Below are positions 1-64,000 of a stretch of DNA of 64,000 bases, in pieces. The position numbers and the translations under genes were made by a program. Numbering within the stretch: the first letter of the stretch is position 1; every line of letters starts with the position of its first letter. The notes beneath the pieces are model-generated. The model was not told the origin of the DNA. It did no database searches and saw only the letters and a program-made list of their open reading frames with translations. Source of the DNA: Fusobacterium perfoetens (GTDB lineage Bacteria > Fusobacteriota > Fusobacteriia > Fusobacteriales > Fusobacteriaceae); the NCBI RefSeq assembly GCF_021531595.1, contig NZ_JADYUD010000005.1, forward strand, positions 1 through 64,000, read 5' to 3'.

Positions 1-45
1 GTATCAGAAATAACTAAATAGTAAAACCCTAATGGGTATAGTAAG

Positions 46-74
46 AAGAGAAGGAGAAATCCTTCTCTTTTTTT
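46..74 (+). terminator. Rho-independent terminator of an upstream gene
   Basis: A 10-bp perfect hairpin (arms 46-55 and 60-69, GAAA tetraloop) is followed by a T run. It ends whatever transcript enters from the left edge of the window; no gene for that transcript is visible here. Confidence 0.85.
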
Positions 75-158
75 GTATAAAAATTTACTTAAGTTTTACA
101 TTATTTTAATATGCAATTTATATTTAAATGATACTCTGCATATAAGAGGTGATTGAAT

Positions 159-1472
159 ATGAAGAAAATTATTTTTTTAAGTATGCTTATAAGCACAATG
201 ATTTATGCAGAGTCTATAAATGTAAAAAAATATATTGTAAATTCAGGAGATTATAAAATAATCTATAATGGAGAAGAAAAAGAATTTATAACAGGGATAA
301 ATCCTGGATATGGTTCAGCTTTAACTTTTAAAGGACAGGATAAAGACGGAAATTTAGAATTTTATGCTGTAACAGACAGAGGTCCAAATGGAGATATTCC
401 TAAATATATAGAAAATTGAAAAGAAATAGCAGGAAAATTTTTCCCTGTTCCTGATTTTACTCCAAGCATAGGAGTGATAAAAGTTAAAGGGGATAAGGCT
501 GAAATTGTAAAAAGTATTCCTTTAAGAAATAGTTTTGGAGAAAAGATTTCAGGAAGAGTTATTCCTGAAGGGCTTGTAGGTGCAATAGGAGAAATTCCAT
601 TAAACTTTGATATGAGCAGACTGAATGATGATATTGATGGAGTGGATACAGAAGGAATTGCAGTTGATAAAGATGAAAATTTCTGGCTGTGTGATGAATA
701 TGGGCCTTTTATAATTAAAGCAGATAAACATGGAAAAATAATAGAAAAATATGGGCCTAAGGAAGGGCTTCCTGAGATATTAAAATATAGAGTGCCAAAC
801 AGAGGATTTGAAGGTCTTACAATAGATGAAAAAGGTTATGTGTATGCAGCTGTACAAAGTCCTTTAAATATAAATGGAGAAACAAAAAATACAGCAGAAT
901 ATACAAGAATAGTAAGATTTAATCCTGAGACAAAAGAAAGTGTTATGTATGCTTATCCAGTTGATAAAGGGTATAAAAATTTTGGGGCAGCTAAGATAGG
1001 AGATATTTGTTCTATAGGAGAAGGTAAATTTTTAGTGATTGAACAGGGAAAACAAAATGGAAAGATGCAGAATCTTATTTATATGATAGATATAAACGGA
1101 GCAGATGAAATAGGAAATAATGGGGATCTTGAATATGGAAAATTAAAAGAATTAAAACCTGTTAAAAAAGAATTGGTTTTAGATTTAAGAGAATATGGCT
1201 GGGATATAGAAAAAGCCGAAGGAATGACTGTTTTACCTGATAAAAAAACAATAGTTGTAGTCAATGATAACGATTTTGGAATAGCAACTAAAATGGAAGA
1301 TCCTGATAATAAAAGTTCAAATATGGAAGATTATATATATGATGGAAATAAAAAAGAATTTACTTATAATGGAAAAGCAGTTCCTAAAGCTAAAGTAATA
1401 ATGACACAAAATAGTAAATCAGAAAGAGAGAGCCAAATTTGGATATTTCAAATGGACAAAGAATTAAAATAG
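159..1472 (+). pseudogene. phytase-like (esterase-like) secreted protein, interrupted by an in-frame TGA
   Basis: Two open segments lie in the same frame and are separated by a single TGA at 417-419. Read through, they give one protein of about 437 residues resembling the phytase-like/esterase-like beta-propeller family (Pfam Phytase-like): a signal peptide of about 18 residues ending near YAES, then a TDRGPNG motif, DTEGIA, and a propeller-like body through to the C-terminus. ATG 159 is preferred to TTG 153 because AGAGG at 145-149 is well spaced for it. The codons around the stop read GAA AAT TGA AAA GAA, so one G-to-T change in a GGA glycine codon would explain the stop. The downstream half has no obvious start with a good ribosome site, so the gene is probably non-functional or a sequencing variant. 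Substrate unknown. Confidence 0.8.
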
Positions 1473-1504
1473 GAAATAAACTATTTTAATAAGAATAAAA
1501 TATA

Positions 1505-1551
1505 AAAAAGCTGTTGCAAATCTAGATTAGAAAATGCAGCAGCTATTTTTT
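1505..1551. terminator. bidirectional terminator between convergent genes
   Basis: Hairpin with arms 1509-1518 and 1535-1544 (one G-U pair) and T or A runs on both sides, between the phytase-like gene (+) and the MATE gene (-). Its 5' part reads CTGTTGCAAATCTA, which recurs exactly in the terminator at 33256-33327. Confidence 0.85.
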
Positions 1552-1561
1552 ATGAAGTAAT

Positions 1562-2911
1562 TTATTTAAAAACAGAATCTTTTTTAGAATGATGTTTATA
1601 AATTATTATTGAGCATATACATGTTATAAATTCTGCAATTATAAATGACCACCATACACCTTTTAATCCAAAAATATTTCCCATAAAAAAAGCTAAAGGT
1701 AAAAGAATAATAAATTGTCTTAAAAGAGTTATAAAAAGAGAAGCTCCTCCCATTCCAAGTGCCTGAAAGAAACATGAAAATATAAAACATATGCTTCCAG
1801 CAACAAAGCTTATACTTATAATTTTAAGAGCAGGCACTCCTATTTCAAGCATTTCATAAGAAGCATTAAAGCAGGAAAGAATCTCTTTTGGAAAAATCCA
1901 AAAAAGAAAAGTTCCCGCTAAATTTATTACAGCACAGATAAGCATTGAGTAATCAAGAGTTTCAAGAAGTCTTTTTTTATTTCCAGCTCCATAATTATAT
2001 CCCATAATAGGCATAGCCCCTTGAGTAATTCCACTTGTAGGCATATATACAAAAGTCTGGAGTTTATAATATATTCCAAAAACAGAAACAGCAAGAGCAG
2101 ATATTCCTGTTAGGATATAATTTATACCTGTAACCATAAAAAATCCTGTTGATATTATAAAAAATGAAGGAACAGCAACACTGTATATTTTTTTTACAAT
2201 ATTTGAATCCCATTTAAAATTTTTAATTGATATTTTAACTTCTTGTTTTTTGTAAAAAATAACATAGAGAGAACATAAAAGAGCAATTATCTGTCCACAG
2301 ACTGTAGCTACAGCAGCTCCTGTCACTCCCATTTCAGGAAATCCAAAATATCCATAAATCATAATAGGATCAAGAATAATATTTGTTCCAGCACCTATTA
2401 TTTGAAGGAACATAGGAGTAAGAGTATTTCCTGTTGCCTGAAGAGTTTTTTCTATTCCTATTTGCATTATTATTCCAAAACTTAAGAATGTAACTATATA
2501 TGTGTATGTACAGCCCATATTAAAAATTTCACTGTTTTTTGTAAAAATATTAAAAAAAGGTTTTATAAAAATGATACCAAGAACAGATAAAATTATATAG
2601 TGCAGAACAGAGAGAAAGATTCCATGTGATGCAGCACTGTCAGCAGCAGAAAAATCTTTTTCCCCTAATTTTCTAGAAACAAATGAATTTACTCCCACTC
2701 CCAAGCCTATTGCAAGGGCTATAATAAGTATCTGAATTGGAAAAGCTAAAGAAACAGCAGTAAGTGCATTATTTCCAAGCCTTGCTACAAAAATGGAATC
2801 TACAATATTATAAAGAGAACTTGTCATCATTGATATTGTAGGGGGAAGTGACATAGATAAAAGCAAGGGCAGAATTTTATGAGAGCCCATTTTATTTTCG
2901 TTACAATTCAT
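1562..2911 (-). CDS. MATE family efflux transporter
   Basis: A 449-residue multi-spanning inner-membrane protein with the two-bundle, 12-helix layout of the MATE family (Na+- or H+-coupled export of drugs or metabolites). Sequence cues are the N-terminal LLLSMSLPPTISMM helix, SIFVARLGNNALTAVSLAFP and GLGVGVNSFVSRKLGEKD in the first half, and the PTSGITQGAMPIMGYNYGAG stretch opening the second half. Length is normal for the family. The ATG start has a TGGAGG site 9 bases upstream. It stands alone and diverges from the GntR regulator at 3209. The substrate cannot be told from sequence. It is a different subgroup from the second MATE gene at 33833-35155. Confidence 0.93.
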   Translation of the reverse strand: MNCNENKMGSHKILPLLLSMSLPPTISMMTSSLYNIVDSIFVARLGNNALTAVSLAFPIQILIIALAIGLGVGVNSFVSRKLGEKDFSAADSAASHGIFLSVLHYIILSVLGIIFIKPFFNIFTKNSEIFNMGCTYTYIVTFLSFGIIMQIGIEKTLQATGNTLTPMFLQIIGAGTNIILDPIMIYGYFGFPEMGVTGAAVATVCGQIIALLCSLYVIFYKKQEVKISIKNFKWDSNIVKKIYSVAVPSFFIISTGFFMVTGINYILTGISALAVSVFGIYYKLQTFVYMPTSGITQGAMPIMGYNYGAGNKKRLLETLDYSMLICAVINLAGTFLFWIFPKEILSCFNASYEMLEIGVPALKIISISFVAGSICFIFSCFFQALGMGGASLFITLLRQFIILLPLAFFMGNIFGLKGVWWSFIIAEFITCICSIIIYKHHSKKDSVFK

Positions 2912-2938
2912 ATCAGACCTCCATAAAAAATTATAAAA

Positions 2939-2990
2939 AAACGCTTTTCATTGTTTTAATATATAAACTGAAAACAATAAAAAACGCTTA
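2939..2990. promoter_or_regulatory. inverted and direct repeats upstream of the MATE gene
   Basis: In the 297-base divergent gap between the MATE gene (-) and the GntR gene (+), ACGCTT occurs twice (2941-2946, 2984-2989), flanking an 8-bp inverted repeat ATTGTTTT/AAAACAAT (2950-2957, 2971-2978). The arrangement sits 30-80 bases in front of the MATE start, so an operator or a weak leader hairpin is possible. Nothing else in the gap is recognisable apart from the GntR-side motif at 3139. Confidence 0.3.
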
Positions 2991-3138
2991 AAAAATCTCA
3001 AAAATTATTATATTTAATTTAAATATATCACATGGGAAAAAAATAATCAATAATCTGATAAAATTTTGTTTTAAAACGGATATATTTATATTTAAAAAGA
3101 TATAGAAGATGTTTTTAAAACAATTATTCTTGAAATAA

Positions 3139-3147
3139 CTTGTCTAA
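3139..3147. promoter_or_regulatory. candidate GntR half-site in front of its own gene
   Basis: CTTGTCTAA is the reverse complement of TTAGACAAG and matches the TAGACAA core found twice in front of the nucleoside operon at 4100 and 4132. It lies about 65 bases before the GntR start, next to an AT-rich TATAAT-like stretch, which suggests autoregulation. Inferred from motif repetition only. Confidence 0.35.
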
Positions 3148-3208
3148 TATTATATAATATATAAAAGTTATTTTTTTAAATTAAACATTAGGGATGGTGT
3201 GTTAAACT

Positions 3209-3952
3209 ATGAATAAAATTGAACAACTTACAAACGGAACAAAAAAAATTCCGAGATGTGTAGCTGTATATAATAAGTTGTTCCAGATGATAAAAGATGG
3301 GGAATTTGTACAGGACAGCAGACTTCCAACAGAACCAGAACTTGCAAAGACTATGGGAGTAAGCCGTACAACATTAAGACAGGCTTTAGCCTTTCTTCAG
3401 GAAGATGGAATAATTAAAAATATGCAAGGAAAAGGAAATTTTGTAATGAAATCAGGAGTGAAGATAGAAAAAGGTCTAGAAACTCTTGAACATCCTGTTT
3501 ATTCATCTGTAACTGAAGAGATAGATGAGGTAGAACTTGAATTTAGAATAGAGCCTTCATCAGATTATACAGCAAAAGTTTTAGAAAGAAAAACTCCTGT
3601 TGTTATTTTTGCAGATAGATGGTATAAGTCAAAAGGAAAAACAGTAGCCTATACTCTTTCAACAATTCCAGTTGAAACTATTTCTGAAGCAGGAATAGAA
3701 CTTTCAGATAAGAATCAACTTCTTGAATATTTAGATAAAACTATTTATGAAAAAGCAAAACATTCTTCAATAAAACTTACATTTTCTGAAGCTGGAAATG
3801 TTTCAGCAATGAAGTATACTGTTTCTAAAAGTGAAAGATTCTACCTTTTAGCAGAATCTATTCATATAAAAAATAAGTATCCTGTTCTATACAACAAGCA
3901 TTACATACCTGTGGAAAATGGCAGCATAATAATTGACAGAAGATTAAAATAA
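3209..3952 (+). CDS. GntR/HutC-family transcriptional regulator of the nucleoside operon
   Basis: A 247-residue protein with an N-terminal GntR winged helix (about residues 15-85; RLPTEPELAKTMGVSRTTLRQAL is the recognition part, with the expected wing GKGNFV) followed by a UTRA-type effector-binding domain (about 105-245). The architecture is that of HutC-subfamily regulators, which bind a small ligand and release DNA. It is encoded immediately upstream of, and in the same direction as, the nucleoside salvage genes, separated from them by its own terminator. TAGACAA-containing motifs occur before both this gene and udp. The natural inference is a repressor responsive to a nucleoside or sugar phosphate; the ligand is not determinable here. 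Confidence 0.9.
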   Translation: MNKIEQLTNGTKKIPRCVAVYNKLFQMIKDGEFVQDSRLPTEPELAKTMGVSRTTLRQALAFLQEDGIIKNMQGKGNFVMKSGVKIEKGLETLEHPVYSSVTEEIDEVELEFRIEPSSDYTAKVLERKTPVVIFADRWYKSKGKTVAYTLSTIPVETISEAGIELSDKNQLLEYLDKTIYEKAKHSSIKLTFSEAGNVSAMKYTVSKSERFYLLAESIHIKNKYPVLYNKHYIPVENGSIIIDRRLK

Positions 3953-3964
3953 GAAAATTAGTAT

Positions 3965-3997
3965 ACCAGAGCACATAAAAGTGTTCTGGTTTTTTTA
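3965..3997 (+). terminator. terminator of the GntR gene
   Basis: Arms 3965-3974 and 3981-3990 (ACCAGAGCAC with GTGTTCTGGT, one G-U pair) followed by a T run. It separates the regulator transcript from the nucleoside operon. Confidence 0.85.
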
Positions 3998-4062
3998 TTT
4001 TTTTAGGTTAAACAAACAATAAAATTGGTTTATAAAAATGTTCAAAAAAAACAAAAAAGCGA

Positions 4063-4092
4063 TTGACATTAAAACAATTTGCATGATATCAT
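4063..4092 (+). promoter_or_regulatory. sigma-70-type promoter of the nucleoside operon
   Basis: TTGACA at 4063-4068, an 18-base spacer, then TATCAT at 4087-4092. It lies about 80 bases before udp, and the candidate operators at 4100 and 4132 fall just at and behind the predicted start point, a position suited to repression. Confidence 0.6.
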
Positions 4093-4099
4093 ACAATAG

Positions 4100-4147
4100 T
4101 AGACAACTTGATAAACAACAAGAATGTAATTTAGACAACGGTATAAA
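4100..4147. promoter_or_regulatory. tandem candidate operators for the GntR regulator
   Basis: Two near-identical 16-mers, TAGACAACTTGATAAA (4100-4115) and TAGACAACGGTATAAA (4132-4147), are spaced 32 bases apart, about three helical turns. The TAGAC core fits the GT-N-TA-N-AC type half-site known for GntR/HutC proteins, and the related CTTGTCTAA lies before the regulator gene. Confidence 0.5.
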
Positions 4148-4172
4148 ATTAAAAAATTGGAGGTAGCAGATT

Positions 4173-4952
4173 ATGAAATATGCAGAAGAAGGATTACAAT
4201 ATCACATTGGCTTAAGACAAGGAGATGTAGGAAAATATGTTATTTTACCTGGAGATCCAAAGCGTTGCGAAAAAATAGCAAAACATTTTGATGATGCAAA
4301 ACTTGTGGCAGACAGCAGAGAATATGTTACTTATACCGGTTATATTGACGGAGTGAAAGTAAGTGTTACTTCTACAGGAATAGGAGGACCTTCAGCTTCT
4401 ATTGCTCTTGAAGAACTTGTAAGATGTGGAGCAGATACATTCCTAAGAGTTGGAACTTGTGGAGGAATGCAGACAGAAATAATGGGAGGAGACATTGTTA
4501 TTGCAACTGGTGCAATTCGTATGGAAGGAACAAGTAAAGAATATGCTCCAATAGAATATCCTGCAGTTGCAGATCTTGATATAACAAATGCTCTTGTAAA
4601 AGCAGCAAAAACTTTAAAAGAAACTTACCATGTGGGAGTTGTTCAATGTAAAGATGCTTTCTATGGACAACATGAACCTTCAACAAAGCCTGTAAGTTAT
4701 GAGCTAGAAAATAAATGGGAAGCATGGAAAAGAATGGGATGTAAAGCATCTGAAATGGAATCAGCAGCTTTATTTATAGTAGGAAGTTATTTAAATGTCC
4801 GTGTAGGTTCATCTTTCCTTGTAGTAGCAAATCAAGAAAGAGAAAAACTTGGACTTGAAAATCCTGTTGTTCATGATACTGAAGCAGCAATAAAAGTAAC
4901 TGTGGAAGCTATCCGTAACTTAATTAAGTCTGATAAAGAATCAGCAAAATAA
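4173..4952 (+). CDS. udp: uridine phosphorylase
   Basis: A 259-residue cytoplasmic enzyme of the nucleoside phosphorylase-I (NP-I) family: uridine (or deoxyuridine) plus phosphate gives uracil plus (deoxy)ribose-1-phosphate. Visible motifs are the phosphate loop [14 protein letters not shown] near the N-terminus, the family segment [10 protein letters not shown], and the ribose-binding EMESAALF near residue 195. Length matches the family (about 250). ATG 4173 follows TTGGAGG with good spacing. First gene of the operon, followed 31 bases later by the transporter. The udp assignment rather than another NP-I enzyme rests on overall resemblance and on co-occurrence with deoD. Confidence 0.92.
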
Positions 4953-4983
4953 TTTTAATAAAATATAGGAGAGATAAAAAAAG

Positions 4984-6207
4984 ATGAGAGCTGTTATAAA
5001 TATTTTAGGAATAGTGATAATACTGGGAGCGATGCTTGTAATATCTAAAGACAGAAAAGCTGTAAAAAAAGAAATAATTTTAAAAGCCATGGCAGTACAG
5101 TTTATAATTGCATTTTTACTTGTAAAATTCCCTCTTGGAAAACTTGTTGTATCAAAAGTTTCTGATGTAGTAACAAGAGTTCTTGACTATGGAAAAGATG
5201 GAATATCATTTGTATTTGGAAGCCTTGGATTTGCAGGAGCTCCTACAGGATTTATTTTTGCAACTCAAGTTCTTGGAAATATAGTTTTCCTTTCTTCTTT
5301 GGTAGGTGCTTTATACTATCTTGGAATTTTAGGATTTATAGTAAAAGTAATTGGAAAAGGTGTTGGAAAAATTCTTGGAACATCACAGGTTGAAAGTTTC
5401 GTTGCAGTTGCAAATATGTTCCTTGGACAGACTGAAAGCCCTATTCTTATAAGCAAATATCTTGGAATAATGACAGAAAGTGAAATTATGGTTGTTTTAG
5501 TTTCTGGAATGGGAAGTATGTCAGCAACAATAATAGGAGGATATGTTGCTCTTGGAATACCTATGGAATATCTTCTTATTGCAAGTACTCTTGTTCCTAT
5601 GGGAAGTATAGCTGTTTCTAAAATAATTTATCCTGAAATAGAAATTTCAAAAAATGTTGAAGATGTAAGCATGGATAATAAAGGTGACAATGAAAATCTT
5701 ATAGGTGCTGTAACAGAGGGTGCTATGAATGGAATGAACTCTGCAATGGCAATAGGTGCTTCTCTTATAGCTATAATTGGTCTTGTTGCTCTTGTAAATG
5801 GAATACTTGGAGCAATAGGTGGAGCAGTTGGAATTGGAAGTTTAAGCCTTGAAAAAATATTTGCTTATGTATTTTCACCTCTTGGATTTATAATGGGACT
5901 TTCAGGAGATGATATTCTTCTTGCAGGTCAGCTTTTAGGAAGTAAACTTGTTCTTAATGAATTCGTTGCATTCCAACAATTAGGACAGGTTATTCAAGGA
6001 CTTGGAGAAAGAACAGCTCTTATTCTTTCAATATCTCTTGCAGGATTTGCAAATATTTCAAGTATGGGAATATGTATTGCAGGTATTGCAGCACTTTGTC
6101 CTGAAAAAAGAGGAGTACTTTCAAGACTTGTATTTAAAGCAATGATTGGAGGATTTGTTGTAAGTGTTTTAAGTGCTATGATAGTAGGACTTATTACAAT
6201 GTTCTAA
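4984..6207 (+). CDS. nupC: NupC-family (CNT) nucleoside transporter
   Basis: A 407-residue inner-membrane protein of the concentrative nucleoside transporter family, importing nucleosides with H+ or Na+. Family cues are the N-terminal hydrophobic domain with ISKDRKAVK, the FVFGSLGFAGAPTGFIFA segment (nucleobase region), the FVAVANMFLGQTESPIL helix and the GFANISSMGICIAG segment near the C-terminus. Length is typical (about 400). It sits between udp and cdd, so it probably supplies pyrimidine and purine nucleosides to the intracellular phosphorylases. Whether it prefers pyrimidines cannot be told. Confidence 0.93.
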   Translation: MRAVINILGIVIILGAMLVISKDRKAVKKEIILKAMAVQFIIAFLLVKFPLGKLVVSKVSDVVTRVLDYGKDGISFVFGSLGFAGAPTGFIFATQVLGNIVFLSSLVGALYYLGILGFIVKVIGKGVGKILGTSQVESFVAVANMFLGQTESPILISKYLGIMTESEIMVVLVSGMGSMSATIIGGYVALGIPMEYLLIASTLVPMGSIAVSKIIYPEIEISKNVEDVSMDNKGDNENLIGAVTEGAMNGMNSAMAIGASLIAIIGLVALVNGILGAIGGAVGIGSLSLEKIFAYVFSPLGFIMGLSGDDILLAGQLLGSKLVLNEFVAFQQLGQVIQGLGERTALILSISLAGFANISSMGICIAGIAALCPEKRGVLSRLVFKAMIGGFVVSVLSAMIVGLITMF

Positions 6208-6228
6208 TTATATTAAGGAGAAAAAGAA

Positions 6229-6627
6229 ATGGAAAAATATACAGAACTTCTAAAAAATGCTTATGAAGCTATGGATAATGCTTATGCACCTTATTCAAAT
6301 TTCCATGTAGGTGCATGTGTAAAAACAAAAGATGGAAAATATCATAAAGGAGCAAATATTGAAAATGCTTCTTATGGACTTACAAACTGTGCAGAAAGAA
6401 GTGCATTATTTCATGTATATTCACTTGGATATCGTCAGGACGATATTGAATGTATGGCTATAGTAGGTCAAGGAAATACACTTATAACTCCTTGTGGAGC
6501 ATGCAGACAAGTACTTGTTGAACTTTTAAAGAGAGATACTCCTATAGTTCTTGGAACAGGAGAGAAAGTTCTTGTTACAAATATAGAAGAATTAATGCCT
6601 ATGGCATTTACAAGTGATGATTTATAG
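6229..6627 (+). CDS. cdd: cytidine deaminase
   Basis: A 132-residue enzyme of the short tetrameric cytidine deaminase class, converting cytidine and deoxycytidine to (deoxy)uridine for Udp. The zinc site is complete: Cys and the catalytic Glu in NCAERSALF, and the PCGACRQ pair of cysteines. The substrate-binding NIENASYG motif is present. Length matches the Gram-positive-type Cdd. The ribosome site AAGGAG is 8 bases upstream. Its stop lies 22 bases before the deoD start. Confidence 0.96.
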   Translation: MEKYTELLKNAYEAMDNAYAPYSNFHVGACVKTKDGKYHKGANIENASYGLTNCAERSALFHVYSLGYRQDDIECMAIVGQGNTLITPCGACRQVLVELLKRDTPIVLGTGEKVLVTNIEELMPMAFTSDDL

Positions 6628-6649
6628 AAAAAAATTAGGAGGAAAAAAT

Positions 6650-7360
6650 ATGCCTACACCACATAACCAAGCAAAAGTTGGAGAAATAGCAAAAAATGTA
6701 TTAATGCCAGGAGATCCTTTAAGAGCAAAATTTATAGCTGAGACATTTCTTACAAATGTAAGACTTGTAAATACAGTAAGAAATATGTTTGCTTTTACAG
6801 GTGAATATAAAGGAAAAGAAATTACAGTAATGGCTTCAGGAATGGGAATGCCTTCAATAGGAATTTATTCTTATGAACTTTATTCTCAATATGGAGTTGA
6901 AAATATAGTTCGTGTAGGATCAGCAGGAGCTTATACAGATAAACTTGATCTTTTTGATGTTGTTCTTGCAGAAAGTGCATGGAGTGAATCATCTTTTGCA
7001 AAAACACAAAATGGATATGATAAAGATGTAACTTATCCAGATGCAGAGCTTAATGAAAAAATAATGAAAACAGCAGAAAGACTTGAAATTCCTGTTCATC
7101 TTGACAGAATTCACTCAAGTGATGTTTTCTATACAGAAAGCAATGTTGACGGATATAAAGAAATAAGTGCTAAACATGGATGTACTTGTGTAGAGATGGA
7201 AAGTTTTGCGCTTTTCCATAATGCAAAAGTTCTTGGAAAAAAAGCAGCTTGTCTTTTAACAATATCAGACAGCTTTACATCTGAAAAGAAAGCAACAGCA
7301 GAAGAGAGACAGACAGCTTTCGTTAATATGATGAAAATTGCCCTTGAAACTTTCTGTTAA
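6650..7360 (+). CDS. deoD: purine-nucleoside phosphorylase, DeoD type
   Basis: A 236-residue hexameric-type purine nucleoside phosphorylase (NP-I family), splitting purine (deoxy)nucleosides into base and (deoxy)ribose-1-phosphate. It shows MPTPHN at the start, the phosphate-binding NVLMPGDPLRAKFIA, RVGSAGAY, and EMESFALF, with ISDS near the end where the catalytic Asp is expected. The start is ATG 6650 behind AGGAGG at 6637-6642; longer in-frame extensions overlapping cdd lack a ribosome site. With deoB it feeds the pentose phosphate into glycolysis. Confidence 0.95.
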   Translation: MPTPHNQAKVGEIAKNVLMPGDPLRAKFIAETFLTNVRLVNTVRNMFAFTGEYKGKEITVMASGMGMPSIGIYSYELYSQYGVENIVRVGSAGAYTDKLDLFDVVLAESAWSESSFAKTQNGYDKDVTYPDAELNEKIMKTAERLEIPVHLDRIHSSDVFYTESNVDGYKEISAKHGCTCVEMESFALFHNAKVLGKKAACLLTISDSFTSEKKATAEERQTAFVNMMKIALETFC

Positions 7361-7382
7361 GAAAAAGAAGGAGGCATCTTAA

Positions 7383-8573
7383 ATGAAAAAATATAAAAGA
7401 ATATTCACAATTGTTGTGGATTCACTTGGAATAGGAGCAATGGACGATTCAGAAAAATTTGGAGATAAAGGTGTTGATACCCTTGGTCATATTGCAGAAA
7501 GTGTAAAAACTTTTAATATTCCTAATCTTCAAAAACTTGGAATGGCTAATCTTCACCCTATGAAAAATGTAAGTCCTGTGGAAAATCCTCTTGGATATTT
7601 CATGGAAATGAATGAAACAAGTGTAGGAAAAGATACAATGACAGGACACTGGGAAATGATGGGGCTTAATATAGATAAACCTTTTAAAACATTTACAGAC
7701 ACAGGTTTTCCTAAAGAACTTATTGATGAACTTGAAAAAAGAACAGGTCATAAAGTAATAGGAAATAAAAGTGCAAGTGGAACAGAGATTCTTGATGAAC
7801 TTGCAGAAGAAGAGATTGCAACAGGAAATATGATAGTATATACTTCAGCAGACTCAGTTCTTCAAATCTGTGGAAATGAAGAAACTTTTGGACTTGATGA
7901 ACTTTACAGATGCTGTGAAATTGCAAGAGAACTTACACTTAAAGATGAATGGAAAGTTGGAAGAATTATTGCAAGACCATATGTTGGAAAGAAAAAAGGG
8001 GAGTTTAAAAGAACTTCAAACAGACATGACTATGCTTTAAAACCATATGGAAGAACAGCTTTAAATGCCCTTAAAGACAGTAATTTTGATGTTATTTCAG
8101 TTGGAAAAATAAATGATATTTTTGACACAGAAGGAATAACAGAAGCATATAAATCAAAGAGTTCAGTTCATGGAATGGAACAGACAATAGAAATAGCAGA
8201 AAAAGATTTTACAGGTTTATGTTATGTAAATCTAGTTGACTTTGATGCTCTTTGGGGACATAGAAGAGATCCTATAGGATATGCTCAAGAACTTGAAAAA
8301 TTTGATGTAAAACTTGGGGAACTTTTAGGAAAACTTCATGAGGATGATCTTTTAATAATAACAGCTGACCATGGAAATGATCCTACATACACTGGAACAG
8401 ATCACACAAGAGAAAGAGTTCCTTTTATCGCTTACTCTCCTTCAATGAAAGGACATGGACAACTTGACAGAGCTTCAACATTTGCTGTTATAGGAGCAAC
8501 TATTGCAGACAATTTTGATGTTAAGATGCCTGAAAATACAATAGGAACTTCAATTCTTGGTAAACTAGTTTAG
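7383..8573 (+). CDS. deoB: phosphopentomutase
   Basis: A 396-residue Mn-dependent enzyme of the alkaline phosphatase superfamily that interconverts (deoxy)ribose-1-phosphate and (deoxy)ribose-5-phosphate. Seen: [12 protein letters not shown] (metal-binding Asp), the phosphoacceptor Thr in [13 protein letters not shown], the [10 protein letters not shown] segment, and the metal ligands in [19 protein letters not shown]. Length equals the family norm (about 390-410). AAGGAGG precedes the ATG. It links DeoD/Udp products to DeoC. Confidence 0.97.
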
Positions 8574-8604
8574 ATTAAAATTTTTTGAAATAAAAGGAGA
8601 TAAA

Positions 8605-9279
8605 ATGGACAGAGAAAAAATATTTGCAGCTGTTGATCATACTCTTTTAGGTCAAACAGCAACATGGGCAGAAATAAAAGAAATATTAGATGATGGAATA
8701 AAATATAAAGCAGCTTCAGCATGTATTCCAGCTTCTTATGTAAAGCAAGCTAAAGAATATGTTGGAGATAAACTTCCTATCTGTACAGTAATAGGGTTTC
8801 CTAATGGATACAGCACAACTGCTGTAAAAGTTTTTGAAACAAAAGATGCAATAGAAAATGGTGCAGATGAAATTGATATGGTTATCAATATTGGACTTTT
8901 AAAAGATAAAAAATATGATCTTGTAAAAGAAGAAATAGAAAAAATTCATGAAGCATGTGACGGAAGAATTTTAAAAGTTATAATTGAAACTTGTCTTTTA
9001 ACAGAAGAAGAAAAAATTAAAATGTGTGAAATAGTAACTGAATCAGGAGCAGAATATATTAAAACTTCTACAGGATTTTCTACAGGAGGAGCAACTTTTG
9101 ATGATGTGGCTCTTATGAGAAAATATGTAGGAGAAAATGTAAAAGTTAAAGCTGCAGGAGGAATTTCATCATTTGAAGATGCTGAAAAGTTTATGGAACT
9201 TGGGGCAGAAAGACTTGGAACTAGCAGACTTGTAAAAATAGCAAAAGCTGGAAAACCTGTAAACGACAATTCATATTAA
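8605..9279 (+). CDS. deoC: deoxyribose-phosphate aldolase
   Basis: A 224-residue class I aldolase (TIM barrel) that cleaves 2-deoxyribose-5-phosphate to acetaldehyde and glyceraldehyde-3-phosphate. Visible are DHTLL at the N-terminus, EIDMVINIG, the segment KVIIETCLL, the Schiff-base Lys in [15 protein letters not shown], and KAAGGI. Length is typical of bacterial DeoC (about 220). Last gene of the operon, followed 20 bases later by a terminator. Confidence 0.97.
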
Positions 9280-9299
9280 AATAAAATTATTTAAATATA

Positions 9300-9340
9300 A
9301 AAGAGTACAGTTCTTTAAAAAAAAGCTGTGCTCTTTTTTT
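9300..9340 (+). terminator. terminator of the nucleoside operon
   Basis: Arms 9301-9310 and 9326-9335 (AAGAGTACAG with CTGTGCTCTT, one G-U pair), A-rich loop, then a T run. Confidence 0.9.
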
Positions 9341-9489
9341 CATTTTGAATATATTTTTATTTTACAATATTGTTTTTTTACATTATAATGTATTAATAGA
9401 TAAAAAACAGTAAAAAAGAACATATTTATTATTGTTTTGAAACAAAAAAGTAGTTGATTAATTTATTAACTGCTTTGGGGGAGGGAAAA

Positions 9490-11487
9490 ATGATGGAAAG
9501 AACAGTTATGCTGGACAGAAGAAAAGAATATTTAGCAGGTGCTGAAAAGATTCCACAGGAAACACTTGATTTTTTAAACAAAGAGTTAAAAAGAATATTA
9601 TCAGAAAAATTTGATTATTCTGAAATAGGAAAAGATATAAATCTTTTAAAAAAATTCTATAAAGATACTCTTACTCTTGCAAAGGGATATACAGTAAAAG
9701 GAACAGAATATGAAAAAAATGCAGATGTTTTAAAGTTAGTTGAAGAAAGACTTTCAATGGGGCAGAAGTATTTCTACAATAAAAATTGTGCAGAACATAC
9801 TAATTGGTGGGTATGGGAAATAGATATCCCAATGCTTTTAAATGATATTTTTGTTTTAATGAATGAAGATATATCAAAAGATATAATGAAAGAAGTTATG
9901 GACTCTGGAAGATATTTTCAGCCAGATCCAAGATATTCAGGAAACAATGAGGGAGCTATATATACAACTAAACTTCCTCTTAGATTTTCAACAGCAGAAC
10001 ATAGAGCAGAAACAGTAAAAGTTTCCCTTATAAGAGGAATACTTGAAAATAATAAAGATGAAATAAAACTTGCTCTTAATTCTCTTATAGAAGCATGGGC
10101 ATATAAAGATGACAGCTATTCTCTTGATAGAAATGGATTCTATAGAGATGGATCATTCCTTCATCATGGAAGTATTCCATATACTGCTAAATACGGAAAT
10201 ATAATTTTAAGAGAAATAGGAGAAATTATTCATCTTGTAAGAAAAACAGAGTATGAAAAATATCTTCTTGGTCTTAAAAATTTCTACGACATAATTTTTA
10301 CTTCTTTTGAACCATTCTTCTTTAAAGGTGGATTTACAGATATGCTTAATGGAAGAGGGATTTCAGATTATACTAGCCACGATCACAAAACAGGACATGA
10401 AATGCTTAATTCGCTTCTTCTAATTAAAGAAGATGCTCCTGAAGAATATAAAAGCAAATTAGCTGAACTTATAAAATCAGAAGTTGAAAAAGATACTTTC
10501 TATAAATATTTTGAAAATGAAAAATCTCCTTTCTTTTATAATCATATGAAAGAATTATTAGAAGAAAATATTGAAATAAAAGAATATAAAGACAGACTTG
10601 TAATATGCAATAAAATGAACAGAATAATGAGAAGAGCAGAAAATTATGCTGTAGGAATTACAATGCATTCTTCAAATATTGGAAATTATGAAACTAGAAA
10701 TGGAGAAAATATAAAAGGATGGTATACAGGAGACGGAGCATATTATCTTTATGATAATGATTTAGAGCAATATAAAGATTACTGGAAAAATGTAGATTAT
10801 AACTATATTCCAGGAACAACAGAAATAAGAATGAATATGGAAAATGTTGATGCTCAGAGAAATCCTGAACATAAACCTCTTGACAGAAAAAGTGCAGCTG
10901 GTCTTAAATGGCATTATTATGGAGCTGCAGGAATGGAATTTGAAAACTGGAATGGTAATCTTACAAGTAGAAAATCTTGGGTTTTTGTAAGCTGGGGTGT
11001 AATATTTGCTGAAAGTTGCATAAAAGGAAAAGGTGAAGTTTATACAACAATTGCAAATAGAAAATTTAAAGAAGTTCCTGAAATAAAAGTTGATGGAAAA
11101 ATTTTAGATGAGGAAAGAGCAGTATTAAAAGCAGATAATGTTGAAATTAATGGAAAAATATTTATGTTCTACAAAAAAACAGAAATAAATATTGAAATAG
11201 AGAAAAAAGAAGATTGCTGTTTTGTAAAAATGTGGGTTGAACATGGAGAAAATCCTGTAAATAGTTCTCTTGTATGGGGACTTGTAATGAATAAAGGAAA
11301 TATGTCTCTTGATGAAATAAGAGAAAAGTTTGGTGTTAAAATAACAGAAGGAAAACACTTGATTAATGGAATTCAATGTAATTATGAAATTAACTGGGAT
11401 TCAAAAGTAAAAGTAGAACCATTCTGTACAGTTTATAGAAAAGAAGATAATAGGGAAAGTAGAATATATCTAAATAATAATTATTAA
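9490..11487 (+). CDS. polysaccharide lyase family 8-like protein, no signal peptide
   Basis: A 665-residue PL8 homologue (hyaluronate/chondroitin AC lyase fold: N-terminal alpha/alpha toroid, C-terminal beta sandwich). Seen: NWWVWEIDIP (aromatic cleft motif), NGFYRDGSF, catalytic-type H226 and Y235 nine residues apart, and HSSNIGNYE with the conserved Glu. The residue aligned with the catalytic Asn (N228 in the exported paralogue at 22903) is H171, so activity may be altered. No signal peptide is visible from ATG 9490, which follows a GGGGGAGGG site; the in-frame extension to 9454 has no ribosome site. Location is therefore probably cytoplasmic, unusual for PL8, suggesting action on imported oligosaccharides. 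First gene of the GAG locus, ended by its own terminator. Confidence 0.85.
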   Translation: MMERTVMLDRRKEYLAGAEKIPQETLDFLNKELKRILSEKFDYSEIGKDINLLKKFYKDTLTLAKGYTVKGTEYEKNADVLKLVEERLSMGQKYFYNKNCAEHTNWWVWEIDIPMLLNDIFVLMNEDISKDIMKEVMDSGRYFQPDPRYSGNNEGAIYTTKLPLRFSTAEHRAETVKVSLIRGILENNKDEIKLALNSLIEAWAYKDDSYSLDRNGFYRDGSFLHHGSIPYTAKYGNIILREIGEIIHLVRKTEYEKYLLGLKNFYDIIFTSFEPFFFKGGFTDMLNGRGISDYTSHDHKTGHEMLNSLLLIKEDAPEEYKSKLAELIKSEVEKDTFYKYFENEKSPFFYNHMKELLEENIEIKEYKDRLVICNKMNRIMRRAENYAVGITMHSSNIGNYETRNGENIKGWYTGDGAYYLYDNDLEQYKDYWKNVDYNYIPGTTEIRMNMENVDAQRNPEHKPLDRKSAAGLKWHYYGAAGMEFENWNGNLTSRKSWVFVSWGVIFAESCIKGKGEVYTTIANRKFKEVPEIKVDGKILDEERAVLKADNVEINGKIFMFYKKTEINIEIEKKEDCCFVKMWVEHGENPVNSSLVWGLVMNKGNMSLDEIREKFGVKITEGKHLINGIQCNYEINWDSKVKVEPFCTVYRKEDNRESRIYLNNNY

Positions 11488-11498
11488 AATATAAAATG

Positions 11499-11530
11499 AG
11501 CTGGAGTTTAAAAAACTCTGGCTTTTTTTA
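11499..11530 (+). terminator. terminator after the first PL8 gene
   Basis: Hairpin AGCTGGAGTTT with AAACTCTGGCT (two G-U pairs), short A loop, then seven T. Confidence 0.85.
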
Positions 11531-11582
11531 TTGTAAAAAATTAAGGAAATAAATTTTATTTTATAAATGAGAAAATAAGCAG

Positions 11583-11590
11583 TTTTCCAC
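11583..11590 (-). promoter_or_regulatory. GTGGAAAA element upstream of the second PL8 gene
   Basis: TTTTCCAC on the + strand reads GTGGAAAA on the - strand. The same 8-mer occurs upstream of kduD (13764) and of the porin (17481), with a one-base variant before the autotransporter (18779). A shared regulator site is possible but unproven. Confidence 0.25.
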
Positions 11591-11725
11591 AATTGGTCTA
11601 TTATAAAGAATTAATCTTAGCAAAAACTTTGAATTAAAAAATATGAAATAATGATGATTGACTTGTGTTCTGAAATAATGATATTAATTTGTTAATATAT
11701 AATAAATAGATTCGGGGGAAAATTA

Positions 11726-13687
11726 ATGATAGAAAAAATAAGTATATTAAACAAAAGAAGAGAGTATCTTGAAGGAAATGGATTTACTCCAGTTGATACT
11801 GTTACTTTTTTAAATCAAAGTATTACAAGAATACTTATAGAAGATGAAAATTCGGGATTTGATGAGAGAGAAAAAAATATTGAAGAAATAAAAAGATTTT
11901 ATGAAAACACTTTAATTCTTACAAGAGCTTATAAATCAGTTGGAACTAATTATTATAATGATATGGATATTCTTAAATTGATAGAAGAAAGATTAAAACA
12001 AGGAGAAGAAAATTTTTATAATAGAAATATTAAAATTAATGAAAACAGTCAGTATACATTTGAAATAGAGATACCTCTTATAATAATTGATATTCTTATT
12101 ATGACAGAAGGAAAATTAAAAGAAAAAATATTTAATTCTGTTCTTGAAACAATAGAATACTTTCAACCAGATTCAAGATATATAGGACATCATATGGAAA
12201 ATTTTGGATTTTCTCACGGAGCATGGAGGGCAAAAGCTGTAAAGATTTCTTTTTTAAAGGGGCTTTTATCAAAAAATGAAAATGAAATGATTCTTGCCTT
12301 AGGGGCTTTATCTGAAGTTTGGGAATATAAAGATGACAGTTGTTCTCTTAATAGAGACGGATTTTACAGAGACGGATCTTTCTTAAGCAGAAGTATAGCA
12401 GATGCAGGAGGAGATGGAGCAGAAATAATTCATAGTTCTGCAGAAATAATTTATCTTATATCAGAGAGTGGTTATGAAAAATATTTGAAAGGAATAAAAA
12501 ATTTTTATGATATAATCCTTAAATCTTTTGAACCATTTTTCTTTAAAGGAGCTTTCAGTAATATAATTGCAGGAAAAAAAGAATATGATCATAAGATAGG
12601 GCATAAAATAATAAATGCTTTTCTTCTTGCAGGAATATGTGCTCCAAAAGAATATAAAGACAAAATATTAAAAGTTGTAAAAAGAGAGATAGAAAAAGAA
12701 AGAACTTATAAATATTTTGAAAATGAAAAATCATCATTTTTATGCAGTAAAATGAATGAACTTTTAAGCAGAGATGATATAGAAACAGAAGAATATAAAG
12801 ATCAAGTTATAGTGTGCAATAATATGGACAGAGTAATAAAAAGAAATAAAGATTATTCTATAGGTATTGCAATGCATTCAAGCACTGTAGGAAATTATGA
12901 ATGTAGAGATTTAAAAAAAAGTAAATACTGGTTCACAGGAGATGGAGCATATTGCCTTTATGACGAAGATACAGAGCAGTATAAAGATTATTGGGAAAAT
13001 GTAGATTATAACTATATTCCAGGAACAACAGAAATAAAAATGAATATGGAAAATATTAATGCTCAGAGAAATTATAAAACTGGATATGCTGAAAGAAATA
13101 TGACGGGAGCTCTTAAATGGCATTATTATGGAACAGCAGGAATGGACTTTATAAACTGGAATGGAGACTTAACAAGCAGAAAATCATGGTTTTTTGTAAG
13201 CTGGGGAGTTATATTTGCTGAAAGCTGTATAACAGGAAAAGGTGAAGTTTATACAACAGTTGCAAATAGAAAATTTAAAAATATTCCAGTAATAAAAGCA
13301 GATGGAAAAGAAATAAAAGATAGGGATATAAAAATAAAAACAGAATTTCTTGAAATAGATGGAAGAATATACATGTTCTATGAAAAAACAGAAATTAATC
13401 TTTCTGTTGAAAAAAGAGGGGAATATTATTTTGTTAAAGTATGGAAGGAATATGGAACAGATCCTATAAATAGAAACTTTGTATGGGCAATTGTTATGAA
13501 AAATATAGACACAAAGGATTTGAGAGAAAAATTTGCAGTTACTTTAACTGAGGATAAACATCTTCTAAAGGGAGAAAAATGTAATTATGTAGTGAATTGG
13601 AGAGCCGAAGAATTAACAGAACCATTCTGTGTAATATACAGAAAAGATGATAACAGAGAGAGCAGAATGTATATTAAGAACTATTAA
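11726..13687 (+). CDS. degenerate polysaccharide lyase family 8 paralogue lacking catalytic residues
   Basis: A 653-residue tandem paralogue of the preceding PL8-like protein, colinear over its whole length (same DGFYRDGSF, KNFYDII, FEPFFFKG, NYIPGTTEI and RKSWFFVSWGVIFAESC blocks). The active site is stripped. The catalytic Asn position is W167, the His position is R222 and the Tyr position is G231. The NWW cleft motif is replaced by NSQYTFEIEIP, and the Arg-bearing GRxxSR-type loop is AGKKEYDH. The reading frame is open to the expected end, so it is kept as a protein and may serve a non-enzymatic role such as binding or regulation. ATG 11726 follows GGGGGAAA. No signal peptide. Catalytic numbering is by alignment to the exported paralogue and to known PL8 enzymes. 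Confidence 0.85.
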   Translation: MIEKISILNKRREYLEGNGFTPVDTVTFLNQSITRILIEDENSGFDEREKNIEEIKRFYENTLILTRAYKSVGTNYYNDMDILKLIEERLKQGEENFYNRNIKINENSQYTFEIEIPLIIIDILIMTEGKLKEKIFNSVLETIEYFQPDSRYIGHHMENFGFSHGAWRAKAVKISFLKGLLSKNENEMILALGALSEVWEYKDDSCSLNRDGFYRDGSFLSRSIADAGGDGAEIIHSSAEIIYLISESGYEKYLKGIKNFYDIILKSFEPFFFKGAFSNIIAGKKEYDHKIGHKIINAFLLAGICAPKEYKDKILKVVKREIEKERTYKYFENEKSSFLCSKMNELLSRDDIETEEYKDQVIVCNNMDRVIKRNKDYSIGIAMHSSTVGNYECRDLKKSKYWFTGDGAYCLYDEDTEQYKDYWENVDYNYIPGTTEIKMNMENINAQRNYKTGYAERNMTGALKWHYYGTAGMDFINWNGDLTSRKSWFFVSWGVIFAESCITGKGEVYTTVANRKFKNIPVIKADGKEIKDRDIKIKTEFLEIDGRIYMFYEKTEINLSVEKRGEYYFVKVWKEYGTDPINRNFVWAIVMKNIDTKDLREKFAVTLTEDKHLLKGEKCNYVVNWRAEELTEPFCVIYRKDDNRESRMYIKNY

Positions 13688-13918
13688 AATAAAAATTATT
13701 TCATTATATAAAAAATAATAAAAATAATATTTTATATTGAAAATTGAAATAAAAAATAACTAAGTGGAAAAGTGTGGATATAAAATGGAAGATTTACAAA
13801 TAAAAATTCTTATGTAATAATTTCAGTGCGATGATGGTTTGAAAATAAAATAAAAAAATGTTTTAGAAAAATAATATAAAATTAAAAATTTATTATAAGT
13901 TTAAAAGGAGGAAATGGA
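13688..13918. other. 231-base AT-rich gap before kduD
   Basis: No gene, no convincing terminator and no clear promoter were found. It holds GTGGAAAA at 13764-13771 and a strong AAAAGGAGG ribosome site (13903-13911) for kduD. The lack of a terminator leaves read-through from the PL8 gene into kduD possible. Confidence 0.5.
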
Positions 13919-14701
13919 ATGAATGAAATGTTAGACAAATTTTCAATGGATTTCTTTTCATTAAAAGGAAAGGTAGCAATAGTAACAGGTGGAAACACAG
14001 GATTAGGACAAGCATATGTTGTAGCACTTGCTAAAGCAGGAGCAGATATGTTTGTTGTAACTTACGATACAGCATGGGACGAAACAAGAGAATTAGTAGA
14101 AAAAGAAGGAAGAAAAATTCACTTCTTCCAAGCTGATTTAACTGACAGAGCTCAGGTAACAGCTTGTGTTGAAGAATGTGTAAAAGTATACGGAAAAATA
14201 GATATATTAGTAAATAATGCTGGAACTATAAGAAGAGCTCCTCTTCTTGAATATAAAGATTCTGACTGGGAAGCAGTTATAAACATTAACTTAAACTCAG
14301 TTTACTACTTAAGCCAAGATGTAGCTAAAATAATGGCTAAACAAGGTGGAGGAAAAATAATTAATGTTGCTTCAATGTTAGCATTCCAAGGTGGAAAATT
14401 TGTACCTCCATACACAGCAAGTAAACACGGTGTTGCAGGTATAACTAAAGCATTTGCAAATGAATTAGCTCCATTAAACATTCAAACAAATGCAATAGCT
14501 CCAGGATATATTAAAACAGCTAACACAGCTCCAATAAGAGCAGATGAAAAAAGAAATGCAGAAATTTTATCAAGAATACCAGCTGAAAGATGGGCAGATC
14601 CATTTGATTTAATGGGAGCAATCGTATTCTTAGCAAGTAAAGCATCAGATTATGTAAATGGACATATTTTAGCAGTTGACGGTGGATGGCTAGTTAGATA
14701 A
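13919..14701 (+). CDS. kduD: 2-dehydro-3-deoxy-D-gluconate 5-dehydrogenase
   Basis: A 260-residue classical short-chain dehydrogenase. It reduces 2,5-diketo-3-deoxygluconate to 2-keto-3-deoxygluconate with NAD(P)H in unsaturated-uronate catabolism. Seen: the cofactor-binding TGGNTGLG (residues 23-30), NNAGT, the catalytic S in NVASM, and Y165-xxx-K169 in PPYTASKHG. Its closeness to kduI (59 bases between the genes) makes KduD the natural assignment among SDRs; the length matches E. coli KduD (253). Note that the two kdu genes contain more C-ending codons than the lyase genes before them, consistent with high expression. Confidence 0.93.
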   Translation: MNEMLDKFSMDFFSLKGKVAIVTGGNTGLGQAYVVALAKAGADMFVVTYDTAWDETRELVEKEGRKIHFFQADLTDRAQVTACVEECVKVYGKIDILVNNAGTIRRAPLLEYKDSDWEAVININLNSVYYLSQDVAKIMAKQGGGKIINVASMLAFQGGKFVPPYTASKHGVAGITKAFANELAPLNIQTNAIAPGYIKTANTAPIRADEKRNAEILSRIPAERWADPFDLMGAIVFLASKASDYVNGHILAVDGGWLVR

Positions 14702-14760
14702 TAACAGCTGTCACAAAGATTAAATAAAAAGTTTAAATTATTTTAGGAGGAAATTAATAA

Positions 14761-15597
14761 ATGAAATTAGATGTAAGATATGCAAATCACCCAGAAGATT
14801 CAAAACATTATACAACTGAAGAATTAAGAAAACATTACTTTATAGAAACTATATTTGTTGCAGATGATGCAAACTTAACTTATTCTCATGTTGACAGAAT
14901 AATTGCAGGAGGAATCATGCCTGTAACTAAAGAAGTTAAACTTGAAGGAAGCAAAGAATTAGGTTCTGAATTTTTCTTAGAAAGAAGAGAACTTGGAGTA
15001 ATCAATATCGGAGGACCTGGAAAAATAGTTGTTGACGGTGTTGAATACAAAATGAATTCAAGAGACGGACTTTATGTAGGAATGGGTTCTAAAGAATTAA
15101 CATTCTCATCTGACGATGCAGAAAACCCTGCTAAATTCTATGTAAACTCAGCTCCAGCACATACAACATATCCAATCGTAAAAATTGATATAGAAAAAGC
15201 AAACCCTGTTAAATTAGGAAGCCTTGCTAACTCAAACGAAAGAACAATATTCCAATATGTTCACCCTGCAGTATGTAAATCTTGTCAATTACTTATGGGA
15301 ATGACAGTTCTTGAGCCAAACAATATGTGGAACACAATGCCTTGCCACACTCATGAAAGAAGAATGGAAGTTTACTTCTACTTCAACATGCAACCTGAAA
15401 CAAGAGTATTCCACTTAATGGGAGAACCAACAGAAACAAGACACATAATCGTTGGAAATGAACAAGGAGTAATCTCTCCATCTTGGTCAATTCACTCTGG
15501 TGTAGGAACAAGTAACTACACATTTATCTGGGGAATGGTTGGAGAAAACCAAACATTTACAGATATGGACCATGTAGCTATGGAAGATTTAAGATAA
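14761..15597 (+). CDS. kduI: 5-dehydro-4-deoxy-D-glucuronate isomerase
   Basis: A 278-residue cupin-fold, zinc-dependent isomerase. It converts 5-keto-4-deoxyuronate (from unsaturated uronic acid released by the glucuronyl hydrolase) to 2,5-diketo-3-deoxygluconate, the KduD substrate. The zinc ligands fall at H196, H198, E203 and H245 (CHTHERRME and WSIHSG), the same numbering as in E. coli KduI, and the length is the same 278 residues. An AGGAGG site precedes the ATG. A terminator follows directly. Confidence 0.97.
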
Positions 15598-15622
15598 GCC
15601 TGCTTTAAACTTATTATATAAT

Positions 15623-15659
15623 GAGAAGGAAGGGATTATATATCTCTTCTTTTTCTTTT
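15623..15659 (+). terminator. terminator of the kduDI unit
   Basis: A 14-bp stem with three G-U pairs (arms 15623-15636 and 15642-15655) and a pyrimidine-rich T tail. Confidence 0.75.
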
Positions 15660-15700
15660 GTATTAAGAATAAATTTATTAAATTGTTTATGAAAAAATTG

Positions 15701-15729
15701 TTTGCAATAAATATATTTGATGTTATAAT
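15701..15729 (+). promoter_or_regulatory. promoter of the solute-binding protein gene
   Basis: TTTGCA (15701-15706), a 17-base spacer and a perfect TATAAT (15724-15729), about 85 bases before the gene. Confidence 0.55.
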
Positions 15730-15814
15730 TTTATTAAAAATATAATATAAAAAAATTGCAATAAAGTTATTAAAAGAATAAAACAGCTTTTATAAATTTT
15801 TTAGGAGGAAGGGA

Positions 15815-17386
15815 ATGAATTTAAAAAAATTTCTTGCAGGATTTATTATTCTTTTCAGTTTTGCAGGATGCAGTTTCAAGGAAAGTGATAGTAAAAAATT
15901 ATCTGTAAAAAAGGCAGAAGGAACAGTCATAAGTGAAAATCCTCAGGAATTTACAATATTTGCAATTCATTTAGGAAAAGCTTTTAATGGAGAGCTTCCT
16001 GTTTTTAATAAAGCTTTTGAAATGACTAATATAAAACTTAAAGGAATAGCTTCTAAAAATCAAAGTGATGAAGTTTTAGCATTCAATCTTATGATGGCAG
16101 CAGGAGAACTTCCTGATATAATAGCTTATGAACTTCCAGAAGAACTAGAAAAATTAGGAGCAGAAGGAAAAGTTATTCCCCTTGAAGAACTTGTTAATAA
16201 ATATGCACCAAATATAAAAAAGTTCTGGGAAGAAAATCCAGGTTACAAAAAAGATGCAGTTGCAGCTGATGGTCATATATATATGATTCCAAACTATAAT
16301 GATTATGATAGCATAAGTACATCACAAGGTTATTATATAAGAAAAGACTGGTTAAAAAGATTGGGACTTAAAGATCCTAAAACATTGGAAGAACTATATG
16401 TTGTCCTTAAAGCTTTCAGAGAAAAAGATCCTAATGGAAATGGAGTTAAAGATGAAATACCTCTTTTTTTAAGAGGAAATACATCAAAAAAAATAATTTC
16501 ATCTCTTGCAGATATTTTTAAGGCAGAATACAGCTGGTATAGCAAAGATGAAAAAGGCCCTGTTTTTGGACCAGCAGAACCTGAATATAAAGATGCAATA
16601 AGAGAACTTGCAAAATGGTATAGAGAAGGTCTTATTGATTCAGAAGTATTTACAAGAGATGTTTCTTCAAGAGATTATATTTTAAATAATAATCTTGGAG
16701 GATTTACATGTGATTGGTTTTCAAGTACAGGAAACTACAATAGCAGACTTGGAAATGCTATTCCAGGATTTGATTTTTCAGTAATTCTTCCTGTTGAGTA
16801 TAAAGGAAAAAGAACTACATCATTTGCAAGGGAAAATTATCTTGGAGGATGGTCAATAACAAAAGCAGCTAAAAATCCAGTTGAAATAATTAAATATTTT
16901 GATTTCTGGTATACTGAAGAAGGAAGAAGACTGTGGAACTTTGGAGTTGAAGGAGATACATATGTTATGGAAAATGGAAAACCAAAGTTTACAGATAAAG
17001 TCTTAAAAAATCCTGATGGAATTATTCCACTTATGGTATTAAGAGGAGAAGGAGCACAATACAGACTAGGAATGTTTCAGGATGGAGAAAATGAAAGACA
17101 ATGGGCAGATCCTGAAGCTGTTTCTGCAATGGATCTTTATATAAAATCAGGTGTGGTAAAATCTCATATGCCAATATTAAAATATACAAAAGAAGAAACA
17201 GCAGAACTTTCTAAAATAGATAGTCAACTTTATTCAATAGCAGAAGAAATGACACAAAAATGGATACTTGGAGTATCTGATGTTGATAAAGACTGGAAAA
17301 ATTATATGAGGCGTTTAAGAAGTGTAGGTCTTAAAAGAGCAGAGGAAATTCAGAGACAGGCATATAAAAGATTTATGGAAAAATAA
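15815..17386 (+). CDS. ABC-transporter solute-binding lipoprotein, probably for unsaturated GAG oligosaccharides
   Basis: A 523-residue extracellular/periplasmic sugar-binding protein (family 1, LplA-like). The lipobox FAGC puts the lipidated Cys at residue 19. The DPNGNGVKDEIPLF segment is the calcium-site-like loop common in this subgroup. Streptobacillus moniliformis, also in Fusobacteriota, uses a protein of this type with an ABC importer for unsaturated GAG disaccharides, and the present gene sits between kduI and a porin in a lyase locus, so the same substrate class is inferred. No ABC permease or ATPase gene accompanies it in the GAG locus; those must be encoded elsewhere, or the protein serves another role. 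It has its own promoter and terminator. Confidence 0.85.
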   Translation: MNLKKFLAGFIILFSFAGCSFKESDSKKLSVKKAEGTVISENPQEFTIFAIHLGKAFNGELPVFNKAFEMTNIKLKGIASKNQSDEVLAFNLMMAAGELPDIIAYELPEELEKLGAEGKVIPLEELVNKYAPNIKKFWEENPGYKKDAVAADGHIYMIPNYNDYDSISTSQGYYIRKDWLKRLGLKDPKTLEELYVVLKAFREKDPNGNGVKDEIPLFLRGNTSKKIISSLADIFKAEYSWYSKDEKGPVFGPAEPEYKDAIRELAKWYREGLIDSEVFTRDVSSRDYILNNNLGGFTCDWFSSTGNYNSRLGNAIPGFDFSVILPVEYKGKRTTSFARENYLGGWSITKAAKNPVEIIKYFDFWYTEEGRRLWNFGVEGDTYVMENGKPKFTDKVLKNPDGIIPLMVLRGEGAQYRLGMFQDGENERQWADPEAVSAMDLYIKSGVVKSHMPILKYTKEETAELSKIDSQLYSIAEEMTQKWILGVSDVDKDWKNYMRRLRSVGLKRAEEIQRQAYKRFMEK

Positions 17387-17416
17387 TTTTATAATATAAA
17401 ATAGAAAATATATAAA

Positions 17417-17457
17417 AAGAAGCAGAATTTATAATTTTAATTCTACTTCTTTTTTTA
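17417..17457 (+). terminator. terminator of the solute-binding protein gene
   Basis: Stem AAGAAGCAGAATT with AATTCTACTTCTT (one mismatch) followed by seven T. Confidence 0.8.
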
Positions 17458-17480
17458 TTACAGAAAATAGAATATATAAA

Positions 17481-17488
17481 GTGGAAAA
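17481..17488 (+). promoter_or_regulatory. GTGGAAAA element upstream of the porin gene
   Basis: Same 8-mer as at 13764 and (inverted) 11583. It lies 173 bases before the porin start. A weak, post hoc motif. Confidence 0.25.
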
Positions 17489-17660
17489 AAGAATATAAAT
17501 TTTAAAAAATACTTATATTACATAGAAAATAATAGAAAACAGAATATAGAATAATAACGATTTATTTTTAAATAAAAATTATGTAGAATAGCCCTATGAA
17601 ATGGGGAAACAAAATATCAGATATAAAATTTTAAGTCTGATATTACTTAGGGGAGAGATT

Positions 17661-18623
17661 ATGAAAAAGATTATATTTGTGTTTGCAGCATTATTTGCTT
17701 TCTGTTCTTTATTATATGCTGAAGATGTTAAAAAGGAATCAAAATGGACAGGGCGTATTATTCCAAGGGTTGAGGTTGAAGATACACATAGTTATGGAGA
17801 GGAAGATGCACCACCTCAGTTATGGATAAAAAAAGTAAATGGAATATTAAAACATAAGGACTATTCAAACTGGACATTTATATATGAAATTCGTGAAGCT
17901 GAATGGGGAACTGATTATCTTTTTGATGAGGTAAATTCTAAGCAGATGTACAGAGTATATCCTGGAATTCAGTATTCAAGAAAATTTACAGATAAATTAA
18001 CTCTTGGAGTGACAGTAAGAGACAGATGGCAGTATCAAGAAACAGCTAAAGGAAAAACAGATTTTAAAGTAAATTCCTATAGAATAGCTCCAAAATTTGT
18101 TTATCAAATTACAGATAAACTTGATTTTCATGGAGAAGTATATTTTATGAAAGATATATTTTATGACCGTAATCCTGAAAAATCAAAAATTCAAAGAAAT
18201 AGTACAGGTTATGAAATTACAGGAGTAGGATTTACATATAGATTTAGTCCAGGTATGTATTTTATGGCAGACTATTGGGAAGAAGGATGGGAAAAAGAGC
18301 ATAGAAGTAAGTATGATGGAGATAAAATGAGACATCAGCAAATAAGACCAAGACTTGCTCTAAAATTAAATGAAAAAGATACTCTTGAACTTTATGGAAG
18401 AATTCAGATACTTGGAGATCAGGTTACAAGAGATGATAAAAAAGGAAAAATAGAAGTAAAAAGAAACAGATATGGTTTTGATTTTATACATAAAATAGAT
18501 GAAAGCTTTACAGTAAATGTAGGTTTTGCTGTTGAACCTGAAATAAGAGAAAAAACTTATGAAGGTAATGTAAAGAAAAGAGACTGGTATTACTATACAG
18601 GGCGTTTAGTATATAAATTCTAG
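17661..18623 (+). CDS. KdgM-family oligosaccharide porin
   Basis: A 320-residue outer-membrane protein with a signal peptide (residues 1 to about 20, ending LLYA before EDVKK) and alternating amphipathic strands rich in Tyr, Trp and Arg, ending in the outer-membrane signature VYKF with a terminal Phe. The pattern (QIRPRL, ELYGR, DWYYYTGRLVYKF) fits the KdgM monomeric 12-strand porins that pass acidic oligosaccharides. The start is ATG 17661 behind AGGGGAGAG; the longer frame from 17601 would bury the signal peptide. In this locus it would admit GAG oligosaccharides to the periplasm. Its strand pattern resembles the last 320 residues of the neighbouring autotransporter. Confidence 0.85.
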   Translation: MKKIIFVFAALFAFCSLLYAEDVKKESKWTGRIIPRVEVEDTHSYGEEDAPPQLWIKKVNGILKHKDYSNWTFIYEIREAEWGTDYLFDEVNSKQMYRVYPGIQYSRKFTDKLTLGVTVRDRWQYQETAKGKTDFKVNSYRIAPKFVYQITDKLDFHGEVYFMKDIFYDRNPEKSKIQRNSTGYEITGVGFTYRFSPGMYFMADYWEEGWEKEHRSKYDGDKMRHQQIRPRLALKLNEKDTLELYGRIQILGDQVTRDDKKGKIEVKRNRYGFDFIHKIDESFTVNVGFAVEPEIREKTYEGNVKKRDWYYYTGRLVYKF

Positions 18624-18668
18624 TCAATAAATAAGCCTTTCTTTGAAAAATTTATAAATAGAGTTAAA

Positions 18669-18707
18669 AAACAGGAGAAGTGTACCCATGCTTCTCTTGT
18701 TTTTTTA
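18669..18707 (+). terminator. terminator of the porin gene
   Basis: Stem AACAGGAGAAG with CTTCTCTTGTT (one G-U pair), loop of about 10 bases, and a T run. Confidence 0.85.
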
Positions 18708-18916
18708 TTTCAAAAATTATTTTAAAATAAGAAAAAATAAAAAAATAAAGCATAAAAAAATAGTGTAAAAAAATAAAATGGAAAAATGTTGATAGAATCA
18801 TAACTATTTATTTCAAGAAAAAATAATGATACTATGATTTGTATTAAAATGAAATGAAAAGTTAAAAAAGTAATTAAAAGTATTAAAAAAAAGCTAAAAA
18901 TTAAAATGGAGGCGAA
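18708..18916. other. AT-rich gap upstream of the autotransporter
   Basis: About 210 bases without a gene. ATGGAAAA (18779-18786) is a one-base variant of the GTGGAAAA element, and ATAACTATTTATTT near 18800 resembles ATAACGATTTATTT near 17554 in front of the porin. No clear sigma-70 promoter was identified. Confidence 0.35.
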
Positions 18917-21900
18917 ATGGGAAAGGAAAAAAGATTACTTTTACTGGCAGTGATGACAGTATTAATCAGTACAACAGGATATGGAACTGAAATTTATGAA
19001 GCAAAACTAGAAGAACAATATATAACAAAAAATTTTCCTGTTCTTTCAGGAAATGGGCATCAGCTTAATCAAGGAATAGAAGAAAATGACAAAACAAAAG
19101 TAACTAATAAACTAAATATAACAGTAAATGGTGAAAAAGCAAAAGGGATAGTTTTGTATTATGATAAAGATAAAAAAGGTGAAAATATTTTTGTTAATGC
19201 AGAAGAAGGTAAAATAATAATAGAAAAAGGAATAGGAATTGAAATAAAGCAAAAAGGAACAGCTGTTAATAAAGGGGAAGTAATTATTAATAGTGGAACA
19301 GGAATTGCAGCTAATGGTGATAAAACATCTAAATTTATAAATGAAAATAAGTTAACTGTATCTAATAAAAATTCTATAGGAATCATTGTAAATAGTGGAG
19401 CAAAAGCAGAAAATAACGGAATAATAGATGTAAAAAATGGTGGAATAGGAATAAATATAAAAAATCAAACTTCAGATTTTTATAATAATGAAAATAGTAT
19501 GATAAATGTCTTTGGAATTGCTTTAGAATATGATAAAAATGGAAAAATAGAAAAAGGAACAGCTTCTGTTGGAATTAAAATTGATGATGGAGAAGTAAAT
19601 AACAAAGATGGAGAAGGAGTTGTTAACAGAGGAATAATAAATGTAACAGCTGGAGATAAACTTTTAAAAAATAATAAAAGTGAAGTTGTAGGAGAAGTTA
19701 GTGGAGTAGTATTAAATAATAACGCAAATTTCAAAAATGAAGGAACAATTTATGTAATAGGGACAAGAGTAGGCGGTCCTTCTGCGTATCAAGCAAAAGG
19801 TATAAATATAAATAAAGCAGGTGCAACTGTAGAAAATGAAGGAACTATAGTAGCAGAAAGAGACGGTATTGGAGTTTTATCAAAAGGAACTTTCACTAAT
19901 AATGAAAATGGAAATGTTTATGCTCAAAATAAAGGTATTGGAATACAGACAGGAAATAGTGGAAAAGCTATAAATAAAGGGACAGTAAAAGTTATTCAAA
20001 ATAGTATTGGAATAAATATATTAAAAGATACATTTGCAATAAATGAAAAAACTATAACAACAGATGGAACAGGTACAGGAGTTCAACTTACAAACGGAGT
20101 ATTTATAAACAGCGGTAAAATTAATGCTGGTATTGGAAATACTATTGTGTCTGCTTCAGGAAACAATACTGTATATTTAAAAGATGGAAGTGAAATAACA
20201 GGAAAAATTTTAGGAGCTGAAGGTGTTGATGTTCTTACTCTTGGAAAAGGAAATCATGAAGGGCTTAATGTAGGAAAGTATGAGGCTATAACTACAAGAG
20301 AAGGAGATGTTTCTATTTCAAATTCAACAATAGCTTTAGAATATAATAAAGGTACAAATGATTATTTAACAGAATCAAAAAATAAATTAGATGATATTGA
20401 TAAGAAAAATAATGAAAGTAATAAAAAGAATGATGAAACTGGAAATCTTTTATTAAAAAATTCAAATTTAATTATTGATTTAAAAAATAAAAAAGTAGAA
20501 AATCCGTCAGAAAATATTTTGGGAACTATGATAAATGTAGATAACAATAAAGATATAATTCTTGAAAATGTTAAATTTGCTTTTAAATCTAATAAAGAGA
20601 ATAAATTTGATATTTCAACTATTTTAAATGATGCTACAGATGGAAAAATAACTAATGATAAGTTAGATTATTTAGGATCAAGTAGTACAGCAATTTGGAC
20701 TTATTCAAAAGATAAAAAAGGTAATTGGTATGCTACTAAAAAAACATTTGGAGAAGCCTCAAAATCTCAAGTAGATAAATTTGCACAGTTTCTTGATGAA
20801 GGAAAATTGAGCTTATATACAAATGAACTTCAATTCTTGTCTCAAAAAGAATTTGATAAAGGAATGGCTCAGCTTTCAGGAGGTCTTCATGGATATACAG
20901 TTGATATTGCAGCAGTAAATTCAAGAACACTTTCAAATACAATGAGAGAAAGAGCTCTTACGAGAGATTATTTAATAAAAAGACCTGTAAGTTCTTGGAT
21001 ACAGGACATAAGTTATATAGATAACAACCATAGATTTGGAGGTCTTATGGATGTTAAATATAATGAAAAGGGAGTAATTGGAATTTCTGAAAAACAAATA
21101 CTTTCAAATGGAAAACTTGGACTTGTTTATGGAGGTTCAAGTGGAAAAGCAGATGCAGAGGATAATGGAAATATTGATGTTGATACAGCATATTTTGGAG
21201 GATACTATAATCATGAGTTTAATGATAAATGGTCTTTAAATTCAAATGCTAATTTTGTATATACTCATAATAGAGTTACAAGAAATGTAAAAATAGGAAA
21301 TCTTTCTGAAGAAGTTTTTAAAGCAAATTACCCTACATATACAGTCGGAATGGGATCATCACTTGTTTATACATTAAAAGATGATTTATATAACAAAGCA
21401 CATTTTTATGCAGGAATTGATGTAAACAGAATCATGCAGGGAATGATAACAGAAGATGAGGATAAGAAATTTGATGGAGCAAAAGAATTAGCAGTGAGAA
21501 AAAATGGAGCTGCTAATGATAAATCATATTATTCAATAGTTCCAAGTGCGGGATTTATGGTTCAAAATACAGGGTATATATTTGATAAAAAATATAGAAT
21601 TGGAGCAGATTTAAACTGGGAAACAGAAGTTGGAAATATTAAAGATGGAAAAAGATTACATATGAAGGGTATTACAGATGAATACAAAGTGGGAACAACA
21701 GAAAGAGAAAATATATTTTCATATAGCTTATTTGGAGCTTTAAATTTAACAGAAGATTTAGCTGTTAATACGAAATATACTTCAAAGTTTTCTGATGAGT
21801 ATAATGCAGATATGATAAGTGCAGGTTTTGAGTATAAAATGGATACAATGGGAGACAACGGTATCTTTGGACCAATATTCTATGGAATTGAAAATAATAA

Positions 21901-22876
21901 GCCTATGTCAGACAGATGGGGAGGAACTTTATCGTTAATGATGGAAACTCTTGATGACACAGACAGAACTTATTATGGTGGTGGAAAGTTAAATGGTGGA
22001 GATTATGCAACTTCTACAATTTATAAACCAAAATTTACTTTAAGTTTAAATGATAAGAAATCAAATCTGGGATATTATTTTGAGGGATATTATCAAAATA
22101 ATAAAATGCTTCAAGGGATGAAGTCAAATGAAGCTAAAATGCATGCTTCAAGAATTCATGGAGAAGTAAGATGGACAGATACATATTCAAAAGGAAAATA
22201 TGGAATAAACATAGGGTATAGACATGAAGAGTCAGATAAACCACAGAACTTTAATCAAACATATTACAGAAGAACAGAGAGAAAAGTTCACCAATTAAGA
22301 CTTACTCCAAACTTTACTTATGAACTTGGAAATGGATTTACATTTACAGGAAAAACAACAGGAATATTTGAATATAACTATGCAGGGGATAGAGATTCTC
22401 AAATGGATTTCTTAATGGAAAATGAATATGGAATAGTTTATACAGGATTTATGCCTAAATGGAGACTAAGCTTAATTTATTTTAGAGATGATAGATGGTA
22501 TGATAATTCAAATAGAAAAGTATCATGGAATTCTAAGAAAAAAGAATATTTTTATGACTACAATACTTCAGGAAGATATCAACTTGGACAAATCAGACCT
22601 ACTGTAATTTATTATTTTGGAAACGGAGGAAGTTTTAAATTTGATACAAGAATTCCTTTAGGAAACGGACAATGGTATGATGATAAAAAAGGAAATAAGA
22701 GCAGTGGAGAAGCTTATGAAGTAAGATACGGATTTAACTACTATCATCCTGTAACTCCAGGGCTTACTATGAATGTTGGAGGAACATTCTTAAATATTAA
22801 AAATAAAGCAAAAAATGGAGATATTACAAGAAGTTATTCATTCAGACCTAATATTGGATTCAGCTACAGTTTTTAA
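18917..22876 (+). CDS. type V autotransporter carrying a second, C-terminal porin-like barrel
   Basis: A 1319-residue exported protein. Signal peptide 1 to about 23. Passenger of about 600 residues made of N/G/I-rich repeats (for example INVKNGGIGI, NEGTIVAERDGIGV) typical of a beta-helix. An autotransporter beta domain covers about 685-975, starting at RPVSSWIQD and ending AGFEYKM as such barrels usually end. It does not stop there. A further 344 residues (976-1319) again read as amphipathic strands, with RWGGTLSLMMET, QLRLTPNFTYEL, QIRPTVIYYF and a terminal GFSYSF. This tail matches the length and motif order of the neighbouring KdgM-like porin (QIRPRLALKL; final YTGRLVYKF). I infer a fusion of autotransporter and porin. 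Strong GGAGG start site; PL8 lyase gene follows 26 bases later, so the two are probably co-transcribed. Confidence 0.85.
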   Translation: MGKEKRLLLLAVMTVLISTTGYGTEIYEAKLEEQYITKNFPVLSGNGHQLNQGIEENDKTKVTNKLNITVNGEKAKGIVLYYDKDKKGENIFVNAEEGKIIIEKGIGIEIKQKGTAVNKGEVIINSGTGIAANGDKTSKFINENKLTVSNKNSIGIIVNSGAKAENNGIIDVKNGGIGINIKNQTSDFYNNENSMINVFGIALEYDKNGKIEKGTASVGIKIDDGEVNNKDGEGVVNRGIINVTAGDKLLKNNKSEVVGEVSGVVLNNNANFKNEGTIYVIGTRVGGPSAYQAKGININKAGATVENEGTIVAERDGIGVLSKGTFTNNENGNVYAQNKGIGIQTGNSGKAINKGTVKVIQNSIGINILKDTFAINEKTITTDGTGTGVQLTNGVFINSGKINAGIGNTIVSASGNNTVYLKDGSEITGKILGAEGVDVLTLGKGNHEGLNVGKYEAITTREGDVSISNSTIALEYNKGTNDYLTESKNKLDDIDKKNNESNKKNDETGNLLLKNSNLIIDLKNKKVENPSENILGTMINVDNNKDIILENVKFAFKSNKENKFDISTILNDATDGKITNDKLDYLGSSSTAIWTYSKDKKGNWYATKKTFGEASKSQVDKFAQFLDEGKLSLYTNELQFLSQKEFDKGMAQLSGGLHGYTVDIAAVNSRTLSNTMRERALTRDYLIKRPVSSWIQDISYIDNNHRFGGLMDVKYNEKGVIGISEKQILSNGKLGLVYGGSSGKADAEDNGNIDVDTAYFGGYYNHEFNDKWSLNSNANFVYTHNRVTRNVKIGNLSEEVFKANYPTYTVGMGSSLVYTLKDDLYNKAHFYAGIDVNRIMQGMITEDEDKKFDGAKELAVRKNGAANDKSYYSIVPSAGFMVQNTGYIFDKKYRIGADLNWETEVGNIKDGKRLHMKGITDEYKVGTTERENIFSYSLFGALNLTEDLAVNTKYTSKFSDEYNADMISAGFEYKMDTMGDNGIFGPIFYGIENNKPMSDRWGGTLSLMMETLDDTDRTYYGGGKLNGGDYATSTIYKPKFTLSLNDKKSNLGYYFEGYYQNNKMLQGMKSNEAKMHASRIHGEVRWTDTYSKGKYGINIGYRHEESDKPQNFNQTYYRRTERKVHQLRLTPNFTYELGNGFTFTGKTTGIFEYNYAGDRDSQMDFLMENEYGIVYTGFMPKWRLSLIYFRDDRWYDNSNRKVSWNSKKKEYFYDYNTSGRYQLGQIRPTVIYYFGNGGSFKFDTRIPLGNGQWYDDKKGNKSSGEAYEVRYGFNYYHPVTPGLTMNVGGTFLNIKNKAKNGDITRSYSFRPNIGFSYSF

Positions 22877-22902
22877 TCAGAGGAAAGGGGAGATAAAGAA
22901 AA

Positions 22903-25314
22903 ATGAAAAAAACAATATTAATATTTATGATGCTTACATTGGCGATTACTTCTTTCTCTGCAGAAAAAGAAGCTGGTGTTAATAAAAATAAAAAGATTGA
23001 AATAAATCAATCTGAAAAGGAAGATTATAAAAGAATAAGAGAAAAATGGGCATATTATTTATCAGGCATTCCTAAAAAAACTGATATTTCAAAAATGAGT
23101 GAACAGGAATTTAAAGAAATATGTGAATCTAATGATAAAGCAGCTGATAAATCTTATGCAAAAATAAACAGAGATATAAATAAAACATATGTATTTGAAG
23201 GTTATGAAGATATGTCAAACGGGGTTCACATTATGAGAACTTACGATGAGGTTAAAAATATAGCAAAAGCTTATGTAACACCAAATACAAAATACTATAA
23301 GCAACCAAAAGTAAAAGAAGATTTAATAAATATGTTAGATTGGCTTTATGATAATGCTTATCATGAGGGACTTCCTGAAACAGGAAACTGGTGGCAATGG
23401 GAACTTGGAATACCAAAACATTTAAATGATATTTTAATTCTTTTATATGATGATGTTCCTTATGAAAAAAGAATGAAATATTTAAAAGCTTCTCAATACT
23501 TTCAGCCTTATGCACAATATTCAGGAGTAAGCCCATCAGCATCTTACTCAACATCTCCTGATAAAAGAGTTTCAACAGGAGGAAATAGAATAGATACTTC
23601 TATAATCTCTTTCTTAAGAGGAGTATTAATGGAAGATAAAGTTCAAGTTATTGATGGAGCAACAGCAGTAGCAGATGTAGGTGAATATGTAACAGAGGGA
23701 GATGGATTTTATAGAGATGGTTCATTTATTCAACATGGAAATGTTGCATATAATGGTACTTATGCCTCAGTTCTTTTTGATGGGTTAGGTTCAGTTTTAT
23801 GGCTTGCAGATGGAACTCAGTTTGAAGTAAAAGATGAAAGAATAGATAATGTTTATGAATCTATTATAAATGGATATAAATATTTATTTATAAACGGAGG
23901 AGTAAATGATTCTGTAAGTGGAAGAGCAACATCAAGAGATAATTCAAGTGATCTTTCAAGAGGAAAAGATCTTCTTACTTCACTTTCTCTTCTTGCTGTA
24001 GGAGCTGGAGAAGAATATAAAGATGAAATTAAATCTTTAATAAAAACAGTAGCCAAAGAAAATAATTCTTATAATACTGCAGAAAAAATAAATAATAAGA
24101 TTGCAAAAGCAATAATAACAGAAATAGTAAATGATAAAAATGTAAAAACTTTAAAAGTTGAAGGAAATAAAATTTATGGAGCTATGGACAGGGCAGTTAC
24201 AGTAAATGATAAAGGTGGAAAAGTCGTTCTTTCAATGCACTCTTCAAGAATTGCTAATTATGAGACAATGAATAATGAAAATGTAAAAGGTTGGTATATT
24301 GGGGATGGAATGACATATATTTATGGAAATGATTCTGAAACTTTTACAGAGTTTTGGCCTACAGTTGACAGACTTCACCTTCCAGGTGTAACAAATAGCC
24401 AAAATAAAAGAGGAGATAAATCTGGAGAAAGAAGAGTTCAAACTTCTGGAAAAGCTTGGGTAGGAGGAAGTGGAAATGGTCAGGAATCATTTGTTGGAAT
24501 GGATATGATTTCATGGAATAAGGCAACAAGAATGAAAAAATCATATTTTATGACAGATGATGGAGCTATGTTTGTTGCTGCTTCAAATATAAGAAGCAAT
24601 GATGGAGAACTTCACACTACTATTGATAATAGAATTATAAAAAATGGTAAAATAATTTTAAATGGAAAAGAGATAAAAGAGGAAACAGTTATTGAAAATC
24701 CTGAAAATATTTCATTAAACTTTAGTGAAAACTATAAAGGGGAAAATATAGGATACAAAATAGTATATGCTCCTCAGCTTACAGTAAAAAAAGAAACAAG
24801 AAAAGGAAACTGGCTTGAAATAGGTGGAACCAAAAAAGATGAGATAGTAAAAGATTATTTTACAGCCTATATTAATCATGGAAAAAACCCAAGAAAAACA
24901 GGATTTGCTTATATAATACTACCTATGTACTCACAAGATGAAGTTAATAAATATGATACATCAAGATTTGAAATAATAAGATTAGATGAAAAGGCTCATA
25001 TTATAAAAGATAGAAAAACAGGAATAGTTGGAATGAACTTCTGGCAAGATACTCCTATGAAAGAACAAGGAATAAAATCTTATTCAACATTATCTCTTTT
25101 AATGAAAGATAGTAATAATTTTGTAGATATTTGGGTAAGTGATCCTACACAACTTTCAAATTATAAATCAATTTTTGAAATTGATGGAAAATATAAATTA
25201 GAAGATAGCTCATCTGAAAATATAACAGTAAAATCAGAAAAAGATAAAACAAAAATAGAAATTGATTTAAGAAATAATGGAGCTTCAGAACATATAAGAC
25301 TTAAAAAACTATAA
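22903..25314 (+). CDS. exported polysaccharide lyase family 8 (hyaluronate/chondroitin lyase)
   Basis: An 803-residue PL8 lyase with a signal peptide (about residues 1-19, ending TSFS before AEKE), so periplasmic or surface-located. It cleaves the hexosaminide-uronate bond of hyaluronan/chondroitin by beta-elimination, giving 4,5-unsaturated oligosaccharides. All catalytic positions are intact: NWWQWELGIP cleft aromatics, N228 in GGNRID, H278 and Y287 in FIQHGNVAYNGTY, R341 in the GRATSR loop, and the Glu in HSSRIANYE. Length is within the family norm (about 700-1000). It follows the autotransporter-porin gene by 26 bases and ends at a strong terminator. Exact preference among hyaluronan, chondroitin and chondroitin sulfate cannot be told. 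Confidence 0.93.
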   Translation: MKKTILIFMMLTLAITSFSAEKEAGVNKNKKIEINQSEKEDYKRIREKWAYYLSGIPKKTDISKMSEQEFKEICESNDKAADKSYAKINRDINKTYVFEGYEDMSNGVHIMRTYDEVKNIAKAYVTPNTKYYKQPKVKEDLINMLDWLYDNAYHEGLPETGNWWQWELGIPKHLNDILILLYDDVPYEKRMKYLKASQYFQPYAQYSGVSPSASYSTSPDKRVSTGGNRIDTSIISFLRGVLMEDKVQVIDGATAVADVGEYVTEGDGFYRDGSFIQHGNVAYNGTYASVLFDGLGSVLWLADGTQFEVKDERIDNVYESIINGYKYLFINGGVNDSVSGRATSRDNSSDLSRGKDLLTSLSLLAVGAGEEYKDEIKSLIKTVAKENNSYNTAEKINNKIAKAIITEIVNDKNVKTLKVEGNKIYGAMDRAVTVNDKGGKVVLSMHSSRIANYETMNNENVKGWYIGDGMTYIYGNDSETFTEFWPTVDRLHLPGVTNSQNKRGDKSGERRVQTSGKAWVGGSGNGQESFVGMDMISWNKATRMKKSYFMTDDGAMFVAASNIRSNDGELHTTIDNRIIKNGKIILNGKEIKEETVIENPENISLNFSENYKGENIGYKIVYAPQLTVKKETRKGNWLEIGGTKKDEIVKDYFTAYINHGKNPRKTGFAYIILPMYSQDEVNKYDTSRFEIIRLDEKAHIIKDRKTGIVGMNFWQDTPMKEQGIKSYSTLSLLMKDSNNFVDIWVSDPTQLSNYKSIFEIDGKYKLEDSSSENITVKSEKDKTKIEIDLRNNGASEHIRLKKL

Positions 25315-25342
25315 TAAGAATAAAAATTGAAATAATTATTTC

Positions 25343-25373
25343 AAAACCCACAGATATTTCTGTGGGTTTTTTA
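25343..25373 (+). terminator. terminator after the exported PL8 lyase
   Basis: Perfect 12-bp stem (25343-25354 with 25359-25370), four-base loop, T run. Confidence 0.93.
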
Positions 25374-25561
25374 GTTTTTTTATATATAAAATTGGCTGTA
25401 AGCTGTGAAAAATCAGTATTTGTGTTTATAAATAATTCATTCCGCCTGAAAAATATATGCAATATTCCATATGAATAGTGAAGATTTACATTTTTTTTAT
25501 ATACCGCTATACTCAGAATGTAAATGAAAATAAAATTTTTTTAAGAAAGCAGGAGTGGGAA

Positions 25562-26971
25562 ATGAAAAAACCAAATTTATTGTTTGTTTTTGCTGATCAA
25601 TGGCGTAGAGATGCTATGGGATTTATGGAAAAAGACGAAGTTATTACACCAAACATAGATAAGTTTTCACAAGAGTCTTTAAGTTTTGACAATGCTATGA
25701 GTGCTTGTCCTTTATGTTCTCCAAACAGAGCAACAATGTTCACAGGAACATATCCTGTTACAAATGGAGTATGGACTAACTGTAAACCAGGATTAAAAGA
25801 AGTAGCACTAAGAGAAACAGATATAACTTTAATGGATGTTTTAAAAGAAGCAGGATATAAAACAGGATATATTGGAAAATGGCATTTAGATAGTCCAGAA
25901 GTGAACTTCTGTGAAGCACCTGTATCAGGAGCAAGAGACTGGGATGCATTTACTCCTCCTGGAAAAAGAAGACATGGAGTAGATTTTTGGTATTCATATG
26001 GAACTTATGATCAACATTTAAAACCTCATTACTGGCATAATGATGAAAAAATGATAAATATAGATCAATGGTCAGTTGAACATGAGACAGATAAGGCTAT
26101 TGAATTTATAAATGAAAATAAAGATGAACCATTTTCTTTAGTAGTATCTTGGAATCCTCCTCATACTCCTTTAGACTTAGTTCCTCAAAAATATGTGAAT
26201 ATGTATGCAGGAAAGAAATTTAAAGTAAATCCTAATGTACTTCTTACAGAGGTAACAGATCATACAGGAGCAGTAAATCCAAGACTTAACTTTACAGATG
26301 ATGAGTATCAGGAAATAATGAGAAAATATTTTGCAGCTGTAACAGGAATAGATGAAAATTTTGGAAGACTTCTGCAAAACTTAAAAGATAATGGAATATA
26401 TAATGACACTATAATAGTTCTTACAGCCGATCATGGAGAAATGTTATGTGCACATAGATTATGGAGTAAACATGTTTGGTTTGAAGAATCAACAGGAGTT
26501 CCATTCTTAATAAAATATGGAGACAGATTTATAAAAGGAAGAACAGACAATGTTCTTAATGGTGTTGATATTATGCCTACAATTCTTTCTCTTATGAATC
26601 TTCCAGTTCCTGAAACTGTAGAAGGAATTGATTTAAAAGAAGTGGTTCTTCATGGAGATAATATAGAAAATTTTGCAATAATGTCAGGATATCCTGGACA
26701 AATGAGAGCAATAAAAGAATTTGAAGAACATGGAAAAGAAAATGTTGCTTATGGATGGAGAGCAATAAGAACAAAGCAACATACTTATGTAGTAAACAAA
26801 GGATACACTATGTCACATGGAACAGAAAGACTTCTATATGACAACATAAAAGATCCATATCAAATGAATCCTTTAAGACTTAAAGATTGTAAAGAAAATG
26901 AAATAGCAGAATTTCTTGAAGGAAAATTAAGAGAATGGGCAGAAAAGTACAAAGATAAGTTTGAGTTTTAA
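25562..26971 (+). CDS. type I (formylglycine) sulfatase, cytoplasmic
   Basis: A 469-residue sulfatase of the alkaline phosphatase superfamily. Metal-binding DQWRRDAMG occurs near the N-terminus, the active-site CSPNR gives the Cys to be converted to formylglycine at residue 52, and there are GKWH and TADHGEMLCAH. Removal of ester sulfate from unsaturated GAG disaccharides before glucuronyl hydrolysis is inferred from the adjacent gene. There is no signal peptide from ATG 25562 (behind AGGAGTGGG), so it acts inside the cell on imported sugars. The upstream in-frame extension from 25478 lacks a ribosome site. A Cys-type sulfatase in an anaerobe normally needs a radical-SAM maturase, not present in this window. 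Regiospecificity (2-O, 4-O or 6-O) is not determinable. First gene of a five-gene unit. Confidence 0.9.
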   Translation: MKKPNLLFVFADQWRRDAMGFMEKDEVITPNIDKFSQESLSFDNAMSACPLCSPNRATMFTGTYPVTNGVWTNCKPGLKEVALRETDITLMDVLKEAGYKTGYIGKWHLDSPEVNFCEAPVSGARDWDAFTPPGKRRHGVDFWYSYGTYDQHLKPHYWHNDEKMINIDQWSVEHETDKAIEFINENKDEPFSLVVSWNPPHTPLDLVPQKYVNMYAGKKFKVNPNVLLTEVTDHTGAVNPRLNFTDDEYQEIMRKYFAAVTGIDENFGRLLQNLKDNGIYNDTIIVLTADHGEMLCAHRLWSKHVWFEESTGVPFLIKYGDRFIKGRTDNVLNGVDIMPTILSLMNLPVPETVEGIDLKEVVLHGDNIENFAIMSGYPGQMRAIKEFEEHGKENVAYGWRAIRTKQHTYVVNKGYTMSHGTERLLYDNIKDPYQMNPLRLKDCKENEIAEFLEGKLREWAEKYKDKFEF

Positions 26972-26990
26972 TAAATTTTAGGAGGGTAAA

Positions 26991-28181
26991 ATGGAGTTAA
27001 CTAAAGAAGTAAGAGAGAAATTTTCAAAAGAAACAGAACTTCCAAAAGAAATGCTTTTCGGAGCTCTTCATGAAGCACTGAAAAAAATAGATGGAAATAC
27101 AAAAACTTTTATCAACACATTCCCAAGACCTTGCAGTACAAACTATGTTTATCCAGGGATACTAAATGGAGGAGAATGGGATGATTGGACAAGTGGATTC
27201 TGGACAGGAATGTTATGGCTTGCATATGAAATAACAGGAGAAGAAAGATATAGAAAAACAGCATTCTTCCAAATTAAAAGCTATGATGAAAGAATTACAA
27301 ATAAAGTTGCAGTAAATCACCATGACCTTGGATTTTTATATACTCCTTCAGTAGTTGCAGGATATAAAATTACTGGAAATGAAAGAGCAAAACAAGCAGG
27401 GCTTAAAGCAGCAAATCATCTTCTTGGAAGATATAAAGAAAAAGGTGAATTTATTCAAGCATGGGGAGACTTAAATGATCCTACAGCATATAGATTAATA
27501 ATAGATTGTAACTTAAATGTACCTCTTCTTTTCTGGGCAAGTGAAGTTACAGGAGATTCAAAATATAGAGAAATAGCAACAAAACATATAAATACAGCAG
27601 CAAAAGTAGTAGTAAGAGAAGACAGCTCTACACATCATACTTTCTATTTTGATCCGGAAACAGGAAATCCTGTTAAAGGTGTTACAGCTCAAGGAGCAGG
27701 AGATGACTCTGCATGGGCAAGAGGACAAGCATGGGGAGTTTATGGATTCCCACTAGCTTACAGCTATTTAAAAGATGAAAAATTTGTAGAATTATTTAAG
27801 AGAGTAACAAATTATTTCTTAAATCATCTTCCATCAGATGATATCTGTTATTGGGATCTTATGTTTGATGAAAATTCAGGAGAAGAAAGAGATACATCAG
27901 CAGCAGCAATAGCAGTATGTGGAATGCTTGAAATGATAAAATACCTTCCTGATTCAGATCCAGATAAGAAGATATATGAAAATGCAGTAAATTCTATAAT
28001 GAAATCACTTATTACAAAATATACAACTAAAAATATAGAATATTCAAATGGACTTCTTACACAAGCAGTATACAGTAAACCTAACGGTTCAGGCGTAGAT
28101 GAATGTTGTATATGGGGAGATTACTTCTATATGGAAGCTCTTGTAAGAATAATGAAACCAGAATGGAAAAAATATTGGTAG
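26991..28181 (+). CDS. ugl: unsaturated glucuronyl hydrolase (GH88)
   Basis: A 396-residue alpha/alpha-barrel enzyme that hydrates the double bond of unsaturated uronic acid at the non-reducing end of GAG disaccharides, releasing 5-keto-4-deoxyuronate and an amino sugar. The two acidic residues expected for GH88 are D112 (NHHDLGFLY) and D172 (LIIDCNLNVPLLFWAS), with the same spacing as in the Bacillus enzyme. Other family blocks are WDDWTSGFWTGMLWLAYE and ARGQAWGVYGF. No signal peptide, hence cytoplasmic. It follows the sulfatase by 19 bases; its product is the KduI substrate. Confidence 0.96.
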   Translation: MELTKEVREKFSKETELPKEMLFGALHEALKKIDGNTKTFINTFPRPCSTNYVYPGILNGGEWDDWTSGFWTGMLWLAYEITGEERYRKTAFFQIKSYDERITNKVAVNHHDLGFLYTPSVVAGYKITGNERAKQAGLKAANHLLGRYKEKGEFIQAWGDLNDPTAYRLIIDCNLNVPLLFWASEVTGDSKYREIATKHINTAAKVVVREDSSTHHTFYFDPETGNPVKGVTAQGAGDDSAWARGQAWGVYGFPLAYSYLKDEKFVELFKRVTNYFLNHLPSDDICYWDLMFDENSGEERDTSAAAIAVCGMLEMIKYLPDSDPDKKIYENAVNSIMKSLITKYTTKNIEYSNGLLTQAVYSKPNGSGVDECCIWGDYFYMEALVRIMKPEWKKYW

Positions 28182-28212
28182 AATAAAAAATAATAGAGGA
28201 GAATAGTAAAGA

Positions 28213-29643
28213 ATGGAACAGACTAAAGCAATCAGACCTTTTGGTATGAGAGATAAAATTGGATATTTATTTGGAGACTTTGGAAATGATATTATGCTGG
28301 TATTTGTAAGCCAGTTCTTAATGGTTTTTTATACTCAAGTTTGGGGAATGAAACCAACTGTTGTAGGAACAATGTTCCTTGTAGCAAGACTTATAGATGC
28401 TTTTACAGATGTTACAATGGGAAGAATTATTGATGTTACTCCTCAGGGAAAAGACGGAAAATTCAAAAAATGGATAAGAATAATGGCACTTCCTGTTGCT
28501 ATAGCAAGTTTTTTAATGTATCAATCAGCTTTAAAAGATCAGCCTATGGCATTTAAAATAGTTTATATGTATATAACTTACCTTCTATATGGAAGTATCT
28601 GTTTCACAGGAGTAAATATTCCATATGGAGCAATGGCATCAGCTATTACAGATAAACCTGATGAAAGACAATCACTTATTACATTCAGAGCTATAGGAGC
28701 TTATGTAGGTGAATTCATGATAGGATTCTTTGGACCAATCATCATTTATGAGCGTGTAATAAATAATGGAGCTACTCAAGTTCTAATAAGAAATAACGGA
28801 AATATCTTCCCAGTTATGGCTGGAGGAATTTCAATAATAGCAATAATTTGTTACTATATTTGTTATACTTGTACAACAGAGCGTATTAAAGTTCCACCTT
28901 TACCAAAAGGAGAAGGAATTTCATTCTTTAAATCAGTGAAAATGATATTTAGTAACCGTGCTATGATAGGTATTTTAGGAGGTACTGTATGTCTTATATT
29001 CGGTAACCTTTTAACTGGAGGAGTAAATGCTTATTTATATGCTTATTACTTTAAAATGCCAGCAGCTCTTTCAACATATAATGCAATAAAACTTGGAATA
29101 GCTCTTAGCATGGCAACAGTTGTAACTTTAATTGTTAAAAAACTTGGAAAAAGAGAAGCAATCAGTTTAGCAGTAGGATTTGCAGCAGTTATATTTGCTA
29201 TTCTAAGTTTCTTACATGTAAAAAATCCTTGGGTATATGTTGGAATAGCTTCTATAGGATTTTCAGGAGTAACATTCTTCGGATATGTAATTTGGGGAGC
29301 AATTATAGATGTTATTGATGATGCTGAAATAAAAACAGGAAAAAGAGAAGATGGAACACTTTATGCTATCTATTCTTTCTCAAGAAAAGTAGGACAAGCA
29401 TTAGGAAGTAGTTTAGTAGGATATGCTCTTGCAATTATAGGATTCCAAGCTGGAGTAAAAGAACAAACTCAAGAAGTATTAGATGGAATATATAGACTTG
29501 CAACAGTTGCACCTGCAACACTTTTCACTCTTGTTGTTATAATGTTTATGTTTGTATATCCTCTTTCTAAGAAAAGAGTTGACGCTAATGCTGAAACTTT
29601 AAGATTAAGAAGAGAAGCTAAAGAAGCAGCAGAAACTAAATAA
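28213..29643 (+). CDS. GPH-family (MFS-type) sugar symporter
   Basis: A 476-residue, 12-helix inner-membrane protein of the glycoside-pentoside-hexuronide:cation symporter family. Cues are KIGYLFGDFGNDIMLVFVS near the N-terminus, the VARLIDAFTDVTMGRIID motif diagnostic of the family, a central loop, and the GYVIWGAIIDVIDDAEIKTGKREDG block in the second half. It lies between ugl and the LUD genes, so import of unsaturated GAG disaccharides with Na+ or H+ is the likely role. This gives the locus a possible second entry route beside the orphan ABC binding protein. Confidence 0.92.
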   Translation: MEQTKAIRPFGMRDKIGYLFGDFGNDIMLVFVSQFLMVFYTQVWGMKPTVVGTMFLVARLIDAFTDVTMGRIIDVTPQGKDGKFKKWIRIMALPVAIASFLMYQSALKDQPMAFKIVYMYITYLLYGSICFTGVNIPYGAMASAITDKPDERQSLITFRAIGAYVGEFMIGFFGPIIIYERVINNGATQVLIRNNGNIFPVMAGGISIIAIICYYICYTCTTERIKVPPLPKGEGISFFKSVKMIFSNRAMIGILGGTVCLIFGNLLTGGVNAYLYAYYFKMPAALSTYNAIKLGIALSMATVVTLIVKKLGKREAISLAVGFAAVIFAILSFLHVKNPWVYVGIASIGFSGVTFFGYVIWGAIIDVIDDAEIKTGKREDGTLYAIYSFSRKVGQALGSSLVGYALAIIGFQAGVKEQTQEVLDGIYRLATVAPATLFTLVVIMFMFVYPLSKKRVDANAETLRLRREAKEAAETK

Positions 29644-29671
29644 TAAATCTGGCAGATTTCCGGAGGAAGTT

Positions 29672-30310
29672 ATGGAAGAAATAAAATCTTTATTTATGAA
29701 AGATAAATTAGAAAAAACAATAAAAAGTTTAAAAGAAAACGGATTTGAAGTGGAAGTTGTAAATACTCCTCTTGAAGCTGAAGAAAAAACACTTAAACTT
29801 ATTCCTGAAGGAAGTTCTGTAAGTATGGGAGGCTCTGTCACATTAAATATGACAGAGCTTTTACCTAAATTCAGAACAGAAAAATATAAGTTTTTTGAAA
29901 GATTCAGTCAACCTACATGGGAAGCCACTGTCAAAGTCATGAGAGAATCGCTTTTAAGTGATTTTTTAGTAACAGGAACAAATGCTGTTACTGAAGACGG
30001 CTTCCTTATGCAGATTGACTCAGGAGGAAACCGTGTTGCAGGTATGGCATACGGACCAAAGAATGTTATAGTAATAACAGGGATTAATAAAATTGTAAAA
30101 GATATTCACGAAGGATATGAAAGACTTTATTATGCAGGTCCTCTTAATTCAAAAAGGCTTAATCATAAAACACCGTGCAATTACAGCGGTAAATGTGAAG
30201 ATTGTACAACAGGTATGAGAATGTGTAATTTTGTTTCAGCAGTAAATAGTGGAAACAGACCATTTGGAAAAACATATGTCATATTTATTAATGATAATTT
30301 AGGATACTAG
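29672..30310 (+). CDS. LUD-domain (LutC/YkgG-like) protein with a Cys cluster
   Basis: A 212-residue member of the lactate-utilisation (LUD/DUF162) superfamily. It shows SVSMGGSVTLNMTELL, the GTNAVTEDGFLMQIDSGGNR core and VITGINKIVKD, followed by a C-terminal stretch with four cysteines (residues about 168-185, CNYSGKCEDC and a later MRMC) that could bind metal or an Fe-S cluster. Stand-alone proteins of this group have no firmly established reaction. It is 28 bases behind the symporter and 13 bases before a divergent paralogue, in a GAG operon where no function for it is known. Confidence 0.85.
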   Translation: MEEIKSLFMKDKLEKTIKSLKENGFEVEVVNTPLEAEEKTLKLIPEGSSVSMGGSVTLNMTELLPKFRTEKYKFFERFSQPTWEATVKVMRESLLSDFLVTGTNAVTEDGFLMQIDSGGNRVAGMAYGPKNVIVITGINKIVKDIHEGYERLYYAGPLNSKRLNHKTPCNYSGKCEDCTTGMRMCNFVSAVNSGNRPFGKTYVIFINDNLGY

Positions 30311-30323
30311 GTGATAAATAGAT

Positions 30324-30899
30324 ATGGAATCAAATTTAAGATGGTATAAAGAGAAAAATCTGGATAGATTAAGCAGTGTTCTTTTAGATAAAGGATATTT
30401 AATACACAGAGTTTTTTCTGTGAAAGATGCACAGGAAAAAATATTATCTCTTTTAGACAAAGAAAAAACAACAGCTCTTGGGGATTCATGGGAACTGATG
30501 GATAAAGAATTTATAAATAGATTGAGAGAATATAATTTTTACGACAGATTTAAGGGAGAAAGTGAAAAAATAAAGAGAGAATCTCTTACTGCTCATACAG
30601 CTATTATAGAGGGAGAATATATAACTGAAAATGGGCAGATTCTTATAGTGGGAGACTATAATACAAGTTCTGCTTTATTTGGAGCTGAAAATCTTATTGT
30701 TCTTGTTTCTGAAAATAAAATAATAAAAGATGTAAATACAGGATTTGATAAGATAAAAGAAAATGAAAAATATTATCAGCTGAGAGCTAGAAGACTTAAT
30801 AACATAAATGAAGGTTTCAGCATAGGGATAATTGAAAATGGGAAAAAATTTGAAAAGAGAATATCTGTTGTAATGTCTGTTGAAAATACAGGGCTTTAA
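30324..30899 (+). CDS. second LUD-domain paralogue lacking the Cys cluster
   Basis: A 191-residue paralogue of the preceding protein (shared RESLTAHTAIIEGEYITENGQ-like and LIVLVSENKIIKD segments, same order). The N-terminal MGGSVTL loop is changed to LGDSWELM and the C-terminal cysteine cluster is gone. The ribosome site is weak (AGGTG), and the start is 13 bases after the first gene's stop, so translational coupling is likely. It may pair with the first as a heteromer; that is inference. Last gene before a strong terminator. Confidence 0.8.
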   Translation: MESNLRWYKEKNLDRLSSVLLDKGYLIHRVFSVKDAQEKILSLLDKEKTTALGDSWELMDKEFINRLREYNFYDRFKGESEKIKRESLTAHTAIIEGEYITENGQILIVGDYNTSSALFGAENLIVLVSENKIIKDVNTGFDKIKENEKYYQLRARRLNNINEGFSIGIIENGKKFEKRISVVMSVENTGL

Positions 30900-30905
30900 T
30901 AAATT

Positions 30906-30955
30906 CAGTTTTTCAGTATGAAATATTTTAATTTATACTGAAAAACTGTTTTTTG
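30906..30955 (+). terminator. terminator of the sulfatase-ugl-symporter-LUD unit
   Basis: Perfect 14-bp stem (30906-30919 with 30935-30948) followed by six T. Confidence 0.92.
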
Positions 30956-30967
30956 CTTTTTTTAAAA

Positions 30968-30997
30968 TTGTAGGAACTTTTTAAAAAATGATATAAT
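30968..30997 (+). promoter_or_regulatory. candidate promoter of the AraC-type regulator
   Basis: TTGTAG (30968-30973), an 18-base spacer and a perfect TATAAT (30992-30997), about 60 bases before the gene. Confidence 0.45.
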
Positions 30998-31057
30998 ATA
31001 TTAATTATTGATATATGAATTATCAGATAATAAAATTATTTTTCAAAGGAAGGAAAT

Positions 31058-33250
31058 ATGTTAAAGGATATAAATTCGTTGATAAGAAAAAAATTAAAAA
31101 ATAAAACGAAGAAATTGACATTTTTAGCTGTTATGATCTTTTCAGTTGTGATAATAGCAGTAAATACATATAATAAAATAGAAAAAATAAATGAAAACAC
31201 AAAAATAAAAACAGAAAGACTTTATGAGAGTATAAGAAAAAAATCAGAAATGGTTAATATGACTTTATATGATTTAAAAGCCAGCAATGAATTTTCAAAT
31301 TATATAATGAGCTTATCTGATGATTATGAGCTTCCTTATAACAGACTTAGATTATTTAAAGATATGAAAAAAAGAAATAATATTTATGGGAAAGTTGGAT
31401 ATTATCTAAATATTACAGACAGTATGACAGAATCTGTAATTACTCCTCATGGAACAGTTGATAAAAAAACATTTTTTAAAAGTCTTAATTTTCCAGAAGA
31501 TATTAAAAACAGAAAAAAATTTATGAACTTATATAAAGGAAATATTAATCTTTATTTTAATGATGAAAAAATAAGTCCAAATAATGAAACAATAACATAT
31601 ATAATTTCTTTAGATAGAAATGCTTTTTTTGGAGAACTTATACCAGAAGCAAAAAACTGGTATGTTTTCAGCAGAGGGAAACTTCTTAATCTTGGAGATA
31701 ATAATAAAAAACTTTCAGAAATAAAGAAAAGTATAATAAAGATTCTTGAAAAAGATAAGTTTAATATAATGACATCAGGAAGTTATACTTCTAGAATTAT
31801 AGGGAAAAGAGCTTATATTTTCTATGATTCTTCTTTTGATTTTACAATATTTTATCTTCAGCCTCTTATAAATATTCCAGCAATAATTGCAGGAGAAAGT
31901 ATTAAAGTATTTTTAGTTATTGGTATTTTATATGGAAGTTTTATGCTTCTTCTTTCTCTTGTAGTAAAACCTATGAAAGAACTTGCTAAAAAAATGGGAT
32001 ATATAAAAAATAAAGATGAAAAAGAGTTAGAATATATTGAACATAGAATAGAAGAAATAGAAACAATGAATAAGACTCTTCAGACAAGACTTTCAGCTTT
32101 GAGAAGTTATCAGAGAAAGAAAAAAATAAAAGATTATCTTATTGGTATTTCAGAACACAGTGATATTACTAATCTTAAAGAAGAATCTGAAATATTTAAA
32201 GTAAAAAATTACAGAGTAATGATAATGGAAATATATGATCTTGAATCAGTGGAAAATATTTTTGATAAATTTAATATGTCAAAGGAATTAATTTTAAAAT
32301 ATTTTTCAGAAGAGGTTATATGTGAAGTCGTGGATATAGATTATAAAAGTATAGCATTTATAATGGAAGAGCTTCTTCCTAAAGAAGATTTAGAAGAAGT
32401 TTTAAAATGTCTTGTTCGTCATATTGATAGAAATTTTGGATTGAAATTCACTGTTGTTGCAACAAATGTTTATGATGATATTTCACAAATGCCTAAAGCA
32501 TATAGAACAGCTAAAAAAATACTTGATTATAAATATATTTTTAAACAAGAAAGAGTTATTTTCCAAGACAGAATAAAAGAGAATAGCTTTAATAAATATT
32601 ATTATCCTATAGAGCTTGAATCAAAACTTATTTTAAGAACATTAAGTTCAAATGAAATAAGTGTAAAAAGAATAATTGACGAGATGTTCAATGAAAAAAA
32701 CAGCAGTTCTATGGATAAAAAATATATAAAAGAGTTCGGAGTTCTTCTTTATAATACTTTGAACAGAATATTTATTCAGCTTGAAGAAATAAATGAAAAT
32801 ATAGATGTAAATGATTATAATATCAATGAAATTCTTGCAATAAATGATGGGGCTGAATTGAAAGAAGTATTTCAGTCTAAGATACTTGAAATATGTAAGT
32901 TAACTAAAATAGAAGAAGAAAATGATATTGAAAGTGTAAAAATAAAAATTGAAAGATATCTTGATGAAAACTATATGATAGATATTTCACTAGAAAATCT
33001 TGCAGATTATTTAGGACATTCTTTTAAATATACAAGTGTTTTATTTAAAAAAGTAATGGGAGATAATTTTAAAAACTATCTAAGTATTTATAGAATAGAA
33101 AAAGCCAAAGAACTTATGCAAGAAAATGAAGGTTTAAGAATAAAAGATTTGGCTGAACTGGTAGGTTATAATAGTTCAAATACTTTTATAAGAATATTCA
33201 GAAAATATGAAGGTATATCACCTGGAAAATATTTTGGAATAGTAGAATAA
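31058..33250 (+). CDS. membrane-anchored AraC-family regulator of the GAG locus
   Basis: A 730-residue one-component sensor-regulator. Two transmembrane helices (about 20-36 and 280-303) enclose an extracytoplasmic sensor domain of about 240 residues. A cytoplasmic linker with a coiled-coil-like stretch (about 315-350) leads to a C-terminal AraC helix-turn-helix pair (about 628-730: DISLENLADYLGHSFKYTSVLFKK and IKDLAELVGYNSSNTFIRIFRKYEGISPGKY). This is the YesN-like architecture often linked to polysaccharide utilisation in Firmicutes, where the outside domain senses the substrate. It follows the GAG genes directly and is the only regulator in the locus, so control of the lyases and porins is inferred; the ligand is unknown. 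Confidence 0.9.
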   Translation: MLKDINSLIRKKLKNKTKKLTFLAVMIFSVVIIAVNTYNKIEKINENTKIKTERLYESIRKKSEMVNMTLYDLKASNEFSNYIMSLSDDYELPYNRLRLFKDMKKRNNIYGKVGYYLNITDSMTESVITPHGTVDKKTFFKSLNFPEDIKNRKKFMNLYKGNINLYFNDEKISPNNETITYIISLDRNAFFGELIPEAKNWYVFSRGKLLNLGDNNKKLSEIKKSIIKILEKDKFNIMTSGSYTSRIIGKRAYIFYDSSFDFTIFYLQPLINIPAIIAGESIKVFLVIGILYGSFMLLLSLVVKPMKELAKKMGYIKNKDEKELEYIEHRIEEIETMNKTLQTRLSALRSYQRKKKIKDYLIGISEHSDITNLKEESEIFKVKNYRVMIMEIYDLESVENIFDKFNMSKELILKYFSEEVICEVVDIDYKSIAFIMEELLPKEDLEEVLKCLVRHIDRNFGLKFTVVATNVYDDISQMPKAYRTAKKILDYKYIFKQERVIFQDRIKENSFNKYYYPIELESKLILRTLSSNEISVKRIIDEMFNEKNSSSMDKKYIKEFGVLLYNTLNRIFIQLEEINENIDVNDYNINEILAINDGAELKEVFQSKILEICKLTKIEEENDIESVKIKIERYLDENYMIDISLENLADYLGHSFKYTSVLFKKVMGDNFKNYLSIYRIEKAKELMQENEGLRIKDLAELVGYNSSNTFIRIFRKYEGISPGKYFGIVE

Positions 33251-33255
33251 ATAAG

Positions 33256-33327
33256 AAGGGGACTGTTGCAAATCTATAAAAATAAAATTTTATTTTTATA
33301 AATTAGAAAATACAACAGTCCTTTTTT
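33256..33327. terminator. bidirectional terminator with an inserted palindrome
   Basis: Outer stem GGACTGTTG with CAACAGTCC (33260-33268, 33313-33321), inner perfect palindrome of 26 bases (33275-33300), T run after and A/T-rich flank before. It lies between convergent genes. Flanks CTGTTGCAAATCTA and ATTAGAAAATACAACAG match the terminator at 1505. Confidence 0.88.
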
Positions 33328-33331
33328 ATGT

Positions 33332-33802
33332 TTATTTTCTTTCTTTTATAAAAAGTTGAACCCAATAAACATCTCCTTTTGAATTAACAGCTTTTCCAAC
33401 ACCTATCTGAGTGAATTTATTACTTAGAATATTTGCTCTGTGTCCTGAAGATTTAAGCCATGCTTTCATAACATCGTCAGGAGTTTTCCAGTTTCTTGCA
33501 ATATTTTCTCCAGCTGCAAGATATTTAACATCAGCTTCCTTAAGTATTCCTGAAAAAGAACTATATCCTCCTGCAGTATGGCTTAAATTATTTTCTTTTG
33601 CCATAATCTGTGCTTTCTTATCAGCAAGTGCATTAAGTTTTTTATTTTCAGCAAGAGGTGGAAGATTTTTTTCTGCTCTTACATTGTTTACCATTTTAAT
33701 TATATCTGATTTCTCTGTTCTTACTGAAGAAAAAGCTGACACAGAAAAAATAAATATAAATAAAAAAATAAAAATTTTTGAAAAATATTTTTTTATTTTC
33801 AT
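33332..33802 (-). CDS. secreted CAP-domain (SCP-like) protein
   Basis: A 156-residue protein with a signal peptide (about 1-25, ending AFSS) and one CAP/SCP domain: MVNNVRAEKNLPPL, LSHTAGG, AGENIARNW and SGHRANILSNKFTQIGVGK are the standard CAP blocks, including the His and Glu residues of the putative metal cavity. Bacterial CAP proteins of this size are exported; their biochemical role is mostly unsettled. The start ATG follows GGAGG with 8-base spacing. It is 30 bases downstream of the MATE gene on the same strand, so co-transcription is possible. Confidence 0.92.
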   Translation of the reverse strand: MKIKKYFSKIFIFLFIFIFSVSAFSSVRTEKSDIIKMVNNVRAEKNLPPLAENKKLNALADKKAQIMAKENNLSHTAGGYSSFSGILKEADVKYLAAGENIARNWKTPDDVMKAWLKSSGHRANILSNKFTQIGVGKAVNSKGDVYWVQLFIKERK

Positions 33803-33832
33803 AGAACTTTGCCTCCATAAATTTTTTTATTT

Positions 33833-35155
33833 TTAGACAAAACCTTTGTTTTGCCATTTTTTACTTTTCCATCTCCACATCATAATAAGTCCTCTTGTCC
33901 ATTCATCAGCAGCATTTGCAATCCATACTCCAAGAAGTCCATATCCAAGTTTTATTCCAAAAAGCCATGAAAGAAAAACTGCTACACAGAATATAGAACC
34001 TACTCCTGCAACCATAGGGAATTTAATATCTCCTGCAGCATGAAGACTATTTATAATAACTATATTAAATGTTCTTCCAACTTCAAGTATAAGTATACAT
34101 CTGAAAATTTTCATTGAAACAGCCAATACATCAGGGTTTACTGTGAAAAATCTCATGACAGGAACTCTGAAAATTGTAATTATAAGAGAAACAGCTCCTA
34201 CAAGAAGAAGTGATATTTTAAGGCTTCTTATTGCAGTGTCATAAGCTTCTCTATAATTATGAGCTCCCACATGACGCCCTACAAGAATAGCAGAACCATG
34301 CCCTGCAGCTATTGAAAATGTCATAATAAGAGTTGATATAAGCATAAGGTATGTTCTTGCAGTAATACTTGCTATTCCCATAGTATTTACCATAGACATA
34401 ACAAGAAGCTGTCCTATATTCCATGCTACATTCTCTCCAGCTGTAGGAATTCCTATTCCAAGTATATTTTTTATAATTTTAAAACGAATTGGTTTGTAAA
34501 GTCTTATATCAAATTTAAAATTGCAATAATGTTTCATAACAAAAACAGCAACTATGCACCCAATAAATCTTGAAAAGACTGTTGAGATTCCAACTCCTGT
34601 TGCTCCAAGAACAGGTGCTCCAAACCAACCAAAGATAAACATTCCATTTCCGATTACATTTAATATATTGACTCCTACATTAATAAAAAGGTTTTGTTTT
34701 GTATTTCCAAAACTTTTCATTACTGCTCCACATGTAAGAGTAAGAGCTTGAAAGACACAAAGCCCTCCAACAAGTTTAAAGTAAGTTCTTCCTATATCCA
34801 TAAGTTTTTCAGGAAGATGTATTCCTTTCATGATAGCTTCAGAAAAAATTATATATCCAGCTCCTATTATAAGTCCAAAAATAAGATTCATAAGAAGTGA
34901 TGTGGCAATAACTTCTTTTATCTTAAGACTTTTTTTAGCTCCAATAAATTGTGCAGTAAGTATGCTTGTTCCAAGACAAATAAAACCAAAGACAGAGTTT
35001 TGAATAAGAAGTACTTGACTTATTCCTCCTACTGCTCCTACAGCATCATCACTGAATTTTCCAAGCATGTAAGTATCAACATTTCCAACTACATTAACAA
35101 GAAGCAGTTCCAAAAATATAGGAAATGCCAGTGATAAAAATGATTTCTCTTTAAT
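33833..35155 (-). CDS. MATE family efflux transporter with apparent ATT start
   Basis: A 12-helix MATE exporter (VNVVGNVDTYMLGKFSDDAVGAVGG, FICLGTSILTAQFIGAKKS, and AGHGSAILVGRHVGAHN are family blocks). From TTG 35113 the protein has 426 residues but starts inside helix 1. The frame stays open upstream and encodes KEKSFLSLAFPIFLELLL, a normal MATE N-terminus. A strong GGGGAGGGG site (35161-35169) sits 5 bases before an in-frame ATT at 35153-35155; no ATG, GTG or TTG is available between them. I take ATT 35155 as the start (440 residues). The substrate is unknown. Confidence 0.85.
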   Translation of the reverse strand: MKEKSFLSLAFPIFLELLLVNVVGNVDTYMLGKFSDDAVGAVGGISQVLLIQNSVFGFICLGTSILTAQFIGAKKSLKIKEVIATSLLMNLIFGLIIGAGYIIFSEAIMKGIHLPEKLMDIGRTYFKLVGGLCVFQALTLTCGAVMKSFGNTKQNLFINVGVNILNVIGNGMFIFGWFGAPVLGATGVGISTVFSRFIGCIVAVFVMKHYCNFKFDIRLYKPIRFKIIKNILGIGIPTAGENVAWNIGQLLVMSMVNTMGIASITARTYLMLISTLIMTFSIAAGHGSAILVGRHVGAHNYREAYDTAIRSLKISLLLVGAVSLIITIFRVPVMRFFTVNPDVLAVSMKIFRCILILEVGRTFNIVIINSLHAAGDIKFPMVAGVGSIFCVAVFLSWLFGIKLGYGLLGVWIANAADEWTRGLIMMWRWKSKKWQNKGFV

Positions 35156-35252
35156 TTTAACCCCTCCCCTAAAAAATATAAAATATTTTAATTTTACAAT
35201 GTATTTTATATCAAATCATTAAAAAAATCTATATGATATTAAAAAATTATAA

Positions 35253-35296
35253 AATAAAAACAGAACTGCTTTATAAGAAACAGCTCTGTTTTTATT
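35253..35296 (-). terminator. terminator of the yjiH-family gene (symmetrical hairpin)
   Basis: Stem of about 16 bp (35253-35268 with 35281-35296) with A run and T run on either side, 95 bases downstream of the YjiH stop. The rest of the 234-base gap to the MATE gene shows only a short AT-rich stretch; the open frame across it is not a gene. Confidence 0.8.
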
Positions 35297-35389
35297 GTAA
35301 TTCATCGGGGGAGATTTTTATTACTTTAATTTTAAGACTCTCATATATAATAAAAAGTTTAAATTTTTTTTATATAGAAATAATATTTT

Positions 35390-36712
35390 TTAATTTTGAA
35401 GAATTCCCATTGATAAAAGGATTTTTGCTATTCCATATATAACAGGGAATGTTATAATGGTTCTAAGAACAAAAAACTTAAGGGCATCCCAGAAAGTAAA
35501 TCCTATTTTTGAAGCAACCAAAATCATTCCAGTTTCACTTAAAAATATAAGTTGTGCAAAAGAAAGAGTTCCAATAACAAATCTTGCCATATCACTTTGA
35601 ACACTTTCTATAAGAAGTGAAGGAAGATACATATCAGAAAATCCAACTATCATTGAAGGAGCCATACTTCCTGCAACTTCTTTTGAAAATCCAAGAAGCT
35701 GAAGAAAAGGAATAAGAGGCATAGAGATAATTCCAAAAATATTTGTATATTCAGCAACAATAAGTCCTGCAGTTCCCATAAACATAATAACAGGAATAAA
35801 AGTTATATATAAAACAGCCACTTTTTTAACAGAGTCTATCATAATTTCTAGTTCTTTTGCTTTTTCAGCAACAGCAGCAGCTTTTCTAAGAGCAAGAGAG
35901 AAAGATATAATATCTTTTTCTTCAACTTTTCCTTTAACATAATATTCATTTTTAAATTTTTTCAAAGGAAGTCTTGCTATAATTACTCCAGCAACTACAG
36001 TAGAAATTGCAATAGTACTATAAAAAATAATAAATATAGATGAAAATCTTAAGAAATCAGCAACAACAGCAGCAAAAGAAATACCTACTATTGAAAATGA
36101 AGTTGCAATAATAACAGCTTCTCTTTGAGTATAGTATCCTTTCTGATATTGCTGGTCAGTAACAACTATTCCTATTGTACCATCTCCAAGGAAGGAAGCT
36201 ATAGCATCAACAGCTGCATATCCTGGAACTTTAAAAACTTTTCTCATAAAAGGAGCAATTAAAACTCCTACAAATTCTACAAGACCAAAAGATGTAAGAA
36301 GAGGCATAAGAATTACTCCTACACAGAAAGTTACCATAAGAGAAGGAAGAAGGTCTCCAGCCATCATTCCTCCTGTATTTGGATCAAGGACAGCTTTAGG
36401 TCCTATACCAAAGTGAACCATAAGGAAGAAAATACTTCCTCCGATTCTTACAGCTCCATTAATAGGTCCACAGATAAATAATTCCTGAAGAACAGGATTT
36501 TTAAATTGTTTTTTAATTTTTCCAATAATAGTACCTATAATAGTTATTGCTGAAACTAAAACAATAAGATATTTTATACTCTCAGAATAACCATCTATGA
36601 GAATAGATTTAATATGCCCCATAAGAATTGATGATTCTCCTCCAATGGTAACAGGTGCCAAAAATGCTATTATTCCAAGAATAGAATAGAATAAAAATTT
36701 AAGTATAGACAT
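35390..36712 (-). CDS. YjiH-family membrane protein (nucleoside-recognition GATE domains)
   Basis: A 440-residue polytopic inner-membrane protein of the YjiH/nucleoside-recognition (GATE) family. Seen: PVTIGGESSILMGHI, ELFICGPINGAVRIGGSIFF, the first GATE-like helix pair around LIAPFMRKVFKVPGYAAVDAIASFLGDGTIG, and a second set near FLQLLGFSKEVAGSMAPSMIVGF. These are thought to be transporters, with no proven substrate. The gene has a consensus promoter and a roughly 200-base structured leader with its own terminator (36748-36896), so expression is probably controlled by premature termination in response to a signal that may be the transported compound. Confidence 0.9.
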   Translation of the reverse strand: MSILKFLFYSILGIIAFLAPVTIGGESSILMGHIKSILIDGYSESIKYLIVLVSAITIIGTIIGKIKKQFKNPVLQELFICGPINGAVRIGGSIFFLMVHFGIGPKAVLDPNTGGMMAGDLLPSLMVTFCVGVILMPLLTSFGLVEFVGVLIAPFMRKVFKVPGYAAVDAIASFLGDGTIGIVVTDQQYQKGYYTQREAVIIATSFSIVGISFAAVVADFLRFSSIFIIFYSTIAISTVVAGVIIARLPLKKFKNEYYVKGKVEEKDIISFSLALRKAAAVAEKAKELEIMIDSVKKVAVLYITFIPVIMFMGTAGLIVAEYTNIFGIISMPLIPFLQLLGFSKEVAGSMAPSMIVGFSDMYLPSLLIESVQSDMARFVIGTLSFAQLIFLSETGMILVASKIGFTFWDALKFFVLRTIITFPVIYGIAKILLSMGILQN

Positions 36713-36747
36713 TTTAAACCTCCAAGTTAATTATTATCATTGCCAAA

Positions 36748-36896
36748 TAAAAAAGGCATAACATATAAAATGGTATGCCCTGAGAACTCATCAAATAAGC
36801 ATATTACTATGGCAGCTTCGTAATATTTAATCCGTTTTTTTACAAGTATCATAGCCATCAGCCTTAGGCTCCTTTTGTAATAACAGACTAACCTCT
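36748..36896 (-). ncRNA. structured 5' leader with intrinsic terminator (riboswitch-like, class not recognised)
   Basis: On the - strand, the leader folds by inspection into a 10-bp stem (36882-36891 with 36827-36836, two G-U pairs), an inner 6-bp stem (36875-36880 with 36840-36845) and a second hairpin (36820-36826 with 36801-36807, perfect). The loops contain AUGGC (36854-36858) and GCCAU (36809-36813), able to form a kissing pair. A terminator (36755-36779 plus U run) follows. UAUGC/GCAUA pairing (36799-36803 with 36774-36778) is exclusive with the terminator. It does not match the lysine, glycine, TPP, M-box, SAM, FMN, purine or yybP consensus that I can recall. Confidence 0.6.
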
Positions 36897-36918
36897 TTTT
36901 TTATTTTTCAACCTTTTG

Positions 36919-36947
36919 ATTATATTATATTTCTTGAATGATGTCAA
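36919..36947 (-). promoter_or_regulatory. consensus sigma-70 promoter of the yjiH leader
   Basis: On the - strand TTGACA (36947-36942), 17-base spacer, TATAAT (36924-36919). Both hexamers are perfect. The start point would fall about 15 bases before the structured leader. Confidence 0.8.
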
Positions 36948-36973
36948 AGAAAATTTATATATTAAAATAATAT

Positions 36974-37801
36974 TTATTTTGTAAAAATATCAAAATTAAC
37001 ATCAACAAAAGTCTCAAGCTCATTTAAGGAAAATAATCTTTCAATTCCTTCTCTTGGACTTCTCCATCTATATGGTGTCATATTAAAAAGATTTTTTATA
37101 CTTTCATTTTCTCTTATAAAAGTTTTGTAAGTGCAGTTGATTGTTTCTAAATACTTAAATATTTTTAAATCTTCAATTGGAGAATAAAAATCTTTTCTTA
37201 CATTCTCATAAACAACTTCTTTCATTTGAAGAAGATGATTTTCTCCAGTTGAAACAATAATAAGTTTTCCTCCCTTTTTTAGAGTTCTCATTTTTTCTTC
37301 TGGAATTATTTTTGCGAACATACAGATTATAAAATCAAGTGATTCATCGCAGACAGGAATATTTGTGGCACTGGCAACTATCCAGTTAATTCCTTTATGA
37401 GATTTTGAAGCTGAAATAACAGCTTCTTTTGATATATCTATTCCAATTATTTCACTTTGAATATTATTTTTATCAAGGAAGTTTTTAAGATTTCCAGTAT
37501 AATATCCTTCTCCACATCCTATATCAAGAATATTTATTTTTTTATCTGAATTTTCAGGAATATTTCTAAGGATAATTTCATTAAGTTTATCAGAAATTCC
37601 TTTGTAGTAATTTTTTTCAAGAAAATGCTTTCTGCTTAGAACCATATCTTTGTCGTCGCCAGGCATTTTACTGTGTTTTTGATTATCAAGAAGAAGATTT
37701 ACATGTCCAGATTTTGATAAATCAAAAGAGTGATTTTTTGAACATCTGTATGTTCTTCCTTCTTTTATTAATTTTTCTTTGCAGATAGGGCAAATTATCA
37801 T
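36974..37801 (-). CDS. rlmA: RlmA-family 23S rRNA (guanine-N1) methyltransferase
   Basis: A 275-residue SAM-dependent methyltransferase. The N-terminal zinc module (CPIC at residues 4-7 and CSKNHSFD near 20) followed by KSGHVNLL and the DDKDMVLSRKHFL segment are hallmarks of RlmA/TlrB proteins, which methylate G745 or G748 of helix 35 in 23S rRNA. The SAM motif ILDIGCGEGYYTG lies near residue 95. Type I versus type II (macrolide-related) cannot be separated by eye. AGGAG precedes the ATG. It forms a short run with the GDSL esterase and rsuA genes on the same strand. Confidence 0.88.
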   Translation of the reverse strand: MIICPICKEKLIKEGRTYRCSKNHSFDLSKSGHVNLLLDNQKHSKMPGDDKDMVLSRKHFLEKNYYKGISDKLNEIILRNIPENSDKKINILDIGCGEGYYTGNLKNFLDKNNIQSEIIGIDISKEAVISASKSHKGINWIVASATNIPVCDESLDFIICMFAKIIPEEKMRTLKKGGKLIIVSTGENHLLQMKEVVYENVRKDFYSPIEDLKIFKYLETINCTYKTFIRENESIKNLFNMTPYRWRSPREGIERLFSLNELETFVDVNFDIFTK

Positions 37802-37831
37802 TTTATTTAACTCCTGTTGTAATTTATGTAA

Positions 37832-38332
37832 TTATATATTCAGAACTTTAAAAAGTTCTTTATTTAAAACTTCATATCCATAATTGCTTAAATGTGCTCC
37901 GTCAGTTGTAAATTTATAATCAATTATTTCATGTTCATTTAAAAATAAATTATAAACATCTAAAAAATCAACATCTGAAAAAGTTTTAAGATTTTTATTC
38001 AGTTCTTTTATTTCATAATTCATTTTTAAATTATCAATAGGAAGAACAGAAATAAGAATAATTTTTTCAAATCTTTTTTTTAGAATTGAAATAATTTCCT
38101 GAACATTGATAATGATTTTTTCAATAGATATTCCCATCATAATATCGTTTACTCCAATCATAAGACAAGCTGTATGACCTGATATTGTTTCTTCATCATC
38201 TCCCTGAAGCTGCCAGAAAATATCCCTTGAAATAAATCCAGGAACACCAAAATTATCACTGTTTTCAATTTCTTTTAACTGAGAATTCCATGCTGTTATA
38301 CTGTCTCCCAAAAAAATAATATTTTTTTCCAT
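37832..38332 (-). CDS. GDSL/SGNH-family esterase
   Basis: A 166-residue SGNH hydrolase: GDSITAW with the nucleophilic Ser (block I), GVND (Asn, block III) and DGAHLSNYG with the Asp-His pair (block V). No signal peptide, so cytoplasmic; substrate unknown (acyl or acetyl ester). ATG 38332 follows AGAGGT by 8 bases; a TTG 24 bases upstream would overlap the rsuA stop and has no clear site. It lies just behind rsuA. Confidence 0.88.
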   Translation of the reverse strand: MEKNIIFLGDSITAWNSQLKEIENSDNFGVPGFISRDIFWQLQGDDEETISGHTACLMIGVNDIMMGISIEKIIINVQEIISILKKRFEKIILISVLPIDNLKMNYEIKELNKNLKTFSDVDFLDVYNLFLNEHEIIDYKFTTDGAHLSNYGYEVLNKELFKVLNI

Positions 38333-38348
38333 AAATAAATACCTCTTT

Positions 38349-39035
38349 TTAATCAATAAAAATATCTTCCCTTTTAATTTCCTTTACTTCTCCTGGGTTC
38401 ATTCCTTTAAGAGAAAGATTTCCAAATTCTGTTCTTTTAAGATAAATAACTTTATTATTAACTGCTTTGAACATTCTTTTTACCTGATGATATTTTCCTT
38501 CAAAAATAGTTATATAAACAGATCTTTCTCCAACTTTTTCAATATGTGAAGGAAGACATTTATGGCTTCCTATATCTATTCCCTCTTCTATTTTTTTTAT
38601 ATCTTCATCTGATATTTCTTTTCTTAGTTCAGCATAATATTTTTTGCTGAATTTTTTATCAGGGTGTGTCATTTTATAATTAAGTTCACCGTCATTAGTA
38701 AAAAGAAGAAGCCCTTCAGTATCTTTATCAAGACGCCCTACAGGAAAAAGAGCTTTTTTATCAACCCACTCAGGGAGAAGATCATTTACAACGGGATTAT
38801 CTTCATCTTTTGCAGATGTAACATATCCTGATTTTTTATAAAGAATATAATATTTTAATATTTTCTTTTTAGTTTTTTTATCATCAATAGTTATAATATC
38901 ATCTGTTTCGTCTATATTTATTCCTTCATCAAATGCACATACACCATTTATTTTAACTCTTCCTGAAAGAACATATTCTTTTATTTCTCTCCTGCTTCCA
39001 GTTCCACACTGAACAAGATATTTTTCAAGTCTCAC
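38349..39035 (-). CDS. rsuA: RsuA-family 16S rRNA pseudouridine synthase
   Basis: A 228-residue protein with an N-terminal S4 RNA-binding domain (MRLEKYLVQCGTGSRREIKEYVLSGRV-type) and a pseudouridine synthase domain with the catalytic Asp in GRLDKDTEGLLLFTNDG. Length and layout match RsuA (U516 of 16S rRNA) rather than RluB or RluF, which usually carry longer tails; that choice is an inference. Start codon GTG at 39035 with AAGGAG upstream. First gene of its transcript. Confidence 0.9.
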   Translation of the reverse strand: MRLEKYLVQCGTGSRREIKEYVLSGRVKINGVCAFDEGINIDETDDIITIDDKKTKKKILKYYILYKKSGYVTSAKDEDNPVVNDLLPEWVDKKALFPVGRLDKDTEGLLLFTNDGELNYKMTHPDKKFSKKYYAELRKEISDEDIKKIEEGIDIGSHKCLPSHIEKVGERSVYITIFEGKYHQVKRMFKAVNNKVIYLKRTEFGNLSLKGMNPGEVKEIKREDIFID

Positions 39036-39146
39036 TGATTCTCCTTATATATAAAAAATGTACTTCTTATAAAATTATATCATAAAGATGAAACAAAATA
39101 TATTTTGTTTTTTATAAAATAGAAATTTATTAAATTACACAGTTAT

Positions 39147-39176
39147 TTGCTTATTTAAAAACAAAAGTGGTATAAT
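39147..39176 (+). promoter_or_regulatory. promoter of the RND efflux operon
   Basis: TTGCTT (39147-39152), 18-base spacer, perfect TATAAT (39171-39176), about 93 bases before the first efflux gene. No operator-like repeat is obvious in the 233-base gap. Confidence 0.5.
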
Positions 39177-39268
39177 AATCAGGTAATAAGATATTATAAA
39201 ATTTATATTTTTGTAATTTTTATTTTAACTTTACAGGCAGAATAAAAAAACATAGAAGGAGTGCTGTT

Positions 39269-40684
39269 ATGAAGAAAAAATTTTTAATAATCTTCTGTCT
39301 TATAATTCTGGCAGGTTGTTCAAATACAAAGACTAAAGAGCCAGCCGAAAAAATATCAGCTCTTGCAGGAAAAGAATATCTTGCAGTATATGGAAAAACT
39401 TTATCTCTTGATGAGGCAATTTCTGTAGCAAGAGAAAGAAATCTTGATTTAAAAGTAAAAAGTCTTGAAAGAGAGATAGCTTCTCTTGATAAAAAAACAG
39501 CTTTTGGTAATTTTCTTCCTTCTATTAATATTATGGGAGGATATACTCAGTTAAATGATGAAATAAATCTTGATGTGGATACAAGTGCTTTAAAGTCAGG
39601 AATATCAAGTATAAATCCTATGCTTGGAGCTATACTTCCATCTTCTATGCCTTCAAGATTTGTAGATAAATCTTTTTATACTTTTGGAGTATCAGCTCAG
39701 ATTCCTGTTTTTGTTCCTTCAACATGGTACCTTTACAGTGCAAGACAAAAAGGGGAAAAAATAAGTGAACTGGCAGAGAAATTTGCTGATAAAATGCTTC
39801 AGCTTCAGGTTATGGGAGAATATTATTATATACTTGCACTTCAATCAGAACACGAAGCCCTTATAAATGAAGTGAAATCAGCTAAGGAATTGGAAAATAA
39901 AGTGAGAATTTCTTTAAAAGTTGAGGCTGTTCTTCCTTGGGAATATGAAAAAGCTCAAGCTTTTGTTAAAGCTAAGGAATATGCTTTAAGTGAAAATGAA
40001 AGAGATTTAAAAACTGCTAAAATGAAATTTATGAGAACTTTAAATCTTAATCCTCTTGAAGATGTAGAACTTGATGATGAAGTTATTTTCCCAGAAAATC
40101 TTCCTTCAATGGAAGACTGTATTTATGCAGCAGTTTCAGGGAATGAAATTTTAAAAATAACAGAAACAGGAAAAGAAGTAAGCAGTGATATAAAAAAAAT
40201 AGCTATAACTAATTTTCTTCCTAAAATAGTTCTTGGGGGAGGATATTTAAATAATAGCAGTGAAATTCTTTCAGATCCTGATTTTTTATATGGAAATGTT
40301 AGTGGAGTTTTAAGTATTTTTAATGGATTTAAAAATATAAATGAGTATAAAAAAGCAGTGAGAAGAGAAAAAATATCAGAATTAAAACTTGAAAAAGAAT
40401 TTATGACAATAATTATTGAAACAGCAAGAGCATATCAAAATGTTGAAAAGGCTCAGGAATTAAGATATATAAGCAGTCTTAATTTTAAAGCAGAAGAGGG
40501 AAGACTTCGTCAAAAAAGAGCTGAAAGAAGTGTAGACCTTATAGGAGATGAGGAATATTTCAGTGCTCTTTCTTCTTATGAAAATGCTTTGAGCATGAAG
40601 AAAAAAGCAGATTTTCAATATGCAATGGCTCTTGGAAGTTTAAAAATAGCTATGGGAAAAAATCCTTTTGAGGAGGGAAAATAA
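39269..40684 (+). CDS. TolC-family outer-membrane channel, lipoprotein
   Basis: A 471-residue outer-membrane efflux protein with lipobox LAGC (lipidated Cys at residue 17), as in the OprM/NodT branch of the TolC family. The body has the two-repeat heptad-rich helical layout (LSLDEAISVARERNLDLKVKSLEREIA opens repeat 1; LPKIVLGGGYLNNSSE opens repeat 2). It would form the exit duct of the tripartite pump encoded by the next two genes; its stop is one base before the adaptor ATG. Confidence 0.93.
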   Translation: MKKKFLIIFCLIILAGCSNTKTKEPAEKISALAGKEYLAVYGKTLSLDEAISVARERNLDLKVKSLEREIASLDKKTAFGNFLPSINIMGGYTQLNDEINLDVDTSALKSGISSINPMLGAILPSSMPSRFVDKSFYTFGVSAQIPVFVPSTWYLYSARQKGEKISELAEKFADKMLQLQVMGEYYYILALQSEHEALINEVKSAKELENKVRISLKVEAVLPWEYEKAQAFVKAKEYALSENERDLKTAKMKFMRTLNLNPLEDVELDDEVIFPENLPSMEDCIYAAVSGNEILKITETGKEVSSDIKKIAITNFLPKIVLGGGYLNNSSEILSDPDFLYGNVSGVLSIFNGFKNINEYKKAVRREKISELKLEKEFMTIIIETARAYQNVEKAQELRYISSLNFKAEEGRLRQKRAERSVDLIGDEEYFSALSSYENALSMKKKADFQYAMALGSLKIAMGKNPFEEGK

Positions 40685-40685
40685 A

Positions 40686-41810
40686 ATGAGACTTAAATTG
40701 ATTGCTGGAATAATGGTTGTTCTTATTTTTGCAGGATGTGGTAAAAAAACAGAACCTATTATAAGACCTGTAGAAACAAAAGAAGCAATTCTTATTCCTG
40801 AAAAACTTACTTATGAATATCCTGCTGTTGTAATAGCAGAAAAAGAAGCTCCCCTTGCTTTTAGAGTTGCAGGACCTATAAAAACTATGAATGTTGAAGT
40901 GGGGAGCTATGTAAAAGAGGGAGATATAATAGCTGAAATGGATAAAAGAGATTATGAAGTTCAGCTTGAAGCTTCTAAAGGAAAAGCAGCAGCTGCAGAA
41001 AATGCTTACAGGGCAGCAAAAGCTGTTGCAGTAAATGCTAGAGAACAATTTAAAAGAGTTGAAACTCTTTACAGAGAAAAGGCTGTTCCTAAGAAAATTT
41101 ACGATGAAGCTCTTGCAGGAGTAAAAGCTGCAACAGCTGCAGAACTTGCTAATCTTGCTCAGTATCAGGCAGCACAGCAAGGAGAAATAAACAGCAGAAA
41201 TCAGCTTGAAGACACACTTTTAAAAGCTCCTTACAGTGGATATATCAGTAAAAAGTTTTTAGGAGCAGGAGCTGTAGCAGGAGCAGGAATTCCTGTTGCT
41301 GCAATTTCTTCACTTGGAAACAGCAGGGCAAGAATAAGTGTTTCTGAAAAGGAAATGGATAAGATGAATAATATTTCAGAAGCTGTCTTTATTCATAATG
41401 GAAAAGAATATAAATTAAAACTTTCTGATGTAGGAAAAGTAAAAGGAACAGTAAAGCTTGCTTATCCAGTTACCTTTGATATTGAAGGTAACACTAAAAA
41501 TATACCATCAGATTCAAATGGAATTGTTAAAATTTCTTTTAACACAAATGACTTAGATAAGGGAATTTTAATTCCTGCAGAAAGTCTTTTTGAAAAAAAA
41601 GGAGATATAAAAGTCTGGGTATATAAAGATGGTCAGGTAAGTGAAAAAAATGTAAATGTAATAAAGCCTTATGCTGATGGAATGGTTATAGTTACTGGAA
41701 TAAAAGCAGGAGAAAAAATAGTTACTAAAGGAGTTCACGAACTGACAGAAGGGCAGAAAGTAAATCTTCTTGAGCCGTTCTCAGAAACAAATGTGGGAGA
41801 TATGCTATAG
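40686..41810 (+). CDS. RND efflux periplasmic adaptor (membrane fusion protein), lipoprotein
   Basis: A 374-residue HlyD/AcrA-type adaptor with lipobox FAGC (Cys 18). Order: barrel-lipoyl half (LAFRVAGPIKTMNVEVGSYVKEGDIIAEMD), alpha-hairpin (about 90-175, heptad-rich KGKAAAAENAYRAAKAV), second lipoyl half (LKAPYSGYISKKF), beta-barrel and membrane-proximal domain. ATG 40686 follows GAGGAGGGA; the longer frame from TTG 40668 overlaps tolC and would spoil the lipoprotein signal. Middle gene of the efflux operon. Confidence 0.94.
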   Translation: MRLKLIAGIMVVLIFAGCGKKTEPIIRPVETKEAILIPEKLTYEYPAVVIAEKEAPLAFRVAGPIKTMNVEVGSYVKEGDIIAEMDKRDYEVQLEASKGKAAAAENAYRAAKAVAVNAREQFKRVETLYREKAVPKKIYDEALAGVKAATAAELANLAQYQAAQQGEINSRNQLEDTLLKAPYSGYISKKFLGAGAVAGAGIPVAAISSLGNSRARISVSEKEMDKMNNISEAVFIHNGKEYKLKLSDVGKVKGTVKLAYPVTFDIEGNTKNIPSDSNGIVKISFNTNDLDKGILIPAESLFEKKGDIKVWVYKDGQVSEKNVNVIKPYADGMVIVTGIKAGEKIVTKGVHELTEGQKVNLLEPFSETNVGDML

Positions 41811-41822
41811 AGGTGGTTTAAT

Positions 41823-44800
41823 ATGAAATTTATAGATTACTCAATAAAAAATACATCAGTAGTAAGATTCTTTGTAGCTCTTTTAATTATCGGAGGACTT
41901 TTTTCATATTTTAAACTTGGAAAGTTAGAAGATCCTGAGTTTAAAATAAAAGAAGCTTTGGTTATTACCATGTATCCAGGGCAGGATGCTCATTCAGTAG
42001 AGCTTCAGGTAACAAATAAAGTTGAGGAAGCTCTTCAGAAAATTCCTAATATAGATTACCTTCAAAGTGTTTCAAAGCCAGGATATTCTCAAGTAAAAAT
42101 AAAACTTCAGGAATCAGTTCCAAGTGAAAAGTTGGATCAGTATTGGGATAATGTAAGAAAAAAAATATCAGATGCTCAGATTAATATGCCTCTTGGAACA
42201 ATTCCTTCAATAGTTCTTGATGATTATGGTGCAGTGTATGGAATATTTCTTGCAGTAACAAGTGATGGTTATAGTTATTCAGAACTTTCAAAATATACAG
42301 ACTATATTTTAAAAGAATTGAATTCAATAAATGGAATAGCTCAGACAGCTCAGTTTGGAAAGCAAAGTGAGGTTGTTGAAGTTATAATAGACAGAGAAAA
42401 AATAAATTCTCTTGGAATAAGTACAAAACTTATAGCAGGTTCTCTTCTTTCTGAAAACCTTATAGCAGGGGGAGGAGCTGTTGATTATGGAACTCTTCGT
42501 GTAAACCTTAATCTTAACAATGAAATAACAAATATAGAAAAACTTAGAAATATGATAATTTTTTCTAAAAAACTTCCTGATGGCACTAACGAAATTGTAA
42601 GGCTTGGAGATATAGCAGAGTTGAAAAAAGGATATACAGAGCCTGTAACTCAGAAAATGTATTTCAATGGGAAAATGGCAATGGGAATATCTCTTTCTCC
42701 TGAAGCTGGAGCAAATGTAGTTGATGCAGGAAAGGTTATAGATAAAAAAATAGAAGATTTAAAGGAAAAACTTCCTGTTGGTATAAATATTGAAAAAATT
42801 TATTATCAGCCTGAGCTTGTAACAGCAGCAATAAATAATTTTGTAATAAATCTTATTTTATCTGTTATAACAGTTGTAGGAGTTCTTCTTGTAACAATGG
42901 GAATGAGAAGTGGACTTATAATAGGAAGTGCTCTGGTATATTCTATACTTGGAACTCTTATTTTTATGCTTGCAATGAAAATAGATCTTCAGAGAGTATC
43001 ACTTGCTTCTTTTATAATTGCAATGGGAATGCTTGTAGATAATTCCATTGTTGTTGTGGATAATGTTCTTGTAAATAAAAATAGTGGAATGGAAATGGAA
43101 AAAGCTCTTTCAGAGGCAGCTCATAAACCAGCAATGCCTCTTCTTGGTGCAACAGCAATAGCAGCTCTTGCCTTTCTTCCAGCTTATCTTATGCCTACAT
43201 ATGTAGGTGAATATGTAGGTTCATCATTTTGGGTAATAGGAATTTCCCTTATGCTGAGTTGGGTTTTATGTCTTACACAAACACCTGTTTATTGTAAACT
43301 TTATCTTGCTTCTGAACCTGTTAAAGAGCCAGGAGAAAGAGAGAAAAAGTTTTATGAAAAATGCAGAAAACTTCTTTATTTCCTTTTAAAAAGAAGAAAA
43401 TTGACTCTGACAGCAGTATTAATAGCTTTAGCTTTATCAGGAATATTATTTTTGAAAATACCTAAGATATTTTTCCCTGATTCAGATAAAAAAGGATTTA
43501 CGATTAATATGTGGGTTCCTGAAGGAAGCAAAATAGATGTAGTTGAAGAAGCTGCAGGAAAATTAGCAAATCATCTTATGAAAAATGAGAGCGTTATAAA
43601 TATTACAACTACAATAGGAGCTTCTCCTGCAAGATATTATGTTTCTACAACTCCAGAAATGCCAAATACATCTTTTGGAGAACTTATTATAAATGTGGAT
43701 AAAGTTAAAAGTGTTGAAAAAGTAGGGCAGGAAGCTTTTGATTTTGCTAATGAAAATCTTCCTGGAGTAATGGTAAGTGTAAAAAAATATCCTAATGGAG
43801 TAACAGTTCAGTATCCTTTAGAAATTGCATTTTCAGGGCCAGATCCAGAGATTTTAAGAGATCTTTCAGATAAAGCAATAAATATTATGAAAAAATATCC
43901 TGATGTTCTTAATATAAAAACAGACTGGAGAAATAAGCTGCTTACATGGGAAGGAGATTATTCTCAGGCAGACAGTTCAAGAGCAGGACTTACTTCTTTT
44001 GATGTGGCAACCTCTCTTATGAGAACAGGAGATGGAATGCCTATAGGAAAATTAAAAGATAAAGATAAACTTGTAACAGTTGTTTTAAAAGAACATAGTG
44101 AAGAAAATAGAAATGAAATAAACAATATAGAGCAGACTCCTATATGGGGAATGACTTTAGAAGCTCAGCCTCTTTCAAGTATAATACAAAATGGAAACTT
44201 AAAATTTGAAGAGGGACAAGTATGGAGAAGAAACAGAGTGAGAACAATGACTGTTCAGGCAGATGTCCCTATTGGAGTCAGTGCTCTTGATGTAAGAGAG
44301 GAATTTAAAGAAGAGATAGAAGCTATAGAACTTCCTAAGGGATATTCTATGGAATGGCTGGGAGAATATAAAGAACAAGTTAAGAATGTATATTCACTTT
44401 TAGAGGCAGTTCCAGTTCCTGTAATGGCAATGTTCCTTATATGTGTGCTTTTATTTGCAAGTGTAAAAATACCAGCTTTAATTTTTGCCACACTTCCTCT
44501 GTGTCTTATAGGAATTGTTCCAGGGCTTTTTATAACAGGAAAAAGTTTTGGTTTTATGTCAGCAGTAGGAGTTATTTCTCTTTCAGGAATGATGATAAAA
44601 AATATGATAGTTCTTGTTGATGAAATAAGATATGAAATAAATGTGCTTAAAAAAGATAAATTTGTGGCTCTTATAGATTCTGCAGTGAGCAGAATAAGAG
44701 CAGTAAGCCTTGCAGCAGTGACAACAATATTTGGAATGCTTCCTCTTATGAGAGATCCTCTTTATGGAGATATGGCAGCCACAATAGTTTTTGGGCTTTT

Positions 44801-44879
44801 TGTGTCAACAATACTTACTCTGTTTATATTTCCAGTTGTTTATTCTGTGGCATTTCACATAGAGGAAAGTGAAAATTAA
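41823..44879 (+). CDS. RND-family inner-membrane efflux pump (AcrB/HAE1-like)
   Basis: A 1018-residue resistance-nodulation-division transporter with 12 predicted helices and two large periplasmic loops; length is typical (about 1020-1050). The fourth helix carries GMLVDNSIVVVDN, so one of the two proton-relay aspartates of AcrB is Asn here, as in many HAE1 relatives outside the Acr group. TM10 has the expected Lys region (SGMMIKNMIVLVDE). With the lipoprotein adaptor and channel it forms a complete tripartite pump, driven by the proton gradient. Substrates unknown; no local TetR or MarR gene. Confidence 0.95.
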   Translation: MKFIDYSIKNTSVVRFFVALLIIGGLFSYFKLGKLEDPEFKIKEALVITMYPGQDAHSVELQVTNKVEEALQKIPNIDYLQSVSKPGYSQVKIKLQESVPSEKLDQYWDNVRKKISDAQINMPLGTIPSIVLDDYGAVYGIFLAVTSDGYSYSELSKYTDYILKELNSINGIAQTAQFGKQSEVVEVIIDREKINSLGISTKLIAGSLLSENLIAGGGAVDYGTLRVNLNLNNEITNIEKLRNMIIFSKKLPDGTNEIVRLGDIAELKKGYTEPVTQKMYFNGKMAMGISLSPEAGANVVDAGKVIDKKIEDLKEKLPVGINIEKIYYQPELVTAAINNFVINLILSVITVVGVLLVTMGMRSGLIIGSALVYSILGTLIFMLAMKIDLQRVSLASFIIAMGMLVDNSIVVVDNVLVNKNSGMEMEKALSEAAHKPAMPLLGATAIAALAFLPAYLMPTYVGEYVGSSFWVIGISLMLSWVLCLTQTPVYCKLYLASEPVKEPGEREKKFYEKCRKLLYFLLKRRKLTLTAVLIALALSGILFLKIPKIFFPDSDKKGFTINMWVPEGSKIDVVEEAAGKLANHLMKNESVINITTTIGASPARYYVSTTPEMPNTSFGELIINVDKVKSVEKVGQEAFDFANENLPGVMVSVKKYPNGVTVQYPLEIAFSGPDPEILRDLSDKAINIMKKYPDVLNIKTDWRNKLLTWEGDYSQADSSRAGLTSFDVATSLMRTGDGMPIGKLKDKDKLVTVVLKEHSEENRNEINNIEQTPIWGMTLEAQPLSSIIQNGNLKFEEGQVWRRNRVRTMTVQADVPIGVSALDVREEFKEEIEAIELPKGYSMEWLGEYKEQVKNVYSLLEAVPVPVMAMFLICVLLFASVKIPALIFATLPLCLIGIVPGLFITGKSFGFMSAVGVISLSGMMIKNMIVLVDEIRYEINVLKKDKFVALIDSAVSRIRAVSLAAVTTIFGMLPLMRDPLYGDMAATIVFGLFVSTILTLFIFPVVYSVAFHIEESEN

Positions 44880-44894
44880 CTTTTAATTTTATAT

Positions 44895-44929
44895 AAAAAG
44901 AGGTTGTTGTAAATCTACAGCCTCTTTTT
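44895..44929. terminator. bidirectional terminator after the efflux operon
   Basis: Stem AAAGAGGTTGT with ACAGCCTCTTT (44896-44907 area, G-U pair inside), A run before and T run after. It lies between convergent genes. Contains TTGTTGTAAATCTA, a variant of the repeat motif at 1511 and 33263. Confidence 0.85.
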
Positions 44930-44937
44930 CTTATAAT

Positions 44938-45666
44938 TTATTTATGTGAAAGTTTTTCTTTCAGATGTTTTACAAATCTATGAAGAGGATAACCTCTAAG
45001 CACCCAAAGTTTTCTTATTTTTTGAAATTCATTAAAAAAGTCTTCTCTCTCTTTGTCAAGAGGTTCACTACACCTATTTTTCCAACATTTATAGACTCCT
45101 GTCATATCAGAATCTCTTAGAATTTTTCTTAATTTTTTAGGGAGATGTTTTGTAGAAATACAAGATTGAAAGTCAATAATATAAGGATACCCCTCTTTAC
45201 TCATTATTACATTTCCAAGATTTCTTAAATCTAAATGCACAATATTTCTTTTATGCATTTTTTTTACATTCTCTTCAAGTGTTAGAAAAAATTCCTTAGG
45301 AATTTCTCCATGTGAAAATTCTTTTATGGCTTTTCCTTCAATAAAATTAAAAGCAACAGTATATGGTGAAAGAAAAACTACTCCTTTTGTAACAGAAGGA
45401 TTGTCAGAAAGTTTAATCATACTATGCCCTTCAATGTTAATAAAAATTTTTCCTAAAGTGTTTCTTATAATCCAAGGAGAACCAGAAAAGTCTTTTATAG
45501 TAATATCTAAATTATTATCATCTTTATATCTGAACACAGCAGCATTAGCAAACTGCCCTTCATGAATTAAAGAAAGACATTCTTTCCTGATTTTGAAATC
45601 AGAATAATGTTCAGCTAGCATGCTTAAAATCTTACTTTTTATTTCCTTAATGTTTTTCTTAGCCAA
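44938..45666 (-). CDS. kinase-like protein (LPS/Kdo-kinase or RIO type)
   Basis: About 242 residues with a small kinase fold. The catalytic loop is HLDLRNLGNVI (Asp and Asn of protein-kinase-like enzymes), followed by YIIDFQS for the metal-binding DFG position. N-lobe strands precede it (AVFRYKDDNNLDITIKDFSGS, with the Lys). This layout matches the lipopolysaccharide core (KdkA/InaA/RIO-like) kinase group; phosphorylation of LPS core sugars is the likeliest role, unproven. Start: TTG 45666 (9 bases after GGGG) is slightly better than TTG 45675; no ATG is available. It diverges from the antiporter gene across a region with two palindromes. Confidence 0.75.
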   Translation of the reverse strand: MAKKNIKEIKSKILSMLAEHYSDFKIRKECLSLIHEGQFANAAVFRYKDDNNLDITIKDFSGSPWIIRNTLGKIFINIEGHSMIKLSDNPSVTKGVVFLSPYTVAFNFIEGKAIKEFSHGEIPKEFFLTLEENVKKMHKRNIVHLDLRNLGNVIMSKEGYPYIIDFQSCISTKHLPKKLRKILRDSDMTGVYKCWKNRCSEPLDKEREDFFNEFQKIRKLWVLRGYPLHRFVKHLKEKLSHK

Positions 45667-45737
45667 TGTTCTCAACCCCGATATTCTCTCATAAAATAAA
45701 AAAATTAAACTATTACATCAGAAGATTATAAACCATT

Positions 45738-45776
45738 TTGACCATATAGTCAAGATAAATTTGACTGATAAGTCAT
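45738..45776. promoter_or_regulatory. two tandem TTGAC-N6-GTCA palindromes
   Basis: TTGACCATATAGTCAA (45738-45753) and TTGACTGATAAGTCAT (45761-45776) share the same arms and a six-base spacer, 23 bases start to start. They lie in the divergent gap between the kinase-like gene and the antiporter gene. The form suits a dimeric winged-helix repressor of MarR type; no such gene is nearby. Confidence 0.5.
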
Positions 45777-45871
45777 ATAACAGAAAAAATATTTTTTTGT
45801 TCAAAAACAGTATTGAATTGTGATACAATCAATTTGTAGGGAAAAATATATAAGGAGTTGATTAAGGGACT

Positions 45872-47272
45872 ATGGAATACAAAATTTTAATTTGTGGTAT
45901 TTTATTATTTTTCAGTCTGTGTTCTATAAGAATTGCCAGAAGAGCACAAGTGCCTTTGCTTATAATGTTCTTGTTTATAGGAATAGTAGCAGGATCAGAA
46001 GGAATTGGTGGAATCTATTTTGATGATTTTACAACAGCTCAGAATATAGGAAATTTTGCACTTTTATTTATTCTTTTTTCAGGAGCATTGGAAACTAAAA
46101 AGATAGATGCACTTTCAGCACTTTATCCAAGTGGAATACTTGCAACCTTAGGAGTATTTTTAACAGCTGTAATAGCAGCTCTTTTCACTTATTTTTTAAC
46201 AAATTTCTCTATGATGGAATCACTTATTTTTGGAGCATTTGTATCTTCAACAGATGCAGCTGCAGTAATGTCAATTTTAGGAGAATCTAAATTAAAAAAG
46301 AGAATAAGAACAATAATAGAGATTGAATCAGGAAGCAATGATCCAATGGCATATGCACTTATTCTTTTCTTTCTTTCAATGTATAAAGCCACATCAGGAG
46401 ATATGCACATTTTTCAGGGAATAATTTTTCTTATAAGACAGATAGTTTTAGGTTTGGCTTTTGGGGCATTATTTGGAAAAATTACAGTTCCTATAAGCAG
46501 ACTTATGCAGATAAAAAGAGAAGAATTTATGATTATTCATATAGTATCATTTTTGTTTATATGTTTTTCTCTGACAACAATTTTAAAAGGAAATGGATTC
46601 CTTGCAATATATATTATGGGAATATTTATTGGAAATGAAAGATTTGAATATAGAATTAATTTTATGAGAAATATGAGAGTAGCTTCGTGGCTTATGCAGA
46701 TAACCATGTTTATTATTTTGGGACTTCTTGTATTTCCATCACAGCTTCTTTCAGTAATAATAAAAGGAAGTATACTTGCAATCTTAATTATAATTGTAGG
46801 AAGATTTATAGTTGTGTATTTAGTGCTTATTCCTTTTAAACTTACAGGAAAGGAAAAATTCTTTATTTCGTGGGCAGGACTTAAAGGTGCTGTGCCTATT
46901 ATATTTTCAATCTTTGCTGTAAGTGAAAATCTTGATAATGCACAGATGATGTTTAATATGATTTTCTATATGGTTGTATTTTCTGTAATTTTACAAGGAA
47001 TGACTCTTAAACATGTGGCAAAATGGCTGGGACTTTTAGAAGAAGAAAGTCATACAGATGATATAGAAGTTGAAGTTGATGAACTTGAAGAACTGGCAGT
47101 TAAAAAACTTTATCTTACAAGAAATTCAGAATATGCAAATAAACAGATAAAAGAACTTCATCTTTCAGCCAAAATGCATATTATTTCAGTAAAGAGAGGA
47201 GACTCATATTTAACTCCAAATGGTTCTTTAGAACTTCTTCCAGGAGATCAGATACTATTTTCAATGAGATAA
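45872..47272 (+). CDS. NhaP2-type K+/H+ (or Na+/H+) antiporter
   Basis: A 466-residue CPA1 antiporter. About 12 helices, with the family blocks FVSSTDAAAVMSIL (TM5 region, Asp pair) and IEIESGSNDPMAYALILFF (TM6), then a C-terminal RCK_C/TrkA_C domain (about 385-466, MHIISVKRGDSYLTPNG). E. coli NhaP2/CvrA has a further domain of about 100 residues; here the protein stops at the end of RCK_C, a natural boundary. The start ATG 45872 lies behind AAGGGA. The role would be cation extrusion and pH or volume control. Confidence 0.88.
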   Translation: MEYKILICGILLFFSLCSIRIARRAQVPLLIMFLFIGIVAGSEGIGGIYFDDFTTAQNIGNFALLFILFSGALETKKIDALSALYPSGILATLGVFLTAVIAALFTYFLTNFSMMESLIFGAFVSSTDAAAVMSILGESKLKKRIRTIIEIESGSNDPMAYALILFFLSMYKATSGDMHIFQGIIFLIRQIVLGLAFGALFGKITVPISRLMQIKREEFMIIHIVSFLFICFSLTTILKGNGFLAIYIMGIFIGNERFEYRINFMRNMRVASWLMQITMFIILGLLVFPSQLLSVIIKGSILAILIIIVGRFIVVYLVLIPFKLTGKEKFFISWAGLKGAVPIIFSIFAVSENLDNAQMMFNMIFYMVVFSVILQGMTLKHVAKWLGLLEEESHTDDIEVEVDELEELAVKKLYLTRNSEYANKQIKELHLSAKMHIISVKRGDSYLTPNGSLELLPGDQILFSMR

Positions 47273-47406
47273 TCAGTATATATTTATTTTTTGAAAAAAG
47301 AAATAAAACAAGCTAAAATATTTTTTAAATTTTATTGAATATTTTCTGCTTTTGTTATAAACTTAGAGTTATGAAAAATAAATTAGAATAGATAAGGGGA
47401 AGAGAG

Positions 47407-47739
47407 ATGAAATTTTTACCTGTGGTAATGCTTTTTATATCAAATATTTTTATGTCTTTTGCATGGTATGGACATCTGAAGCATACTGGCCGTGCACTTT
47501 TTATAACAATAGTTTTAAGCTGGGGGATAGCTTTCTTTGAATATTGTTTTTCTATTCCTGCAAACAGAATAGGAGCTCAATTTTTTTCAGTAGCTCAGCT
47601 TAAAATAATTCAGGAAGTAATTACTCTTGTAGTCTTTGCAGGATTTTCAGTTTTATATCTAAAACAGGAAATAAAACTTAATTACCTTTATGCTTTTATC
47701 TGTATGATAGGAGCTGTATATTTTATGTTTAAAAAATAA
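47407..47739 (+). CDS. DUF486 (DMT-superfamily-like) small membrane protein
   Basis: A 110-residue, four-helix membrane protein of the DUF486 family (MSFAWYGHLKH, SWGIAFFEYCFSIPANRIG, and FSVAQLKIIQEVITL are the typical blocks). Family members resemble the small multidrug/EamA transporter fold; no substrate is established. Own ribosome site (GGGGAAGAG), 135 bases behind the antiporter, ended by a terminator shared with the convergent peptidase operon. Confidence 0.9.
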   Translation: MKFLPVVMLFISNIFMSFAWYGHLKHTGRALFITIVLSWGIAFFEYCFSIPANRIGAQFFSVAQLKIIQEVITLVVFAGFSVLYLKQEIKLNYLYAFICMIGAVYFMFKK

Positions 47740-47746
47740 TTAAAAA

Positions 47747-47777
47747 GAAAAAGGAAGCTTTAAAGGCTTCCTTTTTT
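47747..47777. terminator. bidirectional terminator
   Basis: AAAAGGAAGC with GCTTCCTTTT around a seven-base loop, A run and T run on the two sides, between convergent units. Confidence 0.9.
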
Positions 47778-47824
47778 CTTTATGGTTGGTTTGTTTTATG
47801 AAAAAAATGATTATTCTTTTTTTA

Positions 47825-49144
47825 TTATGCTTTTATAGTTTTATCATTTGATTCCATGAAAGCAAGATATTGTTCTTTAGTCATTACAGGTTTAAAATTT
47901 TGAAGAATATTTTTTGCTTCTTTTGCTTCATCAAATAAAAGATCAACAACAGTAAGTGCCATTGCCTTTGCAGGAGTGAGATAAGCATATTCCTCATCAG
48001 TTATTTTATATTCTCTTGTATGTAGTGCTCCTTTTATTCCTCCAAACATAGGATGAAGAGTAGGAATAATATGAGAGACATCTCCAAAGTCAAAAGAACC
48101 TGTAAAATCTCCACCTTCAATAATATCATTATCGCTAAGACCTAAATATTCAAGATTTTTTCTAAGAACTTTTTCCATGTTGTCATGTCTTAAAATAGGA
48201 AGATATCCTGGAAGTTCAGTTATTTCAATCTGAGCTCCAACAGCCATAGCTCCTGCTATTAAGGCTCTGTTTACTTTTGTATTGGCATCTATCATTCCTT
48301 CAATAGTTCTTGCTCTTACATATGATTCCATTCTTACATCAGCAGGGACAACATTTACAATATCCCCTCCTTTTGTGATGATAGGATGAAATCTTACTCT
48401 GTCAGCTTCTTTAAAAGTTTCCCTTTGAGCATGCACATTATTTATTGCAAGCATTGCAGCATTTAAAGCATTTATTCCTTCATAAGGAGCAGAACCTGCA
48501 TGAGCTTCCTTACCTATAAATTTAACTTCTTTTCCAATAAATCCATTGCTTACAGGACCTGTAAGAACTTTTTTATCTCCAGTGTCAAGAACATGGAACA
48601 TCATAGCCATATTAACATCATCAAAAGCTCCTCTTCTTATAAGCTCTTGTTTTCCACCGAAAAATTTTATATGTCCTTCTTCTTTTAATTTACTTCTATA
48701 TGCAAGCTCAATAAATTCTTCAGCAGGTGTTGCCATGAAATCTATTTTTCCATCAAGTTCTTTATACACTCCTGATTTAATAAGACCAACAGCAGCTCCA
48801 AGCATACCTGCAATTTGAACATTATGCCCACATGTATGGGAAGCTCCTATACTATTTGCATCACAGTGTTCACTGCATGAAATACCATCAAGTTCACCAA
48901 GAAGAGCAATCTTAGGCCCTTCTTTATCTTCGTTTATTCTTGCTCTGCATCCAGTGTAAGCAATTTTATCTTCAGTTTCTATATTAAATTCATTTTTAAA
49001 GAATTCTCTTACAGTTTTTGTTGTTTCAAACTCTTTATATCCAAATTCAGGATTTGAATATATTTTTCTTCCAGCAGCAATAATAATATCTTTGTTTTCT
49101 TCAATAGCTTTTACTACTTTTTCTTTTAATTCTTCTTTTGTCAT
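47825..49144 (-). CDS. M20-family amidohydrolase (AbgB/IAA-amidohydrolase-like)
   Basis: A 439-residue metal-dependent amidohydrolase of the M20D type. Seen: LGELDGISC, the metal-binding GASHTCGHNVQIAGMLGAA, the catalytic Glu pair in ATPAEEF, and a lid domain around GKEAHAGSAPYEGINALNA. Such enzymes cleave N-acyl amino acids, aminobenzoyl-glutamate or dipeptides. Last gene of a four-gene unit with an M20/PepT-like peptidase and two membrane proteins, suggesting uptake and hydrolysis of a peptide-like compound. Confidence 0.9.
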   Translation of the reverse strand: MTKEELKEKVVKAIEENKDIIIAAGRKIYSNPEFGYKEFETTKTVREFFKNEFNIETEDKIAYTGCRARINEDKEGPKIALLGELDGISCSEHCDANSIGASHTCGHNVQIAGMLGAAVGLIKSGVYKELDGKIDFMATPAEEFIELAYRSKLKEEGHIKFFGGKQELIRRGAFDDVNMAMMFHVLDTGDKKVLTGPVSNGFIGKEVKFIGKEAHAGSAPYEGINALNAAMLAINNVHAQRETFKEADRVRFHPIITKGGDIVNVVPADVRMESYVRARTIEGMIDANTKVNRALIAGAMAVGAQIEITELPGYLPILRHDNMEKVLRKNLEYLGLSDNDIIEGGDFTGSFDFGDVSHIIPTLHPMFGGIKGALHTREYKITDEEYAYLTPAKAMALTVVDLLFDEAKEAKNILQNFKPVMTKEQYLAFMESNDKTIKA

Positions 49145-49162
49145 TTGAAATCCTCTTTCTGA

Positions 49163-50281
49163 TTATTTGGAAATATATTTAATAACAGCTTCTGTAGTTT
49201 TATAAAGCTCTTCTATTTCCAAGTATTCATCTACAGTATGAACATTGTTCATACCAACTCCTATAATAATGGAATTATATCCTTCTTTTGCAAAAATATT
49301 GCTGTCAGATCCTCCACCAATAACTTTTAATTCTGTTTCTACTCCAAGGCTTTCATAAACAGCAGCAAATTCCTTTGCAAATTTTAAATTATCTTTAGGT
49401 TTTAAAGTAGGGAAATCACATATATAATTAAATTCATATGTACCTTCAAATTTCTCTGCAGCTTTTTTACATGCTAAATCATATTCTTTTATTATTTCAA
49501 GAATTTTTTCTTCAGAATGGCTTCTGATTTCTCCTTTTACAAAACAAGTGTCAGGAACAACATTTGTAGGTGAATTAGAATTAATTATTCCTATATTTGA
49601 AGTTGTAAGAGAATCAATACGCCCTATGTTCATTTGAGAAATTGCATGGGCAGCAAAACATACAGCATTTATTCCTTTTTCAGGTTCAATTCCTGCATGA
49701 GCTTTTCTTCCTTTGAAAGTAATTTCAAAGTCATATTTGCTTGGAGCAGTATGAGCAATTATTCCAGCTCTTCCTGCATTGTCAATAACAAGCATATTTT
49801 TAGCAGGTTTTATATTTTCAGGAACAAGAGTCCAGTCAACATTTTTAGCCCCTTGAAGCCCAGATTCTTCACAAGGAGTTAAAAGAACATAGATATCTTC
49901 ATGTGATATATTATTTTCTTTAAGAGTTTTTAAAGTTTCAACAATACATGCAATTCCACCTTTATCGTCTCCTCCAAGAGTGGTAGTTCCATCAGTTTTT
50001 ATGATTCCATTTTCAATAATTGGATTTACATTTGAGTTTGGCTCTATGACATCCATATGAGCTGCAAGAGTTACTCCTTCTCCCTCAATATTTCCTTTTA
50101 TTTTTGCAAATATTGTAGGAGCATTTCCCCCATAATTTTTAAATCCATTATCTAAGTATATTTCAGCTCCTAATTCTTTTAAAAGATTTACCATGTAATC
50201 AGCAAACTCTTTTTCTTTTTTAGAAGGAGAATGAATTTTTATCATTTTTATAAAATCATCAATAATTCTTTCTTTGTTCAA
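49163..50281 (-). CDS. PepT-like M20/M42 metallopeptidase
   Basis: A 372-residue zinc peptidase: AAHMDVIEPN (first metal His and Asp), TTLGGDDKGGIACIVE (bridging Asp), LLTPCEESGLQGAKN (Glu pair), and GGGSDSNIF near the end. This is the tripeptidase T-like group (COG2195). TTG start at 50281 with AAAGGAGG 7 bases upstream. The gene is 18 bases before the amidohydrolase. Peptide specificity not determinable. Confidence 0.9.
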   Translation of the reverse strand: MNKERIIDDFIKMIKIHSPSKKEKEFADYMVNLLKELGAEIYLDNGFKNYGGNAPTIFAKIKGNIEGEGVTLAAHMDVIEPNSNVNPIIENGIIKTDGTTTLGGDDKGGIACIVETLKTLKENNISHEDIYVLLTPCEESGLQGAKNVDWTLVPENIKPAKNMLVIDNAGRAGIIAHTAPSKYDFEITFKGRKAHAGIEPEKGINAVCFAAHAISQMNIGRIDSLTTSNIGIINSNSPTNVVPDTCFVKGEIRSHSEEKILEIIKEYDLACKKAAEKFEGTYEFNYICDFPTLKPKDNLKFAKEFAAVYESLGVETELKVIGGGSDSNIFAKEGYNSIIIGVGMNNVHTVDEYLEIEELYKTTEAVIKYISK

Positions 50282-50302
50282 GACAGCCTCCTTTAAAGAG
50301 AT

Positions 50303-50995
50303 TTACTCTTCTATTCCTTTTTTTTTTAATTCTTTGTCCATTAGTTTTTTAGCAACATAAATAGACGAGAAAACAGCTACAACAGTAATAAGGAAAGATA
50401 AGTTTCCAGGAAGAATTTTAACAACCTGCATCATAATGTAACATACTGCAAGAGCAAAAACTCCAGTTTTTGGAGATTTTATAGCAAACTGAGTAAAGAT
50501 TCCTCCAAAAAGAGCAGGAATGATAAGACTTAAAACTGTCATAAATGAAGCTGGAACTTTTGAAAGAATAGCTTCTCCTGCAATAATAGATAAAGTAAGA
50601 AGAATAGCACAAACCCATACAGAAACTCCCATACCTACAGTTCCCATGATAGAACCCTTATTTGTTCCTGAAGTATGTCCAGAAGCTTGTTGTGCAGAAA
50701 TAGCTGCAGGTATTCTAACATTAACTGTATTTCCAGAAAGGAAAGTCATATATAAACCAGCTCTTCCAACTATTGGATAGTAACTTATAGGTTCACTGAA
50801 CCAGAAAGCTCCTGAAACAGAAATCTGACAAACAGCTCCTGCAATTATTGCAGAAATACCAGGATTATATCCAAAATAGAAAGTCATTAAAAGTGCAGGA
50901 AGTAAAGTAGCAAGCATTCCTAAAAGCATAGTTGCTCTTCCTATTTTAGTGATACCAGTTAAATAATTATCATAAATTTGATTTTCGTTAATCAT
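50303..50995 (-). CDS. unknown polytopic membrane protein paired with DUF5058
   Basis: A 230-residue protein with about six hydrophobic helices (MLLGMLATLLPALLMTFYFGY; SVWVCAILLTLSIIAG; FLITVVAVFSSIYVA). I do not recognise a characterised family. The segment YYPIVGRAGLYMTFLSGNTVNVRIP, with conserved-looking Gly, Arg and Asn, may line a path. It lies between the DUF5058 gene (26 bases) and the peptidase (21 bases), so the two membrane proteins probably form a two-component transporter for the peptidases' substrate. GAGGAGG ribosome site. Confidence 0.8.
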   Translation of the reverse strand: MINENQIYDNYLTGITKIGRATMLLGMLATLLPALLMTFYFGYNPGISAIIAGAVCQISVSGAFWFSEPISYYPIVGRAGLYMTFLSGNTVNVRIPAAISAQQASGHTSGTNKGSIMGTVGMGVSVWVCAILLTLSIIAGEAILSKVPASFMTVLSLIIPALFGGIFTQFAIKSPKTGVFALAVCYIMMQVVKILPGNLSFLITVVAVFSSIYVAKKLMDKELKKKGIEE

Positions 50996-51021
50996 TATTT
51001 AAAAATCCTCCTCAATTAATT

Positions 51022-51741
51022 TTATCTTACAATAAGTGTAGCAACTATTGCTCCGCCAAACATTGCAAATGTTAAAGACCATTCTTTAAGCCAAGTTAAT
51101 TTAGGACTTTTGTCTCCTATTTTTTGACATGCAAACATTACTACTGCACCGAATATAGCAGATAAAGCTACTCTAGGATTAGTTTTTATTTTTAAAACAT
51201 TATCAACATTGAAATATGCAAAAGATCCAAGCATAGCTCCAAGACTTACAGCTGGAAGAAGAGCTTTTCTTCCGTTAGTAAGAAGATTATTAACAGAATC
51301 CATTTTATGTCCGAATAAGAAAACGAAAACAAGACATCCAAAAAGTCCAAGTGCCATTGTCCATAGAGCATTTGTAAATACTACAGGAGACATACTTGTA
51401 GAAAGTTCAGAACCTAAAACTTTTGCTCCGAAGTTTGCAGCCATTGCCTCGTAGTTAGATCCACCAATAAGACTAAGTCTAACATAAGATACAGCAGATC
51501 CCATTGTAACAAGAAGTGCAAGTAAGCTTCCAACAACTCCCATTGCAGGTCCGATACTTGAAATTGCACTTGTTTTTATTCCTCTTCTCATTTCTTCTTT
51601 AGTGATACCAAGTTCATAACCAGCTTTAATAGATTTTCTCATAATAAGTGTAGATTGTATAAGAGTAAGAGCCACTCCAAAAATAGCAACTGCCCACATT
51701 AAAGGGTGCTTTGCATAAAACCATTGATCTAAATGTTCCAT
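51022..51741 (-). CDS. DUF5058-family membrane protein
   Basis: A 239-residue polytopic protein matching DUF5058 (HPLMWAVAIFGVALTLIQS; RGIKTSAISSIGPAMGVVGS). Family function is unknown; gene neighbours are commonly peptidases, as here. ATG 51741 follows GGAGG; the frame could be extended to TTG 51753, but the ribosome site would then be inside the gene. First gene of the operon. Confidence 0.87.
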   Translation of the reverse strand: MEHLDQWFYAKHPLMWAVAIFGVALTLIQSTLIMRKSIKAGYELGITKEEMRRGIKTSAISSIGPAMGVVGSLLALLVTMGSAVSYVRLSLIGGSNYEAMAANFGAKVLGSELSTSMSPVVFTNALWTMALGLFGCLVFVFLFGHKMDSVNNLLTNGRKALLPAVSLGAMLGSFAYFNVDNVLKIKTNPRVALSAIFGAVVMFACQKIGDKSPKLTWLKEWSLTFAMFGGAIVATLIVR

Positions 51742-51930
51742 ATTTCCTCCCAAAACTTAATTTTAGTCTGTGTCCTTAATAGGACTTTTATTATAAAATG
51801 AGTATATATTATTTTTCTTTAAATGTCAATAAAAAATACAAAAAATCTTAATAAAATACAAAAAACATGTTTTTAAATAGTAAAAATATATTATTATTTT
51901 ATATAAAAATATAGAAAAAATAATAAAAAA

Positions 51931-51969
51931 AAAGACAGAATATGAATTTTACTCAATAATTCTGTCTTT
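51931..51969 (-). terminator. terminator of the regulator gene
   Basis: Perfect 11-bp stem AAAGACAGAAT with ATTCTGTCTTT, T run on the - strand side, 13 bases after the stop. The remaining 190 bases up to the DUF5058 start are AT-rich and hold the DUF5058 promoter region, not resolved. Confidence 0.85.
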
Positions 51970-51981
51970 TATAGAAAAGTA

Positions 51982-53268
51982 TTAAAAATGAAATTCTGTT
52001 TTTCTTCTAGGTCTTCCTGCTCCTGATGAATTTTCATATTTGACTGCAGAAGCATAACCTGTTTCAATAATTTTTTTTATGATTCTATTTGTGCTTCTTT
52101 CACTGATGTTTAAAAATTCAGCAAGCTCAGAACTTGTAAAAGAATTTTTTTCCTGTCTTTTTATAACAGATTTTATTTTTTCTAAATAAAGAGCACTCAC
52201 TCCTGTTTTTTTTGATATTTCTAATATTTTTTCATCAGATGAATTTTTATATACTATCTCTCTTTTTTCCATTAAAGGCCCTTTTATTTGAGTCCCATCT
52301 GAAAAGAAAATATTACTTTGACCTTCAGAGCTGCTTATTTTAAGTGCAGATCTTGCATTTTTTTCTGATAAGAAAAGAGTATTCCCTTCTCCAATTCCAA
52401 CAGCTGCAGCAAATCCTTTTGAAGTATATTTCTTTATAATAGAAAGAAGTATATTAATATTTTCAGGATTATTTAAAAGTCCTTTGTTAGAAAGAATAAG
52501 ATATTCATCATTTCCTGCAGACTGGATACTTCCATCAACCTCTTGTGAATATTGAAGTAAATCTTTTTCAAACTGAACTTTATCAGCAAGTATGTTATTT
52601 GAGATACCTTCTGATTTTAAAATTTTTATTATTTCTACACTGATTCTGCTGTTTTCTGCTTTAGTCATTTTAATTCTAGTCTGAAGATTTTTAAATTCTT
52701 CTCTGATTTCAACATTGGTTGCCTGAAGTCTATAAACGGGGAAATTTTTTTCTTTTAAGGCTTTATAGATATATCCAAATGCTGTAAAAACACAGTTAAT
52801 TTTTTTATTTTTAAATTTATTTAGATATTCTTTAAGATAATCAGCTTCTGTTTTGTGATAGTTGTATTTTTGAAGATAATAATCTTTTATTTTTATATCA
52901 AACTCTTTAAGAGCTTCAAGGAAATTTTTTTCTTCAACTACATCAAGACCAAGCTTTATATCTTTTAAATTACAAATTTTATTTTTATCTTCTTGAAATT
53001 CCCAAAATGATTTAATGACTCCTGTAATTCCTCTTTTAGTATAAACAACAGGTTTTGTAATATTTGTTTTTTCATTTAGAGCATAATAAACTGCTGTACC
53101 AGTAAGATAAAATCCATCAACATCTTCTTCTATATCTTGAATAAGATTTATCATATCTTCTACTCTTTCAGCAGTACGGATAATAAAGTCTGTCTCTTCA
53201 TACGAAGGAGCAAGAGCTGAATAAATTTTTTCAGCAGAGTCTGGAGCTCCTACTATTGCAATTTTCAT
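51982..53268 (-). CDS. transcriptional regulator with degenerate GGDEF-like and winged-helix domains
   Basis: A 428-residue protein. Residues 1 to about 190 form an alpha/beta sensor-like region (KIAIVGAPDSAEKIYSAL). Residues about 215-330 resemble a degenerate GGDEF domain (NDEYLIL at the GGDEF position and GIGEGNTLFLSEKNARSAL downstream). The C-terminal 75 residues hold a winged helix (FTSSELAEFLNISERSTNRIIKKIIETGYAS) and a basic tail GAGRPRRK. It is divergent from the aminoethylphosphonate operon and is the natural candidate regulator for it. The ligand is unknown. Confidence 0.75.
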   Translation of the reverse strand: MKIAIVGAPDSAEKIYSALAPSYEETDFIIRTAERVEDMINLIQDIEEDVDGFYLTGTAVYYALNEKTNITKPVVYTKRGITGVIKSFWEFQEDKNKICNLKDIKLGLDVVEEKNFLEALKEFDIKIKDYYLQKYNYHKTEADYLKEYLNKFKNKKINCVFTAFGYIYKALKEKNFPVYRLQATNVEIREEFKNLQTRIKMTKAENSRISVEIIKILKSEGISNNILADKVQFEKDLLQYSQEVDGSIQSAGNDEYLILSNKGLLNNPENINILLSIIKKYTSKGFAAAVGIGEGNTLFLSEKNARSALKISSSEGQSNIFFSDGTQIKGPLMEKREIVYKNSSDEKILEISKKTGVSALYLEKIKSVIKRQEKNSFTSSELAEFLNISERSTNRIIKKIIETGYASAVKYENSSGAGRPRRKTEFHF

Positions 53269-53466
53269 AAATAAATACCTCTGTGTAAATTATTAAATTA
53301 AAATTCATTACAATTATAGCATACTTAATAGGATATTCATAATAAAAATGATATTAAAAGGAAGGAGGTATATCTATATAAAAATTACATTTTTTTTACA
53401 TATGATAAAAAATTTTTTTACATTGTCGTGCTAAAATTATTAAAAATTAAACATTGGAGGATGAAA

Positions 53467-54492
53467 ATGAAAAAATTAGCAGCAGTTTTATTGACAGGAC
53501 TTATTTTAACAGGTTGTGGTGCAGAAGAAAGCAAAAAAGCAGTAAAAGAAATAAATGTATATACAGCACTTGAAAATGAACAAATTCCATTATTTTTAGA
53601 AAATTTTAAAAAACATTACCCAGATATTAAGGTTAACATAACAAGAGATTCTACAGGAGTTGTAATAACTAAAATTTTAGCAGAAAAAGATAATCCTCAG
53701 GCAGATGTTGTATGGGGAACAGCAGCTTCAGGACTTTTAATGCTTGATAATGAAAAACTTTTAGAGCCTTATGCTCCAAAAGGAATAGAAAGAGTAAATC
53801 CAAGATTTAAAGATTCATCAGAAGTTCCTGTATGGGTAGGAAACAATGCATGGATGGCAACTTTTGCAGTAAATAAAGAAGAAATGAAAAAATTAAATCT
53901 TCCAGTTCCTGAAACATATGAAGATTTATTAAAACCAGAATATAAAGGTCTTATTTCAATGCCTCATCCAGCTTCTTCAGGAACAGGATTTTTAGCAGTA
54001 GCAGGATTTATACAAATTATGGGTGAAGATAATGCATGGAATTATATGGAAAAACTTCATGAAAATATAGGAGTTTATACACATTCAGGATCAAAACCTG
54101 CAAAACAGGCAACAAGCGGAGAATATCCTATAGGAATATCTTATGATTATCCTTGTGTAAAACTTATGAATGAGGGAAATCCTATAGCTGTAGTATTTCC
54201 TCCTGAAGGATCAGGTTGGGACTCAGAAGCAAATGCTCTTATAAAGAAAGAAAATATAAAACCTGAAGCGAAAATATTTTTAGACTGGGCTGTTTCAGAT
54301 GAAGTGATGAAACTGTATGGAACACAATATGCAATTACAAGTGTGGATATAGGAAATCCAGTTCCTGAAGGATATCCAAAAGATCCTGTATCTCATCTTG
54401 TTGAAAATGATTTTTCATGGCTTGCAGCACATAAAGATGAAATTCTTGATAAATGGAGTGATAAATTCGGAGCTAAAGCAGAACAAAAATAA
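53467..54492 (+). CDS. ABC-transporter substrate-binding lipoprotein, probably 2-aminoethylphosphonate
   Basis: A 341-residue type II binding protein of the Fe3+/AfuA-like group that includes AEP-binding PhnS. Lipobox LTGC (Cys 17). Blocks: INVYTALENEQIPLFLENFKK, VVWGTAASGLLML, MPHPASSGTGFLA, GISYDYP, and SDEVMKLYGTQYAITS. ATG 53467 is 6 bases behind GGAGG; an earlier ATG at 53461 abuts the site. The following ABC genes, phnX and phnW make AEP the inferred ligand. Confidence 0.87.
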   Translation: MKKLAAVLLTGLILTGCGAEESKKAVKEINVYTALENEQIPLFLENFKKHYPDIKVNITRDSTGVVITKILAEKDNPQADVVWGTAASGLLMLDNEKLLEPYAPKGIERVNPRFKDSSEVPVWVGNNAWMATFAVNKEEMKKLNLPVPETYEDLLKPEYKGLISMPHPASSGTGFLAVAGFIQIMGEDNAWNYMEKLHENIGVYTHSGSKPAKQATSGEYPIGISYDYPCVKLMNEGNPIAVVFPPEGSGWDSEANALIKKENIKPEAKIFLDWAVSDEVMKLYGTQYAITSVDIGNPVPEGYPKDPVSHLVENDFSWLAAHKDEILDKWSDKFGAKAEQK

Positions 54493-54524
54493 TATGGTTC
54501 TGTGCTTTGAAAACGGAGGAATTG

Positions 54525-55505
54525 ATGAGTTATTTAGAAATAAAAAATGTAAATAAATATTATGGTAAATTTCAGGCATTAAAAAATATAAATTTAACTA
54601 TTGAAAAAGGAGAATTTATTTCTTTTTTAGGCCCTTCAGGTTGTGGAAAAACAACTCTTTTAAGAACAATTTCAGGTCTTGAGGAACTTAATTCAGGACA
54701 TATATTTTTAAAAGGAAAAGATATATCAAATCTTCATCCTTCAAAAAGAAACTTTTCAATAGTATTCCAGTCATATGCATTATTTCCAAATATGACAGTA
54801 TGGGAAAATATAGCTTATGGACTTGAAAATAAAAAAATGCCAAAGGATAAAATAAAAAATAAAGTGTTGGAAGTTCTTGAAATGGTAGGTCTTGCAGGAA
54901 TAAGTAATAAATATCCAAATGAAATGAGTGGAGGACAACAGCAAAGAGTTGCCCTTGCAAGAGCAATAGCTCTTGAACCTGATGTTCTGCTTCTTGATGA
55001 ACCTCTTTCAGCTCTTGATGCAAAAGTAAGGGAAAAACTAAGAAATGACATAAAGATGCTTCAGAAAAAATTAGGACTTACAACAATAATGGTAACTCAC
55101 GATCAGGAAGAGGCTCTTTCTGTATCAGATAAAATAATGGTTATGCAGTCAGGGGAAGTTATGCAGGTTGGGACTCCAAGAGAGATTTATGAGAAACCAA
55201 ACTCACTTTTTGTAGCAGACTTTATTGGAAAAATTAATTTTTTAAGTGACGGAAATTCAATTCGTCCAGAGCATATAAAAATAGTTTCTGAAATAGACAG
55301 CGAAACAGAAAACAAAACTGTTATGAGAGAAGTAGAAAGCTGGGAATATCTAGGGCCTTCATACAGATTATTTTTCAGAAATAATAAAGAACTTTTAAAA
55401 GTTGAAGTTCCTTGTGAAATGATAGATGAAAAAAATTTATGTGTAGGAAATAAATTTCTTCTAGAAATTGATAAAAATTATTATATGAATTTTAATAGGG
55501 TGTAA
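54525..55505 (+). CDS. ABC-transporter ATPase of the AEP importer
   Basis: A 326-residue nucleotide-binding subunit: Walker A GPSGCGKTTLL, Q-loop FQSYALFP, signature MSGGQQQRVALARA, Walker B LLLDEPLSALD, switch His in MVTHDQEEA, and a C-terminal TOBE-like region with IRPEHIKIV. PotA/FbpC type. ATG 54525 follows GGAGG; the longer frame from TTG 54507 swallows that site. It overlaps functionally with the two-domain permease, 2 bases downstream. Confidence 0.94.
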   Translation: MSYLEIKNVNKYYGKFQALKNINLTIEKGEFISFLGPSGCGKTTLLRTISGLEELNSGHIFLKGKDISNLHPSKRNFSIVFQSYALFPNMTVWENIAYGLENKKMPKDKIKNKVLEVLEMVGLAGISNKYPNEMSGGQQQRVALARAIALEPDVLLLDEPLSALDAKVREKLRNDIKMLQKKLGLTTIMVTHDQEEALSVSDKIMVMQSGEVMQVGTPREIYEKPNSLFVADFIGKINFLSDGNSIRPEHIKIVSEIDSETENKTVMREVESWEYLGPSYRLFFRNNKELLKVEVPCEMIDEKNLCVGNKFLLEIDKNYYMNFNRV

Positions 55506-55507
55506 AA

Positions 55508-57223
55508 ATGGAAAAAACAAAAGATGAAATTATAAAAGAGATTCTCACTTTATTTATTCTTGCATTTCTTATAATAATTATAATTTTTCCTATTGGAATG
55601 CTTATATGTAAATCTTTTCAGAATAACAGTGGAGAATATGTAGGACTTAAAAATTTTTATGATTATTTTACAAGCAGAAATATGATTATTTCTCTAAAAA
55701 ATACTTTGTTTGTTTCAACGATTTCAAGTGTTATATCAATTATTTTAGCTTTTATATTTGCATATGGAATTCAAAGGACAACAATAAAGTTTAAAGAGAT
55801 TTTTAAATATATAGGTATGCTTCCTCTTTTTGCTCCCACTATGATGCATGGAATAGCTCTTGTATATATGTTTGGAAGAAAAGGTGCAGTTACTACTGGA
55901 TTTTTTGATAATTTTCCATCTCTTGCATTTGATATTAATCTTTACGGACCAATAGGAATAATAATAGCAGAAGTTTTATTTATATTTCCACAAGTATTTT
56001 TAGTGCTTAATATAGCCCTTTCTGTTACTGACTACAGACTTTATGAAGCAGCAGATATGTTAGGAACTGGAAATATAAGGAAGTTTTTTACAATAACTCT
56101 TCCTAATATTAAATATGGTTTTATATCATCGTTTATAGTTGCATTTATTCTGACATTTACAGATTTTGGAGCTCCTAAGGTTGTAGGAGGAAATTACAGT
56201 GTCCTTGCAACAGATGTATATATAAAAGTAGTTGGACAGAACAATATGGCAATGGGAGCAGTTGTAAGTATAATACTTCTTATTCCTTCTGTGATAGCTT
56301 TTATAATAGACCAGAAAGTTCAGAAGAAACAAAGTGTTGTATTTAATGCTAAATCAAAGGCATATGTTCCTAAGAAAGATAAAATAAGAGATACATTTTA
56401 TTACATCTATATGACAATTATTTGTCTAAGTATTATTTCAGTATTTGTTACAATTTTTGTTTCAGCGTTTTCAAAACTATGGCCATATGATTTAAGTTTT
56501 AGTCTAAAAAACTTTAAGTTTTATGATTATAACGGAGGAGTTTTTCTATTTTTTAAAAATTCTTTCATATTGGCTTTGTTATCAGGAATAGCAGGAACAG
56601 TTCTTACTTTTATGAGTGCTTATCTTACAGAGAAAAAAGAAAAGAAAACCATAGTTGATAAGATGATTTATTTTTTATCAATAATTCCTCTTGCACTTCC
56701 TGGAATGGTAATAGGTATAGCTTTTATATTTTTCTTTAATAAAACGGCTTTTACTATTCCTTTTACAGATGTTGCAGTGACAAATCCTTTTCATTTTCTG
56801 TATAAAACAATATGGATTATGGTTCTTGCCAATGTAATTCACTTTTATTCAATATCATTTCTTACAGCAAATACAGCTTTAAAGAAATTAGATAAAGAAT
56901 TTGAAAGAGTTTCTCTTTCAATAGGAATACCTTGGTATAAAACATTTATTCATGTAACACTTCCTATGTGTATGGATGCAGTTCTTGAAATATTCTTCTA
57001 TTATTTTGTAAATTCAATGGTTACAATTTCAGCTTTGGTATTTCTTTATACTTCAAATCTTAATCTCTTAGCTGTGGCAGTTGTAAACCTTGATGATGCA
57101 GGAGAAATAGCAAAGGCATCAGCAATGTCAGTTGTAATTTTAGGAACAAATATAGTGATAAAAATAATTTATCAGATAATTTTGAAAGTATTAAAAAGAA
57201 GAAAATTAAAAAATAAAGATTAA
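55508..57223 (+). CDS. two-domain ABC permease of the AEP importer
   Basis: A 571-residue permease with two fused transmembrane halves (FbpB/ThiP-like). Each has an EAA-type loop for the ATPase: EAADMLGTGNIRKFFTITLP (about residue 180) and ERVSLSIGIPWYKTFIHVTLP (about 470). In enteric-type AEP importers the two halves are separate genes (PhnU, PhnV); here they are one. The gene ends 10 bases before phnX. Confidence 0.92.
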   Translation: MEKTKDEIIKEILTLFILAFLIIIIIFPIGMLICKSFQNNSGEYVGLKNFYDYFTSRNMIISLKNTLFVSTISSVISIILAFIFAYGIQRTTIKFKEIFKYIGMLPLFAPTMMHGIALVYMFGRKGAVTTGFFDNFPSLAFDINLYGPIGIIIAEVLFIFPQVFLVLNIALSVTDYRLYEAADMLGTGNIRKFFTITLPNIKYGFISSFIVAFILTFTDFGAPKVVGGNYSVLATDVYIKVVGQNNMAMGAVVSIILLIPSVIAFIIDQKVQKKQSVVFNAKSKAYVPKKDKIRDTFYYIYMTIICLSIISVFVTIFVSAFSKLWPYDLSFSLKNFKFYDYNGGVFLFFKNSFILALLSGIAGTVLTFMSAYLTEKKEKKTIVDKMIYFLSIIPLALPGMVIGIAFIFFFNKTAFTIPFTDVAVTNPFHFLYKTIWIMVLANVIHFYSISFLTANTALKKLDKEFERVSLSIGIPWYKTFIHVTLPMCMDAVLEIFFYYFVNSMVTISALVFLYTSNLNLLAVAVVNLDDAGEIAKASAMSVVILGTNIVIKIIYQIILKVLKRRKLKNKD

Positions 57224-57233
57224 GGAGAGAGAA

Positions 57234-58037
57234 ATGAAAAATATTGAACTTGTTATTTTTGACTGGGCAGGAACAACTGTTGATTATGGATGTTTTGCTC
57301 CAGTAAAAGTATTTTTAGAAATTTTTAAAGAGAAAGGAATAGATGTAACTCTTGAAGAAGCAAGAGCACCTATGGGGCTTTTAAAAATAGATCATATAAA
57401 AGCAATGCTTTCAGGAAAAAGAATTTCTGATTTATGGAAAGAAAAATACGGAAGAAAATGGGATATGAACGATGTGAATGAAATGTATAAAAATTTTGAG
57501 GAAAAACTTTTTAAAATCCTTGCTGAATATACAACTCCTGTTCCACATTGTATAGAAACAGTGACACTTCTTAGAAACAGTGGAATAAAAATAGGTTCTA
57601 CAACAGGTTATACAAAAGAAATGATGGATATAGTAGTTCCTGGTGCAGCTGCAAAAGGATATTCACCAGATTTTTATATCACTCCTTCTTCTGTTGCAGC
57701 AGGGAGACCATATCCATATATGATATTTAAAAATATGGATTATTTAAAAACAGGTGATTTAGACTGTGTTTTAAAAGTAGGAGATACAATATCAGATATA
57801 AAAGAGGGAAGAAATGCTAAAGTATGGACTGTTGGAGTTTTAAAAGGAAGCAGTGAGCTTGGATTAACTGAAGAAGAAGTAAAAAATCTTTCTGAAGAAG
57901 AACTTAAAGAAAAAATGGAAGAAGTTGCTGCAAAGATGATTTCTGCAGGGGCACATATGGTTATTGAAGATATTTCAAAAGTTCCTATGGCAGTAGAAAT
58001 TATAAATAATAGATTACAAATGGGAGAAAGAGCTTAG
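57234..58037 (+). CDS. phnX: phosphonoacetaldehyde hydrolase (phosphonatase)
   Basis: A 267-residue HAD-superfamily enzyme that splits phosphonoacetaldehyde into acetaldehyde and phosphate. Nucleophile loop FDWAGTTVDYG (Asp near residue 10, with the phosphonatase-specific Trp-Ala), cap Lys in the ARAPMGLLKIDHIKAML segment (Schiff base), GSTTGYTKEMM, and metal-binding KVGDTISDIKEG. Length matches the family. It takes the product of PhnW, encoded next. Confidence 0.97.
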   Translation: MKNIELVIFDWAGTTVDYGCFAPVKVFLEIFKEKGIDVTLEEARAPMGLLKIDHIKAMLSGKRISDLWKEKYGRKWDMNDVNEMYKNFEEKLFKILAEYTTPVPHCIETVTLLRNSGIKIGSTTGYTKEMMDIVVPGAAAKGYSPDFYITPSSVAAGRPYPYMIFKNMDYLKTGDLDCVLKVGDTISDIKEGRNAKVWTVGVLKGSSELGLTEEEVKNLSEEELKEKMEEVAAKMISAGAHMVIEDISKVPMAVEIINNRLQMGERA

Positions 58038-58061
58038 CTTTTAAGGGGGGAGAGAAATAAA

Positions 58062-59189
58062 ATGGATAGACTTGATGAATGTTTAAAAAGACCTTATCTT
58101 TTACTTACTCCAGGGCCTTTAAGTACAAGCAGAGGAGTAAGAACTGCAATGCTTAAAGATTGGTGTACATGGGATAAAGATTATAATAATATAGTTGAGG
58201 ATATAAGAAAAGAACTTGTAAGCCTTTGTGTAAAAGAAGAAAACAGAGAAAAATATACAGCAGTTCTTATGCAAGGAAGTGGATCTTTTGGAGTGGAATC
58301 AGTAATAGGAACAGCAGTTCCTAAAGAAAAAGGAAAACTTCTTGTTCTTGCAAATGGAGCTTATGGAAATAGAATGGGTGAAATTGCTTCTGTTTTAGGA
58401 CTTAATTTCAGAATAGAAAAATTTGGAGATAAAACTGTTGTAAATCCTGAAAGAGTAAGAGAAATTATTAAAGAAGATTCTGAAATTACTCATGTTTCAG
58501 TAGTTCACAGTGAAACAACAAGTGGAATATTAAATCCTGTTTTTGAAATAGGAAAAGTAGTAAAAGAATTTGGAAAAACTTTTATAGTTGATGCTATGTC
58601 AAGTTTTGGAGGAGTATGTATAGACCTTGAAGAACTTCAGGCAGATTTTATAATTAGTTCTTCAAATAAATGTATTCAGGGTGTTCCAGGATTTTCATTT
58701 ATAATATGTAAAAGAGATGTTCTTGAAAAATGTTCAGGTCAGGCTCGTTCCCTTTCACTTGACTTATATAATCAATGGAAAACAATGGAAGAGAATCATG
58801 GAAAATGGCGTTTTACTTCTCCAACTCATACAGTGAGAGCCTTTTATCAGGCACTTGCAGAATTAAGAGAAGAGGGAGGAATAAAGGCAAGGGAAGCTAG
58901 ATATACAGAAAATAATAAGATTTTAAGAGAGGGAATGAAAGAACTAGGATTTGAAACTCTTATTTCAGAGGAATATCAGTCTCCTATAATTACATCTTTT
59001 ATAGCTCCTGAATCAGAAGGATATAATTTTGAAAGATTTTACCAAAATCTTAAAAAGCAAGGATTTGTAATATATCCTGGTAAAGTAACAGAAATAGAAA
59101 GCTTTAGAATAGGAAATATTGGAGAGGTTTATTCTCAGGATATAAGAGAACTTCTTGAAGCTGTAAAAAAATCAATAGACTGGAAATAA
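58062..59189 (+). CDS. phnW: 2-aminoethylphosphonate--pyruvate transaminase
   Basis: A 375-residue PLP-dependent class V aminotransferase. It moves the amino group of AEP to pyruvate, giving phosphonoacetaldehyde and alanine. Seen: LLLTPGPLSTS at the N-terminus, MQGSGSFGVESVIG, HSETTSGILNP, the PLP-binding Asp in FIVDAMSSFGG, and the catalytic Lys in SSSNKCIQGVPGFSF. Length matches (about 365-370). Strong GGGGGGAG site. With PhnX and the ABC genes it makes a complete AEP route to phosphate, acetaldehyde and alanine. Confidence 0.97.
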   Translation: MDRLDECLKRPYLLLTPGPLSTSRGVRTAMLKDWCTWDKDYNNIVEDIRKELVSLCVKEENREKYTAVLMQGSGSFGVESVIGTAVPKEKGKLLVLANGAYGNRMGEIASVLGLNFRIEKFGDKTVVNPERVREIIKEDSEITHVSVVHSETTSGILNPVFEIGKVVKEFGKTFIVDAMSSFGGVCIDLEELQADFIISSSNKCIQGVPGFSFIICKRDVLEKCSGQARSLSLDLYNQWKTMEENHGKWRFTSPTHTVRAFYQALAELREEGGIKAREARYTENNKILREGMKELGFETLISEEYQSPIITSFIAPESEGYNFERFYQNLKKQGFVIYPGKVTEIESFRIGNIGEVYSQDIRELLEAVKKSIDWK

Positions 59190-59199
59190 AATAAAAATG

Positions 59200-59240
59200 A
59201 AGTGCTGCAAACCTATAAATAGGAATACAGCACTTTCTTT
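59200..59240. terminator. bidirectional terminator between phnW and bioB
   Basis: Perfect stem AAGTGCTG with CAGCACTT (59200-59207, 59228-59235) with T/A-rich flanks; 5' part GTGCTGCAAACCTA resembles the repeat motif at 1511. Confidence 0.82.
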
Positions 59241-59249
59241 TAATTTATA

Positions 59250-60227
59250 CTATATGTTATTCCATAAATTTTCAATATTTTTAATAAATTTAAGATCATC
59301 TTCAATATTTCGTCCTTTTACTGTAAGGTATCCTCCTGTAAGCATTCCATTTGCCCCAGATAAAAAACCACTTCCCATGAAATCTTTAAAAACACTTTCT
59401 CTTCCAGCAGCTATTTTTATATTTTTATCTTTTAAAATAAGTCTGAAAATAGCAATAGTTTTTAAAACTTCTTCAGGAGAAAGAAAATTTCTGTTTTCTA
59501 AAGGAGTTCCTTTTATAGGATTTAAAATATTAATAGGAATTCCCTGAGGATTAAGTTCTTTTAATGCAAATGCCATATTTATTCTGTCTTCCCATGTTTC
59601 TCCCATTCCTATAATTCCTCCACAGCATACTTGAAGCCCAGATTTCTGAGCATTTTTAACAGTATTAATTCTATCTTCAAAAGAGTGTGTAGAAGCAGCA
59701 AAAACAGAATATTTTTCAGAAGAAGTCTGAATATTGCAGTGATATCTTGAAGCTCCAGCTTTTTTAAGGGCTGACATTTCCTTTTCTCCTAGAAGTCCTA
59801 AGGAACAGCATATTTCAGCTTCAGGTTTTTCAGACATAATTTCTTTTATAAAATCAATAATTACATTAAAATCATAAGTCCCATATTCAAAAGATTTTCC
59901 ACTTGTCACAATTCCAAATCTTGTACTTCCATTTTTATATGCTTCATAAAATTCTTTTTTTAAAGTTTCTTTATCTTTTAAAGGATATGATTTTACTCCT
60001 GTATTATAAAAAACAGACTGAGCACAGAATTTACAATTCTCACTGCATTTTCCTGATTTGGCATTGGTAATTGTACATATTTCTAAAACATTTCCACAAT
60101 ATTTATTTCTTACTTCATCTGCTGCAGCAAAAAGATAAAGAAGGTCATTTCCCTTTAAATTACATAGATTAAATGCTTCTTTTTTTGTTATTTCTTTATC
60201 AATATATTTTCTTATATCAAAGTTCAT
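59250..60227 (-). CDS. bioB: biotin synthase
   Basis: A 325-residue radical-SAM enzyme that inserts sulfur into dethiobiotin. The 4Fe-4S motif is CSENCKFCAQS; cysteines expected for the auxiliary cluster appear in EICCSLG and QVCCGGIIGMGE, with Arg in AAGRES; PINILNPIKGTPLE is a standard BioB block. Length is typical. No other bio genes are nearby, so it may serve a scavenging or partial pathway. ATG start; AGGAGG-like site upstream. Confidence 0.93.
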   Translation of the reverse strand: MNFDIRKYIDKEITKKEAFNLCNLKGNDLLYLFAAADEVRNKYCGNVLEICTITNAKSGKCSENCKFCAQSVFYNTGVKSYPLKDKETLKKEFYEAYKNGSTRFGIVTSGKSFEYGTYDFNVIIDFIKEIMSEKPEAEICCSLGLLGEKEMSALKKAGASRYHCNIQTSSEKYSVFAASTHSFEDRINTVKNAQKSGLQVCCGGIIGMGETWEDRINMAFALKELNPQGIPINILNPIKGTPLENRNFLSPEEVLKTIAIFRLILKDKNIKIAAGRESVFKDFMGSGFLSGANGMLTGGYLTVKGRNIEDDLKFIKNIENLWNNI

Positions 60228-60310
60228 AATAATATCAAACCTCCTGCTTAATATATTTTAAAAAGAATATATAAAAAAGTATACTTTTATTAAGAGAAAG
60301 GTTAACATTA

Positions 60311-60352
60311 AAAAAGCTGTTGTATTTTATAATTTATAAAATGCAACAGCTT
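60311..60352 (-). terminator. terminator of the small-protein gene
   Basis: A 19-bp stem with one G-U pair (60314-60332 with 60334-60352) and a U run on the - strand. It belongs to the same CTGTTG..CAACAG terminator family seen elsewhere in the window. Confidence 0.85.
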
Positions 60353-60375
60353 ACTTTCTTTAATTAATTTTATAT

Positions 60376-60582
60376 TTACACTAATGTAAGAAGATATTCA
60401 CAGAAAAGATACAGATAAAACAAACATATTCCCACATAAGCAAAAAAGATAGCATAAGAGCTTACAACAGCTTCTGTATCCATTTTATAGTATTTTTCAT
60501 TTCTGCTTTTTTCAAGATTTCTAAGATAACGGGCTCTGTCATTTCTTAAGTCATCAGTTAATGTTGTTTTCATAGTTCCCAT
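60376..60582 (-). CDS. small unknown membrane protein
   Basis: A 68-residue protein: a charged N-terminus (about 1-38, DDLRNDRARYLRNLEKSRNEKYYK) and one hydrophobic segment (about 39-66, VVSSYAIFFAYVGICLFYLYLF). Good GGAGG site 8 bases before the ATG and a strong terminator directly after support a real gene. Family not recognised. Function unknown. Confidence 0.65.
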   Translation of the reverse strand: MGTMKTTLTDDLRNDRARYLRNLEKSRNEKYYKMDTEAVVSSYAIFFAYVGICLFYLYLFCEYLLTLV

Positions 60583-60644
60583 AGTAATTTCCTCCGATTA
60601 AATAAAGATTAAATTTAGTTCTTATTTTGTTTAACCGAAAAATT

Positions 60645-61010
60645 TTAATTTCTCATGGAACGGGTTATATCTGTAGCTATATCATAAAGATCTGAAAGCA
60701 AAGATTCAGCATAGGGCTTAATATACTCTGCATATTCTTCTTCAACAAAAAAATCTTTTATTTTCTGAGGAATGATAAGAAGTTCACTTTTATTTTCATA
60801 AAAATGTACTGCTGTATCAGTTTTTCCTGCAGCAATATAGTATTCAACAGGGTTATGAGGTTCTGTTTTTATAATAAAAGTTTTTTCTGTTTCTTTTTTT
60901 ATTTCAGAAGAGTTAGAAAATGGAGCAGAATATGATACTGCATATGAGAAAATCATAAATAAAAATATTATAAATTTTTTAGAATATAAAATATTTTTCT
61001 TAAAATTCAT
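60645..61010 (-). CDS. small exported protein of unknown function
   Basis: A 121-residue protein with an N-terminal signal sequence (about 1-29, ending SYSA before PFSNS), then an acidic/lysine-mixed mature domain of about 90 residues. Family not recognised. It lies 29 bases downstream of the P-type ATPase on the same strand, so it is likely under the same manganese-responsive leader. A link to metal handling is inference. Confidence 0.65.
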   Translation of the reverse strand: MNFKKNILYSKKFIIFLFMIFSYAVSYSAPFSNSSEIKKETEKTFIIKTEPHNPVEYYIAAGKTDTAVHFYENKSELLIIPQKIKDFFVEEEYAEYIKPYAESLLSDLYDIATDITRSMRN

Positions 61011-61039
61011 ATCTCTGCTCCTTTTATTTTTTCATAGTC

Positions 61040-63655
61040 TTAGTTTTTTTCTTTTAAATCATATTTTATGAATCTGCATATCTGAACTACTATAGTAGGT
61101 ATAAATGCAAGGATATAGATATACATAAATTGTTTTCCAGTAAGTTCAGCAACTTCAAAAAGATTTCCAATGCTGTGATTAAATAATATCACATTTAATA
61201 GGAAAGTGCCTACTAAAAATGCAAGAACTGAATAAATATTTGACATAAGTCCTAATTTTATTATACTATTTTTTCCTCTGCAGTTGAAGCCATGGAATAA
61301 TCTAGCAAGGCAAAGTATAGCAAATGCCATTGTGCTTCCAACTCCTGCTCCTCCTGATTTAAGACCAATATAATATCCAGTCATAGTAAATACAGCTATA
61401 AGGAATCCTTCAAGCATAATTTTAACAGAAAGATTTTTATCAAGGATAGGTTCATTTATATCTCTTGGTTTTTCTTCAAGAACATTATCTTTTCCAGGCT
61501 CCATTCCAATAGCAATAGCAGGAAGACTGTCTGTAACAAGATTTATAAATAAAAGATGAACAGGTGCAAAAGGCATTGCAAGTCCAGCTATTGAAGCATA
61601 GAAAACAGAAAGAATTCCAGCCATATTTCCAGAAAGAAGGAATCTTATAGAATTTTTTATATTAGCATAAATATTTCTTCCTGTTGCCACAGCTTTTACT
61701 ATTGTAGCAAAGTTATCGTCAGCAAGAATCATAGAAGCAGCATCTTTTGAAACTTCAGTTCCTGTAATTCCCATAGCAATACCAATGTCAGCTTTTTTAA
61801 GAGCAGGAGCATCGTTTACTCCATCTCCTGTCATAGCACAAATTTTTCCTCTTGCTTGCCATGCAGAAACGATTCTTATTTTATCTTCAGGAGAAACTCT
61901 TGCATAAACAGAAATTTTTTCAATTCTTTCATGAAGTTCTTCCTCAGTCATAGAACTTAATTCAATTCCGTTAAGAGCCTCATCTCCCTCTTTAAATATT
62001 CCTATTTCCTTAGCTATTGCAACAGCAGTAACTTTGTGGTCTCCTGTTATCATAACAGGTTTTATACCTGCTTTCAGACAATTTTTAACGGCTTCTTTTG
62101 ATTCTTCTCTAGGAGGATCAATCATACTGATAAGTCCAAGGAAAACATAATCATTTTCATCTTCTTTTGTAAGTTCTTTTTCAAGAGAAAAGTTTCTGAA
62201 TGTAAATGCAAGAACTCTTAAACCATTGCTTGAAAGTTCATAGTTTGTATTTTCAATTTTAACAATATCTTCATCTGTAACAGGTCTTATTCCATTAGAG
62301 TCATAGATATATTTTGTTCTTCTAAGAAGGATATCAAGAGCTCCTTTTGTTACCATGTAGAATTTACCGTCAATTTTATGAAGAGTACTCATAAGTTTTC
62401 TATCAGAATCAAAAGGAATTTCAGAAAGTCTTGGATATTCTTTTCTGATGTCAAGCTCACTTAAACCAAATTTTCTTACAAGATTTGTAAGAGCAACTTC
62501 AGTAGGATCTCCTATCTCTTTTCCTCCTTCACTAACAGCATCACTGCATAAAGCACCAAAATCAAGAAGCATTCTTTGATATTTATCATTTATATTAATA
62601 TCTTCTGCATTAACAAGGTTATCATTTACATAGATTTTCTTTGAAGTCATTTTATTTTGAGTAAGAGTACCTGTTTTATCTGAACAGATTACAGATATTG
62701 AACCAAGCCCCTCAACAGCTTTAAGTTTTTTAATAATAGCATTTTCTTTTGACATTTTTTGAGTTCCTATTGCAAGAACTATAGTAACTATTGAACCAAG
62801 AGCTTCAGGAATCGCTGCAACAGCAAGAGCAACAGCAAACAGAAGTGATTCAAGAAGATTTACTCCATGATAAAGGTTTATTGCAAAAACTACACCACAA
62901 AGAACAAGAATAGATATAGAAAGCTTTTTACCAAAATTATCAAGTGAAACTTGAAGAGGTGTAGCTTTATCTTTAGTTTCTTTCATAAGACTTGCAATTT
63001 TTCCAAGCTCTGTTTTCATACCTACAGCTGTTATAATAACAACCCCTCTTCCATATGTAACAAGGCTTCCTGAGAATACCATATTTCTTTGATCACCAAG
63101 AGGAATATTTTCTTCAGCTATAGCTTCTGAAAATTTATCAACACTTTCAGATTCTCCTGTAAGAGAACTTTCATTTACCATAAGAGAGAAACTCTCAAGG
63201 ACTCTTCCATCAGCAGGAACAATATCTCCAGCTTCAAGATAAACAATATCTCCAGCAACAACATCTTTTGAAGGTATTTCTATTTTTATTCCATCTCTTA
63301 CTACTTTTGCTTTTGGAGATGCCATGTTTCTAAGACTTTCAAGAGATGACTCTGCTTTTAAATGTTGAACAGTTCCTAAAATTGCATTCATAATAATAAC
63401 AGCAAAAATAACAACAGTACTTTCAATATTTCCAGTCATCATAGAAATAATACCTGCTATGATAAGGATTATTACAAGAAAGTCTTTAAATTGTGAAAGA
63501 AAAATAACCCATGCTTTTTCTTTTTCGTGTTCTTGAAGTTCATTAACACCATAAAGATTTCTAGAAAGTTCAGCTTTTTCTTTAGTAAGACCTTTTTCAG
63601 TAACAGAAAATTCTTTTAAGACTTCTTCCGTTGATTTAAAAAAATACTTTTTCAT
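61040..63655 (-). CDS. cation-transporting P-type ATPase (P2A-like), probable Mn2+ (or Ca2+) exporter
   Basis: An 871-residue P-type ATPase with the full domain order: N-terminal cation domain, M1-M2, actuator with TGES (SSLTGESESVDKF), M4 with VAAIPEALGSIVTIVLAIG, phosphorylated D326 in CSDKTGTLTQNK, nucleotide domain KGALD, hinge MTGDGVNDAPALKKADIGIAMG, and M6 INLVTDSLPAIAIGM. It resembles PMR1/SERCA-like bacterial pumps but has PEALG where Ca2+ pumps have PEGLP. The yybP-ykoY Mn2+ riboswitch in front supports manganese export (as for lactococcal YoaB). ATG with AGGAGTA site. Confidence 0.93.
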   Translation of the reverse strand: MKKYFFKSTEEVLKEFSVTEKGLTKEKAELSRNLYGVNELQEHEKEKAWVIFLSQFKDFLVIILIIAGIISMMTGNIESTVVIFAVIIMNAILGTVQHLKAESSLESLRNMASPKAKVVRDGIKIEIPSKDVVAGDIVYLEAGDIVPADGRVLESFSLMVNESSLTGESESVDKFSEAIAEENIPLGDQRNMVFSGSLVTYGRGVVIITAVGMKTELGKIASLMKETKDKATPLQVSLDNFGKKLSISILVLCGVVFAINLYHGVNLLESLLFAVALAVAAIPEALGSIVTIVLAIGTQKMSKENAIIKKLKAVEGLGSISVICSDKTGTLTQNKMTSKKIYVNDNLVNAEDININDKYQRMLLDFGALCSDAVSEGGKEIGDPTEVALTNLVRKFGLSELDIRKEYPRLSEIPFDSDRKLMSTLHKIDGKFYMVTKGALDILLRRTKYIYDSNGIRPVTDEDIVKIENTNYELSSNGLRVLAFTFRNFSLEKELTKEDENDYVFLGLISMIDPPREESKEAVKNCLKAGIKPVMITGDHKVTAVAIAKEIGIFKEGDEALNGIELSSMTEEELHERIEKISVYARVSPEDKIRIVSAWQARGKICAMTGDGVNDAPALKKADIGIAMGITGTEVSKDAASMILADDNFATIVKAVATGRNIYANIKNSIRFLLSGNMAGILSVFYASIAGLAMPFAPVHLLFINLVTDSLPAIAIGMEPGKDNVLEEKPRDINEPILDKNLSVKIMLEGFLIAVFTMTGYYIGLKSGGAGVGSTMAFAILCLARLFHGFNCRGKNSIIKLGLMSNIYSVLAFLVGTFLLNVILFNHSIGNLFEVAELTGKQFMYIYILAFIPTIVVQICRFIKYDLKEKN

Positions 63656-63772
63656 ACATTACTCCTTTTATAAAATTTTTAAAAATTATTTTTTTGCTAA
63701 TTTAATATAGATAAGTAAATCAAGAAATTTAATAAACCTAATAAATAAAATTTCTTAATTTGTTTTTACATA

Positions 63773-63833
63773 GAAAAAAAAGACTCCCAATATAATTTTC
63801 TGGGCACACCAAAAAATTATATTAAAAGTCTCG
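63773..63833 (-). terminator. regulated terminator of the manganese riboswitch
   Basis: Long stem with perfect AATATAATTTT/AAAATTATATT core plus AGACT/AGTCT base pairs and an eight-base U run on the - strand. Its 5' arm begins inside the aptamer's 3' end (GAGACTTT), so aptamer folding and termination are exclusive. Confidence 0.85.
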
Positions 63834-63930
63834 TTACCTACTAAGTGAAACTAGGTTCACAGTACCAGATTAACCCTAAAGATTAACCGTGATTGTTGAC
63901 ACTGTGATTATCAACTACTCCCCTTTGATA
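63823..63930 (-). ncRNA. yybP-ykoY manganese riboswitch aptamer
   Basis: On the - strand the leader opens AAAGGGGAGUAG, has GUGUCAACA, a CACAGU/ACUGUG stem, CUGUGAACCUA closing with UAGGU, then AACGAGACUUU pairing back to AAAG. These are the conserved parts of the yybP-ykoY element, which senses Mn2+ and often controls P-type ATPases and other exporters. It lies 168 bases before the ATPase start and is followed by a terminator, so Mn2+ binding should favour read-through. Together with its promoter it accounts for the 345 bases without a gene at the right end of the window. Confidence 0.85.
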
Positions 63931-63938
63931 TTTAATTT

Positions 63939-63967
63939 ATAGTATTATATTTTAGCTGATTTGTCAA
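63939..63967 (-). promoter_or_regulatory. promoter of the manganese-responsive ATPase unit
   Basis: On the - strand TTGACA (63967-63962), 17-base spacer, TACTAT (63944-63939), directly before the riboswitch. Confidence 0.65.
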
Positions 63968-64000
63968 TGCTTTTCATAATTTTAGTTTTTATTTTTTTGT

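Follow-up and report, generated by a model that had tools for sequence, protein, structure and literature searches.

Organisation of the locus and of the two-barrel gene

The window analysed in this study, a stretch of 64,000 nucleotides from Fusobacterium perfoetens, contains a glycosaminoglycan (GAG) utilisation locus (Table 1), in which PL8, GH88, sulfatase, kduI and kduD genes are found together. Judged from their sequences, the genes neighbouring the open reading frame of interest form a GAG pathway. This frame, preceded directly at its 5' side by the SD GGAGG, encodes from the N- to the C-terminus a signal peptide, a passenger, an autotransporter barrel recognised by Pfam (barrel 1) and 344 more residues, referred to here as the tail. 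The coordinates, the length of 1319 aa and the 26-bp distance to the following PL8 gene, as given in the initial annotation, were all exact on re-examination, and the frame does run on past AGFEYKM at the end of barrel 1, through the whole of the tail, to GFSYSF.

Table 1 Features of the two-barrel gene and of the surrounding GAG locus, in window coordinates.
Feature	Coordinates	Strand	Remarks
Two PL8 lyases	9454..13687	+	No evident signal peptide
kduD-type dehydrogenase and kduI isomerase	13919..15597	+	For unsaturated uronate
Solute-binding lipoprotein	15815..17386	+	PF01547; Smon0123-type position; conserved in related loci
Stand-alone porin, barrel 2 homologue	17661..18623	+	ATG at 17661 (mechanical ORF from 17601)
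Probable terminator between porin and two-barrel gene	18670..18706	+	11-bp stem AACAGGAGAAG/CTTCTCTTGTT, 10-nt loop, T tract; by eye
Two-barrel ORF	18917..22876	+	1319 aa, single frame without interruption
Signal peptide, residues ~1-23	18917..18985	+	MGKEKRLLLLAVMTVLISTTGYG; boundary set by eye
Passenger, residues ~24-651	18986..20869	+	Probably beta-helical; repeated NxGxIxV units
Barrel 1 (autotransporter) with its linker helix, residues 652-975	20870..21841	+	PF03797
Internal beta-signal ISAGFEYKM, end of barrel 1	21815..21841	+	Fits zxGxxPhixPhi
Inter-barrel linker, residues 976-999	21842..21913	+	Translation; variable length in alignment
Barrel 2, OmpG/CymA-like, 14 predicted strands, residues 1000-1319	21914..22873	+	Homology and model
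C-terminal beta-signal PNIGFSYSF	22847..22873	+
Partner gene: exported PL8 lyase of hyaluronate/chondroitin lyase type	22903..25314	+	PF08124, PF02278, PF02884
Probable terminator 3' of PL8 gene	25343..25370	+	12-bp stem and T tract; terminator scan
Sulfatase and GH88 unsaturated glucuronyl hydrolase	25562..28181	+	PF00884, PF07470

The proposed tight coupling of the two-barrel gene to an exported PL8 lyase was supported, as such a gene is located directly downstream on the same strand in 15/15 loci, with a gap of 4-26 bp, of which the 4-bp value comes from an open-ended reading frame, so that the true gap there is larger. The pairing is strict in one direction only: every two-barrel gene has its lyase, but among 23 exported PL8 genes inspected, 9 lack a two-barrel gene next to them, so that the lyase does not strictly depend on it. 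Inspection by eye indicated that the partner lyase of the window carries a signal peptide but neither a lipobox nor a surface anchor of its own, and its scores against NF053732 and NF043001 were below the cut-offs. Probable terminators on both flanks suggest that the two-barrel and PL8 genes constitute a unit of their own, separate from the porin gene; the upstream hairpin, whose loop exceeds the limit of the terminator scan, was read from the sequence.

The solute-binding protein of the window has no adjoining ABC permease/ATPase, unlike its counterparts in loci L020, L023, L025 and L028, and a genome search for the usual ABC permease gave weak matches only; a GPH-type symporter (28213-29643) is present in the window locus in place of the ABC partners. 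Two adjoining LUD-domain proteins (PF02589; window 29672-30899) recur by the GAG locus in L026, L027, L031, L032 and L066. A second, larger PL8-superfamily lyase with chondroitinase ABC-type domains is encoded 3' of the PL8 gene in L019 (14118-17039), and large proteins similar to it were observed in L020 (14331-17279) and L066 (12119-15043). The GAG locus L062 (genome G024) has PTS-like genes replacing the ABC transporter, as judged by eye, together with an exported PL8 and no two-barrel protein, which other members of this genus do have.

PL8, sulfatase, GH88, kduI, kduD and the solute-binding protein are common to the window locus and the GAG cluster Smon0115-0128 of Streptobacillus moniliformis (PMC5430744), for which the outer-membrane step of GAG import was stated to use 'an unknown channel/transporter' (PMC5430744). 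No two-barrel protein was found in Streptobacillus-like genomes, where an OMP-like protein approximately 690 aa long comes directly after GH88 instead (L067, 17597-19675; L070, 3175-5229, minus strand). This protein, which has no significant Pfam match, was rejected as a diverged tail homologue given the absence of profile similarity, and it is a possible alternative outer-membrane channel.

Barrel 1 and the passenger

Residues 724-954 match PF03797 (E 8e-10, 39.3 bits against a cut-off of 26), the only Pfam match in the protein, and barrel 1 is conserved in all relatives. The signal peptide, the variable passenger, the linker helix and a barrel matching the family model are shared with type Va autotransporters. 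However, whereas the type Va barrel lies at the extreme C-terminus, barrel 1 is followed here by 344 residues with a predicted second barrel that bears the C-terminal beta-signal, and two members have no passenger. The C-terminal extension is exceptional within the genome, since the 10 other PF03797 autotransporters all stop at the barrel, with an aromatic last strand (YRF, YKF or YEF). Across 13 sequences the internal beta-signal retains its glycine in 11 and its tyrosine in all 13, with the last residue varying between M, F, G and L, while the C-terminal F of the protein is conserved in 11/11; the beta-signal pattern is kept at both barrel ends. These conserved end signals would fit the BAM signal having shifted from the end of barrel 1 to that of barrel 2.

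The passenger is probably beta-helical and contains seven NxGx[IVF] matches; 1000 shuffles averaged 2.0 and reached 8 at most, so that the enrichment is weak. It is the least conserved region of the protein, with 28-42% identity and about 440 to 1330 residues in uncut proteins. Two relatives of 632 aa, L031 and L032, proceed from the signal peptide directly to the autotransporter barrel (PF03797, E 7e-15) and a diverged tail. The initial annotation had suggested that the passenger could capture polysaccharide, but both passenger-less relatives retain the two barrels and the lyase. Given that the passenger can be absent and is so poorly conserved, capture by this region is weakly supported and would be accessory at most.

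The tail as a probable porin of the OmpG/CymA type

The tail is homologous to the neighbouring stand-alone porin, with a similarity clearly above chance, as had been noticed from shared motifs (BLASTP E 8e-12, 28% identity over 199 aa; hhalign probability 92.8, E 4e-7, 263 columns). This porin matches PF16946 (OmpG porin; E 1e-5, 25.5 bits against a cut-off of 23). The fused tail itself gave neither a PF16946 match nor a significant Pfam match of any family, and PDB sequence searches with the tail, the tail profile and the porin returned no credible match. The possibility that the tail is a duplicate of barrel 1 was rejected, as hhalign detected no profile similarity between the two halves.

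Autotransporter barrels are expected to have 12 strands, as do KdgM-type porins. AlphaFold modelling of the tail alone, from a three-row alignment, gave 14 long strands once broken ones were merged (mean pLDDT 57, pTM 0.50). A Foldseek search with this model ranked OmpG first (E 1.5e-8), with CymA the second family in the ranking, although the fold match is only moderate, given TM-scores to OmpG of 0.5-0.65. An independent, hand-made strand grammar also yielded 14 strands for the tail; this grammar is inexact, as it found 10 strands in barrel 1 where 12 are expected. Therefore, on the Foldseek ranking and the PF16946 match of the porin, the KdgM-like label first attached to the tail should become OmpG/CymA-like, and barrel 2 most likely adopts a 14-stranded fold of this type, at low-to-moderate model confidence. 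OmpG (2iwv) and CymA (4v3g), the best fold matches, are both monomeric 14-stranded porins permeable to sugars; barrel 2 differs from them in its fusion to an autotransporter and its arginine signature, and the comparison involves identities of only 9-16% and a moderate model. The uptake of acidic oligosaccharides and a basic pore, both proposed for barrel 2, would be shared with KdgM/NanC oligogalacturonate porins (PF06178). These differ in having 12 strands rather than the predicted 14; moreover, PF06178 was absent at E<=1 among the Pfam profile matches of both the tail and the porin, and neither KdgM nor NanC was among the 50 listed Foldseek matches of the tail model.

Relatives of the two-barrel protein

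A homologue search across 98 Fusobacteriota genomes recovered the tail in 15 proteins, that of the window included, from 13 genomes, four genera and two families, and its sole match outside the fusion was the stand-alone porin of the window. No relative was found on the viral contigs and plasmids searched. An alignment spanning the passenger, barrel 1 and the tail was possible for 11 of the 15, including L024, whose passenger is cut by a contig end; in L021 and L022 the contig ends cut further in. Identity to the relatives is 34-77% in barrel 1 and 43-72% in the tail, with two more distant relatives at about 24%, and the tail is better conserved than the passenger. The same order of barrel and tail in 14 relatives refutes an artefactual fusion: a sequencing or annotation error, or the recent loss of a stop codon between two adjacent genes, might be suspected with a homologous stand-alone porin adjoining the gene, but recurrence of the fusion in two families leaves this explanation with practically no probability. 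Trees built for barrel 1, for barrel 2 and for PL8 are in agreement on most supported groups, and the two-barrel label requires three changes on the PL8 tree; one reading is an early presence of the two-barrel protein with later losses.

A joint AlphaFold model of residues 640-1319, built from three sequences, reached a mean pLDDT of only 28, and the two closed barrels are thus deduced rather than modelled. Alternatively, all of the strands, about 24-26, might join into a single large barrel, similar in size to LptD and starting with the autotransporter-like half, and no joint model speaks against this. Each half, however, has homologues that terminate with a barrel of their own, no profile similarity was seen between the halves, relatives retain a beta-signal at both ends, and the tail by itself was modelled as a 14-strand barrel. 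A single large barrel is accordingly disfavoured, and we regard it as very unlikely. The same separate homologies, paired beta-signals and tail-only model support the original proposal of two barrels in one chain, the second of porin type.

Pore chemistry and proposed function

On the strand grammar, five arginine residues of barrel 2 (R1000, R1079, R1227, R1245 and R1270) are predicted to face inward, and all are invariant in 13/13 sequences, the passenger-less ones included. At the aligned positions the stand-alone porin has Lys at the first and Arg at the last four. Arg accounts for 13% of the predicted inward positions in barrel 2, compared to 4% in barrel 1. A basic lumen of this kind, predicted from a rough topology, would suit polyanionic sugars. 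Given a two-barrel chain, conserved pore arginines and an adjoining GAG lyase in 15/15 loci, the protein is the best candidate for the outer-membrane entry of GAG sugars.

We infer that this is a tandem two-barrel outer-membrane protein whose second barrel serves, with fair probability, as the entry pore for anionic GAG oligosaccharides generated by the paired lyase. Barrel 1, as a type Va autotransporter domain, would export and anchor the variable passenger, and barrel 2, fused behind it as an OmpG/CymA-type 14-stranded pore, would like barrel 1 begin and finish in the periplasm. The PL8 lyase may cut hyaluronan or chondroitin either outside the cell or in the periplasm, and the anionic fragments would cross the outer membrane via the arginine-lined barrel 2, to be processed by the binding protein or symporter, the sulfatase, GH88, kduI and kduD. 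It is a more tentative suggestion that the whole chain acts as a single glycan device, in which either GAG or the lyase is held by the passenger or by surface loops, with barrel 1 responsible for display and barrel 2 for import of the fragments.

Two other roles for barrel 2 were considered. It may serve the PL8 lyase as a docking site or as a route of export, holding the enzyme or passing it to the cell surface beside the passenger, with no sugar pore involved. The lyase gene immediately 3' in 15/15 loci and an exported lyase lacking a lipobox or surface anchor are in keeping with this role, but the similarity of barrel 2 to the small-solute pores OmpG and CymA, the homologous stand-alone porin of the window, which is not directly followed by a lyase gene, and the exported PL8 without the barrel in 9/23 loci make it unlikely. 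An argument from the absence of other secretion systems was dropped, as a secretin is present in the genome. Somewhat less likely again, barrel 2 may have no part in transport and contribute to structure, to folding or to an adhesin surface, in which case only the passenger or the genomic context would provide the GAG link. The low-to-moderate confidence of the tail model leaves room for this, but the arginines predicted to face the pore stay invariant even where identity falls to 23%, also in passenger-less members, and the tail is more strongly conserved than the passenger. Import of GAG fragments through barrel 2 is, on this evidence, a well-motivated proposal.

Multi-barrel outer-membrane proteins have reportedly been surveyed by Solan et al. 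2021 (PNAS), a work outside the scope of our literature text searches, which retrieved no description of the two-barrel protein or of an autotransporter combined with an OmpG-type porin. Proteins with several barrels are already known: for GfcD, an outer-membrane chain, one barrel of 12 strands and one of 13 are predicted, along with a lateral gate and a middle domain in the periplasm; it is thought to act in capsule export, and its homologues have been called the largest such group (PMC11494523). GfcD and the protein described here share two beta-barrel domains per chain and a tie to polysaccharide movement through the outer membrane; by its description, GfcD differs from the present protein, whose first barrel is of autotransporter type and has a passenger, and whose second is a predicted pore of the OmpG type, encoded next to a catabolic lyase. 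The present architecture is real, conserved and linked to a lyase. The two-barrel gene provides a conserved, lyase-paired candidate for the outer-membrane step of GAG utilisation, and its domains can be deleted one at a time. It is also a naturally occurring case in which to test how BAM copes with a single chain that has an internal beta-signal and two unlike barrels, the first of which belongs to an autotransporter and has a passenger to translocate. If the single-chain device were true, it would represent a TonB- and SusCD-independent outer-membrane uptake of host polysaccharides specific to Fusobacteriota.
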